Below are positions 1 through 64,000 of a DNA stretch of 64,000 nucleotides, in pieces. The notes below the pieces were generated by a model. The model saw only the letters and a list, made by a program, of their open reading frames with translations. It had not been told where the DNA came from and did not search any database. Made by a program: the position numbers and the translations under genes. Each line of letters starts with the position of its first letter. Position 1 is the stretch's first letter. This stretch comes from Sitta carolinensis (Eukaryota > Chordata > Aves > Passeriformes > Sittidae). The stretch lies in contig CM063290.1 in the NCBI GenBank assembly GCA_032173965.1, positions 620,001-684,000 on the forward strand, read 5' to 3'.

Positions 1-1084
1 GCTTGCTTACTTTTGCTCTAATGCTCCTGGCTGAGCTAAAGAGTTTCCTATTGGGCTTTACAGACCTCAATCGGTCTCACTGGGATCTGAATGAAAATAG
101 AGCCTAAATGATACCAAGGTAAAGCAAAGAGAAACCATAAAGAGGGGAATGAGAAAGTTGCCAGTCTGACATGCAAGCAGGAGCTGGTGTTCTCTGTGCT
201 GCCAACAGCCCCACAGGCTGGAGCCTCGAGCTGGATTGAACAGTTCCATTCAGGCTCGTGTCTGAGCCATGTGCAAGGCCAGACAGCCCAGCCCGAGGGG
301 TCTGAGGGTTCCACAGGTTGGTTTAGGTGGGATTTTATTACTGGTGGGAAGAACAAACACTTTCCAGGCACTCTGCACGGCTGCTCTGCACAGCAGGGTC
401 TGGAGGAAGGTGGCTGTGACCCATGGTCCCTGGCAGGTCAGTGCTCTTTGAGCTGGGTCTGGCCATAGGGAGTTCCCAAACATGATCCCTCACCTGGCAC
501 ATGGAGAAGTGGCTCCCAGGGATGGGTGGCCTTCTGTAGTTCCAAGAAATGCAACATTCATTATGAAGAAAAACTCTTCTAGGTCACAGCTAACTGTGTT
601 GAAGTTTGCTAGAGGTGAAGTGCAGGGGTTCGTGCTGCCTTTTTATTTATCTTGTAACAGAAAAAATAGCTGAGAGAGTACAAGTTAAACGTGTAGATAG
701 ATGTGTGTTCTCTTCAGGGAAACTCCCCCTGTGTCAGGGGGACCGGATGCTGTCCCAGGATCTCTCATTTGCTGTGTCAGCTTCACCGTTGCAGGCTTTC
801 AGCGTGTTGTAACACTCGGACAAGCTTTGGGGTCTCAGAGGCTGGTATCCTTTGCACGTGCTGAACTAAATAGTGGGTTTCAGGGCTCCAAACAGGGACT
901 CTGCCAGCCTGGGCCTCCCTCATTTACTTTGGGTCAAGGTAAAGTCCAGGATCAGAGAAATGTTATGAAAGTAGAAATCTGGGTGGTTTTCCTACCATGT
1001 GTTGCTCATGCTTTGACTTACAACCGCGGCAGCTTTTCAGAGATTCTGAGAAGTGGTTGTGTGAGATGAGAAGCTCTAAATTTA
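1..1084. other. single-copy noncoding DNA
   Basis: Mixed-composition DNA with short open frames on both strands, none with a recognisable domain. Pyrimidine-tract AG and GTRAG signals occur at background frequency. I see no tandem repeat and no transposon end. It may be intergenic or intronic. Confidence 0.6.
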
Positions 1085-1099
1085 GTCGCAGAGTGCTTG

Positions 1100-1280
1100 G
1101 TTCAGCGTTGGCGGTGCTGAGCGAGCCGCCCGCCCCGGGGGTGTGGGACTTGGCCGGGGGTGCAGGAAGGAAGGGCGGCTCCGGCGGAGGTTTCCTGTCC
1201 TGCCGCGGGTGCCGATGCTCGCTGCTGCTGCCGCGCTTGGCCGGCTGCTGCCGGGGTCACCAGCGGGGCTGCACTCAGGG
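1100..1280. promoter_or_regulatory. CpG-rich pocket, possible CpG island
   Basis: About twenty CpG dinucleotides fall within roughly 180 bases, while the flanks are CpG-poor. Runs such as CCGCCCGCCCCGGGG and TGCCGCGGGTGCCGATG are typical of unmethylated avian CpG islands. No TATA box or clear first-exon donor follows, so promoter activity is an inference from composition only. A plus-strand frame open from 1160 to 1999 starts inside it. That openness is explained at least partly by low AT content. Confidence 0.5.
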
Positions 1281-2224
1281 CTGCACATCACACTGAGCAC
1301 AGAGAGAGGCTTTCCTTTTCCAGGAGAGCTGCCTCCCAAAGGAGGGATGGAAATGAGGCCACTGGGAATTTGTTTTGGCTTCTCTTCTGCTTTATTGCAG
1401 AATGTACAAGGAATGAATACCCTCTCTCGCTGGACTCCCCCGGGTTTCCCTCTCCCCTCGTAGGACTGCTGTGCCCTTTAGCTGTACCACAGCCTGCCTT
1501 TGTAGAGGCCAGGTCTGCAGGTTCTTTTCACATTTACACGTGTGTTGTGAGTGGCCCTGTGGGACAGGGCACAGGCTGCTGCAGGAGTGCCAGCGCAGCA
1601 GCGGTGGTGTGGGGCTGTGGACCTGCTCCAGGGTTAGCTGCTCTGTGGACCTGGCCCCTCCTCTGCTCAAGTGCCATGCAGGTGAGCACCTCTGGTCCCC
1701 TCCAGCTGAGCTGCTCTGCGCCCACTCCGATCCTTCCCATCAAAGCACAGCCCTGCAGGGGCCCTGGGCTCAGCCATGGGGCTCGCAGGGGCCCAGGGCA
1801 GTGCCCCCCCTGTCTGGACAGCTGTTTGCAGACCGCCCGAGCACAGGGCTGTGCTGAGGTAGAAACCCGGCTGCAGGGCTTGGTGGCGATGGGTTATTGC
1901 TGCAGGAGGTACGAGCTACACCCCATTGGGATGAAGTACCTGTGTACCTCTGTGGCTGCACCGAGTGAGAACGCGAGCCTGTGGCGCTGCTGGGGTTAAA
2001 GCAGAGCGGTGCCTCCGGAGCGGTGAGATGGTTGTTCTGTTGCAGTTGCACCGGGAGACTGCCAGAGCAGCTGAGCCAGGAGCGGCGTCTCTCCGGCAGT
2101 CGGAGTTTGTGACTGACACCTCTGCGATGGATGATTGTCATCTGGTACAAATGCTGACTTGCGCTCAGTCCCCACATCAAACCACGCAACTCATATGAGA
2201 ATCACATGCCAGAGCACGTCACTG
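1281..2224. other. GC-rich DNA with long open frames but no recognised gene
   Basis: The plus strand is open from 1160 to 1999 (279 codons), the longest non-repetitive frame in the window. Its translation is rich in Cys, Ala, Gly and Pro, with no domain, signal peptide or repeat I recognise. The other plus frames are also open over long parts of the stretch (1143-1463, 1471-1857), which points to stop-codon depletion by composition. A good acceptor-like signal ends at 1400 and a donor-like CATGCAG|GTGAGC lies at 1681/1682, so a 281-base noncoding exon cannot be excluded. A second CpG-enriched patch spans about 1965-2105. Confidence 0.35.
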
Positions 2225-2370
2225 GTGCTCTGCGTGACCTTTCCCGGGCCCCCGAGCTCCTCCGCGGGGCCGCGGCTGCCCCGAGCCCGCTCTGCGCCGC
2301 GCTCCGAGGGTCCCAGCGGGAGCGCTGCCCGCAGCCTGCAGAGAGCATCCTCCGAACTCGGCCCGCCTGG
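2225..2370. promoter_or_regulatory. CpG-rich pocket
   Basis: Dense CpG sites in a GC-rich core (for example GGGGCCGCGGCTGCC) contrast with the AT-rich DNA that follows from 2500. No initiator, TATA box or YY1 motif was recognised, so only a compositional call is possible. Confidence 0.45.
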
Positions 2371-5300
2371 GATCGAAAAGAGCTCCTGGCAGGGCAGCTC
2401 CCACATGGGAGCAGATGAAATCTGACAGCTGGGGCGGGGAGCTGTTGGGTGGAAGGGATGGGGAGAGGTGCGATGGCCAGGAATTCTCACCCGGTGAGCC
2501 CAGCAGGAGCGTTCTGACTCAAAAGAAATGCTTGCAGCGGCTGTAGGGGATACAAATAAAGGAAAGCCGTGAGACAGATCAGCTTTCCATTCACCATTGT
2601 TGTCTTTCCGGTGCCAATGCCCCCCTTGGCCGCTCTGAGGAGGATGACAGGGACTGGGGTTTGGACACCTGGAAACAGGTGAGTCTTGAGGGTTTGGGGC
2701 ATCTCGTGGGGCTCTGGCATTCTTTCTCTGGTAGCCTCCAGATGGCTATGAGCCATGAGCTGCCATGAGCTCATTACAGTTTCAGGTGAGCAGTATGGAC
2801 CTCAAGGTGAATGTTGAGATGTACTGGTGGTATTTGTGCTCCCAGTCTATTGATGATATATATACAAGAAAATACTCAATGGTCAGTTTTCCATTTTGCA
2901 GCTCTAAAATCAACACTACAGGATTCAACCTCTCCTTGTATTTTCCTTTAGATAATTTTTTCATGACCCCACTGTTTTTTTTTTTTTTTTTTTTTTTTTT
3001 TTGTCTACCGTTAGAGATCTTTTAGTTAAAATAAATTATTAAAAACATAACTGTCAGAATCAATTCCTGGAAACATGCTTTGATTTGGAGAATCTGAAGA
3101 AAGGTCTTTAATCCCAAACTCTATTTAAATGTGCCCCCTTAGCTCCATCTTTTCCTGTCTGACCACCACAGAAAGGACAATGCCACAAGCCACCCAGTCC
3201 ATCACTTCTCCCTGCCCCGCCCCCAACACTGGTTTTAAAAAAAATTTTCTATTTGCAGCTGGCCAGTGGAAGATGAAGATGGGCCCACACTTCTGCTGAT
3301 GGGCTGTATGGAAAAGGCATTTGTAGGGTAGAGCTAAGGAATCTGAAAACAGCTCTACAGAGATCCTGCAACTTTCCCTCTTCCCTGGCAGTTACATCTG
3401 GAAAATAAATAAATGGAACAACCTCTGCTCCATTCGCTGTGTCTGTTCTCTGGGCTGATGCCAAGCAGTGTGCAGGCCCTGCCGTGCTCAGGGTGGGGGT
3501 GGCTCCTGATGGTGCTGGGTGGCAGCCCTGGGTTTGCTGGCTCGCCTCCAAGCCTGCTTGGCTAACGCTGCTGATCAAAGCAGCGTGTGGTGCGATGGGT
3601 GTGGACTCGGGCATTTTCAGATCTCATTTAATTTCTGAGGCTTAACAGGATTTGTCAGGCCAAGCCATTTCCACCAAGCTGAGTGACAGTCACGGATGAT
3701 ATAGAGAAGGGCTCATTAGAGCAGCAAATTCAGAATTATGCATAAAGCACCAATAACCGGTCCCTTAAAATTCCCTTGGCGCTTTGACACCAAACAGTTC
3801 TCCTAATTGAATGTTGGAAGGGAGCATTTTTCCTCATCTTTCCAAGCAGAAAATGATCAAATGCCCACCAGCCAAGGCTGGGCAATTATTTTCTGGACCT
3901 CACTAATGCAAGAGCTCTCTCCCAGTGCAAGGAGAGAGTGTGGATTGCTCCGACAGCCTTTGCTCCTAGTGTTGGCTGGGGGTGTCAGGTTGGTGTTCTC
4001 TCAACCTGACCGAAGGCTTCAGAAGGCTGTTACAGAAAATGAGACACACTGACGATGATGCCCCTGGCTCTCTGAAGTGCCCATGAGCATGCAAACCATG
4101 GCAAACTTCATCCCACGGTCTGACAGAGTGGAAAGCCCTCCCCCAGGGTCCAGTGGGCTGTTGGGCTGGGATTCCTCATTCCTGCAGTTGCAGGTGGGGG
4201 TTACCTCTGTGTCAGGATCCTTCTCACTCCTGGATTTAGTAGTGAAAATCTTCAAGGTTGATGTTTTACACACTGATTTCTATATCTGTGCTAGGTCCCT
4301 GAAATAGGTAGAAGATACATTTTATATTGCCCAAATCTCTGTTCATGCCTCATGCTCACTGTTACAAACCTACAGCTCTCCCAGAGAATGAAAAATCTGT
4401 TTGTTAAAGGCCAAGCACCATGTGCACCCTTTGTTGTCAGGGACTGTCCCTGCTCCTGGGAACTCTCTGCACCTCCTTGGTCACTAAACTTTCTGCAGTA
4501 ATTGAAAAAGGATTTGCCTCTTGGTACAAGTGGGAGTGTCTTCCATCATTTCTGGTTTTCACTGGGCATGAATGGGAGAAAGAATTTTTGTATTTAAGCC
4601 CACCTGGAATTTATAGCCCCTCTACTTTTGTAACCTCAGGCATTCCAGTTATAAGGATAGGAGCAGGATGCCTGATGTAAAGAAAGATTAATGGACGCTG
4701 ATGAACTTCTTCACAAGGCAGCTGGACCACAAAGTCCTGTTCAGAATTTGGTCAGGCTGTCATGATACTTGATTTGTCTTTACACATTAAACCTAGAAAT
4801 CGTAACAAACTTCCAAATATATTCCTATTTTCTACCAGCTGAGTAATATTTGAACTAATATTGAATTAAATATTTTATGTGTGTGTGCACTTTTCCATCA
4901 TGGCAGGATAACTCAACAGAGCACCAGCAATAAAATTCAGTGCTCTTCAGTTAAAAACACTTGGACCCTCTTTAAGCAATGCAAGTTCCAGTCTAATCAC
5001 AAAAGAAATAAATGTTTGTTTCCATTTTTAAGTCAGATGAAGTGGCTTGTAGCATCTCTTCTAATTTTTGATAATTTTCAACAAATGTGAACTAACATTA
5101 GAGTAGGAAGAATGCCACCTGTCACTGCCATCTTAAAATCAGATCTGTGGTTCATTTTGGTTGAAGAACTCTCCTGAGATTTATTTGTCAGTCCCTTTCA
5201 GAAGCTGGAGATGTGCCTATGAAAGGTGTACTTATGTGTAAAACTGTCTGTCAGGTCTTTGATGGCAATTTGACTGAAGTTTGTTGATTCAGAGAGCTAA

Positions 5301-6965
5301 TAAATAGTTCACAATTATCCTACAAGATCTGCATGACATGTCATTAACTGAACCAAGGAGAAAGGTGGGAACTGGAGCTCCACTTCTGTTGTTTGAAAGG
5401 CTAAAACCAAGGAACACCAACAGTAATAGCAATTTTGGTTGAAGCACAGCTCCTTTTGCTTAAATACTTATTTCTATGATGCTTATTTTCTAAAAAACCT
5501 ACATCTTCACCAATATGATAAATATTTGTTGGGCACTGGGCAAGCTGGATCATTTCCCAGTGCATTTGGAAATAGTGAGAAGCACTTGAAACTTCCTGTG
5601 ATGATTTGAACATACTCTTGACACCTTATTCTTTCAAGCAGTTTTTTTTTGTCGTGTTACACTGCTGCTCAAACCCCAGAAGTTCACAAATAACATGGTC
5701 TGCCTGGAACTCTGCTGTTTTCCATGTGGAGAAAGCTGCTAATTAAGCTGATGGCTCTTGTCCCAGCCCTGAAGGCACACCGGCACAGAGACACTGGCAG
5801 TGGGCACTCATTGGGTGACTTCCAGAAATGCTTCCATGTCACTCCCCACCCTGGGAGGTGGCACCTGAAATGCTCTGGTGCCAGCTGCTCACAGAGATAG
5901 GAAGAATATGTACATTTCTCATTTTTCTTTCTTTTAATGTCAGTGTAGAAGCCCAGGTGAAATGTCTTTGCAATTCAATGCCATTTTCCTCTTTGTTCCA
6001 GTGTTGCAGGATTTGGTTTTTATTTTTGTCTGAAAGAGTTTAGGAAGCCAATGACTGCATGGTAATTAGAGACCCCATTTGGCTGCATTTAGACAGTTTG
6101 GAGGATGTAATTAGCTCTCGAGCCAGAATAAAGATGTACATCTCCAACTGTACTTCCCCAAAAACGTGACTTGGTCGCTATTCAGTTTTGGGGTTTAATC
6201 TGAGGTTGTCTGCATATTGCTATTTGAGTACCTGCAGGGGGTGTGTGTGCCATCCTGTCCTCCCACCCCCTTCCCTCAAACCTTTTTAAATCTCAGTCCT
6301 TCCTTTTGACAATCACACCACAAATATTCCCTGAGAACTGTGGGTTCTCAGATCAGCTTCCACATCCTGGGGACGTCCAGGTGTGGTGCTTTGACACTGG
6401 CTGTTGGGTTTCAAATTCTCCTTGACAAAGTCAGTGGGAGCAGAACTGGGGAAAGCTGAGTCCCTCAGAACATCCTATCTTTTATTTCCAGTCATGGTTA
6501 ACTGGGAATTTCATACATTAGAAAGCACTTGGAAACAGGACAGAAGAAAATATAAAAATCCAACAAACTTCTCTTATTAGTGATTCTTTCTGCAGCTTCT
6601 CTAACTCCAGGGCTCCTGGCTGGCTCAGCCCTTCACCAACGCTCTGCAGTTCGTGCCCAGCACCACTTTTCCACACCCCAGTGGGGATGTTTCCAGTGGA
6701 CTTCAGACACAAACAGGAAAACCTTCCTTCCGGCCACAGTAAATAACATTACCTCATCTCTGATACTATTCTTCTCCACGGTGCTTTATTGTAATGGGAT
6801 GTTGGACACAATGCCAAGAGGTTAAGGAGCTCGATCCAAGGTCTGTGAGCCCTGGAGAACAGGAGGAGTTTCCACCCCATCCCTTCTCTGAGTTAAGAAC
6901 CCGGCCAGGGAAGCTGAAGGCTGTAAGTGTTGGGCCTGGCAGAGGGGGTTCACCCTTTTTAAAGG
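2371..6965. other. single-copy noncoding DNA
   Basis: Predominantly AT-rich sequence with only short frames. Isolated donor-like sites (AAACAG|GTGAGT at 2678/2679 and TTTCAG|GTGAGC about 100 bases later) lack convincing partner acceptors. Apart from the T run at 2975-3002 I see no repeat, RNA gene or transposon terminus. Confidence 0.6.
2975..3002. repeat. poly-T run, 28 bases
   Basis: An uninterrupted T tract. It could be a simple mononucleotide expansion or the reverse complement of an old retroposed poly-A tail. I see no target-site duplication and no recognisable retroposed body beside it, so I favour a simple repeat. Confidence 0.9.
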
Positions 6966-6984
6966 AATGACAGCAGGGGCCCAA

Positions 6985-7135
6985 CGTTCTCCGTGCTGCC
7001 CAGCAAGGGTCCCTCCAGTGCCAGCGAGGCACCGGAGCGTGCTGCTGCGGATCGGCTGCCGGCAGCTCCTGTTACACCCTGAGGCGGCAGGGACGGCAGC
7101 AGGGATCAGCCAGCACCGCTGCCCGCGGGCGGGGG
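6985..7135. promoter_or_regulatory. CpG-rich pocket leading into a minisatellite
   Basis: CpG density rises abruptly here (GGCACCGGAGCGTG, GGATCGGCTGCCGG, CCCGCGGGCGGGG) and the pocket runs directly into the G-run minisatellite. The minisatellite has probably expanded from the edge of this GC-rich segment. Promoter function is unproven. Confidence 0.45.
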
Positions 7136-7635
7136 GCACCCAGCACAGGGGTACCCAGCACGGGGGGTGCCCATGCACGGGGGGTGCCCATGCTCAGGGG
7201 TGCCCATGCTCAGGGGTGCCCATGCTCAGGGGTGCACCATGCTCAGGGGGTGCCCATGCTCAGGGGGTACCCTTGCACAGGGGTGCCCATGCTCAGGGGT
7301 GCCCATGCTCAGGGGTGCACCATGCTCAGGGGTGCACCATGCTCAGGGGTGCCCATGCTCAGGGGTGCACCATGCTCAGGGGTGCACCATGCTCAGGGGT
7401 GCCCATGCTCAGGGGTGCACCATGCTCAGGGGTGCACCATGCTCAGGGGTGCACCATGCTCAGGGGTGCCCATGCTCAGGGGTGCACCATGCTCAGGGGT
7501 GCACCATCTCGGTGCACCAGCAGGGGTGCCCATGCTCAGGGGTGCACCATGCTCAGGGGGTACCCTTGCACAGGGGTGCCCATGCTCAGGGGTGCCCATG
7601 CACAGGGGGCACCCAGCACAGGGGTGCCCATGCAC
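7131..7635 (+). repeat. 16/17-bp G-run minisatellite, about 30 units
   Basis: Units alternate between a 16-mer, GGGGTGCCCATGCTCA, and a 17-mer, GGGGTGCACCATGCTCA. The extra A in the longer form shifts the phase by one base. Both ends carry the same variant units with CACCCAGCACAGGGGT (near 7136-7151 and 7610-7625), so the edges mirror each other. One internal unit is broken near 7505-7523. Every unit has a GGGG run on the plus strand. Because stop codons are absent, all three plus frames stay open and give spurious 180-220 residue frames rich in HAQGCPCSGV-like peptides. These are not genes. Confidence 0.95.
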
Positions 7636-7639
7636 TGAC

Positions 7640-9162
7640 CCCTGCTCGCAGCCACATCGTGTGGGGAGCACAGACCTCGGCAGCACCAGAGCTGAGTGCA
7701 GCAAGAAGGACTTCAGCCTAAGAAAGACGTGTTTAATTGTTTCTAAAATGTTTGAAAGACTATAAAAGTTTCTAGACAATACTGCTGTTTCAAAATGCAC
7801 TGTGAATGCCAAAAAAAAGCCCAGTGAGGCTGGTTTATTGTGCTCAAAGCTTTTCTGAAAAATCTTTCACTTTAAACATGATAAACCCCAAGTGCTTTTG
7901 AATAAAACATGGGTATATAGGGCAGAAGGATGTACAAGTCTGCTAATATTCATGCTTACTGTACAACAAAGTATATGCTCCTTTATGCAAATTCCTGCCT
8001 CAGCACAAGAGGGATCTGATGGAGAACAACATAAAAGAATAATACATGGACAGAGGGTTACTTTTATTAGAAATAACAGTTTAAGGAAATTAATATCCCT
8101 TTTATGAAATTAAAAATACTTGTAACACTTCTCAAATTAAAATGTATTCTTTGCCAAAGAGCATTTTAATAGAAATTTTGTCTGTTTGGAATTTTAAATT
8201 AAGCTGTAGTATTTGTAGTAGCCCATTTCCCACATTTGAAATCAAACATGCTTTTTTCATTAGAAAATTCATTGCTGGTGGTAAACAGCATTAAATTTAT
8301 CTAAAATACCTCACACTTCCCGTGAAACCTCAGAACTGTAGTCACACTTTGAAAATTCATGGGTTCTTAAAAACATTCCAAAAAAAGAAAGTCTCTGTTG
8401 CTGATTTTTATCAAGTTAAAATATCTATTCCTGTGACAAGAATTTCAAAGCATAACTAGTACAAAAGTGGGGTGATTTTTTTTTGGTACTATCATTTAAT
8501 TTAAATGTTGCTGACTTAAAATCCTGCTGAGAAAGATTCTGATTTATTCTGCTTCTTTAACTCTGTAACAGAAACAATCCTGGGATTGATGAGGATGAAG
8601 TGCATGTGAGGGAGGGAGTCACATACATTGTGGTTGTTTCTGGAGGGTTCATTCGTTTACATGTAAAGGAAAATTCTATCAGGTTTATTGTAAATACTGT
8701 TGTAAATAATTTTAATGTTATTGGAAATAATCCTTGCTGAACAGCAAGGTTTATGGTTGTGCTTTCTTCTTCAGACACAAAGGAAATTACTATGAACACA
8801 AAGTCTTAAATTTCTTTTATGAAGACAGGTGTTGTTGATTTATGTGTAATTCCCCATGAAATACTGTCTTGTGGTTCAAATTGAGTCTAACATTATTTAG
8901 GACTAAGAATAGTTTAGAAATTTCTTGAAACTGAAGAGCCTAATAGGCACAGACAAAGCAATATGCAAAGCAGGGAAAATGCATCGGGAAGCAATTGCAA
9001 GTCAAATTATTTTAAGAAAACAAACAAATGCTGCTGGGAACATTTTGTGTTGCCAGAGATGACAGGAGAATTGCACAGAGCTTTAAAATGGGCAACTTAA
9101 CAGGGATGTCCTGTGGCCCATAGGGATGTCAGGGCTGTCCTAAGGAAGCAGTGAAACAGTGG
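7640..9162. other. AT-rich single-copy noncoding DNA
   Basis: The only frames are short (under about 110 residues) and resemble no family I know. The AT-rich part from 8100 to 8900 has many TAAT- and TTAA-type words and could hold conserved noncoding sequence, but I cannot test that without an alignment. Confidence 0.55.
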
Positions 9163-9239
9163 ACAGAGAACAGACAGAGAACTGACAGAGAATTGACAGA
9201 GAACTGACAGAGAACTGACAGAGAACTGACAGAGAACTG
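9163..9239 (+). repeat. 11-bp tandem repeat, 7 units
   Basis: Seven consecutive copies of ACAGAGAACTG. The first unit reads ...AACAG and one internal unit has AATTG in place of AACTG. The array is purine-rich on this strand and has no open-frame or regulatory signature. Confidence 0.95.
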
Positions 9240-10075
9240 CAGTCACTGTTGGGCCTTGCAGGAACACCAGAAAAGCACCAGATACTGTTCACACCTAAGG
9301 CTATGGCAGAAAATAGAGGGCTTATTGGAAGAACAGGGGGTAGACTAAAATCGTGTGTAAGTCAAGACAGAATAAAGAAAGGGCTGTGGGTTGCACACAG
9401 GGTTATCAGGTGTTGTACTGAACTCGGACAAACAGTCAAGCTACTCTAAACATCCCCAAATGGACTGAAGATAACATTAGGACAGGGGCAGAGTATTCAG
9501 AAGGATAAATATATTTAAAATAAAGGACAAATTTCCTAACAATGATGTCAGTGTATACAATCCTACTCCAGACAGATTCATTCTCCTACAAGTGCTCGGC
9601 GGCAGTCCCAGACTCGAGCTGTGCACATCCTGCACCTGCACGTTTACCCTCCCACGAACCCTCATGCAGCGATTGTTCCCAGTGCACCGTGTGCCCAGCG
9701 CCGCGGGCTGCGCGTGGGGCATGGCTGGGTGCTCACGGCTGTGTCACTGTGGGCGAGGGACAAACGACACGGACCTCCTTTGTGAAAACTTCATCTGACT
9801 TTAATCTTTATTCAAAACTTGACTCTTTTTATATATCTTCTAGAATAAGTCATCTCATTGGTCAGAAGAGTGCCAGAACTCTTCATCCCATCGGTTTAAA
9901 CTGAAAGACGGAGAGAAGTCTATCCCACAGACAGGAATTCAAAATATCACTCTTGTTACAATAACACTTATAATGTTTATGTTAAGCCTGTGAGAACCAG
10001 GTCTTCCTGGAGCAAAACATCGTGAAGAAACTGAGTGTAGAAACTCAGAACCTTCAGGCCCGGGATGCCCAGACT
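9240..10075. other. single-copy noncoding DNA
   Basis: No gene recognised. Short frames on both strands lie in moderately GC-rich sequence between 9590 and 9730. No RNA gene or mobile element was seen. Confidence 0.55.
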
Positions 10076-10084
10076 GCAGGGGTG

Positions 10085-10235
10085 GGATGGTGCCCTGGGC
10101 GGCCGAGCAGGGCAGCGGCGGTGCCGCCCGGCACGGGGCAGGGGCCGGCAGCCCCGAGGGCACCGAGTGCCTCGGCGGGAGCTGCTGCCCCTGCCACACG
10201 CACTGAACGCGTTACTCTGGCTGGCAGCAACGACT
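10085..10235. promoter_or_regulatory. CpG-rich pocket
   Basis: CpG sites cluster in this block (GGGCGGCCGAG, GCAGCGGCGGTGCCGCCCGG), flanked by AT-rich DNA on both sides. Several short overlapping frames on both strands reflect GC content. A promoter role is possible, but no core promoter motif or donor is evident. Confidence 0.45.
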
Positions 10236-10390
10236 CCGCGGTGCAGACCCAAACACTGCACCCCCCTCTCCTCATCTGCTTCCCATCCCGCATGAAACGT
10301 GAATGCCTCGAGATGGGAATGCGCTGCACTCCCACCTGAGCCGGACTCCCACGCCTTTCGGTGTGAGCCTATTCACAGCAGCAACCACAC

Positions 10391-10462
10391 GAAACATCCT
10401 TGGAAAATCTGACTCTGAATAGACCTGAAACATCCTTGGAAAATCTGACTCTGAATAGACCT
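10391..10462 (+). repeat. perfect 36-bp tandem duplication
   Basis: Two head-to-tail copies of a 36-base segment (10391-10426 and 10427-10462), each starting GAAACATCCTTGG and ending TGAATAGACCT, with no mismatch between them. Perfect identity in otherwise single-copy AT-rich DNA implies a recent event, or a collapsed or expanded polymorphic site. Confidence 0.97.
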
Positions 10463-13080
10463 GTTCTTATGTGAACAGTTTGAGGAACCAAAAATTTGGG
10501 TTAAGTTGAATTAACAAAAGAGTTTGGCTGAGAAGTATTTCTAAGGACTTATATTTAATTTCAATGGTTTTCAATTTTACATGTTGATTCTTCTGTTCAG
10601 AGAATGAACTGGAATTAACAAAAGAGATTAAAACAGTAACATACTTGAGAGAAAAAGGAAATTTTTCTTCTGTTTTCTAGATAAAACTAAGAGGGTTTAT
10701 TGTGGAGCTTTTGCTGCCCCTGGATATTTCCCTCTCACACCTGAGCTGGAACATTGCTATGATGGATGGCTTCATCCTGCCTAGGAGCAGCCACACTGGC
10801 TAAGGCCAGGGATTCCAGAGTGTGGATCCATGGATGTGCTGCTCAATCTCCTTTTTTCACTTTTTTTTTTATTTTGCAGTACTTTGCGAGACAGGAAATA
10901 GAAGGTAAGGCCTAACCAGCTAACAGAATCTTGCTGGTTCTTTGAAGGAAGTTGGGAAGCCGCAACAGAGAAGGCAAAAAACCAAAATAATTTTACAGCT
11001 GCATCTGGGTGCTCTAAAAGAGGAGAGATGGTATGGCCAAGTTCCCATCGGAAGGGAGGTGCAGGGAATGAGCCACAAAATGAACACAGCGCACATCATT
11101 TTGGCAACGAAGTCTAGGAAGAAAAATTTTTGAGAGATGATGTTAAAGAGTAAGGGTGGGGATTAACTAATGTCTGGTGGTAAAAAGGAGGTGGAGAAAG
11201 CAGAGTCATGGCTGACTGAGAGGTTAGACACTCAGGTCAGGAAAAGGACAGCGGGTGTGAGCCAGGAGCAGGACGAAGCAGGGGACTGAGGGGCTGTGGG
11301 AGAAGCAGTGGGACTTGGGGGCCCAGCTGAATGGAGAACAAGTCATCCAGCAAAGGAAGTAGAAAAGACAATTTAGATATAAATCAGGATCCTTTGGGGG
11401 CTGAGCGAGAAGTAAAACAAAGAGAAGTCAATTCAAGGAAGTAAAGAAATGTGGGAGGCACAGAACAGAGTGGGGCAGCCTGAAACTGCTCCACAACAGA
11501 GCATGCCACAGAAGCCTCACAGAAACACATCCCAAAATAGATTTCATTAATTTTACTTCGTATTAAGCTGAGAAAAGACTATCAATATTTCTCAGTTTCA
11601 TTTTACAATTATTTTCCCCCCGAATATCCTAAAAGCACAGGGAACAGGACCTGAAGAGCTTTCACTTTGTCAAGGTACCTGCTAAAGGCTGTGCTGAATG
11701 AGAGCAGGTGCAGGAAGGTGCATTGCTCAGGATGGCTCTGCAGAGTTCTCCTGCTCTCCACCCCTGCACGAGTCTGTGTTAGCATGTGAAATATTCAGAT
11801 CCCTGGCAGGAATGTCACTGGTTATGGAAAGGGCAGAGAACGATCTTTCCAGAACTCAGCTGTAAGCAGAGGTGGGACATGGAACTTTGCCTCAAGTTCC
11901 TGAGGCAGGTAGGAAAAAAAGGTACCAAACAATTAAATATTGTACTGAGTACTTTTCATCAGTTTTAAGTCAAGTAATAGATTAAAATGAAAGCACAAAC
12001 ACAATCATTATATTTAATATTTAATGCATCATACACTTGCCATAGGCATTGAAAAGTATGAAATGCTTTCCTTTTTGGAACGCCCATTGTGGTGTCCCAG
12101 CATAGGCACTGTAGAAAGCAAATTCTGGAATTCGGTTGTGGCAAGGAGGTTAAGGAAACAGACTGGAGGGAGTGTGAGGGTCCCTCATACTCAAAATGTT
12201 TGTTTTAGCCCAACTGAGACAAGCTCGCAGCAATAAAATCAATGATCCCGTGGTGAACTAATGAGGAAAAGTGTGAGAAGATCTGACTAATAAAAAACGG
12301 AAATTGCATGTTGTGTGAATAGCAGTTATCACTTCCAGATTGTGCAGGCTCTATTTTTCTATTTAACAGTAGAATATATTAGCATACCACCACTACAAAA
12401 TGCAGCAGTTTATTCCTCTGTAACCTTCCTCTGCCTGAAAGGAAGGTTGAATTTCAGCCTAGGCCTGAGTCCACCCGTGTTTTCCACCCATCCACAGTGC
12501 TACAGGCAAGGTGATTTACAAGCAGATTCCCACAGAGGAAACAGAAGAAATGGCTGTGAAAATCTGCCTTCCCCCTGTAATAAATGTATCAAATTCGTGC
12601 TCCTGTGTTACCTATAACACCCCTCAGTTAACCCAGACCTGTCTGTGCCTCTCTCGCAGGTGCCTGCGCTCAGGGGCAGGTATTGCTCTGTAATTAATGT
12701 GAGTTATTTAACAGTAAAAGTTTATCAGAGTAAACAAGTGCAAACAATACCATCTCTTTTGTCATTTACCAGTCATTTCCTCAAGGAGGAAATATTAATA
12801 ATCACAGATAAACGCACACAGATTTTTAGCTGACAGTGTACGTAAATGCAATGATCTTTGTGATTTTTACATTACAGTCTGTAGACAACACTGGGAACCT
12901 GAGGCACCTTAATGACCATGATTCAGATGGGTGCTGGTGACACTGCTGTCAGCGCCTGTGGGGCACTGGCTGGGACCACACAGCTCAGGCACGTGTGAAC
13001 AGTGGATCAGCCCTTAGCAAGACTCGCTGCCCTCTGGGGACATTTTCACTGGGCAGCCCACAGCTCCAGCCCTCGCTCTG
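10463..13080. other. single-copy noncoding DNA, purine-rich in part
   Basis: From about 10900 to 11500 the plus strand is strongly purine-rich with few stops. The remainder is AT-rich. No coding gene was recognised. It contains the 25-base exon-like segment listed separately. Confidence 0.55.
10880..10904 (+). other. candidate 25-nt microexon
   Basis: A long T-rich tract ending ATTTTGCAG lies directly before this segment, which is followed by a donor AGAAG|GTAAGG. One frame reads YFARQEIE and one other frame is also open. The flanking splice signals are strong, but 25 bases is not a multiple of three and the upstream poly-T may be a simple repeat. Chance occurrence is quite possible. Confidence 0.15.
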
Positions 13081-13088
13081 GAGCCCAT

Positions 13089-13223
13089 TGCGCCGGGCCC
13101 TCAGCGCGCCGGGCCCTCAGCGCGCCGGGCCCTCAGCGCGCCGGGCCCTCAGCGCGCCGGGCCCTCAGCGCGCCGGGCCCTCAGCGCGCCGGGCCCTCAG
13201 CGCGCCGGGCCCTCAGCGCGCCG
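13089..13223 (+). repeat. 16-bp GC-rich tandem array, 8 units
   Basis: Eight consecutive units of CGCGCCGGGCCCTCAG (13089-13216; the first unit begins with T) plus a partial ninth. All other units are identical, so the array expanded or was homogenised recently. Each unit contains GGGCCC and CGCGCC, giving four CpGs per unit counting the junction. Frames running through it are open but show only repeated SAPGPQRAGPSARRAL-type peptides, an artefact of the unit. Confidence 0.97.
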
Positions 13224-13242
13224 CCTTGAGTACTGCATTCCC

Positions 13243-13513
13243 ATTGGCCGGGAGTTCCCAGCGCAGGCGCGATGGTCCGACGTTCCCGCGCAGAGACGAT
13301 GATTGGTCCGAATTCCGGCAGAGCGGCGATTGGTCCAATGTTCGCGCGCCGCGCGGCGATTGGTCCGACGTTCCCGCGCAAAGCGATGATTGGTCCGAAG
13401 TTCCCGCGCAGAGCGGCGATTGGTCCAATGTTCGCGCGCCGCGCGGCGATTGGTCCGACGTTCCCGTGCAGAGCGGCGATTGGTCCAGCGTTCGCGCGCT
13501 GCGCGGTGATTGG
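13243..13513 (+). promoter_or_regulatory. 30-bp phased array of inverted CCAAT boxes (NF-Y type)
   Basis: ATTGG, the reverse of CCAAT, begins at 13243, 13302, 13329, 13359, 13389, 13419, 13449, 13479 and 13509. A decayed copy (GATGGTCC) begins at 13272. Spacing is 29, 30 and 27 bp for the first three steps and exactly 30 bp for the last six. From 13302 to 13487 the core is GATTGGTCC. The segment after each core is usually E2F-like, either TTCCCGCG or TTCGCGCG. Two units read ATTGGTCCAAT, so they carry CCAAT on both strands. Units follow an A-A'-B order suggesting a 90-bp higher-order unit. NF-Y is known to favour CCAAT boxes spaced about three helical turns apart. Binding here is inferred. 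Confidence 0.85.
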
Positions 13514-13559
13514 TGCTCTCCGCCGCCTCGGGGGAGGGTCAGCGAGGAGCGGCAGCGGG

Positions 13560-13841
13560 CCTCTGAGGGGAGCGAAGATGGCGGCGGCTCCGTGAGGGGG
13601 CTGTGTCCGACACGGGAGGGAGCCACAAGCGTGCGCTCCCCCTGAGCTCCCATGGGCTTGAGCTGCTCCCACAGCCCAGTGCAGTTTGCCCTGCATTAGT
13701 ATGGCTGCCCGTCCTGCTCTCTGCAAGCACCTACGTTTTCAGCCTGTGTCCTGCGTCAGAGCAAGGCTCTCGTGCCAGCTCCCACAGCCACCGAACTATC
13801 CCAAGAAGTGAACGAGCTCTGAGGGTGATACTCCCCTTCAG
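13560..13841 (+). other. candidate first exon of a rightward transcript
   Basis: The YY1-type motif AAGATGGCGGC lies at 13575-13585. In many vertebrate promoters it sits just downstream of the start site and fixes direction, here rightward. The start is therefore placed loosely near 13520-13570. A good donor, CTTCAG|GTACGT, follows at 13841/13842. The ATG in the YY1 motif opens only MAAAP before a stop, which would act as a tiny upstream frame. A longer frame through the exon has no ATG start. The product is best read as a noncoding first exon or 5' UTR. Confidence 0.4.
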
Positions 13842-14163
13842 GTACGTTCTATGTGTCCCTTCAGTTTGATACACCAAAGAGCAACAGGGTTGTAATAACA
13901 CAAGATACCTTGAGTACTTAAAAGCTGACTAACTAAAATTACCTTAGCAGTCATACTGTATTTCCAATATTATACAGCATGTTTACTGCTTATACTTCAG
14001 AGTGCAATACTTGATAAATTTTTAAAACGCATTTAAACATAAGTATGGACACTGAAAATTTACGTATTCTGCACTTCTGATGAGCTCCTCAGCTAACTGC
14101 ACTCTCAACCCACCACAATTTCTATGTCCCTTTCTCTAGCCTGAATTACTGAGTAAAAGATTT

Positions 14164-14183
14164 AAAAAAAAAAAAAAAAAAAA
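14164..14183. repeat. poly-A run, 20 bases
   Basis: An uninterrupted A tract in AT-rich DNA. No retroposed body or target-site duplication was recognised next to it. Confidence 0.9.
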
Positions 14184-15191
14184 GTCAGTTTAAGAAGTAT
14201 ATATATAAAAAAGTAAAATCCATATAGGGTAAATTGAGTAGTGGAGGCATGAACTTGCCCATAAAAGCGTAACTTTCTTAGTGCTAGGCACTGAAAAGAG
14301 GAGCAACAACCGAGACGTGTAGTTGAAGAAGGGAGAGAAATTTCTCTTCTGATGAGTCTTTTATTTTCTCTTTATTCTTTTTTTTGTAAGTTGTCCCACT
14401 CTAGCACAGTGTTGTAGTGTTTGTGCTGTAAATGCTCCAGAAAACTATCCAAATTTAGAGGAAAAACTACTTAGTGATTGCTTGGAAACACAAAACCCTA
14501 CAGCAATACAAACCATCCTATGAGTGTAACACCTGTGCCTCTGTCAGCCATCTCCAGTGCTTCATTTTACATGTTTGCTGTAGATCTTGCACAGCAAAAT
14601 GTAAAAGCTGTGCTGGGTTATGAGCTGTTGGATTTATAACATTATTTAGTACCATTTAGTTACTACAATAAAATTATCCCCCTCTCAAAACTTCATTTGT
14701 TAGAAAGGAATACAATTACTGAATGTTTATGCAGGGGTTCTAAAGTACATGACAAAGAGTTGATCCCTTAAGTATGAATGCCTACATGCAATCTGAATGT
14801 GTTTCTGGGAACATTTTAATTGCACACTGATAACAGGGTGTCTTTGTGGCCACACTCGTCCATTGGAACACGATCAAAAGCAGAGGAATTGAGTTATGTT
14901 TAGACCAACTTCCTCCTTGCTGTATTCCCTCTGCTGCTTTCAGGGCAATTATGATGCGTTTCTGTGTTCCAGAATTTAGGGGGAAGAAGATGGGGGAGAG
15001 AAACAAAATCCTTTGATAGTTTTGACTCATAAGAAATGAGTTTTCATTCACAGAGAGGTCTGGCTCCATTACTATTCATAAACCAAACAATAGCCAGCTC
15101 AGCAGCTGGAATGAACTGGGGGTACTGGATCTGTGCAGAGGGATGTGGGGTCGTGTGTGTCTGAACTGGCCATGCTGATTATTGTTTTCAG

Positions 15192-15235
15192 CTTTGTGAT
15201 TGTGGTTCAGTAGCAAAACACTTGCTGAAGTCAAG
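15192..15235 (+). other. candidate second exon of the 13.5-kb transcript
   Basis: A strong acceptor (TGATTATTGTTTTCAG) precedes this 44-base segment, and the donor-like TCAAG|GTGCGT follows. Only one frame is open (LCDCGSVAKHLLKS). It does not join in frame with the longest frame of the candidate first exon, so if the two are spliced the product is noncoding or 5' UTR. The intron would be 1350 bases. Confidence 0.2.
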
Positions 15236-18200
15236 GTGCGTGGCTACCCGAAGGCTTGCAAACCCCACTGCACCTACAGAGCATTGGTGAATCTGAGTGA
15301 CTTAAATTTTGTCTTCTTTTTGAGGTTTCTGAACTGTGGGAGATAAGCTGATCTGTTATTTCAGAATGATGGTGAGATACTAAAAAAGCCTTTGTTTAGG
15401 CTGACAGCTTTATACATGGCTGTGGGAATTGTTAGCCTCATTCTCCTGCCTGTGCTGGTGGAAACTGGTACTGGTACTGGATGCTACTGGATGTCTTGTG
15501 GCCCTGGGAATGCAATTGTGGACAGTTTTTGATCTATAAATTTACCATGTTCTTAGAGATAAAGTTTTTTCTGAGTTCATTCCATTCTTAAGCCTGCTTT
15601 ACCCATCTGATCTATTGTTACCCAGGTTCAGAATTTGTTTTAAGCAGTATTCCGTACCAAGCATGAGACAGAAGGAGTGGGCAGGGGACCCTTTCCTTAC
15701 AGCTGGGGATCCCTGCAGCAGGCACCAGCCCTGGTCAATGAGGAGTCAGATCTTTGGCTCATTTGTAGCGGAGCCCCCAGGCTGTCAGACACTGAGCACC
15801 CTTTCATCCTTGTGACTTCAAAGTGCTGCTCAGAGCTGGGCAGAAAGAGCTTTGAGTTAGGTCTGTAATTGAAGCAGATCTATTAGGCTGCCCTGCCTCC
15901 TCTTTTCAAAGCATGTTGTTTGAAACTTTGCAGCAAATGGACGTGTTCAGGTAGAGCAGGGCTCATGGAATTATTGCAGCTCTTTTTAGCTATCTATAAA
16001 TGCACCTTCCTGGAATGTCATTTGAGTGGTAAATCAAACACTGCCTCATCTCCTGTTACACAGAGTTCAAAAATATTTAAGGTTCTCAAAGCATTGGAAG
16101 GGAATTGTGTTATTACGAAGTTGGCCTTAGCATTTTTGACAGGCCTGCAGGTTTCATCCTCTTTATCCAGAGGAGCTGAGAAAATTGTGATCACAAAGCC
16201 AAACCTGGAGTTGTGTTCTGGCGGTGCAGGTGCCTCGCTGCCGAAGGACTGTCAGAGATACAAGCGTGGTGTCCCTTGGTGGGAGTTAAATGTGCTGTTG
16301 GTAGAAATGCTGCTGTGGTAGAAGTATCAGAGGCTTTGGCCACGGAGACCCAGCCCAGCGTGGGGAGCTGGGGCTGAACCCGTGTCCCCCACCATGGACC
16401 CTCACCCCTGTGGCAGGCAAGGCACACGAGGACTCATGCTCAAATCATGAGCACTGGCCAGCTCTGAGTGTTCCAGGCTGGAATATTCTGGTGGAAATAG
16501 ACACAGTAAATAGAAACAGGGTTTCTATTGAAGTTGGTAAAAATGTAAGGCAGCCTTGTTGTCTGAGGTGGAAGTGAGGTGTGTGAAGGTCTGGGTCCTG
16601 TCTCCCTGGGAGCAGCCCCTTTTGTGTTTCATCTATGAGATACCTGGATAATATGTAACAGAGGAAAATTGCAGTTAAAAATAATCAGGGTTGATCTTGA
16701 AGGTGTCAGGAAAGGAAGTGCCTTACAATGCCACAGGACTTGGGTTCTTTAAAAACCCTATAAAATAACATTTTTGGAATTTCAGGTGCCTGATAGAGAT
16801 ACTGGTTAACCCCAGCCACACACTGGCTGGAGTCAGTGGCTATGGAATAGCAACCATCAGCTGCAGGCAGGCTTGAGGTCTAGCTAAGTGTTCAAGAATT
16901 CCTGAAGGTCATAGTGAAGAAGGAAAATGGAGAAAAGAGAACCTGGGATTTCTTACATATAGGAAATTGGGAAAAGCATACATCTCACTGAGAAGCCAGG
17001 AAGCATGCATGCACATGTCTGTTCTTGCTGCTGAATATTCCTAGTGTTCCCAATTCAAGGGAAGTTCTAAAAAACATTCTAAAATCCATTTGACTCCAGT
17101 TCAGATTCAGTTTCCTTCAAGCAAAAATTGCTGCTTTTCTGCCAGTTGTGTGGCCAGAGTCACACCAGGAGCTAGGACAGGGAAGATCCTGCTGGTGATG
17201 TTTGCTCAGTGTTGCCATCACAGTCCTGGCTTAGTCTAAAGCCATGTCAGGCAGGAGCCACTGGCAGCACCGTGTCCTGGGCAGAAGGTTTTGCTCTGCA
17301 AGGGAATGTTTGCACCTTTGCACTGAACCACTTCCTTCTCAAAACCTCAGTCTGTGTCTTTTAAGAATTACAAGGTTCCATGTAGCAAATCATAAAGCTT
17401 TTCTTGTTTTTACCAGAGGTGTTGTTTTTCCTTTGGAAGCTTTGCAGATCTCCGTGAGACTCCAAGCTCCCTCTGAAAGCTGGAGCTGTTTCACAGGGGT
17501 TGCTAAGGTGATTTGGTGGGAAGGAAATGCACTGGTAATTTGCTGTTAAGTTGTTTACAGGAGAATATGAATAAAATTTTACCGCCTGAGCAAGGCAAGT
17601 GTCTGCGTGTGAGAGTATTCCAGAAAGACCTCACTGGAGAAGAACGGTACAAATGCCCAATTTGTCACCCCCAAGGATGATAAAATGTGATGTCTGCAGG
17701 GTAGAGGCAGAAACAACTCGTGTCACCTTTTCATCATTTCAAACAGAAAGTGGAACATTTTCATTTTGCTCCCTTTTCTTTGATTTTTAAATGTATTTCT
17801 ATATGTGAATGGTTTGTCAAGTTCTTACTGGGGAATATTTAGTGTTCCAAAGTAGATATTACACTGAGTCATCACAAATAGCTTTAAAGCTATGAACAAA
17901 CCCTGCTGCCCCCATGCAGCTCTCCTCCCAGGAAACAAGAAAGCACGACAAGTCTTTGGTGAGGGATAAAATCCTTCTTGATTCCAAATATCAGGGCTGC
18001 CTTATTCCTAGGATACGGCAATTCCATGTGGGGTACCAGCATGTGCTCAGTATCCTGCCTTTTCCAGTGTTCAGTCTGCCAGGTTTTAGAAGGAAACAAA
18101 GTTATGGCTCATGGGGGGAAGGTTTGAACAAATAGTCTCAAAGCATAGGGCCAATGCAAGGAGGTCTCAGGTGTGTAAATTCTAGAGGGGAGCTGTGGCA

Positions 18201-18347
18201 GGCAGAGGCTCTTTGCCACTGTGCCATCTGGATTTTCCCTGGATTCTCCATTTCCTTCTGTAGAACTTCTGGGATACTGACAGCAGATGATTAGGTGTGG
18301 TTCTTTAGCTGGGCTTTCTGACCTGGCAGAAGATACAGGTGATTTAC

Positions 18348-18368
18348 CTGCTTAGGTCTCGACTTAAC
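18348..18368 (-). other. candidate 21-nt microexon
   Basis: On the minus strand, CAGCCTCTTTGCAG precedes a 21-base segment translating to VKSRPKQ, and AAGCAG|GTAAATC follows. The length is a multiple of three, the frame is open, and the frame continues open into both flanks. Short in-frame exons of this size are a known class in neuronal transcripts of vertebrates. I cannot place it in any gene, and a chance match is possible. Confidence 0.2.
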
Positions 18369-20794
18369 CTGCAAAGAGGCTGCTGGAGAGTTGTGGATGA
18401 CTTGTTCCCCATATTTCGGGACAAGCTGGCGAGGTGCTGGAGCTGTGGGGTTTGCAGCCCGCGCGTTAGAGCCAGCGGGCCTGGCCACTGAATGCACTCA
18501 GTCTGGGCTCTCCTCAAGGTGTGTGAACCCAGGGCGTGGGTTGGTAACACACTGATGGCTTTTACTAACCCACAACACCCGACTCCGAGTAAAAACACTC
18601 CAAATAAACACCATGAAATATTTACTGCCTTCTGCATAGCGAGTCTGAGCCGTCTGAAAACCTGTCAGAATTGAGACATTGCTGACTGTCCCAAGTCTGC
18701 CCTGCATTTACCTTATCTGCAGTCTCTGCAATTAAAATACATTTCCAAATCTTATGATTTCCTCTATCCCGTTTCCTTTCATATTCTCTTAGCTTGTCTT
18801 GCTCTATTACTCTTACTTTTAATACGACTTGGAAAGACAAAAACTTTCCCATGTTTAAGCCTTGACTTTCCAGACATCAGATTGATTTACCTCAATGTTC
18901 TGGGCACGGTGGTGATATTTAGAACTTTAATAAAGAGGTGAAGAAAGGGAAAAATAACTCAGTACTTTCCTGATAAGGAATGCATATGCTGTGACTTTGC
19001 AGGTGAGATATTAATAAACCCTTTACTGAAGCAAAAATATTTCCATTTGTATGTTTTTGTGCAAATTCTTACCAAGGAGAGGTGCAAACAGGGCGAGGGA
19101 GAATTTTACAGCTTCTTCAGTTTCTTTATGATTACTAAGATTTCCTTTTTGTTCTTCCAAGAAGAAGAAGAAGAGTTGTTTATTTTTTTCTTTTTCCAAT
19201 GTAAATATAAAAAGCTTCACATTCTTGCATTCTGTGAGTTTCTGTAGCTGTTGTAGGAGCATGCCTGGTGAAAGGAAAGCTGCCTTAGACAACTGCTGTG
19301 GCAGTCGGACTCTAGAGCTGAGAGGGATGGCTTTGGAAAATGAATGGCATTTATGTAAATAGCAAAACTCTAATTTCTCCACTGAACAAAAGTCCTCCCG
19401 AGAAAAGCTTCTTCCAAATTTTAGGCATTTGAATGAAATACAACCTAAAAATTCAAATGCTTCTTGGCAAGTTCCATTTATATTCTGCAGAGAGCTCATG
19501 CTAGCTCTCTGCATACATGCAGGTCTTATTCTGAAGGTAATTTAGCTTTTTTCTCACATAGTAACTAAAAAAGCAGCAATTAACTCCATCTGTTTTCACC
19601 AGAAAAGGCAACATAAATGAGATTTCAAAGGTGCCAAATTGAGATTGAGAGGAGCTTTCCATTGGTTTTACCTGGTTCCAGGACACTGCTGCTCCAGTCT
19701 TGCCTAAGATATAACTGGAAAGGTTTTATTGATAAAAATGGTCCCGTCTTGCGTGTGCTGCTCCAAGGACATGCCTGCCGTTTTCTGGCACCGCTCTGAA
19801 TTTGAATTATAAAGAGCAGCACAAAGACAAAGCTGATGGGAAACAAGTCCCTTTAAGAACAATTCCTTATCCACCGCCCATTGCTTTTGGAGGTGGCTTT
19901 TTTGTTTGCTTGTTGGCTTTAAACATGAATTAATCTGCTTTCTTGTTTCGAATGAAGAGACTTCCTGTGGTGAAGCGAGCAGCCGAGGCAGAGTGTGGTG
20001 TGGGCAGGGTGGGAGCTGCTGCCCGACACCGGCCGGGCTCGGCGACAGAAGGCAGCACAGAAACCCTTCCCTTTCCTCCTTCCACAGTTACTGAAGGCTG
20101 GGCTGACATTGCAATGGAGCCGCACTGTTCTGTTCCAATGAAACACCCCGGTCCTGGTCACTGAGGAATTCAAACATCATCATTTTCACAGGCTAGTCTT
20201 TCAGATATTGGTTTTCATTCTGATTTTTGTGTGATGATATGCTATTGAAAGAAATCTTAAGAAATCTATGCAAATAATCTAAGAATAACAAGGTAAGTTA
20301 GCAGGACACTTTGACTTACCATAGAGAAATCTAAAATGTCAATGTAATTTTCTTTTTCAGGTCCACATATTAAAACCTTTCTTTTAAGACACCTTTGATT
20401 AAATCAGATTAGGAAGGTTATTAAAACTGTCAAATTTCTTGAGAAGATGCTTACACCATATTGTTGCTAAGAATTTTTAAATATGCTATTGATATCATAA
20501 AATAATTTTCACCCTTTTTTATATCATCGGAAGTTAATGTATCATTCAGACATTAGTAAATGGTGCTCAACAATGCATTCAGACTGTTCAGAATCCTGCA
20601 GGGCTCATCCTCCTTGTGCAGGACAGCAAACACTGTTGTCAAAGTTCAGAGAAGTGCAGATGTTCCAGCTGCATGCTGGAGGAATCTGGGTTAAAGAGTA
20701 GATGTGGGGGAGCTCTGCTGTCTCCTTGTCACCTGGGGAGCGGAAGTAGAAGCGGATGGATGGAGCCGACACTCCAGGGCGCTCAGTTCTGCTC

Positions 20795-21122
20795 GTGTGC
20801 CAGTGAATGTAAAGCCGTGTGTCAGTGAATGTAAAGCCGTGTGTCAGTGAATGTAAAGCTGTGTGTCAGTGAATGTAAAGCTGTGTGTTAGTGAATGTAA
20901 AGCTGTGTGTTAGTGAATGTAAAGCTGTGTCAGTGAATGTAAGCGTGTGTCAGTGAATGTAAAGCTGTGTGTCAGTGAATGTAAAGCTGTGTGTTAGTGA
21001 ATGTAAAGCTGTGTCAGTGAATGTAAAGCCGTGTGTCAGTGAATGTAAAGCTGTGTGTCAGTGAATGTAAAGCTGTGTGTTAGTGAATGTAAAGCTGTGT
21101 CAGTGAATGTAAAGCCGTGTGT
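20795..21122 (+). repeat. 22-bp minisatellite, 15 units
   Basis: Fifteen units built on GTCAGTGAATGTAAAGCTGT with a variable GTGT extension. Full units are 22 bp and shorter ones lack GT repeats. Variants alternate C/T at two places (GTCAG or GTTAG; AAGCC or AAGCT). The array is AT-richer than the other minisatellites and is not next to a CpG island. Minus-strand frames read repeated SLTHSFTFTDTAL-like peptides and are artefacts. Confidence 0.95.
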
Positions 21123-24100
21123 AGATGCACGCTGGAATTTCTGAAGGATGGGGGTTACCATGGATACACTGAAGCGACCAGATTGGCGTGAATGCAGAGC
21201 TCTCACTTCTCTCTGGTTGCAGGAGGATTTGTTCTGATAGGAAACTTGTGCTGCCTCTGTTTCTCCTCCTCCTCCCACTTGCTACTGGAGCAGTACAACT
21301 CTTGGATGCTGTGTGTGATTCTAAGGGACAATTCTGATCATGGTGCTCTGTATCTGCTGCCCATGTCTGGGATTCTAACACACCAGGGACACTTCACCTA
21401 AATTTAGTTTCAAATGAATGATAGAACTAAATAATTTTGGGTGCTTCGAATTCCTAATGTGAGAACCGCCTCTGTTTTCAGACTGTGAGTGTACATGAAT
21501 GTGCCTGTCCTTCCACTGCGGGGGGAGAGGTGTTTGTGGTGGAAAAAAATCGCTGTAGACTAGATAACAGGGCAGAAATAAGATAGAGGGGAAAATACCA
21601 GAAAGCTTGTTGAGTTCATGGCTGGTGTGTTTTTCTTGAGAGTGGGAGTGCCAAAGGGGCTTGAGAGGAGGAAATATTTCTTTGGAGTGTGCAGAGAATT
21701 GGTATTGGGAGCAAAAGGGCTTCTGAAGTTGTGTGGGAAGAGGATTTGGTCTCTGAACTCCTGCTGTAGTTCTGAAAATTTGTCCTGTCCTCTCTGCTTG
21801 CCTTGCTCTTATGTAAGCTGCAGTGCCGAGGAAGGGTGAGAAGGGTTCTCCTCTCTTCCTGTCCTTCTGTTCTCTGTTCCACTGCTGAATTCCTTGAGGG
21901 CAGAATCTCCAGCCAGTGCCGAGGCTGGAACAAACGGAAGGTGTGCGGGGAAGCCGCGGCTGGCAGCTCCCAGCACGGACGGGGCCGGCCCGGGCTGATT
22001 TTTGCTGTGGCTGTGACCCAGCAGTCCCGCATGCCCAGATCCTGTGATGCCCTGACGGCCCCTGGAACACGGAGTGTCTGTTCCTCTGACAGGTGGAGGG
22101 GTTTGCATTTCATAGGGCAACGAGCTCTTCGTTTAAATGCTGTTTCAGTGATAGAAGTACTGATGTCTGAATTGAATAATTGACCCCAATCTGTAGCACA
22201 TGAAAGAGAGTCACTAAAGAACACTGGCTGATGTTGATAGTGTTGCTACTTCCAGAAGTATTTCTTCTTGACACAGCGAAATGTTGCTGAAGTCACACTG
22301 TTCCTCACTGTCTTGTGGATTTCTCTCAGTTCAATTGATACTAACTTGGGTGCTGTACACTAAATAGCCACATCCTTATGCTTTACATCCCTGCTGTTGG
22401 CCTGTGAGTCTGTACTCATTAAAATATAAATAACATTACAGAGGTAGTTTGACTGGTGGAAGACCTATGTGCTAGCCCTCATGGGGAGACTGGGGGAACA
22501 CAGGAAAAACCCTGTGTCTACTTGTATCCCTGCCAAGGAGATGGTATTAACATTATTTCAAATGTAACACAGCCAGAGCTGGAATGTTTCCCCTGGTAAA
22601 TGCCTTTGGGAGGATGCTGCTATGAAATAAATTCTTGAGCAGTGGATTGGTTATTATGAAAAATACTTTTCCATAAGGACCCATAATTTTAGAAAGCACT
22701 ATCCCCGAGAATAATAATGTGCTGTGGTTGGTAAATGATTTCCTTTTAACTCTCAGTATTCAGATTTTATTTTGTGAAATTACAAAAACTTTCCAGTTAA
22801 TTTTTCCCTTTCAGGCCCCAACTAGATCCTAGCAAAAGCTCGATTAACGTGCTGATAAGAGCATTAGCGTGCTCTTAGGATCAATGCTTCTTTGTAAGCT
22901 GAGAGTGAAAGTAGATGAGCGTTGCTGTTTTCTGCTTTTACTAATGAGCTGTTTATCTCGGTCTCCAAGCTGCAGGACTCAGGTGGAGCTGTCATTTCTT
23001 TCTGCTCATCAGAACTGCTGGATACAATGGGAATGTGTGATTAAGGACAGGCTAAATACCTGAGTAGGAGCAATGTGACTGTACCTATCCTGGCTTGGGG
23101 CAGTCTGTGTTTGTAAGGCTGCTGTCAAGATTTACAGGTTTTATGGAGTTGGATATTTGGCTCCCTAGAATCCAAGTATATGCCATAAATGAGCATGAGT
23201 GTTTCTTCTGAAAAATCACTGAAAATAGCTGAATGTTCCAGATGAAATTGTAATAACGCCTGGAGCATCAGTTTATAGAGTCAGCTGCCTATGGAGATGC
23301 TTCTGACAGACTTCCAGTCATGAGTGGTGTGCTAAAGCTCTAAACCCCAAAGATTTTATCCATTTTGTAATGTTTTGGATTGTCTCACTCCCACAAAATT
23401 TTCTTTTTGGAATTCCAGTGAGTGCGTAAACTCAATAGTAATTAACGGCAACTTATTCCTCGTGTAGTTCTTGAACTTCTTCAAAGTATTTTCTACTACT
23501 AGTTTCCCTCAAAAAGCTGCAAATTTTTTTATGTTCTTCTGGAATGTGCAATCTGCATTTGTCACATTTTTTCTAGTTTTTAAAAAAAATGTGTTTGAGT
23601 GGGACCAAGGACAAGATTTTATATGACTTTAAATTGATTGCAAAATGATAAATTCGTGAGCACAAAGAAAAGTGAATCAGTCTTTCAGTTCTCTCCTTAA
23701 GTGGTGTATAGTTTCTAGATTAAGCTTTTTAAGAAAAACATAAAAATTATACATGTTTAAGACCAGCTTCATACTGAATCCCTAATAAGAACGGATACTA
23801 TTTGCTCTTTGCATAGATCCTACTGCCTGGGTAGATCAGCACACAAGTATTTTGCAGTGGAGAAGCTCAGCTGGGAGCACATAAACTGTGAATGGACAAG
23901 CAGATGAGATGTGTGGGTACATCCAGCTGCTGCTGACAGCCTGGCAGTGGCATGTGCTTGAAAGATCTCGGCTTAAAACATCAGATGGTGTATAGTTTTT
24001 GCCGTGTTTTCACAGGATAGTTGTGTCTATTTACCAAGATAGATACTGAGAATCAGAACCTTTCCATTCCAAGGACCAGTGGCCAAAGCAGCCCAGAGGT

Positions 24101-26295
24101 CCTGAATCCCTTGATTGAATTCATTTCTCTATGATCACCCCAGGAGAATGGGAAGGAGGGAGAAAGGCTGGTGGGAGCGAGGGCCAGGGGACAGAGAGAA
24201 TTCTTTTCTAGGAAGGGATTTTCATGAGACCTCGAGATTGCATTTAGAAGAAACCTGGTGTCATGTTCTTCTGTGAGAGACTGAGACCCATGCTAGGGCG
24301 GTCCTTGGGCGGTTTCCAGACCCGCAGCACGATCAGCAGCTCTTGGAGCCGCTCTCTGCTCCCACCCTGGGCTCTTAGAGCCAGCAGCTGAAGCCCAGGC
24401 ACCTCCCCGCACAGGGCTCGAGCTGGAAAGATAGTAAAGGCATTTTACACCTCTGAATAGCTTCCTAAAAAGAAGTGAAACGAGCAATTGTTGTTGTTTA
24501 ACAGGGCAAAATAGAAACAGGTTGTTAAAGATTTGCATTGGGTGCTAACCTGGTGCTACGCTGTCCCAGAAGAGTCTTGCTCTCTGTGGGCCAGGCCATG
24601 CCTCTGGTAGCAATTCTGAGTCACCATCCAAAAAATTAGAAAGTGTCATGATCTAATTATGATCTTAACAAGCCACTGTACATCTGCAAACAAAAGAAGA
24701 AACCACAGAAGTATTAGTTTGGAATGTTTTTCAGATGAAAGATATTGCCATTTACTTGAAAACAAATTATTACAAATTCTCAAGCAATAAAGAAGAAATT
24801 AATTGGTTTTGTAATATTTTTGTTTTCCTCTGTCAATTAAAATTTGTTCCATTGTATTCTCAGTGTCTAAATCATTACATTTCTTGTGGGGATAAGAAAA
24901 GAATCAGTGAAGAGAATATAGAGAAAAGCACAATGCAGTTTCATCTATTCTGATTCTGAGACCCTCTCTGAAATCCTAGGGAAAATGAGGACATCCTTTT
25001 CCCACCTCTGTGCCTGATTTAAGGGCCTGAGACAAATTCTGCAAAATTAAAATGAGCTATTTTTCACATCTTTGATAGTCTTGGAGCCATGTTCTTTTAA
25101 AACCTGTACTTCTCTTAGAGTTTCCAAGAGGTGCCCAGCAGTGAAGGGAACGTGTTCAAAGCTGAGTCTTCTAAAACTGATCTGGCTAACAGGAATAAGC
25201 CCATTAATCTCATCCTAATTTTTGTTTGTATTTTGTCTATTTCTCCCATTTCCTTTATGAATGTGTATAGTCACAAACAATTTCAGGACATCAAGAGCTG
25301 AAAATTCATTTGAATTTACCATTAGCCAGTTGGGGAAAAGATTAAAATTTAACAGGAGATGAAATACACACGGCTTGTTTCTCCCTTCTCAGCCACTGTA
25401 AACTCTTTGTGGAGGTATTTTCCACTTCTCTATTTTGAATTACAGTAAAATGGAAAATGTTTGAAATATGTCTTAAATTTTCAGTGGCTCCTATTATAAG
25501 CAGAAAAAAGGGGAAATAAAACTTCTTGAGCAAGAAAGACTCAGAAAAACAGACCAGGCCTGCCACTGATTATCTTTCTTTCTGAGAACAGGACTAAATC
25601 CTTATTTCCCAGAAGACTTAAAGCCTTTTTACATGACCTTTACTTTGTGTTTTATGAAAGTCAATGGACTTTACTTTTATTGAAGCCCTGCTTTTTTATC
25701 TCTTTAGGAAAAAACAAACAAAAAAATCTTCACCCACAAGTGGCTCTTCTTCTACCATGAAGGAGTCTCATTGTGACATTTAAGTTATAAGTGTGCTTAA
25801 TAGCAGAGCAAATTGATAATTTAACTTAAATTTCTGTGGACAAGGTCTTTCATTTTATGCATAAAACTAGGGAGACTTTTTAAAGGAAACAATATGAAGA
25901 TGCACCCTAAAATTCTATTCATCATTTCAGTTAACTTCAGTAGTCAGCATGATTCTGAGTTTTTTATCTTTGGAGAATAATAAAATAGAGTTAAGTGTAT
26001 ATTTTTAAAATTTGCTTTCTGGCACCAGTCAGAAGCAGGAAAGGCAGAAAGGTTGTGGGCCAAGTCTGCTTTCCTAGTTGTAAGGGATTCCAGACAGGTC
26101 ACGGGCAGATTTCCTGAAGGCTGCTTGGCCCCCAAGCTCACGGATCCTGAAAGGAACAGCAAATAGCACAACCACTTCCCCGGTACCTTTGGGAGTGCAG
26201 TGCCCCCTCAGCCCAGCTGCCTGCTGGGTGTCCTCAGCCTGGCCTTGCAAGGACTTTCCTTGTCTGCTTACAAACGTATTCACTGTGTTTTGCAG

Positions 26296-26349
26296 CCTCA
26301 CCTGCCGCTCAGAAGACCCGCTGTATCGAGTTCTCCTTTGGGTTTGGAG
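26296..26349 (+). other. candidate 54-nt exon
   Basis: The acceptor-like CACTGTGTTTTGCAG precedes and GGAG|GTAAGG follows, with a second donor GTG|GTAAGT at 26420/26421. All three frames are open across the 54 bases, one reading TRCIEFSFGFG with symmetrical phase 1-1. No family was recognised. Confidence 0.17.
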
Positions 26350-29059
26350 GTAAGGGTGCAATTTATGACCCTGTGTGGGAGAAATCAAACTAATGTGGAG
26401 TTTCATTTCATGAACACGTGGTAAGTTTCCTGCTGAGTAACTCTTATGTTAACAGAGTTGCTCAACCTCCCTTCTGAACTCCGTACTCCAAGCATCCTGT
26501 GATTCACTGGAGAAAGACTTCGTTGTATGTTCTTCCTTGCTATTTTCTGAGCTTCACATATTTAATATCCTAACTGTGTGAAGGAAGGCTAAAAAGCCCT
26601 CACCTTCCAATACTGACTGTGTACTGAATTAGAGAAACCAAAGCAATGTGATAGTTATGTCATAGAAAAAATTAAAGAATACACAGGAGCCTTGGAGAGA
26701 TGAAATGTCATGTTACTTTTAGCAGCATATGGATGACCAGTAGGGCAAAATATGGGACATTTCCTTTCTAACATCATGTTTAGAAAAGCCTAAGCATCCT
26801 GCAGAAATTAAGAGGAAACCCTGAAAATTGAGGTGGATTTGGCTGGTGAAAGGGTCAGTTGCAATTTAGTCTGGGCTCTAGAATAGTGATTGATGAGATT
26901 GGAGAGTTTTCTGATACATTTATGAATGAAAAAGTTAAAAAGGTGAACGGGGGGAACATAAACGTTGGCTTTTGGAGCTGCAGCCTGTGCCTGGTGTGTG
27001 AGGATCCCGTTAGCAGACCAGCTGAGATGGACCTGCTCTCCTCCATGGCTGGGATTCCCAAGGCATCCAGCACTCAGGAAAGTTGAACACTCATCCCAAC
27101 TTTCAGGAAGGAAATTTAGAAATAGAGCTCTGTATCTGTCCTTCCTGCTCAGGAAGAGCAGCGAGTGGTGCGGGCGATTGCAGCCCCTGCCAGCCTGTCA
27201 GCAAGGAGCTTTGTTCTGGAGGGTTAGCTGCCAGTCCTTGTTTCAGTTTTAATCACACTCTGCTGAAAATGTCCAGGTGTAAAGCCCAGCCCTGAGGGAT
27301 GGTGGTTCTGTTATTCTGACTGGCAGTCTGTAGTTATTTTCAGAATTCACAATATGTGACAAAGCAGAATGAACAATGTCCACTAAAACAATTTGAAGTA
27401 TGTAATGATGGTCTATAATTAAGTCATGATCTCTTTTTAAACTACAGACCTTATAAGAGCCTGACCTTTCAGAATTCAAAACCTAAACTAAAAGGGATTT
27501 ACAGAAGTATTTTTTATGTAACTATTATTTAAAGCTTCCACTCTGTAATTAAATTTTGTCTCTTTGCAAAGGAGAATGAACTGTTCCTGAAAAAGCTTCT
27601 CATATGCTGAGCAGTATAATTAGAGAACTAGTTCTGCAAATGTCACACAAAAATGACCTTTAATGAAGCAATATCAAATGAAAAAGCTATTAAAGCTATG
27701 CAGCTTGAGGAATAGCTAAAAGTTGAATTACTGAAGTGGGTCTGGGCCTGCTGCTGTTCAGATCCCCCGTGTGGGCTCCTTCTTGTGTGTAACAGAGAAA
27801 GGATGAGAACAAATAATCATGTGGTGTCCTTGGCACAGGAAATTGTGTAAGAGCTTCTGAAGGAGGAATTCCACTTTGTGCCACCACTGACAGCAGAAAG
27901 ATGCCAAGATCTGTTATCTACAGGGGCTGTGAAGAAGCAGCTTGTCTTCAAGGACAGTCCCAGTCGGAATGACCTCTCTTGATGTTTTATCTCATGGATT
28001 TAAAAGCACTTCCCATAAATCAAAGCAAAAGACACCAAATACACAAAGATTTTTGTGTCCTCAGCAATCTTTTTAACATCATGGCTTGAAAAGCCAGGTA
28101 GCAGGGAGTGTGTTACAGGGTGGTTATGGCTTGTTAAGGGTATAAGCAAATGCAGGAAGGGAGTGGCTGAGCCCCTTTCCATAACCTGCTCAGTTCGTGG
28201 CACCGGTTTTGCTGTGGTGCAAAGGCTGTGCTGTGGCTGCCTGCACAGCAGGCAGGGCCAGCTCCTCCCGCAGGCACTGCCGGGCAGCGCAGTGGGCAGC
28301 GGGGGCCGTGTGCCAGCCAGGCTCCCCAACTCCCCAGCCAAATGCTAGTGACCTTTCCAAGAGGAACCAGCAATTCCTGATTCACACTGCAACGTGGGAT
28401 AGAAATTTTTAGATTGCAGTTTTCTTTCATTCTGTAAGTGTTTATTGGGGGAAAAAGCACTGCTGGTCTGTCAGTCCTCAGACACTTCATGCAGGAAGTT
28501 GGCACCAAAAGTTTATTTCACAATGTTTAAGTTTGTGATGATTCATACTGCAGAAGTAGTTAAATTTTTGCCTCCAGATTTCTGCCAAATTGCACTTCTG
28601 TGCTAGGGTTCCTCTCATCTCTAATGGCGTGACAGGGTTTCGATTGGCTGCCCTACCCAGAGGTAGTGCTGGGGTCCTTTTTTGTCCTTACAGAGAGGAG
28701 TGGTCTGTGGTTAGAGTACCACGACTGAGAGGTCTCCAGGATTTGGGAGCTGATTTGGTGTCCTGCTCTGGCACAGATTTTCTGTGTGGCCTTCAGGAAG
28801 TCTCTTACTGTGTCTGTGCTTTACTGTCTTTATGTGTCCAGCTCTCTCAGAACTGAGATGGTTATCCACACAAGTACCTTGCACGGTTTTAGGACAGTGA
28901 ATGTTGGGACTTCCACAAGGAGCCCTCGGAGGTTTCATCCTCTGTCTGTGCAGTGCCTGATGCTTTTGAGAGCTCTTGGCCCCAGCTGCTTGGCTGTTTA
29001 GGCACTGTGGTACCAACTGGATGGTTTCCTGTGGGCTAGAATTCCCTTCTCCTGTATAG

Positions 29060-29123
29060 AAGTAGAGTACTGATCTGCCCTCAAATCAAAGGGAGGGATT
29101 TCTGTTCCTCCCCACTGCCCGAG
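29060..29123 (+). other. candidate 64-nt exon
   Basis: The acceptor TTCTCCTGTATAG precedes and CCCGAG|GTAAGAG follows. One frame is open over 21 codons (ICPQIKGRDFCSSPLPE in part) and the other two contain stops. No similarity is recognised, and it may be a chance arrangement. Confidence 0.15.
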
Positions 29124-29445
29124 GTAAGAGAAACACTGGCAGCAAGTAACAAATCCACCTCTGCTAATGTGTTTGGGTCAAGGACTTATTCACAGACCCA
29201 TAGCCTGAATTCCTTCTACCCCTTGACCTGTTTCATCAGTATCAGGAGACCATCAAAAATCATGTGACAGTAAATGGCATCAGCCAACAAGCTCTCATGC
29301 AAAACGTGTTTCAATGGTTGCTGAAGAGTTAAGCGCTTTTCTCCTTAGCTGTACACTTAGCTGGCCGTGTTTTATTTAATCTTATTTACCTCTATTTATT
29401 TGATCCAGTAGTGTAAAAGCAAAGCACTTTATGGAGAAAATTGAT

Positions 29446-29463
29446 TTTGTTTGTTTGTTTGTT
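29446..29463 (+). repeat. short (TTTG)n microsatellite
   Basis: About four and a half TTTG units in AT-rich DNA. Confidence 0.85.
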
Positions 29464-32400
29464 CATTTTTAATATGAGGTGTGGTTTCTTGCCTCTTCAG
29501 TCTTGTTTACTTTGAGTCAGTGAATTAGTCAAAAAAAGCCTGTAAGTGGCTGAGCTGTCCCATCCAGATTCTTGGTTTTGAAGTCAGACAATTGCTCCCT
29601 TCCTTTGCCAAATCCAGGCTATAAGCACTGGAAGTGTGTTTCTGGGGGAGATGGCTGCCCACAAACTTCTGAGCACTTTAGTCTGCCCTTGCACTTTGAG
29701 CAGAGCTAGCACACAGTGCCAGAGCTGGTGCAGCCAGCCCTCAGTGCTTCACCAGCTTCTGATTCTGACAGACGTGACTGGGTTTGCTGTGTGTTTGGGG
29801 AGTTTGGCACCCAACTGAACAAAATACTGTGCTGACTTTAGATGTTAAGAGAGACATGAGGCCGTGGAACAGATCCCTGACTCACAGTGGTAATTTTCTC
29901 CTGTTTCCTCCCTAAGCTTTTGTTTGCCGACTCCTTGAGGGTGGGCTTCTGCTTTGATGTTTTATTGTCTCTCAAATCACTGGTTTTACTTTTAGCACCA
30001 GTAATTTTTGGAGTGCTTTGGAGGGAGGGGGGAAGGGAGAAAAAATAGATGTAGTAATTATTAATGTATTTGGTTGGATTATGAAGTCTCAAAGCTCATT
30101 AAAAATGAGAAACCATGGCAACCTCGACAATCCCTCCTACACATATTATAGCTACCTAACAATGTGCAAAGTACATTTAGTGAAGAGAAATAAAGCATAA
30201 AGAAAGGGGAAGAAAAAGCATTCATTTTTTATATTACTATTTTTAATTCTCAGCTCCTGCATACCAACACACTTGTGCTGGCAGCCCTTCGAACTCTGCT
30301 ACATGAAAAATAAGTAACTGATTATTGGATCTCTTCTCAGTATTGTTCTTTATTCCTCTGAGATTTCCTAAGGTGCATTTTTAGTAAAGGACAGATTTTA
30401 TAGGAGGTTGGTAGCTGAAGAAGTAAAATGTTTCTCTGGTCTTGTCTCCTCCTGAGATGATGGGAGTTTGGGGCAGTCCTGCCTCTCCTTGACTCTGTGG
30501 GTCACAAGTGTAAATCTAACATCAGTACTGGTCATCTGTCGAAAGAAAGGTGAAATTGCAATTCTCTTAAGATCAGTTAAAGGATTTTAGAGAATACTGG
30601 GACTTACATCTAATTATGTCTATTTTCTGTTTTAAAATGTAGAACATTTGCATCTGAAACTTAATTAAAGCTGTTACAGCGGTTTGTGCAGAACAGAAGA
30701 TAACAAATGTAGATAACACAAAAGCCAAGAGGCCATGACTTCCATCAGGCTTTCCTGATAAAGGTTTTTCATTTCTGTGTCTGCATTGATCCAGGATGTT
30801 TTGGTAAAAGCTTGGAATAATGACCCTGACATCACACTTGAACTGCAGTGGCCTGCTCAGGAAGTTCTTCCTGTATTACACTCTTCAAAAGGCACACTTC
30901 CCATAGGGTCATTCATTCCAAGCTTATCCCTGTTTTCCGTACAAAGTGCCTGAATTCAGATCTTTCTGTTTAGTAAGACATTAGAATGAAATGCTGATGA
31001 ATGAGGCCTAGAAACTGAATACTCTGAAAAAGAGCCCCTGGCTGAGCTCTCTGAGAGCCTGGCCTAGCTGTGGCAGAATGGAGCTCTCAGCATGGCTGTG
31101 AGTGGAGCAAAGGCCGGGGCAGGGTGTGCACAGGCAGCGCTGGCTGAGGCTCTGGGGAGGGCAGTGTGCCACAGCAGGCAAGGACTGTGGGGCAGCAGCA
31201 GCTGGAAGGTGCTTGCTCTCCAGAGTGGATGTAACCAGCTGGAAGGTTCTGCTTTCCTCCTTTTGCTCAGTCAGCTCCAGTGCCCTGGCAGGACAGGAGA
31301 GCTCAGAGGTGTAGGAGTTCCCCAGGAGTCAATAAATTCTGCAGAAGGAGAGATGCTGGGACCCTCTCAAAGTCATTTGAGGTCACTTGCACTGCAGGGG
31401 TGACAATTCCTTACAAACAGGTGGGATTTACAGCTCTCAGGTAATCAGTGAAGATGGGCATACTTTTTTGTGGATAAGTCTAGGAGTTTTCATTTATATG
31501 CACAGCAAGGGCAGAACCTTTATTTAACCAGTAGTGGTTAGCTGGCTCCTGGAGTCTCCTCGTAGGAAAGGAAAGAGCTCCTGGTGCCTGTCGAAGTCTC
31601 CAAGGAGAAACGTAGCAGACAGCACTCTGTGTGGGAGTACTGAGTGTGTTCACAGTACATGCAGTACCAAACTGAAATAGCACGTTTAGCACCCTGGAGA
31701 CTGCCTGGGGACACTGATGCTTTCTGTGCTTTTGGTGCAGGGAAAAATAGTATTATTTGTTTCAGCAGAAGGCTATTTTTAAATTGAGGTGGTGTAACAA
31801 CCTGGGGCTAAAGGAATCTGTAGGTTAGCATAGCCACAGGGTCCAAAAGGATGTAAAAATGGGTTAGAGAGCTTCTGAGGAACTATTTCCCCAAATGCTG
31901 TGCATAGGGATTTAAGAATCCCAAGTCCAAGGTTAATTAATTTTTTTTAATCTAATGTACCATATCATGCTGTGTTCATGGCAACTGCATGAAATCTAGG
32001 GGTACAGTAAGAGGCAGTTTAGCACCAGGAGCTGAGCATTACTGGCCTGCTCCCCCCCTTTCAGGCCATTACAGCACCTGGGTTTTAGTGGCTAAAACCC
32101 ACAAAGGGATAGAAACTGAAGAGATTTTTACCTGTGTGAATTCATAAAATCTGATCATTATTGCTTCCTTAATGGTTTCTTTTTAGCAAAAGTCACTATT
32201 GCTTTAGCAACACTCACTTATGGCTCTTCAAGGAAGGATGAATTCTGCTGGTTTTCCTGCTAGCTTCTTAGGAATGGCATGTGTTCCTTTGCTGAGGGAA
32301 TAGTACTGAAATTATAACGGTTAGCTGTAACTAACAACGAGGAACAAGGAAAAAGGGATGGCATATTTGGGATAATGGTATTAGAGAATAAGGATGTTTT

Positions 32401-33820
32401 CCAGTGTATTTAGTCCTTATCACCAGTATTTGGAGTGTTTTGAGAGGCAGTGCCTCAGCATGGAGACAGATGCCTCACCAGAAAAGAAGGATCGAGTTGC
32501 TGATGGTTGATGCACAAGTTGTGCACCTGAGAGTTACAGCCTGAGGGTTACAGTGTGGTTTTTACTGGCTGGCCCAACTTTTTGCTTCTGTAAGCCATTA
32601 TAATTCTCATTATGATTTAACTGTGTAACTCATTTTGATTTTCACATTTGAAAAATTCTTCAGCTTGGTGGTCTGTTTGGCGAGAAATAGCCCAGGCTGA
32701 CTGTACCTCATTTGGGGACATTTCCCAGTCCTCAGATTTCAGCATGTGAGCTTCAGTGCTGTCCAGGAGCCACTTGCTTTCCTTTTCCAAGAGCTATCAC
32801 TGCCTTTTCAGCTGCACTTTTTTCTGTGGCTTTAAGTGTACTCTGTATCTTGAACTGGGATTTCAGCTGAAGCGATTATTTCACCTGGCACTTTGCATGG
32901 TGAATGATTGATGTATATATTGAAATGGTAAGATTTCTTGTCTTATTTTCAATTCTTATTACTCCTGCATTTTTCCTGGTTTTATAATCATAGTTCTTAC
33001 TTCCTATAGCAACACCAAACTCCTTGGTGGAAGAGTCAATTCACGCTGAGTCCTGGATGGATTCCCTGGCTGTTGAAGCCAGGAAGGCTTCAAAGATTTA
33101 ATTTACCATCACAGTTTTTCCTCAGATTTTCTGAGGGACTTGGAGAGCATTTGGCTCAAATGTATACACTTAAAATTAGACAGTTTTAATTACTTAGCCT
33201 GCAAGTGGCTTCTGTCCAGTTTCATTGGGGGTTCAACCAGATCGGGTTCATTCTCTCTGCAGTACATACTGCTCGGTGTCACACGGTGGTTAGCAGGAGA
33301 GAAACAGATGAAATAATTATATAATTGTCTGGGGATAATTACAGGAGTTCATATTTTATTAGTAGCCTGTGCTCAGGATTTTCCTATGTGCATAATTACA
33401 GCAAAATACTCAAGTTCTTTGCTCTCTGTTGGCTGCACTGTGTGATGTCTAGCTAACAAGCTGTCAGCAGCCCCTTCTCACCTTTCAGCATGCAGGTAGT
33501 GCATGGAAAGCTGTAGCATGTTTAGTCACTTCACTCTTAACTCAGTAAGCATGCTGCAGTACAGTAGTGTGCTGTAGCTGTTGGAACAACGAGCTAAGGA
33601 GTTGTTGTCAACACTAGTTGACACATTCCTTTTCAATGTGAAGCTCTTTTTGCTTTCATGTATTCTAGTTAAAATGGTCAGGTTTTGAGGACAGGATCCT
33701 TAAATATGAAGGCATTTCTGGTTTGGAGCAGTTGTGAACTACAAGCTGGGGAATAACAACCAGTGAGTAGTTCTAAATGGCTTCCTGGCCTTCACACTTT
33801 CCCCCTATTCTTGGCGTCAG

Positions 33821-33934
33821 TGTTTTCTGCCTTAACCTGTACACTGCCCCTGGGGAGGGGACTGGTTTCCCAGCTGATACAGGGAGAACTCGGGGTGCCA
33901 TTTCCCACACCCCGGTACACTCCGAGCTTTAAAG
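33821..33934 (+). other. candidate 114-nt exon beside a CpG island
   Basis: A pyrimidine-rich acceptor (CTTCCCCCTATTCTTGGCGTCAG, shown here only in part as ATTCTTGGCGTCAG) precedes the segment, and a perfect donor AAAG|GTGAGT follows. Only one of the three frames stays open, for 37 codons in phase 1-1. Its C-terminal part reads ELGVPFPTPRYTPSFK. Immediately downstream lies the CpG island at 33.96-34.2 kb. Codon content looks better than for the other candidates, but I do not recognise the peptide. Confidence 0.25.
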
Positions 33935-33954
33935 GTGAGTGATGCGGCTCTGCA

Positions 33955-34205
33955 TTTCTCTCCCCTGGAGCGGGGGCGTTTAGCCGTCCGTGTCATTCGC
34001 TAGCATGTTTGTCCCTTGAGAGGGCGGCGGGCAGAGCTGAGGCCGTGCTGGCCCCCGGCCCGTGCGGGGCCGCGCTGTGCCCGGCTGCCGGGGCTCTGCC
34101 CGGACGCTCCGTGCCCGCCGTGCCGGGGCTCGTGTGCCCGGCGGCAGGAGCCCCCAGCCCGCCTGCTCTGGGAGCGGCCCTTCAGGCCCTGAGGCATACC
34201 GCTCC
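33955..34205. promoter_or_regulatory. CpG island
   Basis: Dense CpG and GC content (GGGGCGTTTAGCCGTCCGTG, GCGGCGGGCAGAGC, CCCGCCGTGCCGGGG) is bounded sharply by AT-rich DNA at about 34250. Overlapping frames on both strands here (up to 83 codons) reflect GC content. No core promoter motif was recognised. Confidence 0.6.
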
Positions 34206-34254
34206 AGGCGTGCCTTTGCATTCCCTCGAGATCATGGAACTTCTCTGACACAGA

Positions 34255-34460
34255 GTTAGTATTGTGGCACGTAATTACGATTGGATGTCTTCATCATATA
34301 ATTGCATGATATATAATGAGCAGCAAAAGCTTATTTCCTCTGCTCTTTGAATACTGAACTTCTGAGATTAATTAAGCTGATTCTGAAAATGCTTTTAATT
34401 ATATATGCTGCATAAACAGCACTATTAAGATCAGATGAGAATATTATTGCCTCAACAGTT
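34255..34460. promoter_or_regulatory. AT-rich stretch with many homeodomain-type cores
   Basis: Words such as GTAATTACGATTGG, ATAATTGCATGAT, GATTAATTAAGC and TTTTAATTATATATGC recur within about 150 bases right after the CpG island. TAATTA and ATTA cores are the known recognition words of homeodomain proteins. AT-richness alone also produces them, so an enhancer is only suggested. Confidence 0.25.
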
Positions 34461-34840
34461 TCAAATTTTTTTCAAATACCCACTGTGTGTTTTATATTAC
34501 TGTTTAAAGAAATGTGGGGAGTTTTGAGGGAATAAAAACCTCCCCAGACACTGGATGGGATACTGAAGGAATACCTGAATATTTGCTGAAGCAAATCAGC
34601 TACTTTGCTCTAATTGCAGTGTATAAAAAGCAAGAGACTGCAAAATTAAGAGCATTTTATTTTAGTAAATAAACGCTTCCACATGACTAATCCCTAATTC
34701 TTGTAGGTAGGAAATTCACAAAGCGTACTTCAATCCTTCCTTCTAAAGCTACTATCACCCCAAATCAGACTGATAGTGATGCCTGGAACGACACAATCAG
34801 TAGGCTGCCATCAATTGGCTGTGCCAGATTCCTGCATAAT

Positions 34841-36025
34841 AGTGTCCGGCATGTGTCCGGCAGTGTCCGGCAGTTGTTCCCGCAGTGTCCGGCTGTGTCC
34901 CGCAGTGTCCCGCCAGTGTCCCGCCAGTGTCCGGCAGTGTCCGGCTTGTGTCCCGCAGTGTCCCGCAGTGTCCCGCAGTGTCCGGCAGTGTCCGGCAGTG
35001 TCCCGCAGTGTCCGGCGTGTCCCCAAGTGTCCGGCGTGTCCCGCAGTGTCCCGCAGTGTCCGGCTGTGTCCCGCAGTGTCCGGCAGTGTCCTGCATGTCC
35101 CGCAGTGTCCGGCTGTCCCGGCAGTGTCCCGCAGTGTCCCATAGTGTCCGGCAGTGTCCCGCAGTGTCCGGCTGTGTCCCGCAGTGTCCGGCAGTGTCCG
35201 CATAGTGTCCGGCTGTGTCCCGCAGTGTCCCGCAGTGTCCGCTAGTGTCCGGCAGTGTCCCGCAGTGTCCGGCGTGTCCCGCCGTGTCCCGCAGTGTCCC
35301 ATAGTGTCCGGCTGTGTCCCGCAGTGTCCGGCAGTGTCCCGCAGTGTCCGCAGTGTCCCGGCAGTGTCCGGCTGTGTCCCATAGTGTCCGGCTGTGTCCC
35401 GCAGTGTCCGGCTGTGTCCCGGCAGTGTCCCAAGTGTCCCGCAGTGTCCGCAGTGTCCCGCAGTGTCCGGCAGTGTCCCATAGTGTCCCGCAGCTGTCCC
35501 GCAGTGTCCGGCAGTGTCCCATAGTGTCCGGCTGTGTCCCGCAGTGTCCGGCTGTGTCCCGCAGTGTCCGGCAGTGTCCCATAGTGTCCGGCTGTGTCCC
35601 GCAGTGTCCGGCAGTGTCCCATATCAGTGTCCGGCTGTGTCCCGGCAGTGTCCGGCAGTGTCCGGCTGTGTCCCGCAGTGTCCGGCAGTGTCCCATAGTG
35701 TCCGGCTGTGTCCCGCAGTGTCCGGCTGTGTCCGGCAGTGTCCGGCTGTGTCCCATAGTATCCCGCAGTGTCCGCAGGCATATGGTGTCCCGCAGTGTCC
35801 GGCTGTGTCCGGCAGTGTCCGGCTGTGTCCCATAGTATCCCGCAGTGTCCGGCGTGTCCCGCAGTGTCCGGCAGTGTCCCGGCAGTGTCCGCTGTGTCCA
35901 TAGTATCCGCAGTGGTCCGGCAGTGTCCCGCAGTGTCCGGCAGTGTCCCGCAGTGTCCGCCAGTGTCCCGCAGTGTCCCACAGTGTCCGGCTGTGTCCCG
36001 CAGTGTCCCGCAGTTTCCCGCAGTG
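34841..36025 (+). repeat. 10-bp CpG-containing minisatellite, about 118 units
   Basis: Units are GTGTCCGGCA, GTGTCCCGCA, GTGTCCGGCT and GTGTCCCATA, with occasional 9-bp forms (GTGTCCGGC). In the right half the types recur in the order CCATA, CGGCT, CCGCA, CGGCA, which suggests a 40-60 bp higher-order unit. Nearly every unit keeps a CpG. No unit contains a stop codon in any frame, so long frames run on both strands (431 codons on minus at 34797-36092, with repeated TLRDTAGHCG peptides, and several on plus). They are repeat artefacts. Confidence 0.97.
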
Positions 36026-39000
36026 AAATTTCAGTATACTGACAGACATCTCTGCTAAAATCATTCAGGTGGAAGAAGACTCTGAATTTCACAACCCCAA
36101 ATTAAGAGATGCACTACCAGAATGGAACAGAGATTGTGCCATGTTTGACTTTCAAGAGATACGTTGTTAGTATTTTTTAAGACTATTCAATATGCAGCAG
36201 CAATGTAAATAAGGCAAATAAAATGTGTCTCCCACATATTATTTGGTGTTCATGGACTAAGCACTGCACACCCCCAGCTGGGAGTTTGACCATGGGGCCA
36301 CTCACTGTGAAAATTATTGCACCCTTACTTCTGCACTTGCAATGGAAGTGTGAGAAGTCTTCTGGGAGGCAGTTACCATGGGAAGGAATGTGTGAAGTGG
36401 TTATCTCTCTCTTAGGAGCTTCCTCGGAGTGCTCGCGCCCTGGAGGGAATTCCGTGCTGCACCTCACCCATGCCCTTGGAAGGCACGGGTGCCCGGCACA
36501 GTTGGGCTGTCCTGGAGCTGGCCTTAGCCCCGGCCCGCCCGCTGCCCCGTGGCAGGGGCGTGTTCCTGAAGGGAGGCAGCTGGGAACATGGTCACCACAC
36601 CAGCTGGCCCAGTCTGTGTGCAGATGGCAGCACAGGGCTTGTGAGGCACCGCTGAACTCGCTCCTGACCTCCAAAAACGTGAGTAGCAAAGGCCAGGAGC
36701 AACTTCCCCTTGTCAGCCCTTGATGCAGACCTCTCTGCTGTGGTGGGGCCATGTGGGGGACAGCTGCCTCTCCTCCGGAGGAAGCTAAACATGAAATTGA
36801 TGGAATTTATTCTTGAGCTTGTTGTTACACCTTGATTTATTGGCCTTTTGTATCCTCTCACTGATAGGAGTCCTATCCGCTGGGATTGGTCTTGGTAGCA
36901 ATCTGTTCTCCATTGACTGTCACTTTGTATGTATCTGTCTGGGTACATCTCTGATGCCCTTTGCAGTGATATTTTTAGCATGCCAGCAGAACACGGGCAG
37001 AATAAACTTGGACTTTTTGGAATACCATTTGCTCTCTTGTGTTTCAGAAGACTTAAAAGGTTGTCTCAGAATAACAGTTCTGTAGGCTTTGCTGCTTTGT
37101 GCTGCTGTCTTTATCCATCTGTAGAGCTCCCCATCTCTTCCTCAATGGGCATTTTGGTGTCTGTCAAGTGTTCAGGAAAAGGAACTCATTTATGTTTTCC
37201 TGTCCCTCTCACTAGTCATTTGCAACCATTTGAAATGGATGTGTATTTGCAGCAAAGAAAACTCAAATTCACTAATTGATGCACAAATATGCTCATTTAC
37301 ATGCAATTTGGGTTTGGTTTTTTTTGTTTTTAGAAATGCATCTATTTGCATAAATGAAGCCTCTTTCCCAAATATTAATGTGAACAAAAGCCGTTTTCAT
37401 GGATGCCAAAAAATGGCTGAATAGAAAAACCAATTCAGAATTTGCATAATAGTTACTAATTGTTTTCCTTGCTATTAGCCTGTCTCTGCTTAATAGGCAA
37501 TATTGGCTTCTGTTTCCTTTCTGGGTGCAGTTTGATGCAAAAATATTGAGCTACTGTAGAAGATCTTCATAGTTTAACTTACCTAGTGTGCACTTCCAGG
37601 GCCTGGTTCCACCCAGGAGCAGAGCAGCGGCACTGGCAGAGGCCAGCGTGTGGCCCCTCCTCAGGAACGTGCTTCCCTCAGCCAGGGAGAACTAGGAGAT
37701 GATTTATTCTCCCAAAACATTATGAGGTTTGGAGGAAAGCTCCATTTTTCTTTGGGGGAAGGGAGATGTATCTTGGTTGCAGCCAACATCTTTGGTTGAA
37801 TGTTTTGTTCTTTCCAAATAACATTGCTAAAGCCTCGAGAGAGATTAGGGGAAACACACAGTTTAAATTGGCAGTAAATAAATAAATCTCTGCTTTGCTC
37901 GAGTCTATTTTATCAATTTCCTTCATTTAGAGATACAGAGAAAGATGTCACATGTTTTTATTGTTCTTGGTATTTATTGCAGCATTCCTGTGTTAAAATG
38001 TGGAAGTCAATATGGCTCAAGACCATTAAGTCAGACTGAACTATCAGCCGTCTGCAGGAAACACAATCTGGTTTGCTGGGCAGGGATTTATTCAATAGAG
38101 ATCTATTGATTCTCCTCCTAAAGAAAGGGGAGAAGAATAAACCAGATATGTTTTATGCTAGAGCAGAAAGGATGAGTGCTTTAGTTCACAGATGTTTTGC
38201 TGCACCTTAATAACTTCACTGTTAAAAACGAAATGCTTCATTTCAGTGGAGTTGGGGTTCCAGTGTGCCTGCCTGGAGCAGCAGCAGGGAGCAGGGAAGG
38301 TGGAACAAGCTGTGCTTCACCTGCAGCATGGCTGCATGGCAAAGGGACTGCCTGCACTGGGAGACACTTGGGATTGCTTAGAGCATGCACAGGGAAAGGA
38401 TTCAGAGAAGCTGTGCAGGTTTAGAAGTTGGAGAAGTCTTGTACAGCACAGGAGAGTGGAAAATCAAATGGCCTGCTAGGAGGATTTACTGGGAAGTGTA
38501 ACTGAGGTCCTTTTTTAACTAAGATTTGTCTGTCAGCATGGGGTAAAATCTGGTTTGTGCTACAGCAGTTATTAATAGAAGAGATGCATTGCCTTAGAAA
38601 AAGGAGAAGCAAGAGGGTAATTTCGGCCAAGTTTGCCTTCCAAAGTAATTTGCAAAGATTTGCAATTAATCTTGAGAGGAATTCATCAGATTTTTATTTA
38701 AAATACCAAATTATAGAGGAGATCTGCTAAGTTTGTATTATAGTTATTCAAGTATGTATATAGAGAGGAGAAAACAGTGTATCTGCATCTGTATACACTC
38801 TTGTTGCTTAACATTCTGAAATTCAATATTTAGGGATGAAACACAGGATATTCAACAGACTCTCATCCTCTTGGGTCCAGTATATCTTCAGAACGCTGGC
38901 ATTCCTTGTCACTGAGTGTGCATTTTTGGGGTGCCAGTCTGGGTGGCCGTGACCTTGGTAAAGCTTTGTTCATCCCTGCTGCAGCCCAGCTTGGCTGGCG

Positions 39001-41690
39001 TGGGAAGGGGCTCTGCCTCGCTGTGCCTCCACCCCTCCTCCTGCTCCCCTGCACCCGGAGGGAAGCTGGCAGATGACAGCAGCCACCCTGCTGGCCCTCG
39101 TCTGTGTTATCAGGATGGAGAGATCCCACTAAGGACACCTCCAGTCTCATTTCCAGCACCATTCAGCAATCCAGGCAGTTCTGGGGGTGAGAAAGATTTC
39201 TTCCCTTATTTGCAACTTTCTTTCCTTCTCTTGCCCATACTTCCTGCTTCTCACAGCAGTAGTTGTAAAAGAATTTCAGGAAGCGAATCTATTATCAGTC
39301 TTTACAGATGTTTCTTCAACTTCTTGCCCCTTTCTGAAGCAAATCTGTTTCCTTTGAAGATGCAGTGCCCCTTTCCATGGCCCCATGGGAATTCAGCATC
39401 CCCTGAGCCGGGCTGTGACCGGCCTCAGGAACACCCGGTGGAGTTCTGGGTGGACTCGTGCTGCTGTGTTCCTGCCTGCTCAGGAAAAGTGTGACACTGT
39501 GGCTTCCTTGGTAAGAAACGTATCTCTGTTGAAAAGGAAGCATATTTCCTTTTGAAAAAACAGTGTCACGAATGAAACCGTGGGCGCTGCAAAGCGGTGA
39601 GGCTGGAGGAGCTGTGTGTGACGAGGTCTGCGCCCTGTCCCTGGGCACGGCCTCTGCTGGGTCCCTGTGCCAGGAGAGCCACGTGCCCAGCACTGCACTG
39701 CCTTTCTGCGGGTGCTTTCCCCTCAGCGAATTTCACAATGTTTCACAAAAGACGGGGGATTAGTGCTGTCATTTCCACTGTGCAGAGGAAGAAGCAAAGC
39801 AAGGAGGAGTTAAATTTGTAGGAAAGAAATGGCTGAGTGCAATGTAAGATTCAGGTCTCCTGGGACTGGTTTTTCTGCTGCTCTGCTGTATCCTATTGCC
39901 ATTTACAATGATACAGTTTTAGAAATAGATGGTGGATTGGAGCAATAGAGATGAAGTTTAATTTATTGGCTAGTGATGTTCATCCCTTTTTTGTTGGCTG
40001 CACTGTCCAAGGTGCCAAAAATCTTCTGTGTAATCTCCTTTTCCTAGAAGATGTTTCTAAACTGTTTATCAGTTTAAAAACATGAAAGATGAGCAAGTCA
40101 GTTGGGATATTTAATTTTGTGTAGTCATTCAGCAGAGAGCAGTGTAAAGGCTTTATCCTCTGCAGATCTTTATTTCATGGAGATAAGCAAAAGCTACATT
40201 AACCTTTTCCCGTGTCACGCTCAGCAGGGGTCACCATCCCCATTAACCTTTTGACCCACGTGTGTCCCAGCCTGGTTGGCTTGGTGGTGTGCACTGAGGG
40301 GCCAGTGGGAGGTCCTGGAGCTATTGGTGCAGGCATCTCATGTACCCAGGTTCTCTAGAGAGCACAAGAAATTGCTTTATTTTAATCTCCTCATTCAGCA
40401 TGAAAAAAAAAATTATGATCTAAAAATCAACATTTGCAAATACAGTCTTGGCAAGATTGATCATCCTGTGTTTTAGTCATGGTGATTGCAGTTATGAGAT
40501 TTGTTGATTGCTATTGCTACAAGTATTAGGGAATTTTTTTCTGCAAAATGCATCTCTTAATTTAGCATTCAGCAATCACCAGTCCTCTCTAAATCTGTGG
40601 GATCTTGCCTACTTTCTTAACCAACACAACATAAACCTGTGGCATGAAGAGGCAGGAATTACAGGATCAGTAAAGAACTAAATTCAGATTAAAGTCTCTT
40701 AATATTTTTTTGCTATTGTCTCTATGCCATTAGTATAAATTATCATTATCATAATTAAACAAAAAGGGCACCGTGTGAATTTTGTATTCCCTTGATGAAT
40801 AGCCACAGAAACAATATGCATGAAAAAAATGTGATAGTTGCTATAAAGTCAACTTCACAGTAGCTTTTAAAGTTTGCCATAAAAGTCTTTGGCAGTTGTG
40901 TGCAGTTCATAGTGAATTAAACTTGTGCTTTTTAGTTCATTGTACATTTTGAAACAATGAAATTAATATTTACAGCTGTGTTATTGTATTGCTGTGTTAC
41001 CCATTACTGTATTAATGGACAGTTCATCATAAACAAATAACATTATATTTTCCTACAGCCTACTTAGTCAATGCTATTTATTTCTGTAATATTATTTCAG
41101 AAATCCTCACCTTAAGAGCACTTGGAAATCTGTAAATATTCTGCTGCTTTTGGGCAGGACTTGAAATGTTCAGTAGCTTCAGAATTACTGAACAGCTTCC
41201 CTTTGCTGTTAGAATATGCGAGCTACACATAATTTTAAATAAAATTGGTATACCATGTGCCCTGTGTAGAGCAGGGTGTGTCTTAACACATTGTATGAAA
41301 TGTGGTATTTTAGACTATATTTCACTCCAAGGAGATATTTAATTTAAACCCTTGATGATTTTGTATTTGCCTCTTATTTTCTTTCAAAAACTAGAAGTCT
41401 GTTTTGACAAGAATTTTACACATAGAAACACTAATAGCATGGTAATTCTGCTCAGAAGCTGACAGTGTACAACTGGCATCGGGATAACCCCTTTCCCTGG
41501 TTGGAATTACAATCAGCCTTCAAAACTAATGTTGTTTAGGAGACATTGTTAATCTGCCTCGTGCTTACTCACTTGAGCAATAATATTAGTCCAGGATTCC
41601 CTCAGGCAGAGTGGAATAATGATTTGTCACTTTTGGGAAAGGATGTTTCCATTTATTAATTTTCACTTTTTGATGGGGACTTGGGCTTCA
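36026..41690. other. single-copy noncoding DNA
   Basis: A moderately GC-rich block at 36420-36600 is followed by AT-rich DNA. No recognised gene. From 40500 to 41690 the sequence is AT-rich with long stretches lacking CpG and could include conserved noncoding elements, which only alignment would show. Confidence 0.5.
37583..37691 (-). other. candidate 109-nt exon, minus strand
   Basis: On the minus strand AAATCATCTCCTAG precedes and CACACTAG|GTAAGTTAAAC follows, a near-perfect donor. One frame is open throughout for 36 codons (it includes FSLAEGSTFLRRGHTLASAS). The segment is locally GC-rich against AT-rich flanks, as exons often are, but no protein family is recognised. Confidence 0.2.
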
Positions 41691-41759
41691 GCAATTGTAG
41701 GTTTTGAACACACAGTTTCATCTGATTGAATTTTTCCAAATGCCTTTGTGTCCCACGAG

Positions 41760-42090
41760 TTTTGTGGCAGAATTGTCAAGACTCTAGAGCTGCATCGAAA
41801 ATTCCGGGCATCAATTTGGCTTAATTCCGTGGAAATGTTATTTCACCGCCGGTAAGCGCAGAGCCGCTGGCTGTGGCTGTCCCAGCGTGGCGCTGGCTGC
41901 CAGGATTGTTTCCCTCCCGCAGGATGTCGGCTGTGCCGGCAGAGAGGTGCTCAGGGGACACCGGGCAGCCAGAGCCGGGCGGCAAGCCGGCGCTGCTTGT
42001 GTGAAATCCCTGGAAAGGCAGAAGGGAGGGTGCCCAACCAACCCGTGTGGCTCCCTGCTCTGGGCACGGGGCCGTGCTGCGGGCAGACAA
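41760..42090. promoter_or_regulatory. CpG-enriched segment with a strong plus-strand donor
   Basis: CpGs reappear in AT-rich DNA from about 41790 (GCATCGAAAATTCCGGGC, TAATTCCGTGG) and the donor CACCGCCG|GTAAGC sits at 41851/41852. The following 200 bases are GC- and CpG-richer. This could be a first exon with its promoter. The minus-strand frame at 41821-42357 (178 codons) has no recognisable domain. Confidence 0.25.
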
Positions 42091-45000
42091 AGGCACACCG
42101 CTGGAGATTGCATCACAGGAGTCTCGTCTCTGTGGCAAAAGGAGTCTTTCTCCAAGGAGGGGAAGGGATGGGGAACCCATTGTTTGGAGATATTTTAAAA
42201 GGCTGTAGAGAAAATGTGGGGGATCATGGTGTAGAACACCTCCTGCTGCATGTCGTGTGGCACAAGAGAAACCAGGACAAGCCTTTGGGAAACTCTCCTT
42301 AATCCTGGGAGTGAGGAAATGGATCTGCACTTCTCCCTGGCAAGGGTCAGATCCCAAATTAGTTTTCGAGTCTTTGTACTTTCACACTTCTTTATGCTGT
42401 CTTGATGTCACCTGAGAAAACAGTCCAGACTGATAGCATGGCTTAGCTGGATGTTTGCATCTCCTTCTGCCCTTCCATCTGCTCACAGGTCATATGTATT
42501 TCTGATGTTACTTTAAAATTATAGCAATGGTTTCTGGGCCACGTTAACTTCATTATTAGCAGTGTCGAGCAGAATATCAAAGCAAAATTGGAGGAAAAAA
42601 AGAATTTGAAGGCAGGGCCTTACTGTGTGTTATTTTTAGCACTTTTTGGAGTGACTGTTCTTAACTGCCAGGAGCTGACAAGCAGGAGAAACACAGTGTG
42701 AATCAAGATGTTCACTTGTCATCTGTTCACATGTTTAATTTGTGAATTTGACATGCAAATGGTTCCTGTGCCACTGGTGTTGATGTGGCTGAGTGATGTA
42801 CCAGCCGTGCTGGTGCCTGAGAGCAGCTCTCTGGGGACTGGGGTCTCACAGAAATGGGGGGTTCTGGCCATGGCTTGGAGGCACTGTGGGCTGGGCATGA
42901 GGCATCCTTGCTGGGTTACCAAGGCAGCACATCCTCATGTGTATTAGTTCTGTTGTGAGTGTGCTTGTTTATAATTTTTATAATAAAAATAGAGAAAGAA
43001 ATCCCAAGAGGAGTTTTCAAAAGTAGGCAGTATTTGTATGTATGCTGAAAGTGGGAAAATAGTCGAAAACCTCCCAAAGAGAATGAATGCTTCTCACTCT
43101 CCAGTAGGCTCCAAGATGTTCAGCAGGAGACAAAAGGTTCACTTGAACGAGATCCTTATTTTCAGGCTCCCCCCACCACGTGCTGTGGTGGCCACCCAGC
43201 CCAGGCATGGACAGCTAAAGGGCTCCAGGCCCTGCTGGCCAGTGTTCCCTGTGCACAGGAAGCCTGGCAGTGTGACCACCAAAGGAGAGACAGGACTTGC
43301 CACACGCAACAGAGGGAGAGGCATTAAAAATCAGCAATTGCACTGGAAAGGAAACTGAATAGGTTTGTCAAATAGTAGAGATACAGGAGGAAGAGAATAA
43401 CTGGGAGAAAGAATGCATGGAGATGGATTCCTGCAAGAGAATTAAGGAAGCTACAAGTGAAAAGTGAGGTGAACTCAGAGATAAATGTGGTGAATTTAGC
43501 AAGGAAAACAACCATACCTCACTAAGCCTGGAAATCAAGATGTGAAGATGTTGTGTTAGGTTTAATAGGTCTATGATGTGCTTTGTGCCAGGTACCAAGC
43601 TACAGCAATTCCATATCATCAAAAAGACAATAGAAATGTTTCCACTTGCCAGATTTCCCAAGGCTTTCTGGGTTTTAACACTTTCTTGTCTATGGTATTT
43701 TTCCATATGGTCAAAAGATTTCCCAGTACAATGTGTGTGAGGGCTGAACAGTGGGTGCAAGTAGAAGAATAATCAGCATTTGTTAACACTAGAGCTGACA
43801 AGATCCAGCAGCAGAGCCTGCAGAAAGGCAGAGGCCACGATATCCTTTATTCACATCCTGGTGTCCCTTGTGGCTCCAGTGGATGGGAAGAAGGGGGCGA
43901 GATTCCTGAGCTGCAAAACGTTCAGGGAGACTCGCAGCAAGGATTTACTGTCCTCCCTACATACACACTGCTCTTTGTGCAATGCGATGTGAGGTTTTGG
44001 TTTGTTTCTGGCCAATTGCCTGGGTTTGCCCGTGCAGCAGCCCCACAAGGAGGGCCCTGCAAGTGGCCCTGGGGCTGCTCCCTGGCTCTGCTGGGGACAG
44101 AAAGCACCACTGCCCGTGGCCTGACACTTGGCAGATTCTTCTGCTTGGTTTTGGCTTTTTGTCTGAAAGAGAAACAGCTCCTACATTTGTGTGGAGTAGG
44201 GGGGGAAAGGTTCCATTGCCTCAGCCCCTTCTGATAGGGCTGTTATTCCAAAAGCTCAGCAGCTGATCTGGCGAGGGAACAGGAAAACGTGTTGTATTCC
44301 ATAGTACAGCTGGCCTCCAATTCTTCCGGATTTTTTAAAGCATTAGTTTAACATTTTCTTCTGTGATTCCAGTTAGCATTAAAACTCTGACAACAACTGT
44401 AGCTTAATGTAGAAGTGGCAAATAGATTTTAAAATCCAAGACATTTTCCTTCCCAAATCACTTACATTCTTCCTACAGTATCTAAAATGATCATAAGGGT
44501 TGCTGCTGGCTCATAGAGCTAATGAATTGGATTTTAAACTCTGTATTTGCTACAGCTTATGACCCTTAATTTAGAAGATATATGAAATGTGGAAAATGGG
44601 TACAGAAACAGCTCTCCACTATTTGCATTCTCTTGTTTAATGATATGTAAGGGACTGATTTAAAAAAATATTTTCTAAGTTCAGTATATGAAGGCATCAG
44701 CATATACTGATTTTTTATTATTATTGTCATAAACAGACAGTTAAAAAAAATCCACTTCTTTTGGGAAGTAATATGTTAGTAAAACTAACTGTTGTAAAGT
44801 AAGCAAAATATTTCTTTAAAAATATCACATGGTCTTGATTCTGTGAAGGGCTAAACCTTCAGTGCTTTATTGGCCTTGCACTGTTTTATTACTTCTGTAT
44901 CCCAGTAATTCCAGAGGATTCAGATGGGTTCAAGATCCCTGTGTGCTGTTCCCTGCATAAGCTTAAAAATCAAGATCATCAGAAGGATACCTTAATAAAA

Positions 45001-48000
45001 AGCTGTCATTTAAAGTGTCCTTCAGGTGATCAGTAAAATCCGGCTATGGCAGTCCTGATGGTGTTCATCTCCTTGGAGCTGTTCTATCAGCGCACATGTG
45101 CCACTTCCCTGTGCACCGAGTTCCACAGCCGCGGGAGAGCAGAGCAGGGGCTCTCTGGGGATGGACGGTCAGGATCCCCCCCTGGGCCCCCGGGCTGGGG
45201 CTGTGCTGCTGCGGGCTGGCAGCTCCGCAGACCTGTGGCTTTGGGGCTGGCCTCTGCAGGCAGACACCACCTTAGTGCTGCCGAGCAGAGCCCATCCGAG
45301 CTGCTGAACCCTTTGCCCCGAATGAAGAGGAGTGTGGGGTGCCTGTGGCCTGTACCCCCACCGCTGGGGATGAGGATTTCAACCCCAGCCGTGGATTGTG
45401 TTGTTATCAGTAGCTAAGTGGCTAAATAGCAAAAAAACTTCATTTTTTAAATACTTCATTTCCTTCTTATCAGAGTCAAAGCGTCTGACTACTGCAACTC
45501 CCTCATGTGAAAAGCAGAGGTCTGACTGTGCTGTCGGGGGATGGGAGCATTAATGACTCATGCTAATTGTATGCTTGGAATATGCTGTTTGGAAGACTGT
45601 AAATATCTGCAATCAGCTTGAATGATCTGAAGTTAATTCCCTGGCTGAACATTTCAATTCTCCGCAGAATGAAAGTACCAAAGTCAGTACTTTTTTTGTG
45701 GGACCTGTCTGAAGACACAGTTCCCTCCTCTTCTTGTCCCAGACCATACAGCACTAAGTGATGATTAAAAATCTCTGCTAATGTAAGAATTTGAAAGTCA
45801 CACAAGCTGTCAGCTCAGTGGGACAGTCGGGGCTGTGTGGCTCTCCTCAGAGACCTTGGCACTGGCGGCGATCGTCTGCCAGCCCTCAGTCCTTTCATTA
45901 GTTCTGCTTGTCTAAAGAGATTTTCCTTCGGCTGTTGTGGCTGCTGTGGTTTCAGCCATCCTCCAGCTGGCTGCGGAACGTGCTCCTGTGCCCTCCTTCC
46001 TGGCACACAGCAGAGCCACAGCCATGGGCTCGGCCTGCTGGAGAGCTGCCAGCTGCCCGGGATGGAGCCTGCCCCTCCGAGACACTGCGGGCTCGGCCAC
46101 TTCCCAACCTCCCACCCCGCACTGCCTGCAAACTTGGCCTTCCCGGCCCTTTCAAACCCTGCCCTCTGCCCCGACTCTGCTCTCCAGCCATGCAGCCCTG
46201 CTTCTTGTCAGCGTTGCATGGAGTAAAGCATAAAAAGCTGACAACCTGGTGCATTTTCCTGCTACTCTGTAATTTAAAGCTAAATATGGATCCGGGTCTG
46301 CCTTGGCTTGTTTTGGAATTGCCTCTTAGTTATTTTGGCACTGTTTCCCACCAGTGTAGTAGGCTGCCATGTGTATAGACTGTTAGCTGTCATGGATGTG
46401 ACTCACTGTTCGATTCAAACAGTACCTGGATTACAATCCATCAATGAAACATAACCTGAATTTCTGTATGGCCCTTCTGGCAGAGCCTTGCTGAAGCTGC
46501 CCCAGGACCTCACTCAGCTAGCACTCCCCAGTCCCTTGTAATTAACACGAGGTGGCACTCAGGTATTATCACGTTCAGGTTCACTTTACTTGGCTCTTAG
46601 AATTCCTACTTAATCCAACAGACTTTGTTTCCCAAATGATTCCAGAACTTTTCTGCTTCAGTAAGATGCCTTTTAGGTATAACGAGTAAGGAAATGTAAC
46701 CAAAATGCTACTGAGGGCTGCAAAAGTCAAGCTGAACCCCAGGACCAGGAGTATATGGAATTCAGGCCCTGCTCAGAGTGTATCAATTCCTCCTTTTCCA
46801 GAGAAAGAGTCCAACACCCCCCGGCTTTTGCTGGTTTGTTAGCACAGTGTATGTGCTAGGAACTTGTTGCTTAGATGTTTGTGTGAGTTTGAGTCAGATG
46901 TCATCTCTAAATGTGTGGATAATTCTAGAACATAAGTAGAAAAGTTCATCCTCTGCACATGCCTTGGGTGGTGGGCTAACTGAGCGTTTTGAAGATGTAT
47001 CACTGGTTATACAGAATGAAAATTTTTCATCAAGTTAATGATCTCTGGGAGTTTGGATGGATCATTTTCCCTTATTTCTCAGCTCAGATAAAGGCAGCCA
47101 GATTCCAGAAGATGAGAACATTTACAGTGAAAAGTTACTGACAGTTTAATAGGGAGAATAAATTTGTAGTTGCAATACTAACAATAGCAAAAATGGGTGT
47201 GTTTTGTATTCTGATAATAGAAGCAGCATTGTCAAAAATATCAACGTGGAATTTTTCTTGTGAATGCCGTCAGTAGGGAATTTTCTGAGGAAAAATTATA
47301 GCCTTTGGCTGGTGCCTAAAGTGGATACATTCCCTTTTCATTGGACACCATTGCTCAATATAGCTTCAATATTTACAGTTCAACACCTACAAGAAGCTCA
47401 GGATTTTTCTTAGGGCCAAAATGGTCCCATTCCAGCATTCACAAAGCAGTGCTCACAGCTGTCAAATTGAGTTTCCAAGTGCATTTCATTTTGTTCCTTA
47501 CTTGAAATTGAGAGGACTGACCTTGGTAAGCCCTGTAACTGCTCATGGAGCACTTGCTCTTTGCTCCTTGCTACTCTGCTTTAGGAATTAACCTGGACAG
47601 CCCCTGTTATTCCTGGAGTTCAATGCTGGTGGATTAAACATAAAAATTAGCGTTGGGGCGCAGCGTCAGGCCGGTTTGTGGTTGTACTCTGCTGCATGGC
47701 AGCTCACACTGCAAACAGAGCCAAGACAGGTGACTTTGCAATGGATACAGGGTGGCAGATGTGTGCCTCATTGTAACTGCAACTTCTTCAGCTTTCTGTG
47801 CTTCAGAGCATATCGATCCTGTTCTTTGGACACCTGTATTACTTAAATGTTTCCCAATCAGTTTTCCTTAGGCACAGCATCTCTCAGTTCCATAAGATGC
47901 TCCAGCATTTACAGAGTACATTTCCTTCCTGTCGCAACATCCTGGAGCTGTTTCTTCAGAGACAGATTGTTTGAGTTTCTGCAAGTCAAAGAATGTTCAG

Positions 48001-51000
48001 TACTGCAGAAGAATCACTGAAGCTGCCATCACACGGTACTTCTGGCTGCACACACCGCATTCTGTTCATTTCTTTCACCTTCCAAAACCTATTTGGAAAG
48101 CGCCCTTGGAGTGCTTTAAAAACGTTAACACGTTGTCAGTCAGTATGTTGTCAGAGCTGTTCATTTGTCCTTTCTTGCTTACTTGGAGCTTAGAAATGAT
48201 TAAAGAATAGAGCTGTTCCAGAAGCTTGTAAATACTGACAGGTTTTTCACTGCTCCCAGTTCCCAACAGGTTTGGCCAAACCCAACAGTAGAGAGCAAAC
48301 ACACAGGTAGTTCATACATCAAATTTTCCCCCTGGTTCCTGTATCTAATTCCTGCTAGAACAGATGCCACACATTGTTTGAAGTGCAGCTCTGTGTGCCA
48401 GGTACAGAAGCTCTGTGGAGAACAGGAGCACTCCCTCTGAGCCCTCAGGTGCTCACAGAGGTGCCACATCTGCCCTGGGCTGGCCACACTGCCTGCAGAG
48501 CTGCTGCCTGTCTTCCCTTGCTCCTTCTCCAGGTGCTGTGGAATCACCATCCATAACAACTGATGGCCACTGCAGAAATAACCTCTTTCTTTAAGCAACC
48601 CTTTTATTACTGGAGGTCATATGTTTTCTGGGAGAATCCAAGCAATGTTTTTGCCACAGTCGAAAAATGCTGTGGAAGAAGCCCTGAAAGAGTGAATAGA
48701 ATGGATCTCTCACATTCAGGGCGTTCTCCCACTCTCATGATCGTACATGTGGTATCTGAGTGGTTGTTCAAGAACAAATGTGGCCTTCAGTAGGGTGCCA
48801 AGGAGGCAGAGCTGTAGTTGGTGGTGCATCATCCACACTCTTCATGGCTCTCGTGGTAGGGCAGGGCTGGGCTCACGAGCTGGGCACATGATAAGGGACA
48901 GGGAATGCTTTATTTGTTGTTTATGGCTCTGGCAGCTACCACAGGAGAATGAGCAGCTCAGCTCAGCCTTGCCTTGCCCAAGGGGTGACTCCAGAGCTCC
49001 CTCCTGTGCACAGCAGTGATCTCTGTGATGGGATTCCAGAGGCTGCACAGCAAGGTGTCCATGGTTAGAGAACGCTAACATCTTCCCTCTGCTAAATGCA
49101 GAGCCACAACCAGGGCAGGAGAGCTCCATTCTGCACAACCCAAATGTTCTGTAACTCTTCAAATGATTTCCTGTGCCAAAATAAGTTGAACATACGAATT
49201 TCAGCATTAAAAATAGTAATTCTGTTGCCCTGTTCGTCTTTTTCCACACAAAGCGGAAGCTTGAACACACAGCTTCTTTGAAGACATGTGTGTGGTTTCC
49301 GTAGAGAAATGTCAAGGAATTATTTTCTTTTTTCTGAATTTTAAACTCGACAGCCAATGTACTCAACCAAAACAGCAGAAAATACTAAAATGGATGTGAA
49401 AGGACAGGGCAACCCATCTCGCCCTCCTTCAAGGCCTACCCGTGTGCAGCGGCTCTGTGCTGCAAACACGCTGTGTGTTTCCAGCCTCACTTGTCAGAGC
49501 TCCTGGCTGCCTGGGCTCTGGAGACGTGGGAGCAGATGGTGCTGGAGCTGTGCCACCGACAGGGTCTGCACAGGAGAGTTTCTACACAGACAAATCCACT
49601 GGAAAGGGGAGCTCATGCTACCCGTGGCTGCTTGGTGGAACTCTGCAAGAACTTCTTCAGGTGTTTGCAGAAAACGAGGCTTTTACTGAGAGCTCAGAAA
49701 CATTTCCAGACACTTGTGAAACTCCACAATAACCAGGAGTTTGGTATAAAAGGAAATGGTGTCTCAATCCTAAACCCATTCACCGTTGCAAGTCCATCAA
49801 ATGGCCACTAAGGATTCTGCAGTGTGAAAGCTGGTAGGAACAACTTCTCTGGAAGGAAATAGCTCTGCGTTTGCTTCCACCCACGGATACAGTTTTCTCT
49901 GAAGTGAAAAGCAAGAGATGTACATTTTTTACATTTCATCTCTTGCATGACAGATCACGGTTTTTAAGAATCTTTGGTGAAGGATCCCAAGAACAGCATT
50001 TTGAGCACTTCCCAGGGAGGTTCATCCCCAGTGTCCTCAGCCCTGACATGAAATGATGGTGTGACCAGCTTGCAGTGCCCATTGCTCCCCACATCCAAAA
50101 GGCCAGGTTTAATAGGAAGAAGGCCTATGACTTTTAAACACCTACAGTTTATGAATGTGACAATAGATATTGAATATTACCTGTTCTGACACCAGGCTTC
50201 TCTGTGATGATGTGAGATGTCAGCAATTGGAGCTAAAGTTGTTGGTGGTGGTCCTGGAGCTCACTTTTATGAAGAGAAAAAAGATCAAACTCATAAGTGA
50301 CTGAAACAAAGCTAAAATCAAAGTTCGTGCAACACTCACCAGAATGAAAAATGAAAGCCTAGTGTCTGTCAATTTGTAGTGTTTACACACTGCTAATCAT
50401 CTCCAGCAGCCAGCAAGAGGTTTTATTTTAAAATCTTTTGTGTGTCTTTTTTAAAAATATAAATATGGATGCAATATGTAATGGCCCAAAACATCTGGAG
50501 GCCACAAAAAAAAGAAAAAAAAAAAAGCTCAGTCCTTTGTTAAGATGAGCACAGCTTCGCAAATGAATGGCTGGGCCCTGCATCTCCAGCAGTCTCTGCT
50601 CTGGAAGCACTGAACAGGGCATTTAAACTGTCCCCTGGTTTCACAATATAAACCCTGAGCAACCAAATCAGCAGATCATTGACATACAGGATAATTTGGA
50701 TTCCTTTGGGGAAGGTTTGGACATTTTCTTAATGTGCTGATAAAATATTCTTCCTTTGTGTCACTCTTAAAGATAAACTAAAGCAGTTTGCAATTCAGAA
50801 TTGACTGCAACCTGTATCTTTTGTTTCTGGAAAAGACCTTAGGGCCGAGCCCCAGTAACCTAGATCTGAGCACAGCCAGTGCCTGAGCCTTGGTGCTGAG
50901 TAACCCAACTGTAATTAATGGCAGAAAATGCCCAGGGTGTGAATTCCCAGCAAGCATGAAGGGATTACAGCCCAGCCCTTGGAGATAGAAGGTTCCTGTC

Positions 51001-52084
51001 AGAGTGCACAACCTTTAAACCAATGTGGTGCCTAGCAGCAAATCTGTGCATACAGGTACTAGTTTTGGACTTTTCTTTTGTCTCCATGCAAGATTTTAAC
51101 AGGAGCATCCCCATTCTCCACCCCTCTTTAGTATTGAACTGTTCAGTGTTAAATAGAATCGGTGAATATGAGCATTTTGTCCATACAAAGTAAGAAATTC
51201 AGGATATTAAAATTAGGAAGTAGATGGGGTTTTAAAATATGCCTGACAATTCAGCTTAATGCTGAGTATGAAGAGTAACACTCATAGAAAGTGAGTACTT
51301 ACAACCGACAACATATCAGGAGCTTAGTCTAGGTGGAGGTGGAAACGATAATACACAGACTTGTGTGTTACTTTTGCCAGCACAAAACTCTGCCTCGGCA
51401 GGGCTTTGTTCCCCTTCCTTTCCCTGCTGGCTGATCGCTGTCTCCTGGGTGCTTTGGCTGTTAACACAAGCAATATTTACCCAAATGTCACGCCTAATTG
51501 CACGTGCTAATGCTCCGCGCATGAGAGATGAGGAGTACAGAGCAGCCTCCTTGCACCTATTCCGACAGCACAGCTTAAGATGCAACCTACATTTCACGGG
51601 GTGGAACTAAGATTAAAGGACAGTTTTTCATGTAGATAAATACTCTTACCCAGTTTTATTCTGTTGACAGTAGCATTTTCAGTCTGGGACATACCTGATT
51701 ACACTGGAGTGTGGTTTAGAACATCCTAATATTCACTCCAGAAACAAGCTTTTAGATACCAAAACGCTGAAGAGTGTTTTTCATGGAAAGTAAGAACCTG
51801 GAGGCTGTGCTTAACAATGCTGTGCACATCCTTATGCTTAGACTCGCTTAAAGCAACGGGATCAAATTCTGGGTCTGATAAGCTCAAAAGGCATCATTTG
51901 CCAAAAAATCCAACAAATCAATTCAAACCCCAGAATGTTACTGTGGTCCATTTTTGAGAATGCCTGATCACCTATTGCTCATAACAGAGTCACATTCTCT
52001 CTCCTGCCTTGCCTGAATGCAGACAGGTCTGGAAGGGCTGGGAGCACCCCGGGGTGTTTGCCTGTCAGGCAGACCCGCTGAGGA
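42091..52084. other. single-copy noncoding DNA
   Basis: Mixed composition with GC-richer patches at 45110-45310 and 45840-46210, where up to four overlapping frames run on both strands. None is recognisable. No mobile element or RNA gene was recognised apart from the hairpin listed separately. Confidence 0.5.
44681..44710. other. perfect hairpin, 10-bp stem and 10-nt loop
   Basis: TCAGTATATG (44681-44690) is exactly complementary to CATATACTGA (44701-44710), with the loop AAGGCATCAG. Outside the stem, weaker A-T and G-T pairs extend it into AT-rich arms. It could be a precursor-like RNA hairpin or a DNA cruciform. The AT-rich extension is imperfect, so a microRNA call is not justified. Confidence 0.5.
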
Positions 52085-52330
52085 TCGTGCCGAGAACTCT
52101 GTCCCAGTTGTTGCTACTGGTTCTGTTGCTGACGAGTAGGACTCACCTTTGAGCGGCGGCAGTCTCTGAGGTTTCGTTCAGAAATGTAGGCAGAGCTCTC
52201 GGTAACTCAGCCGGCAGACGCTGGATGGAGCCCTACTCTCTGAGGATACCCGCTCCAGCTGTATCCGATGGGGAGCGTGGATCAGAGAGGAACGGCCGTC
52301 TTAACAGATCCTTCAGGCGTTTTCTCAAGA
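52085..52330 (-). promoter_or_regulatory. CpG-enriched segment with a candidate first exon ending at 52147
   Basis: On the minus strand GCCGCTCAAAG|GTGAGTCC forms an excellent donor, with the exon side at 52147 and above. The 180 bases upstream of it on that strand carry more CpGs than the surroundings. No single frame is open across the segment with an ATG, so a 5' UTR or noncoding first exon is the best reading. No good acceptor gives an open internal exon. Confidence 0.25.
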
Positions 52331-52897
52331 AAATGTTGATCTAAAAATAGCGTGTGGAACAGCAGCTGTGGCTCCCATCCCGGGCAGAGCCGGTGCCCAG
52401 CCCAGGCAGGACAGGGCCTTCCTCTGGGGCTGGCAGGGAGAGACGGCGAGTCTGGGGCTGGGGAAGTGCCTGAAATGAAAGGGAACGATAAAAATAAGTC
52501 TCTTCCAAAAACCAGTCAATCTGGGTTTGATTGCACCGGAGAGGGGAGTTCCCCTGGAGCTGGCTGCAAAGGGAAGAGGACTGGAGCCAGCAGCTGAAGC
52601 CCCTAGGCACAATGACAACATGTTTTGGAAAGTTCTGGATCAAGTCTTTTGTTTCTTTATTATTCTGTGGTTGAGCGTATGCCTCTGCTGGAAACACAGT
52701 TTTGCTTCATCAACCACACTTGTTTATTTATAGATTTATTTTTTTAATCAAAATTATAGACTAGCTTTGCCAGTGCTTATTACACCAAAATAGGACACAG
52801 CCCTTTGAAGCTACAAACATTTTCAGGCCTTTCATTAGTGTATCAAGGGTTTAATTCTTAGAAAGAAAAAATAAGCATAAAGGTAAAGTTTCCTGTT

Positions 52898-52920
52898 GTT
52901 TGTTTGTTTGTTTGTTTTTT
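52898..52920 (+). repeat. (GTTT)n microsatellite
   Basis: About five GTTT units ending in a T run. Confidence 0.9.
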
Positions 52921-55153
52921 AACATATGTAAAGGCATTTTTGAGGTTCTTAATTTCCCTTTTCTCTTGTCCTGCTTTCTCCAGGCAGGCAGTGGTAGCAT
53001 CTGTCTCTGGTAAGAGGGGACCCCAGGGCAGTCAGGGTCAGGGCTTTGGCCAGGCCTCGCTTGCCACACCTGCAGGGACTGAACTGCCCCAGCTGGGCAC
53101 TTCTTTTTCATTGGCTTCAGATTTAGGAGATTGTTTTTAAGGGGCTCTGTATTTTAAAAGTAGCCTGATGTGGTTCCTGCTTGTTTGGGTGGTAGATTGC
53201 CTGACAGCTTTCTGCTTGCGGTCTTCTCATCGAATAGCAGCACTTTCACTTGAGTCAGAGGCTGAATGGTGATATTAATGTCCTTATATTATCACTGAAA
53301 CATTGCCAGCCCATTTTATGGAACAGGATCCTTTTATTGCCTGGAGATGCTTTCAGATTTTCCTTTAAATCATGTTGCAAATTCAAGAGTTACTCACACA
53401 CCAGAATAATCTGGGCTGGGTCCCATTCCGCATCCAGAGGGGAATGCCTGTGAGACATTTTCCACTGTATTTGAAGAAAGAGTCTCAGCTTCTTAGGACC
53501 ATTCTCTTTCCAAGCACTGAACGTCCTGGAGTGTCAGGAAGAAGCAGTTCCAGGCAGGAGTGTGTCAGCCCCATCAGGGCTGAGGAGGTAGGGAGCAAGT
53601 GTAGGTCTGCAGGAGAGCACCAGCTCTGCCTCCCAGTCCTGCTCACCCTGAGCTCTGGAGTCATTCCCTCACTTACAGGACTTTACAGAAAGCTCACAGA
53701 TTTACTTTGTTCTCTCCAAGTGCTGCAAAGTGTTCAGTGATGGTGGCATGTGAAGAAAAGGGGCCCAGAAATGCACAAAAGCTGTTACAAATTTCTGAAC
53801 ACTGAAAACCATTACTTGGGTCATTCCTCAAATTCCTGGTCTCTACAGGGGACCCGCCAGGAGGCAGCTCAGCTGTTCATCTCCCACTCCAGTGACACTG
53901 TCAGATATCTCTGACAAACTCAGGATATCTCTTCGAAATAATTTTATTAGCCTAAGTGTCTTCAAATAATTAGTTGTAAAAGACATTACCAGCAATTCCA
54001 TATGCAGAGCTGCAGCCTGAGTTTGGAAAACATATGGGCATCCCAAACTCTAATGAGCAGGCACTGTCTTCAGAGGAGAAAGAAAAGCTGTTTTCCTTTA
54101 TTCTGTAATCATGAAATGAATGTTAATCAGAATAGTTACCATTTCAGCTAGTATCCACCGGATTCAGGGAAACACAAAATAGCAGCATGTCAGTCTATTC
54201 CCGGCTGGGAATACAGTCCAACACACCACCTGGCAGCTTGCTCCTCTGGGTAGAAGATCTAGGAAAATAGGAAGTGTTAGTTGTCAGATTTCCTCTCCTT
54301 GCTTTAGCACATTTCCTCTGGATCTCTGTAGCTGCAGTGCTCATTGGGACATCGTGTCCTCAGTGGGCTCTGCCCACTGCACAGGGTAGCTGTGACCTGC
54401 AGTGTCACCTCCCTGCAGAGCAGCCTGGCTTTTCCTGATTTTTAGTGGAGAACTCACTACAGCAAAAACAACCCCCCACGGGATGGCAAGGAGGGAGAGT
54501 GTCACGGGTGGGCTTCACCTCTGACCCCCAGGGAGGCAGGCAGGAAGGAGGAGTGGGGATCTGCCCTCTCTGACAGCCCCCAGACTCCATTCAGGTCTTT
54601 GGTCAGGCCCCAGCTGAAGTCCCACCTCATAGTCTTTCTCTGTTGTTCTACTTCTTTCTTCTATTTTCAATCATCAGGCTGACCAAGCTTCCTTTTCTGG
54701 GAGGCACAGGAACCAGGGCTTCCTCTGTGCATTTGCTGCCCTGGTTTTTAATTCCAGAAAAAGTAAGGTTGCTGGGGAAATCCAGAGTGAGATTTCTCAT
54801 TCACTGACACTCAGCACATTTGTCTGTACATTTAAATTCTGTCAGGACCTGCCCAACCACTGTTTTAATGCTCTGTGGCACATTCTATCCTTAGGGTCTG
54901 TCCCTCCTTTGAACTGATTTCACCTTAACCCCATTCCAAGTTTGATGCTCTCCACAGACTTCAGTGCTGCCACAGGGCAGTAATCACAGCATTAGTTCTG
55001 CTCTTATTTCAAGTGAAGCATTGTCATTTTGTCTTTCATGGTAAAACCAAGCCTGTTTCACCTCACAACAGTTTTCTGAAAGCCACTCTTCCTGTTAAGT
55101 GAATTGTGTGTTTTCTCTCTTCTGTGCTCAGGAACATCAAACTCAGTTCACTT

Positions 55154-55174
55154 AGTACTCACTTAGTGAGTACT
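55154..55174. other. perfect 9-bp hairpin
   Basis: AGTACTCAC (55154-55162) and GTGAGTACT (55166-55174) are exact reverse complements around the 3-base loop TTA. On the minus strand the right arm overlaps the donor GTAAGT of the candidate 22-nt exon at 55178-55199, so pairing would mask that donor. Confidence 0.7.
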
Positions 55175-55177
55175 TAC

Positions 55178-55199
55178 CTGTACACTACTACTGCCAGTA
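55178..55199 (-). other. candidate 22-nt microexon, minus strand
   Basis: On the minus strand CTGCCTTTCCTGTTAAG precedes and GTACAG|GTAAGTACTC follows. One frame is open (TGSSSVQ). The length is not a multiple of three, and the plus-strand exon candidate nearby cannot belong to the same transcript. Confidence 0.12.
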
Positions 55200-55382
55200 C
55201 TTAACAGGAAAGGCAGATAAGTTCTCATTTGAGGAAAAATACACTGGATGCAGACTGTAAATATTGTTGGTTCAATAAATGTTACTGCTGTTAAAGTGAA
55301 CTGATACTACCACGTACCAAGGGACTCTGTTGTGTGGTTCCTGTGCTGCATGAATGACCACTCTGGTGCTTTGCATCCACAG

Positions 55383-55449
55383 GGATAACAAGGAAACATT
55401 AGAGGCAACTGAAGGGTATTTTCAAGCCATAGAGCAAAGACAGAAGCTG
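55383..55449 (+). other. candidate 67-nt exon
   Basis: GCTTTGCATCCACAG precedes and AGAAGCTG|GTGAGG follows. One base completes a split codon and 22 codons follow, reading in part KETLEATEGYFQAIEQRQKL. This is an acidic and basic helix-like peptide that looks more like protein than most frames here. The frame stays open past the donor to a stop at 55549. No family is recognised and no partner exon is established. Confidence 0.25.
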
Positions 55450-57310
55450 GTGAGGTACTGTCCTGTCTTTGGAGGGGAGCCAAGCACAATATTGAAAATG
55501 TCTGATTTTTTTTCTGGGGACCATCCAATTGCTATAGCAGTTCCTACATGAATAAGAGTAAGCAACGTTTTTCAAGGTAAGCAGGAGAATAAAGAGCTAA
55601 ATAAACCTGTCAGTGAATTTAAAGTGAATGCAAGGTCAGACAACAAAAATGCAGAATGAGCAAAGATCTAAATATTCCATCTGGACATTCACAACCCAGA
55701 AGGGGTGGTGGCTCTGTCAGAGGAGGCTTGGTGTAAAACAGTTTGGCTCTGGGCAATCCAGTCAGCTTCAGCACAGTGCATTTGTTGATCAAATCCACAT
55801 CTTCCAGCAAAACCATCTGCAATGTGATTTGTCTTGCCTGAGCAGAATGTAATGAGAACACACTCATGTGTGGCAGTACATAAGTTTCTGTGCTGTTGTT
55901 GACAGCTTCAATGGTTGTTTTCATAAAATTGGAAAATAATCATAATGCTGCCCATGTAGAAAGTGGAAGTATTCTGAGAAAGTTGAATTGTCTTTGAGAT
56001 TTCTATGTCAAAGTGATGGAGGCAATGCAACACGGAATTACCAAAGGATTTTAGCCATGGAACAGCAGAATCCAGGGCATGGGAGGAGCAAAAGACACAG
56101 AATTTACAGGCACTGCCTGGTTGCCTTTGGAGAGAATATCTTGCAAACTTGTCAAATATGGCCATTCCTTCAGCATCTGCAGATGCAAGTAAACATCTGA
56201 AGACAAGTTTAGGTTCTGAATGGAACAGCTGCACTGTTATTAGAAGATTCATAAAACCTACAAAAGACCTCATGAATTTCTAAAGCCTCTGAAATGAAGA
56301 GTGTGCAGAATAACATCTGCTCATCTTTCCTGAGGTCTATTGTTGCATCTGCCCTGACAAAGAATCCCAAAGAATACACATTGTTTGTATGTTTTCTAAA
56401 CACTTTAGGAGACATCATTTCTAACAGCTCATTTGAATCTCCAGGAATATCCTTTGACACCAATTCCCTCTGCAATCAAGCAGGAATGAAGAGGAAAATC
56501 TGTTCTTGTTTTATTATTTGAAAAAGAAATTTGCTGGAAATCAAACATGTACAGTTGCCAGAGGCACTGATGGGAATGGTCAGGCACTAAATGATTGGTC
56601 CCTTTCTGTGATTTTCCTTCGGTCACACAAAGCTTTTGCTCCCATTAATGACTGGGGGGAGGGAGAATACACGGAATTTTCAATGCCTGTAAAAACCTTA
56701 CAGGGCTTCAACAGCACTGAAATAATTGAATTATGGTAACAGGAGTGTTACTGAAGAGGTTACAGGGAAATGTGACACCTCTTTCCCCCCCTTCTTCAAA
56801 ATATTTCAAACAATAACTGATGCTGAAGAGTGGTAAACCAGAAAGTAAAATTAATCCCCTGTTATTGATTTAGCTTCTGAACAAGCTTTAGTTCTTCATC
56901 CTGCTGAGTGTTATCCAGGTCTGAGAGTTATTCTCTAAGATTTTCTGTGGAGAAGCTTGAAAAAGGCAATGCTGTAGGCTGTGCTCTGTAGAATCACTGA
57001 GCTGTTTGGGGATTGTGCAGAAAAAATAGAAGTACCATTGCTGCTAGAAAAGCTGCTGCCTTTCTGTCTTTCTTCTCTCCATCACCAAGGTCAATGAACA
57101 AACACGGCTTCACTTAGAGTCGGACCAATGTGATCCTGAGATTTAAATGTTTGAAAGAGGCAACGTGAAGAAAACTTGGAACATTTGAATTTTTCTAACT
57201 GGATAATTCTGGCTTCCTTCTCTATGACCTTGCAAATGTCTTGGCTAATCTCGACAAGGTACAGGGAGTTCCATCTTGACTGACATTTTCTAATTGTTTT
57301 GTGGCCTTTT
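55450..57310. other. single-copy noncoding DNA with moderate frames on both strands
   Basis: Overlapping minus frames of 101, 121 and 88 codons (55619-55924, 55908-56273, 56209-56475) lie end to end in different phases, with plus frames opposite. The minus peptides look mildly protein-like (EALEIHEVFCRFYESSNNS). I recognise no family, and a decayed retrocopy is possible but unsupported. Confidence 0.4.
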
Positions 57311-57359
57311 CTCCTCTCTCTCTCCCCTCTCTCTCTCTCTCTCTCTCTGTGTCTCTCTT
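57311..57359 (+). repeat. (CT)n microsatellite, interrupted
   Basis: A CT-rich tract with a central run of about twelve CT units, interrupted by CCC and TGTG. It is strongly polypyrimidine on this strand. Confidence 0.93.
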
Positions 57360-58595
57360 CTCCACACTCAAGTCAGTGCTTATTAAAATAAATTCAAGAA
57401 TGTTATATAATTAATATTGATTAATTAGTTAGTGGTGCTGAAAATGCAGTTTATTGGCTGTGCTGCCTCACAGATCCTCCTGCAGAAGCTGAAATCGTAG
57501 ATCAGAGTGGTGGGATGCTTTTAGAATCTACATCTCCAGTCTACTCCAGATGATAAGTCCAGTATCTTGGATTGGACTGGAATAGGATAACGTTTCAAAT
57601 ATGACAAATAGAGGGACAGTTTTAATCCAGATTGATAATATTATTTTAATTTTTTTAATGTATATAAATATTATTTCAATATCATCACTAAATTAGGTTA
57701 CAGGCCTCTTTGTTACTTTGAATAATTGGTAATTGAAAAATCTTTCCCATCTGTTTATAATAAAAAACATCTGCTCAACATCTGCCAGAGAAGTCTTTGG
57801 TGGGAGAGAATCTGTGGCTTGGAAAAAACGTGGTCTCTGTTCAGAGGGCAGAAATTGTTGGGTGCATCTGCATTATCTGCCTGTTCTGATTTTAAATTCA
57901 CTCACTCCAGAGATGGTTTCCTGGGAGGAAGAAGGGCTGCCAGCTCTGCCTCAGCCTCATCTCCACATCCACCTCTCCAGCCATTGTCTAGCTCTGCATG
58001 AATTGAATTTATTATTATTGCATCGTTAACAAGAATCACACCACATTTTATTTTTATTTTATTTTATTATATTCTAGTAAAGTCAATTAGAGTTTTATTT
58101 AGTCCATCCATACTACAGAATTTTCTATTCCATTTTCCGTTAGCTCACATACATGAAGAACTTGAGGGACTAAATAAATCCTTATGTATTCTATACCACA
58201 TTATTCCTGTGGTGGCTTTTCAAAGCAGAATTAGGAAGTTTGCATGTTAATCACCTGCAATCCATGATGACCATAAGGTCGGCCTCAAGGATCCAGCTAG
58301 ATCTGCACTTGGAAGTGTGTAACTCATCACACTCACATGGAATTTTGGTTTCAACTAGAAAGTTCTCCTCAAAATTAACGCAAGCAAAAAATTCATTTTA
58401 CCAGGTCAGAAATACCCAAACCCTTGAGATCTGTACAGTTTTTCTATCACCATTACATAGAACCATCTGAGTCTGGGTGCTACAGGCAGAGTTCACAGGC
58501 AGTTTAATGTTTTACTTCTTAAATGTAAAACCGACAAACCCCAGAATACTGCTGCAAACCGGGAGCTCGGCAGTGCCCTGCAGGTGTGTGCAGGC
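57360..58595. other. AT-rich single-copy noncoding DNA
   Basis: No gene recognised. It holds a short (TTTTA)n tract at about 58045-58073 and leads into the 19-bp minisatellite. Confidence 0.6.
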
Positions 58596-60073
58596 TGTTC
58601 TGATCTGTGCAGGCTGTAGTGATCTGTGCAGGCTGTTCTGTTCTGTGCTGGCTGTTCTGATCTGTGCAGGCTGTTCTGATCTGTGCAGGCTGTTCTGTTC
58701 TGTGCTGGCTGTTCTGATCTGTGCAGGCTGTTCTGTTCTGTGCTGGCTGTAGTGATCTGTGCAGGCTGTTCTGATCTGTGCAGGCTGTTCTGATCTGTGC
58801 AGGCTGTTCTGATCTGTGCAGGCTGTAGTGATCTGTGCAGGCTGTTCTGATCTGTGCAGGCTGTTCTGATCTGTGCAGGCTGTAGTGATCTGTGCAGGCT
58901 GTTCTGATCTGTGCAGGCTGTTCTGTTCTGTGCAGGCTGTTCTGATCTGTGCTGGCTGTTCTGTTCTGTGCTGGCTGTAGTGATCTGTGCAGGCTGTTCT
59001 GTTCTGTGCTGGCTGTTCTGATCTGTGCAGGCTGTTCTGTTCTGTGCTGGCTGTTCTGATCTGTGCTGGCTGTTCTGTTCTGTGCAGGCTGTTCTGATCT
59101 GTGCAGGCTGTTCTGTTCTGTGCAGGCTGTTCTGATCTGTGCTGGCTGTTCTGTTCTGTGCTGGCTGTAGTGATCTGTGCTGGCTGTTCTGATCTGTGCA
59201 GGCTGTTCTGATCTGTGCTGGCTGTTCTGATCTGTGCTGGCTGTTCTGATCTGTGCAGGCTATTCTGTTCTGTGCAGGCTGTTCTGATCTGTGCTGGCTG
59301 TTCTGTTCTGTGCTGGCTGTAGTGATCTGTGCAGGCTGTTCTGATCTGTGCAGGCTGTTCTGTTCTGTGCTGGCTGTTCTGTTCTGTGCAGGCTGTTCTG
59401 ATCTGTGCAGGCTGTAGTGATCTGTGACGGCTGTAGTGATCTGTGCAGGCTGTTCTGATCTGTGCAGGCTGTTCTGTTCTGTGCAGGCTGTAGTGATCTG
59501 TGCTGGCTGTAGTGATCTGTGCAGGCTGTTCTGTTCTGTGCTGGCTGTTCTGATCTGTGCAGGCTGTTCTGATCTGTGCAGGCTGTTCTGTTCTGTGCAG
59601 GCTGTAGTGATCTGTGCAGGCTGTTCTGATCTGTGCAGGCTGTTCTGATCTGTGCTGGCTGTAGTGATCTGTGCAGGCTGTTCTGATCTGTGCAGGCTGT
59701 TCTGTTCTGTGCAGGCTGTAGTGATCTGTGCTGGCTGTAGTGATCTGTGCAGGCTGTAGTGATCTGTGCAGGCTGTTCTGATCTGTGCAGGCTGTTCTGA
59801 TCTGTGCAGGCTGTTCTGATCTGTGCAGGCTGTTCTGTTCTGTGCTGGCTGTTCTGATCTGTGCAGGCTGTTCTGTTCTGTGCAGGCTGTAGTGATCTGT
59901 GCAGGCTGTTCTGTTCTGTGCAGGCTGTAGTGATCTGTGCAGGCTGTTCTGTTCTGTGCTGGCTGTTCTGATCTGTGCAGGCTGTTCTGATCTGTGCAGG
60001 CTGTTCTGTTCTGTGCTGGCTGTTCCCATCCGTGCCGGCTGTTCCCATCCATGCCGGCAGTAGCGGTCCCGGC
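58596..60073 (+). repeat. 19-bp minisatellite, 77 units plus a partial
   Basis: The common unit is TGTTCTGATCTGTGCAGGC. Units vary at three places: TC or AG at positions 4-5, A or T at 8, and A or T at 16. Unit starts at 58596 and 60021 are exactly 75 x 19 bases apart, so there is no net insertion or deletion. The last two units (60021-60058) and the partial are a GC-rich version, TGTTCCCATCCGTGCCGGC, that merges with the CpG island. Minus-strand frames of 584 and 608 codons with repeated TACTDQNSLHRSEQPAQ peptides arise because the unit has no stop on that strand. They are not genes. Confidence 0.97.
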
Positions 60074-60310
60074 TCGCCCCGGCTCCGAGCCGCAGCGCGG
60101 GCCAGCAACGCTGACAGGGCCGAGCCGCGCTGTGCCAGCTGGGAGGCGGGGAAGGGGCTGCTGCTGCCCAGCCTTGCTCGCTGTCCCGGCTCCCCCCGGC
60201 CCGGCTGTGCCCCTGGATCCGGGAGCAGGTGGACACGGTCGGCACAAAGGGAGTCCTCAGCCGCGGCTGCCTCCTCCGAGCATCTCTGCTGGATTTGTTG
60301 TGCCTCAGCT
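60045..60310. promoter_or_regulatory. CpG island abutting the 19-bp minisatellite
   Basis: CpG is very dense (CCCGGCTCGCCCCGGC, GAGCCGCAGCGCGGGCC, CAGCCGCGGCTGCC) and the right boundary to AT-rich DNA is sharp near 60350. There is no TATA box and no YY1 motif, and no strong donor was found on either strand. It is likely an unmethylated island. A transcript running leftward from it would traverse the minisatellite. Confidence 0.65.
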
Positions 60311-60349
60311 GCGGCCAGTCTGACCTGACATCTGCCATCAGGCAGGAAT

Positions 60350-63300
60350 TGCCTTTGGAGACATTAACCTGATCAATTATTCTGTGGTTGTCTTTAATAA
60401 ATTCTCGTTATGCATTAATACTGCAGCCAAACGAGAACCATCGTTATGTGCAGCTCAGGCCATGACAAACACGGGGTTTGTCACTGCCAGAGTCTCATCT
60501 CCTCCTTGGTGATGATATGGACTGAGTTTGATGTGTGTAGTGCAAGGCTTGTGCAGAAAGTTCTCTCTGCAGCCATCCTTCCCCGGTGCACAGTGAGAAC
60601 CGTGTGCTGGTTTGTGCCCTCAAAGCTTGTTAAGTCCTGCCTGCATTTAGGTTTCTCTTCATCCCTCTCCTATCGTCACAAACGCTTTTGTTACAAATCA
60701 AAGGAGTGAGGAGACACGTCTGTCTGCACCTTGAGAGGACACACTTGTCTGAACCTCTGCCACTCAGTCACATCCTCCTTCAATCGCTTGGTGGAAAAGG
60801 AAAATACCTTCAGCTCTAAGAATTAGGAGTCCCTTCGGCTGCTGAGCTGTGACAAAGTTGTGTCTTTAATCAATGTCAGAGCCAAACTCACAAAGGCCGT
60901 GTGGAGTAAAAGCTTTGCCGAACACATCAGAAGGCTGCCCTGGGGCATCTGAGACAGTGTCTGGCAGGTGACTATTTCCATGGCAGCAAACCCAGGCAAG
61001 TTCATGGCGGGGACACTCAGAGCCAGCCATCTAGCTCCAGGTTATCATTTGCAAACAGTGGAAACAGTGACATATGAAATGAATGCAAGAATGTCCTGTG
61101 AATGGTGTTTATTGATACAACTTCAGAACTTCATTTCATTGGATATATCAAACAGCTTGAATAACACTGGCAAGGAGTTATCAAACAATTACAGGATTAA
61201 TTTGCCCTTTCAAAATTTGATTACATGTTTTGTGTCATCTTATCCTGTCACTCAGGGAGATCATAATTATGTTTCCCTGCAGCATAAATGTTAGTGAAAT
61301 GTGCTGTCCAAGTCAATCAGTGTTATGAAGAAATTAATCTAACCCAGTTCCTGTTGCTAATGAACTTTTTCATTAGCTGCGAGCTCTTGTCTGTGGTCTG
61401 TGCTGGTCAGGCAGAGCAGCTTCAGCTGCAGTTTTGCTGCCTCTCTCTCATGTGGCTCTGCCAAAGTGCCCCCATGTGAAGAGGGCACAGAGGACGGGTT
61501 TGTGTGGAGAGCTGTGTCCCCTGGCCATAGATCAGAACACATGCCTTTGGTGTGATGGATCTGCAGGTGCCTTTGGGCTGGGTTTGAATGCAAATACCCC
61601 AAAATGAGGCACAGCAGTGCAGGGTTAGCCTCTCACAGTCCTACCCTGCACTTGACAGTGCATTGACAAAGGGTTTACCTACATAGCAATTAGAGAGCAC
61701 AAGTCCACAGTAATTACAGAGTACAGGTACCACAGTAGCGGTAAGAAATTTGTTTTCTGTGGTGGATCCTTTTAAAACCTCCATGATTTGCTGCCCCAGT
61801 CTCCTGGACATAAGTGACTGCAGTGGTGGAGCTGCAAGCACAACAGTAGTATTGAGGGCACATGCTGCAGATTTGAGATTCCCTCCCCTCTGTGACTAAG
61901 TCAAACACAGAGTCCATATTACATTATACTGGTCCTTTATAAAAAGCTGTAGGATAAGTTAAAATTTGTATTATATTTGATAAAATGCCATAGAAGATAC
62001 AGTATAAGAAAAAGTGAAGTGTTGAGAGGTAGCCCTGTACTCCTGCTCATTACCTAGCTCTTCATTCTTCCCATTGTAGTTCCTTTCACGCTGTAGTACC
62101 TCTGGTCTTGGAATTACTTATTCAGCCATTCCTCCAACAAAGCACTTGAGTGCAGAGACAGTCAGTTGCTTAGAAGATGCTTATTTAGGTGACAATTCTA
62201 TGTGGCAGTTAAGCATGAAATAAATAATACTGTGGCAAAGAGAATTTAACTGTGCCAGCTGGAAAGGCTGTGCTGTTTCCTTTACTCTGACCCTGACAGG
62301 CCCACAGCGTGCATCTGTGTAGGACTTGGAGCATTCCAAGGAACATGAGGCCTTAGGCCTGTTAAGCCATTTAGGCTTCCCTGGTGTGTCAATAATCCCC
62401 TCCTGAATTAAAGCTGGGCAGCAGCTCCTGCTCAGCCTCCTGAGCACTCCTGCCTGTTCCATTCGATTTGCTCGGGGTTAGCAATGGCTTCATTAGGGGA
62501 GGAATGCTTTGGGGAATAGAACTCCCTGGCCAAAGCTGGTGGGAGGCTGCTAAGGATCCCTATCTCAGGCACCTCCCTATCTCAGGCAGCATCTCTGGAT
62601 AGTGCTTGGAACAGAAATCACTCGCCATTGGAACAACACACAAAGATATAACCAATGACTCCAGTTTATCCTACGTGCTGGGCCAGGGCTGTCTGCTCCC
62701 TTTGGGTGCCCAAGCACTCCTTTGTGCAGGCTGGCTGGGAACCTAGCTGGGGATGGGTTTATTCCACTGTCACCAGAGGTTCAGTGGTGCCTAAGGACTA
62801 AGCCTGTCTGTTTTGCACCACCCTGTACCAAAAGAGTTCCAAGGCAAAAGCCAAAGTGAGAGGTGGATGTGTGCTGCGCGGGCCAGAGCCCCTGCACCAC
62901 AGCTGCCCTTGTTCCCTGGGTCTGCAGGAATGGAGACAGATATTCCAATCTGAGTTGGCTGGCCCCTCCCAGCTCAGCCCCAGACATCAGCCCTGCTCTT
63001 GGCTCCCTGCTGCACAGGACAGCCCTCACCACTCCAGCACCCAAGGCCCCTTCATGTGGAATCCATTGGCTTCAGCAGCAGCAAAGTCTGAGCCATGTTT
63101 TGACGTGAGAAAACTCCTTGTTTTCTTTAGAAGGTTCGAACAATTCCCTACTGTCTTCAACTGCTGACGACAAAAACCCTTTCCCACTCCTCTACGGATG
63201 TAAGTCCTAACCTGTCTCTCCACATGAGGGGCACACAGCTGGTCCTGAACTTTAGGAGTGGATCTGCATGTTCATTAGCTGCCTGGACAGTAAATTGAGT

Positions 63301-64000
63301 TTAAACATCCATAGCACTATTCATTTTTGTTTTCAAAACTTTGAAAATCCATCTTGCTCTGCAATGATATGGAGAAAACAAATGAAGCAAAAGGATGCAC
63401 ATTTACAGAAATGTAGAATATGTTGTATCTAAAAATACATTTAACCTCAGCTGAAAAATCAAATAATATATGCCAAGGTCTGCTTAATCACTGAGAATGG
63501 GAGGATAAAACACTCTTGATCCATGAAAAGCAAAGCCTTGTGCAGTTCTGGTCCATGTTGGGATCTGTTCAGCAGTGACCGGTAAGGGCTCATGCACTGC
63601 TGGGATGGATGGGAAGCAGGCAAGGTGCTTCAGATTAATGTTCTGGGGCGAGCACAGGGGATCAGCACGTCTGAGTAATTGACTGCAAATTGGCAGATGG
63701 CTGTGCTAAGAGGATTACCATGAATCAAGTTAGATGGCAACTGTAACAAAGCAATAGCAAGCGAAAATAGCATTGCTTTTTTTTCACTCCAATTAAAAAC
63801 TAAGTGAACACCAATAGCTTTGAAGCATACTGAATGACATCAGCTTTTGATGTCAGCTCAGAGCTTCCCCAAAGCTGCTCTTCCCTTTCTCATCTCTTGT
63901 CCTGACCTCCCTGGGGCTCTGTCCTTGCTGCCTCCACTTGCACAGAGTGTCTGGAAGTTTTTCCCTGCCGTGTTGGCCTGACAGCACCTTGGCTGCTGGA
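60350..64000. other. single-copy noncoding DNA
   Basis: No recognised gene. A 108-codon plus frame at 60968-61294 has no domain I know. A 14-bp direct repeat (CCCTATCTCAGGCA) occurs twice at 62558-62571 and 62575-62588. The exon-like segment at 63131-63199 is listed separately. Confidence 0.5.
63131..63199 (+). other. candidate 69-nt exon
   Basis: The acceptor ACTCCTTGTTTTCTTTAG precedes and CTACGGAT|GTAAGTCC follows. The length is a multiple of three. One frame reads SNNSLLSSTADDKNPFPLLY with symmetrical phase 1-1. A second frame is also open and the third has a stop. The peptide is not one I can assign. Confidence 0.22.

What the first reader, a model, noticed from the sequence alone, without database searches (positions are those of the whole stretch)
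13243..13513. Ten-site inverted CCAAT array locked to a 30-bp step
Nine perfect ATTGG boxes and one decayed copy sit in one register, and the last six intervals are exactly 30 bp. Most units also carry an E2F-like TTCCCGCG or TTCGCGCG at a fixed offset. A tandem repeat has thus built a composite NF-Y/E2F promoter with sites on one helix face. Two or three phased CCAAT boxes are well known in cell-cycle promoters; a ten-unit minisatellite of them is unusual. Copy number may tune promoter strength between individuals or species.
Basis: partly seen in the sequence, partly recalled or inferred. Interest (0 to 1): 0.78.

Follow-up and report, generated by a model that had tools for sequence, protein, structure and literature searches.

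The report
NF-Y-site minisatellite at a bird promoter
A run of ten near-identical 30-base units, nine with an intact docking site for the common gene-activating protein NF-Y, sits just before a probable gene start in what looks like a bird genome, and other loci of that genome carry similar arrays with nearly the same unit length, close to the spacing NF-Y prefers in human promoters.

Summary
In detail: nine ATTGG boxes plus one copy with a 1-bp deletion, steps 29, 30, 27, then six of 30; TTSSCGC follows in 6 of 10 units. The array lies in a CpG island just upstream of a YY1 motif and a splice donor, in the RAP2B-ARHGEF26 interval of a 1.03-Gb genome, probably a bird, and was found once there. 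Pfam scans of most of the window gave no exon. Best reading: a GC-rich promoter minisatellite grown from a CCAAT unit, serving as a redundant NF-Y platform for an unannotated transcript. Two claims fail: at 10.5 bp/turn the sites are not on one helix face, and cell-cycle marks are missing (no CHR, no strict E2F site). The kind recurs: RAP2B, 27 kb away, has four CCAAT/GC-box units at 30, 31, 31 bp, and other loci carry up to 28 boxes, mostly at 29-31 bp. CpG-rich ATTGG pairs rise from 0 loci at step 21 to 16 at step 30 (filter chosen afterwards). Constraint on the boxes is weakly supported. Occupancy, transcription and polymorphism are untested.

The parts
13090..13223 (.). upstream minisatellite, 16-bp unit GCGCCGGGCCCTCAGC, 8.4 copies, 100% matches, no CCAAT
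13243..13513 (+). NF-Y-site array: 9 ATTGG plus one 1-bp-deleted copy (box at 13272); steps 29,30,27,30x6
13243..13247 (-). outermost CCAAT (on - strand), diverged flanks
13261..13270 (+). NRF1-like GCGCAGGCGC (consensus recalled)
13272..13275 (-). decayed CCAAT (ATGG, one T lost), unit type A
13302..13306 (-). CCAAT, unit type B, three bases shorter than the others (27-bp step)
13329..13333 (-). CCAAT, unit type C; TTCGCGC at 13341
13359..13363 (-). CCAAT, unit type A; TTCCCGC at 13371
13389..13393 (-). CCAAT, unit type B; TTCCCGC at 13401
13419..13423 (-). CCAAT, unit type C, identical to the unit at 13329; TTCGCGC at 13431
13449..13453 (-). CCAAT, unit type A; E2F-like core lost (TTCCCGTGC)
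13479..13483 (-). CCAAT, unit type C variant; TTCGCGC at 13491
13509..13513 (-). CCAAT nearest the presumed start; probable founding site (inference)
   Evidence: fails RRCCAATSR at one base
13575..13585 (+). YY1-type motif AAGATGGCGGC; marks the start region and rightward transcription (inference)
   Evidence: PMC11269187, passages
13550..13841 (+). inferred first exon (5' end approximate), ending CAG|GTACGT
   Evidence: sequence; weak exon candidate ending at 13841; no transcript data

Best explanation
The array is a promoter-embedded minisatellite. A CCAAT-bearing ~30-bp unit just upstream of a TATA-less CpG-island start site was duplicated, first in 30-bp steps and then in 90-bp (A-B-C) steps, until ten NF-Y sites lay side by side. 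NF-Y occupies several of them, keeps a ~300-bp stretch free of nucleosomes, and the site nearest the start (13509) sets initiation at about 13,550-13,590, with YY1 just downstream; NF-Y bound further down the array blocks starts inside it. The other sites give redundancy and strength. A 30-bp step is close to the 31-bp spacing that NF-Y pairs prefer and leaves about 5 bp of free DNA between two bound trimers, where the E2F-like core begins; that core overlaps the next footprint by about 2 bp, so E2F and full NF-Y loading would compete. The transcript runs to the right and is probably a lncRNA or a distal alternative 5' exon of ARHGEF26. Shown: sequence, anatomy, single copy, gene neighbourhood, recurrence of the kind. 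Inferred: NF-Y binding, start site, order of events, role of the extra boxes and of the E2F-like core.
For: Sites and steps; RRCCAATSR in 8 of 9 intact sites and a YY1 motif 62 bp right of the last box; CpG o/e 1.71 at 13301-13500 against 0.20-0.38 in 6 of the 10 windows measured; 30- and 90-bp periods. Recurrence: RAP2B promoter 30/31/31; runs of four or more boxes, mostly at 29-32 bp, at 8 of 13 fetched loci; the window linker is unlike the linkers of 5 other families (160 to 467 of 500 shuffles at least as good). CpG-rich ATTGG pairs followed by C/T: 0, 1, 2, 6, 10, 16 loci at steps 21, 24, 26, 28, 29, 30 (lists; filter). Human NF-Y pairs: minimum 24, promoter peak 31 (PMC4982600, passages); the most 3' site dominates start choice and NF-Y downstream of a start represses it (PMC11269187, passages).
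Against: No ChIP, ATAC, CAGE or RNA evidence. No Pfam exon in the scanned parts of the window, so the product is unknown. Constraint on the boxes is weak: GATTGGTCC 0 of 9 variable columns against 10 of 21 outside gives P 0.012 but the block was chosen after looking; ATTGG alone P 0.11; with the T deletion counted, 0.065 and 0.38; units are also related by descent. One site is dead and one step is 27. 12 of 16 CpG islands in the 264-kb region carry or adjoin tandem arrays, 10 of those 12 without a CCAAT-bearing array, so arrays arise at such places without NF-Y.
Confidence: 0.55

Rival explanations
1. A neutral minisatellite that happened to start from a unit with a CCAAT. Only the last box, at the normal promoter distance, works; the rest are passengers and the 30-bp step is accidental.
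For: Tandem duplication gives the register for free; box constraint is not significant for ATTGG alone (P 0.11); the neighbouring 16-bp array has no CCAAT; 12 of 16 local CpG islands carry or adjoin arrays, 10 of them without CCAAT-bearing arrays; birds lack PRDM9, recombine at promoters and CpG islands, and upstream regions are rich in tandem repeats (PMC10781513, passages).
Against: CCAAT arrays at nearly the same period elsewhere, and pair counts rising toward 30 bp, are not expected if period is irrelevant; but these loci were found through searches at steps of 30 or less and a filter set afterwards.
Confidence: 0.32
2. A cell-cycle promoter of the NF-Y/E2F (CDE/CHR, DREAM) type.
For: TTSSCGC in 6 of 10 units at one place in the unit; a shuffled unit has one in 1.7% of 20,000 trials; [quoted passage not shown]
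Against: 0 strict TTTSSCGC and no TTYGAA CHR in 13051-13900; the core overlaps the next NF-Y footprint (my arithmetic); the same paper cites a lack of distance bias between CCAAT and E2F sites; no known cell-cycle gene among the flanking genes identified.
Confidence: 0.07
3. An ER-stress (ERSE/ERSE-II) array for NF-Y with ATF6/XBP1.
For: ATTGGTCC(G)ACG resembles ATTGGNCCACG (consensus recalled); the box at 13479 is one mismatch from CCAAT-N9-CCACG.
Against: 0 of 10 units match either consensus: at least 2 mismatches to ERSE-II, at least 1 to ERSE.
Confidence: 0.02
4. A piece of a retroviral LTR with tandem NF-Y enhancer units, like human LTR12/ERV9.
For: LTR12 U3 has 5-17 repeats of about 41 bp with CCAAT (PMC11853044, passages).
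Against: One match of the 271-bp array in 1.03 Gb (that tool skips simple repeats and very common words); beyond six array units only two 2-mismatch sites, as many as the reversed-pattern control.
Confidence: 0.01

Closest known systems
ABO blood-group CBF/NF-Y minisatellite enhancer (Kominato 1997, cited in PMC2988417; passages)
   Same: host minisatellite whose unit carries an NF-Y site; four repeats give higher luciferase reporter transcription
   Different: there 1 or 4 units about 4 kb upstream (43-bp unit recalled); here ten 30-bp units directly at the presumed start
ERV9/LTR12 U3 tandem NF-Y enhancer (PMC11853044, PMC3185768; passages)
   Same: 5-17 tandem CCAAT units bound by NF-Y
   Different: about 41-bp unit, GATA/MZF1 motifs, retroviral and dispersed; this array was found once in the genome and has a GC-rich linker
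31-bp CCAAT direct-repeat promoters (PMC4982600; passages)
   Same: direct CCAAT repeats at almost the same step in promoters
   Different: there pairs in human; here ten units made by tandem duplication
RAP2B promoter array of the same genome
   Same: 4 CCAAT at 30, 31, 31 bp upstream of the start codon in a CpG island
   Different: CCAAT forward relative to its gene (here inverted relative to the presumed transcript), GC boxes in the unit, linker unlike ours
MAOA uVNTR (recalled; only a search listing seen)
   Same: 30-bp promoter repeat
   Different: not an NF-Y array (recalled)

Membership tests
NF-Y target promoter | CCAAT with RRCCAATSR-type flanks (consensus recalled) | tested here: met
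   8 of 9 intact sites; the site at 13509 fails at one base
NF-Y target promoter | NF-Y occupancy in cells | not testable with these tools
   no ChIP data held
NF-Y-bearing minisatellite (ABO type) | tandem units each carrying a CCAAT | tested here: met
   9 of 10 units intact
NF-Y-bearing minisatellite (ABO type) | copy number varies and changes expression | not testable with these tools
   one genome, no relatives held
NF-Y-bearing minisatellite under selection | boxes more constant than the rest of the unit | tested here: inconclusive
   P 0.012 for a block chosen afterwards, 0.11 for ATTGG, 0.065 and 0.38 with the deletion counted
stereospecific NF-Y pair (about 31 bp) | step of at least 24 and near 31 bp | tested here: met
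   steps 27-30; PMC4982600
stereospecific NF-Y pair (about 31 bp) | all sites on one helix face | tested here: not met
   51 degrees per step at 10.5 bp/turn, 21 at 10.2
CDE/CHR cell-cycle promoter | CHR TTYGAA near the start | tested here: not met
   none in 13051-13900
CDE/CHR cell-cycle promoter | E2F consensus TTTSSCGC | tested here: not met
   0 strict, 6 relaxed TTSSCGC
ERSE/ERSE-II | CCAAT-N9-CCACG or ATTGG-N-CCACG | tested here: not met
   0 of 10 units
LTR12-type LTR | dispersed repeat | tested here: not met
   one match in the genome

The most novel reading that the evidence does not exclude
In this (probably bird) genome, promoter minisatellites with CCAAT boxes have arisen repeatedly from unrelated sequences and are kept or amplified mainly when the unit is 29-31 bp, because that length lets neighbouring NF-Y trimers load side by side: selection on transcription-factor geometry sets the unit length of a minisatellite.
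Probability: 0.33. Interest if true: 0.72.

Novelty: new variant of a known kind. Interest (0 to 1): 0.48.

Why it matters
Minisatellite unit length is usually treated as an accident of slippage or recombination. If NF-Y geometry decides which promoter repeats survive, unit length becomes a readable trace of protein spacing, and such arrays, sitting at promoters where recombination is concentrated in animals without PRDM9, would be a natural source of copy-number variation in promoter strength. One genome-wide count can test the claim.

Tried and rejected
Gene identification. Frames with stops read as X were scanned against Pfam. + strand: 13501-32499, 36101-55999, 56001-58552 and 60060-64000. 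- strand: 1-3302, 3501-13499, 13501-23499, 24801-34799, 36101-55999. Not scanned: + 1-13500, 32500-36100, 58553-60059; - 3303-3500, 23500-24800, 34800-36100, 56000-64000. Exons without a Pfam domain, and short ones, would be missed. Two sub-threshold hits (DotU 13.7 bits, cut-off 27; GSAP-16 14.5 bits, cut-off 27) are taken as noise. One PDB search of one + frame, 13501-28500, gave nothing. A codon-usage exon scan of the window gave weak candidates that I could not confirm. Rfam at gathering scores and a tRNA scan with the bacterial code were empty.

A protein search with the array's open frame, in the hope of spurious ORFs annotated in other species, gave 7 candidates, none at E 0.01. A viral-contig scan for the unit gave nothing. 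Recalled CR1, MIR and Alu pieces gave no hit in the window, so the bird call rests on genome size, gene order and low repeat content, not on repeats.

Constraint test. The first hand alignment had one row a column too long, which inflated the variable columns to 14 and gave P 0.0008. One search replaces it (10 of 21 outside variable; MAFFT placement of that unit gives 12 of 21, P 0.0034). The first notebook entry still carries the wrong figure. I lowered the best explanation from 0.60 to 0.55, raised the neutral rival from 0.27 to 0.32 and the novel case from 0.35 to 0.33 downward because of it.

Common origin of this array and the 30-bp array at the ARHGEF26 promoter: they share GCAGAGCGGC; shuffles at least as good were 14, 21 and 2 of 2000 for three units tried, which does not establish it. 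Independence of the families is not complete either: linkers of C196 and C2 look alike (4 of 500 shuffles), C196 and C4 less so (22), RAP2B and C206 (47).

Uncentred counts of ATTGG pairs at steps 30 and 29 (3553 and 3194; reversed control 2443 and 1864) were set aside because dispersed and simple repeats are plain in the listed part. The CpG-centred lists replaced them. There the totals do not exceed the reversed control at any step (60/78, 43/45, 18/40, 43/44, 34/33, 49/60 at 21, 24, 26, 28, 29, 30, except by one at 29); only the GC/CpG-rich, C/T-flanked subset shows the rise, and that filter (linker GC at least 0.65, at least 2 CpG, C or T after the first ATTGG) was chosen after seeing hits and is easier to pass for longer linkers. 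Steps above 30 could not be searched; step 27 did not complete. Rows typed into the filter: step 30 all 49, step 29 all 34, step 26 17 of 18, step 28 21 of 43 (left out: further copies of the C7 and C10 arrays, and one row each from C16, C25 and C30), step 24 9 of 43 first and then all 8 with C/T, step 21 3 of the 8 rows with C/T out of 60 (the other 5 are copies of the C31 array). One unit family (C206, C222, C237, C251, C34, C16) supplies 7 of the 16 step-30 loci; without it the series is 0, 1, 1, 6, 9, 9 (my subtraction). The chi-square ignores family and linker length, so I do not lean on it.

Full report
The array. Nine ATTGG boxes and one copy with a deleted T occupy 13243-13513, with steps of 29, 30, 27 and six times 30. 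TRF sees a 30-bp unit and a 90-bp higher-order unit. Set out box by box, the units read A B C A B C A C', by eye, so 30-bp copies probably came first and a 90-bp block was duplicated later (inference). A relaxed E2F core TTSSCGC follows in 6 of 10 units, the strict one in none.

Constraint. Among eight units the block GATTGGTCC has no substituted column (0 of 9) against 10 of 21 outside (P 0.012, block chosen after looking); ATTGG alone gives P 0.11; counting the deletion at 13272 gives 0.065 and 0.38 (which corrects an alignment slip). The units are related by descent as well. So selection on the boxes is hinted at, not shown.

The promoter. The array and a second, perfect 16-bp minisatellite (13090-13223) form one CpG island (C15:632980-633680), with 37 CpG and o/e 1.71 at 13301-13500. 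No TATA match was found in 13051-13900. AAGATGGCGGC lies at 13575 and a CAG|GTACGT donor follows 13841. YY1 sites prefer positions downstream of starts in human cells (PMC11269187, passages), so transcription probably runs right from about 13,550-13,590, with the last CCAAT some 40-80 bp upstream.

Place in the genome. The window is G000:C15:620001-684000 of a 1.03-Gb genome with no relatives held. Flanking exons found by codon usage match a muscleblind-like protein at 534.5 kb (best PDB match MBNL1), P2Y purinoceptor 1 at 571.9 kb, a Ras-family gene with its ATG at 606.8 kb (Pfam Ras 189 bits; the name RAP2B is recalled), a RhoGEF at 716.9 kb (33.2 bits, cut-off 27.6) with a PH-like exon at 729.0 kb below cut-off (the name ARHGEF26 is recalled) and DHX36 at 742.4 kb. 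This order is recalled as conserved in amniotes; genome size and low repeat content suggest a bird. The window itself gave no Pfam exon on the stretches scanned (listed under Tried and rejected), so the product is unknown: a lncRNA, or a far 5' exon of ARHGEF26, which has its own CpG island at 707.6-708.9 kb.

Copies. The 271-bp array has one match in the genome (that search skips simple repeats and very common words). The unit pattern with 2 mismatches finds six array units and two other places, as many as the reversed-pattern control (1 + 1).

Geometry. Human NF-Y pairs have a minimum of 24 and a promoter peak at 31 bp, with contacts from -7 to +17 of CCAAT (PMC4982600, passages). A 30-bp step fits. 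From those contacts (my arithmetic), each trimer covers p-13 to p+11 on the + strand, p being the A of ATTGG; the E2F-like core is p+12 to p+18 and the next trimer begins at p+17. So the core begins in the free gap but overlaps its neighbour by two bases.

Recurrence. In the same 264 kb, TRF also shows a 31-bp CCAAT array at the RAP2B promoter: CCAAT at 606359, 606389, 606420, 606451 (30, 31, 31), each followed by GC-box-like sequence, with the ATG at 606783. Its linker is unlike ours (467 of 500 shuffles as good). Genome-wide, pairs of ATTGG with a central CpG were listed for six steps. Loci with a GC- and CpG-rich linker and C or T after ATTGG number 0 (step 21), 1 (24), 2 (26), 6 (28), 10 (29) and 16 (30) (on the lists). 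Against this: total hits do not exceed the reversed-pattern control (49 against 60 at step 30, for instance), the filter was set afterwards, longer linkers pass it more easily, and one unit family gives 7 of the 16.

Of 13 places fetched around such hits, 8 show runs of four or more boxes, mostly at 29-32 bp: C206 (28 ATTGG in about 1 kb), C4:152.98 Mb (27, mostly 31), C237 (9), C34 (5), C222:31.5k (5), C16 (a run of 4), C196 (4 at 29) and C2 (4 at 32, 30, 30). Of the other five, C251 has five in two short runs, C20 has 28 at irregular steps, and C222:44.4k, C39 and C25 have two or three per strand. The set is biased, since it was found through steps of at most 30. C206, C222, C237, C251, C34 and C16 share one unit by eye, so they are one family, yet TRF gives them about 3 to 34 copies, which points to copy-number change among related arrays. 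Some other families may also be distantly related (C196 and C2: 4 of 500 shuffles).

Origin. Birds lack PRDM9, recombination concentrates at starts and CpG islands, and upstream regions are rich in tandem repeats (PMC10781513, passages). 12 of 16 CpG islands in the 264-kb stretch carry or adjoin arrays, 10 of these 12 without a CCAAT-bearing one. So promoters here are a place where minisatellites are born, with or without CCAAT; the open question is which survive.

Precedents. NF-Y minisatellites are known: the ABO enhancer (PMC2988417, passages) and LTR12 (PMC11853044, passages). The ten paper searches (several listings capped) showed me no description of host promoter CCAAT minisatellites with a 29-31 bp preference in birds. 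A study of sequence motifs in chicken promoters has 0 mentions of CCAAT or NF-Y in its main text (PMC4203960); passages of a chicken repeat survey (PMC4992247) and a house-finch promoter paper (PMC3605853) gave nothing on this. The library lacks most subscription papers, so this is weak evidence of absence.

Verdict.

Noticed in passing
L013:6347-6472 (C15:606347-606472): RAP2B promoter has its own CCAAT/GC-box minisatellite, 4 boxes at 30, 31, 31 bp.
   Followed up: yes
L033 (C206:20201-22800), 764-1803: 28 ATTGG in a ~31-bp array of about 34 units; a like unit at C34, C16, C222, C237 and C251 with about 3-9 boxes.
   Followed up: partly
L036 (C4:152982001-152983700), 323-1238: 30 copies of a 31-bp unit with ATTGG; CpG o/e of the fetched stretch 1.28 though its GC is 0.46.
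   Followed up: no
L029 (C18, around 3934652), 1500-2160: CpG-rich stretch followed by irregular units with CCAAT and TGAGGTCAC/TGACGTCA (CRE-like).
   Followed up: no
window 13090-13223: 16-bp minisatellite, 8.4 copies, 100% matches, beside the array; perfection suggests it is young or an assembly effect.
   Followed up: no
C15:706759-707663 (L004): 30-bp array, 31 copies, at the ARHGEF26 CpG island, without CCAAT, sharing GCAGAGCGGC with the window unit.
   Followed up: partly
window 58587-60044 and 34841-36025: Large minisatellites (19 bp x 77; 10/20 bp x 118/60); the first lies in long open frames in all three - frames (246 to 631 codons), taken as non-coding.
   Followed up: no
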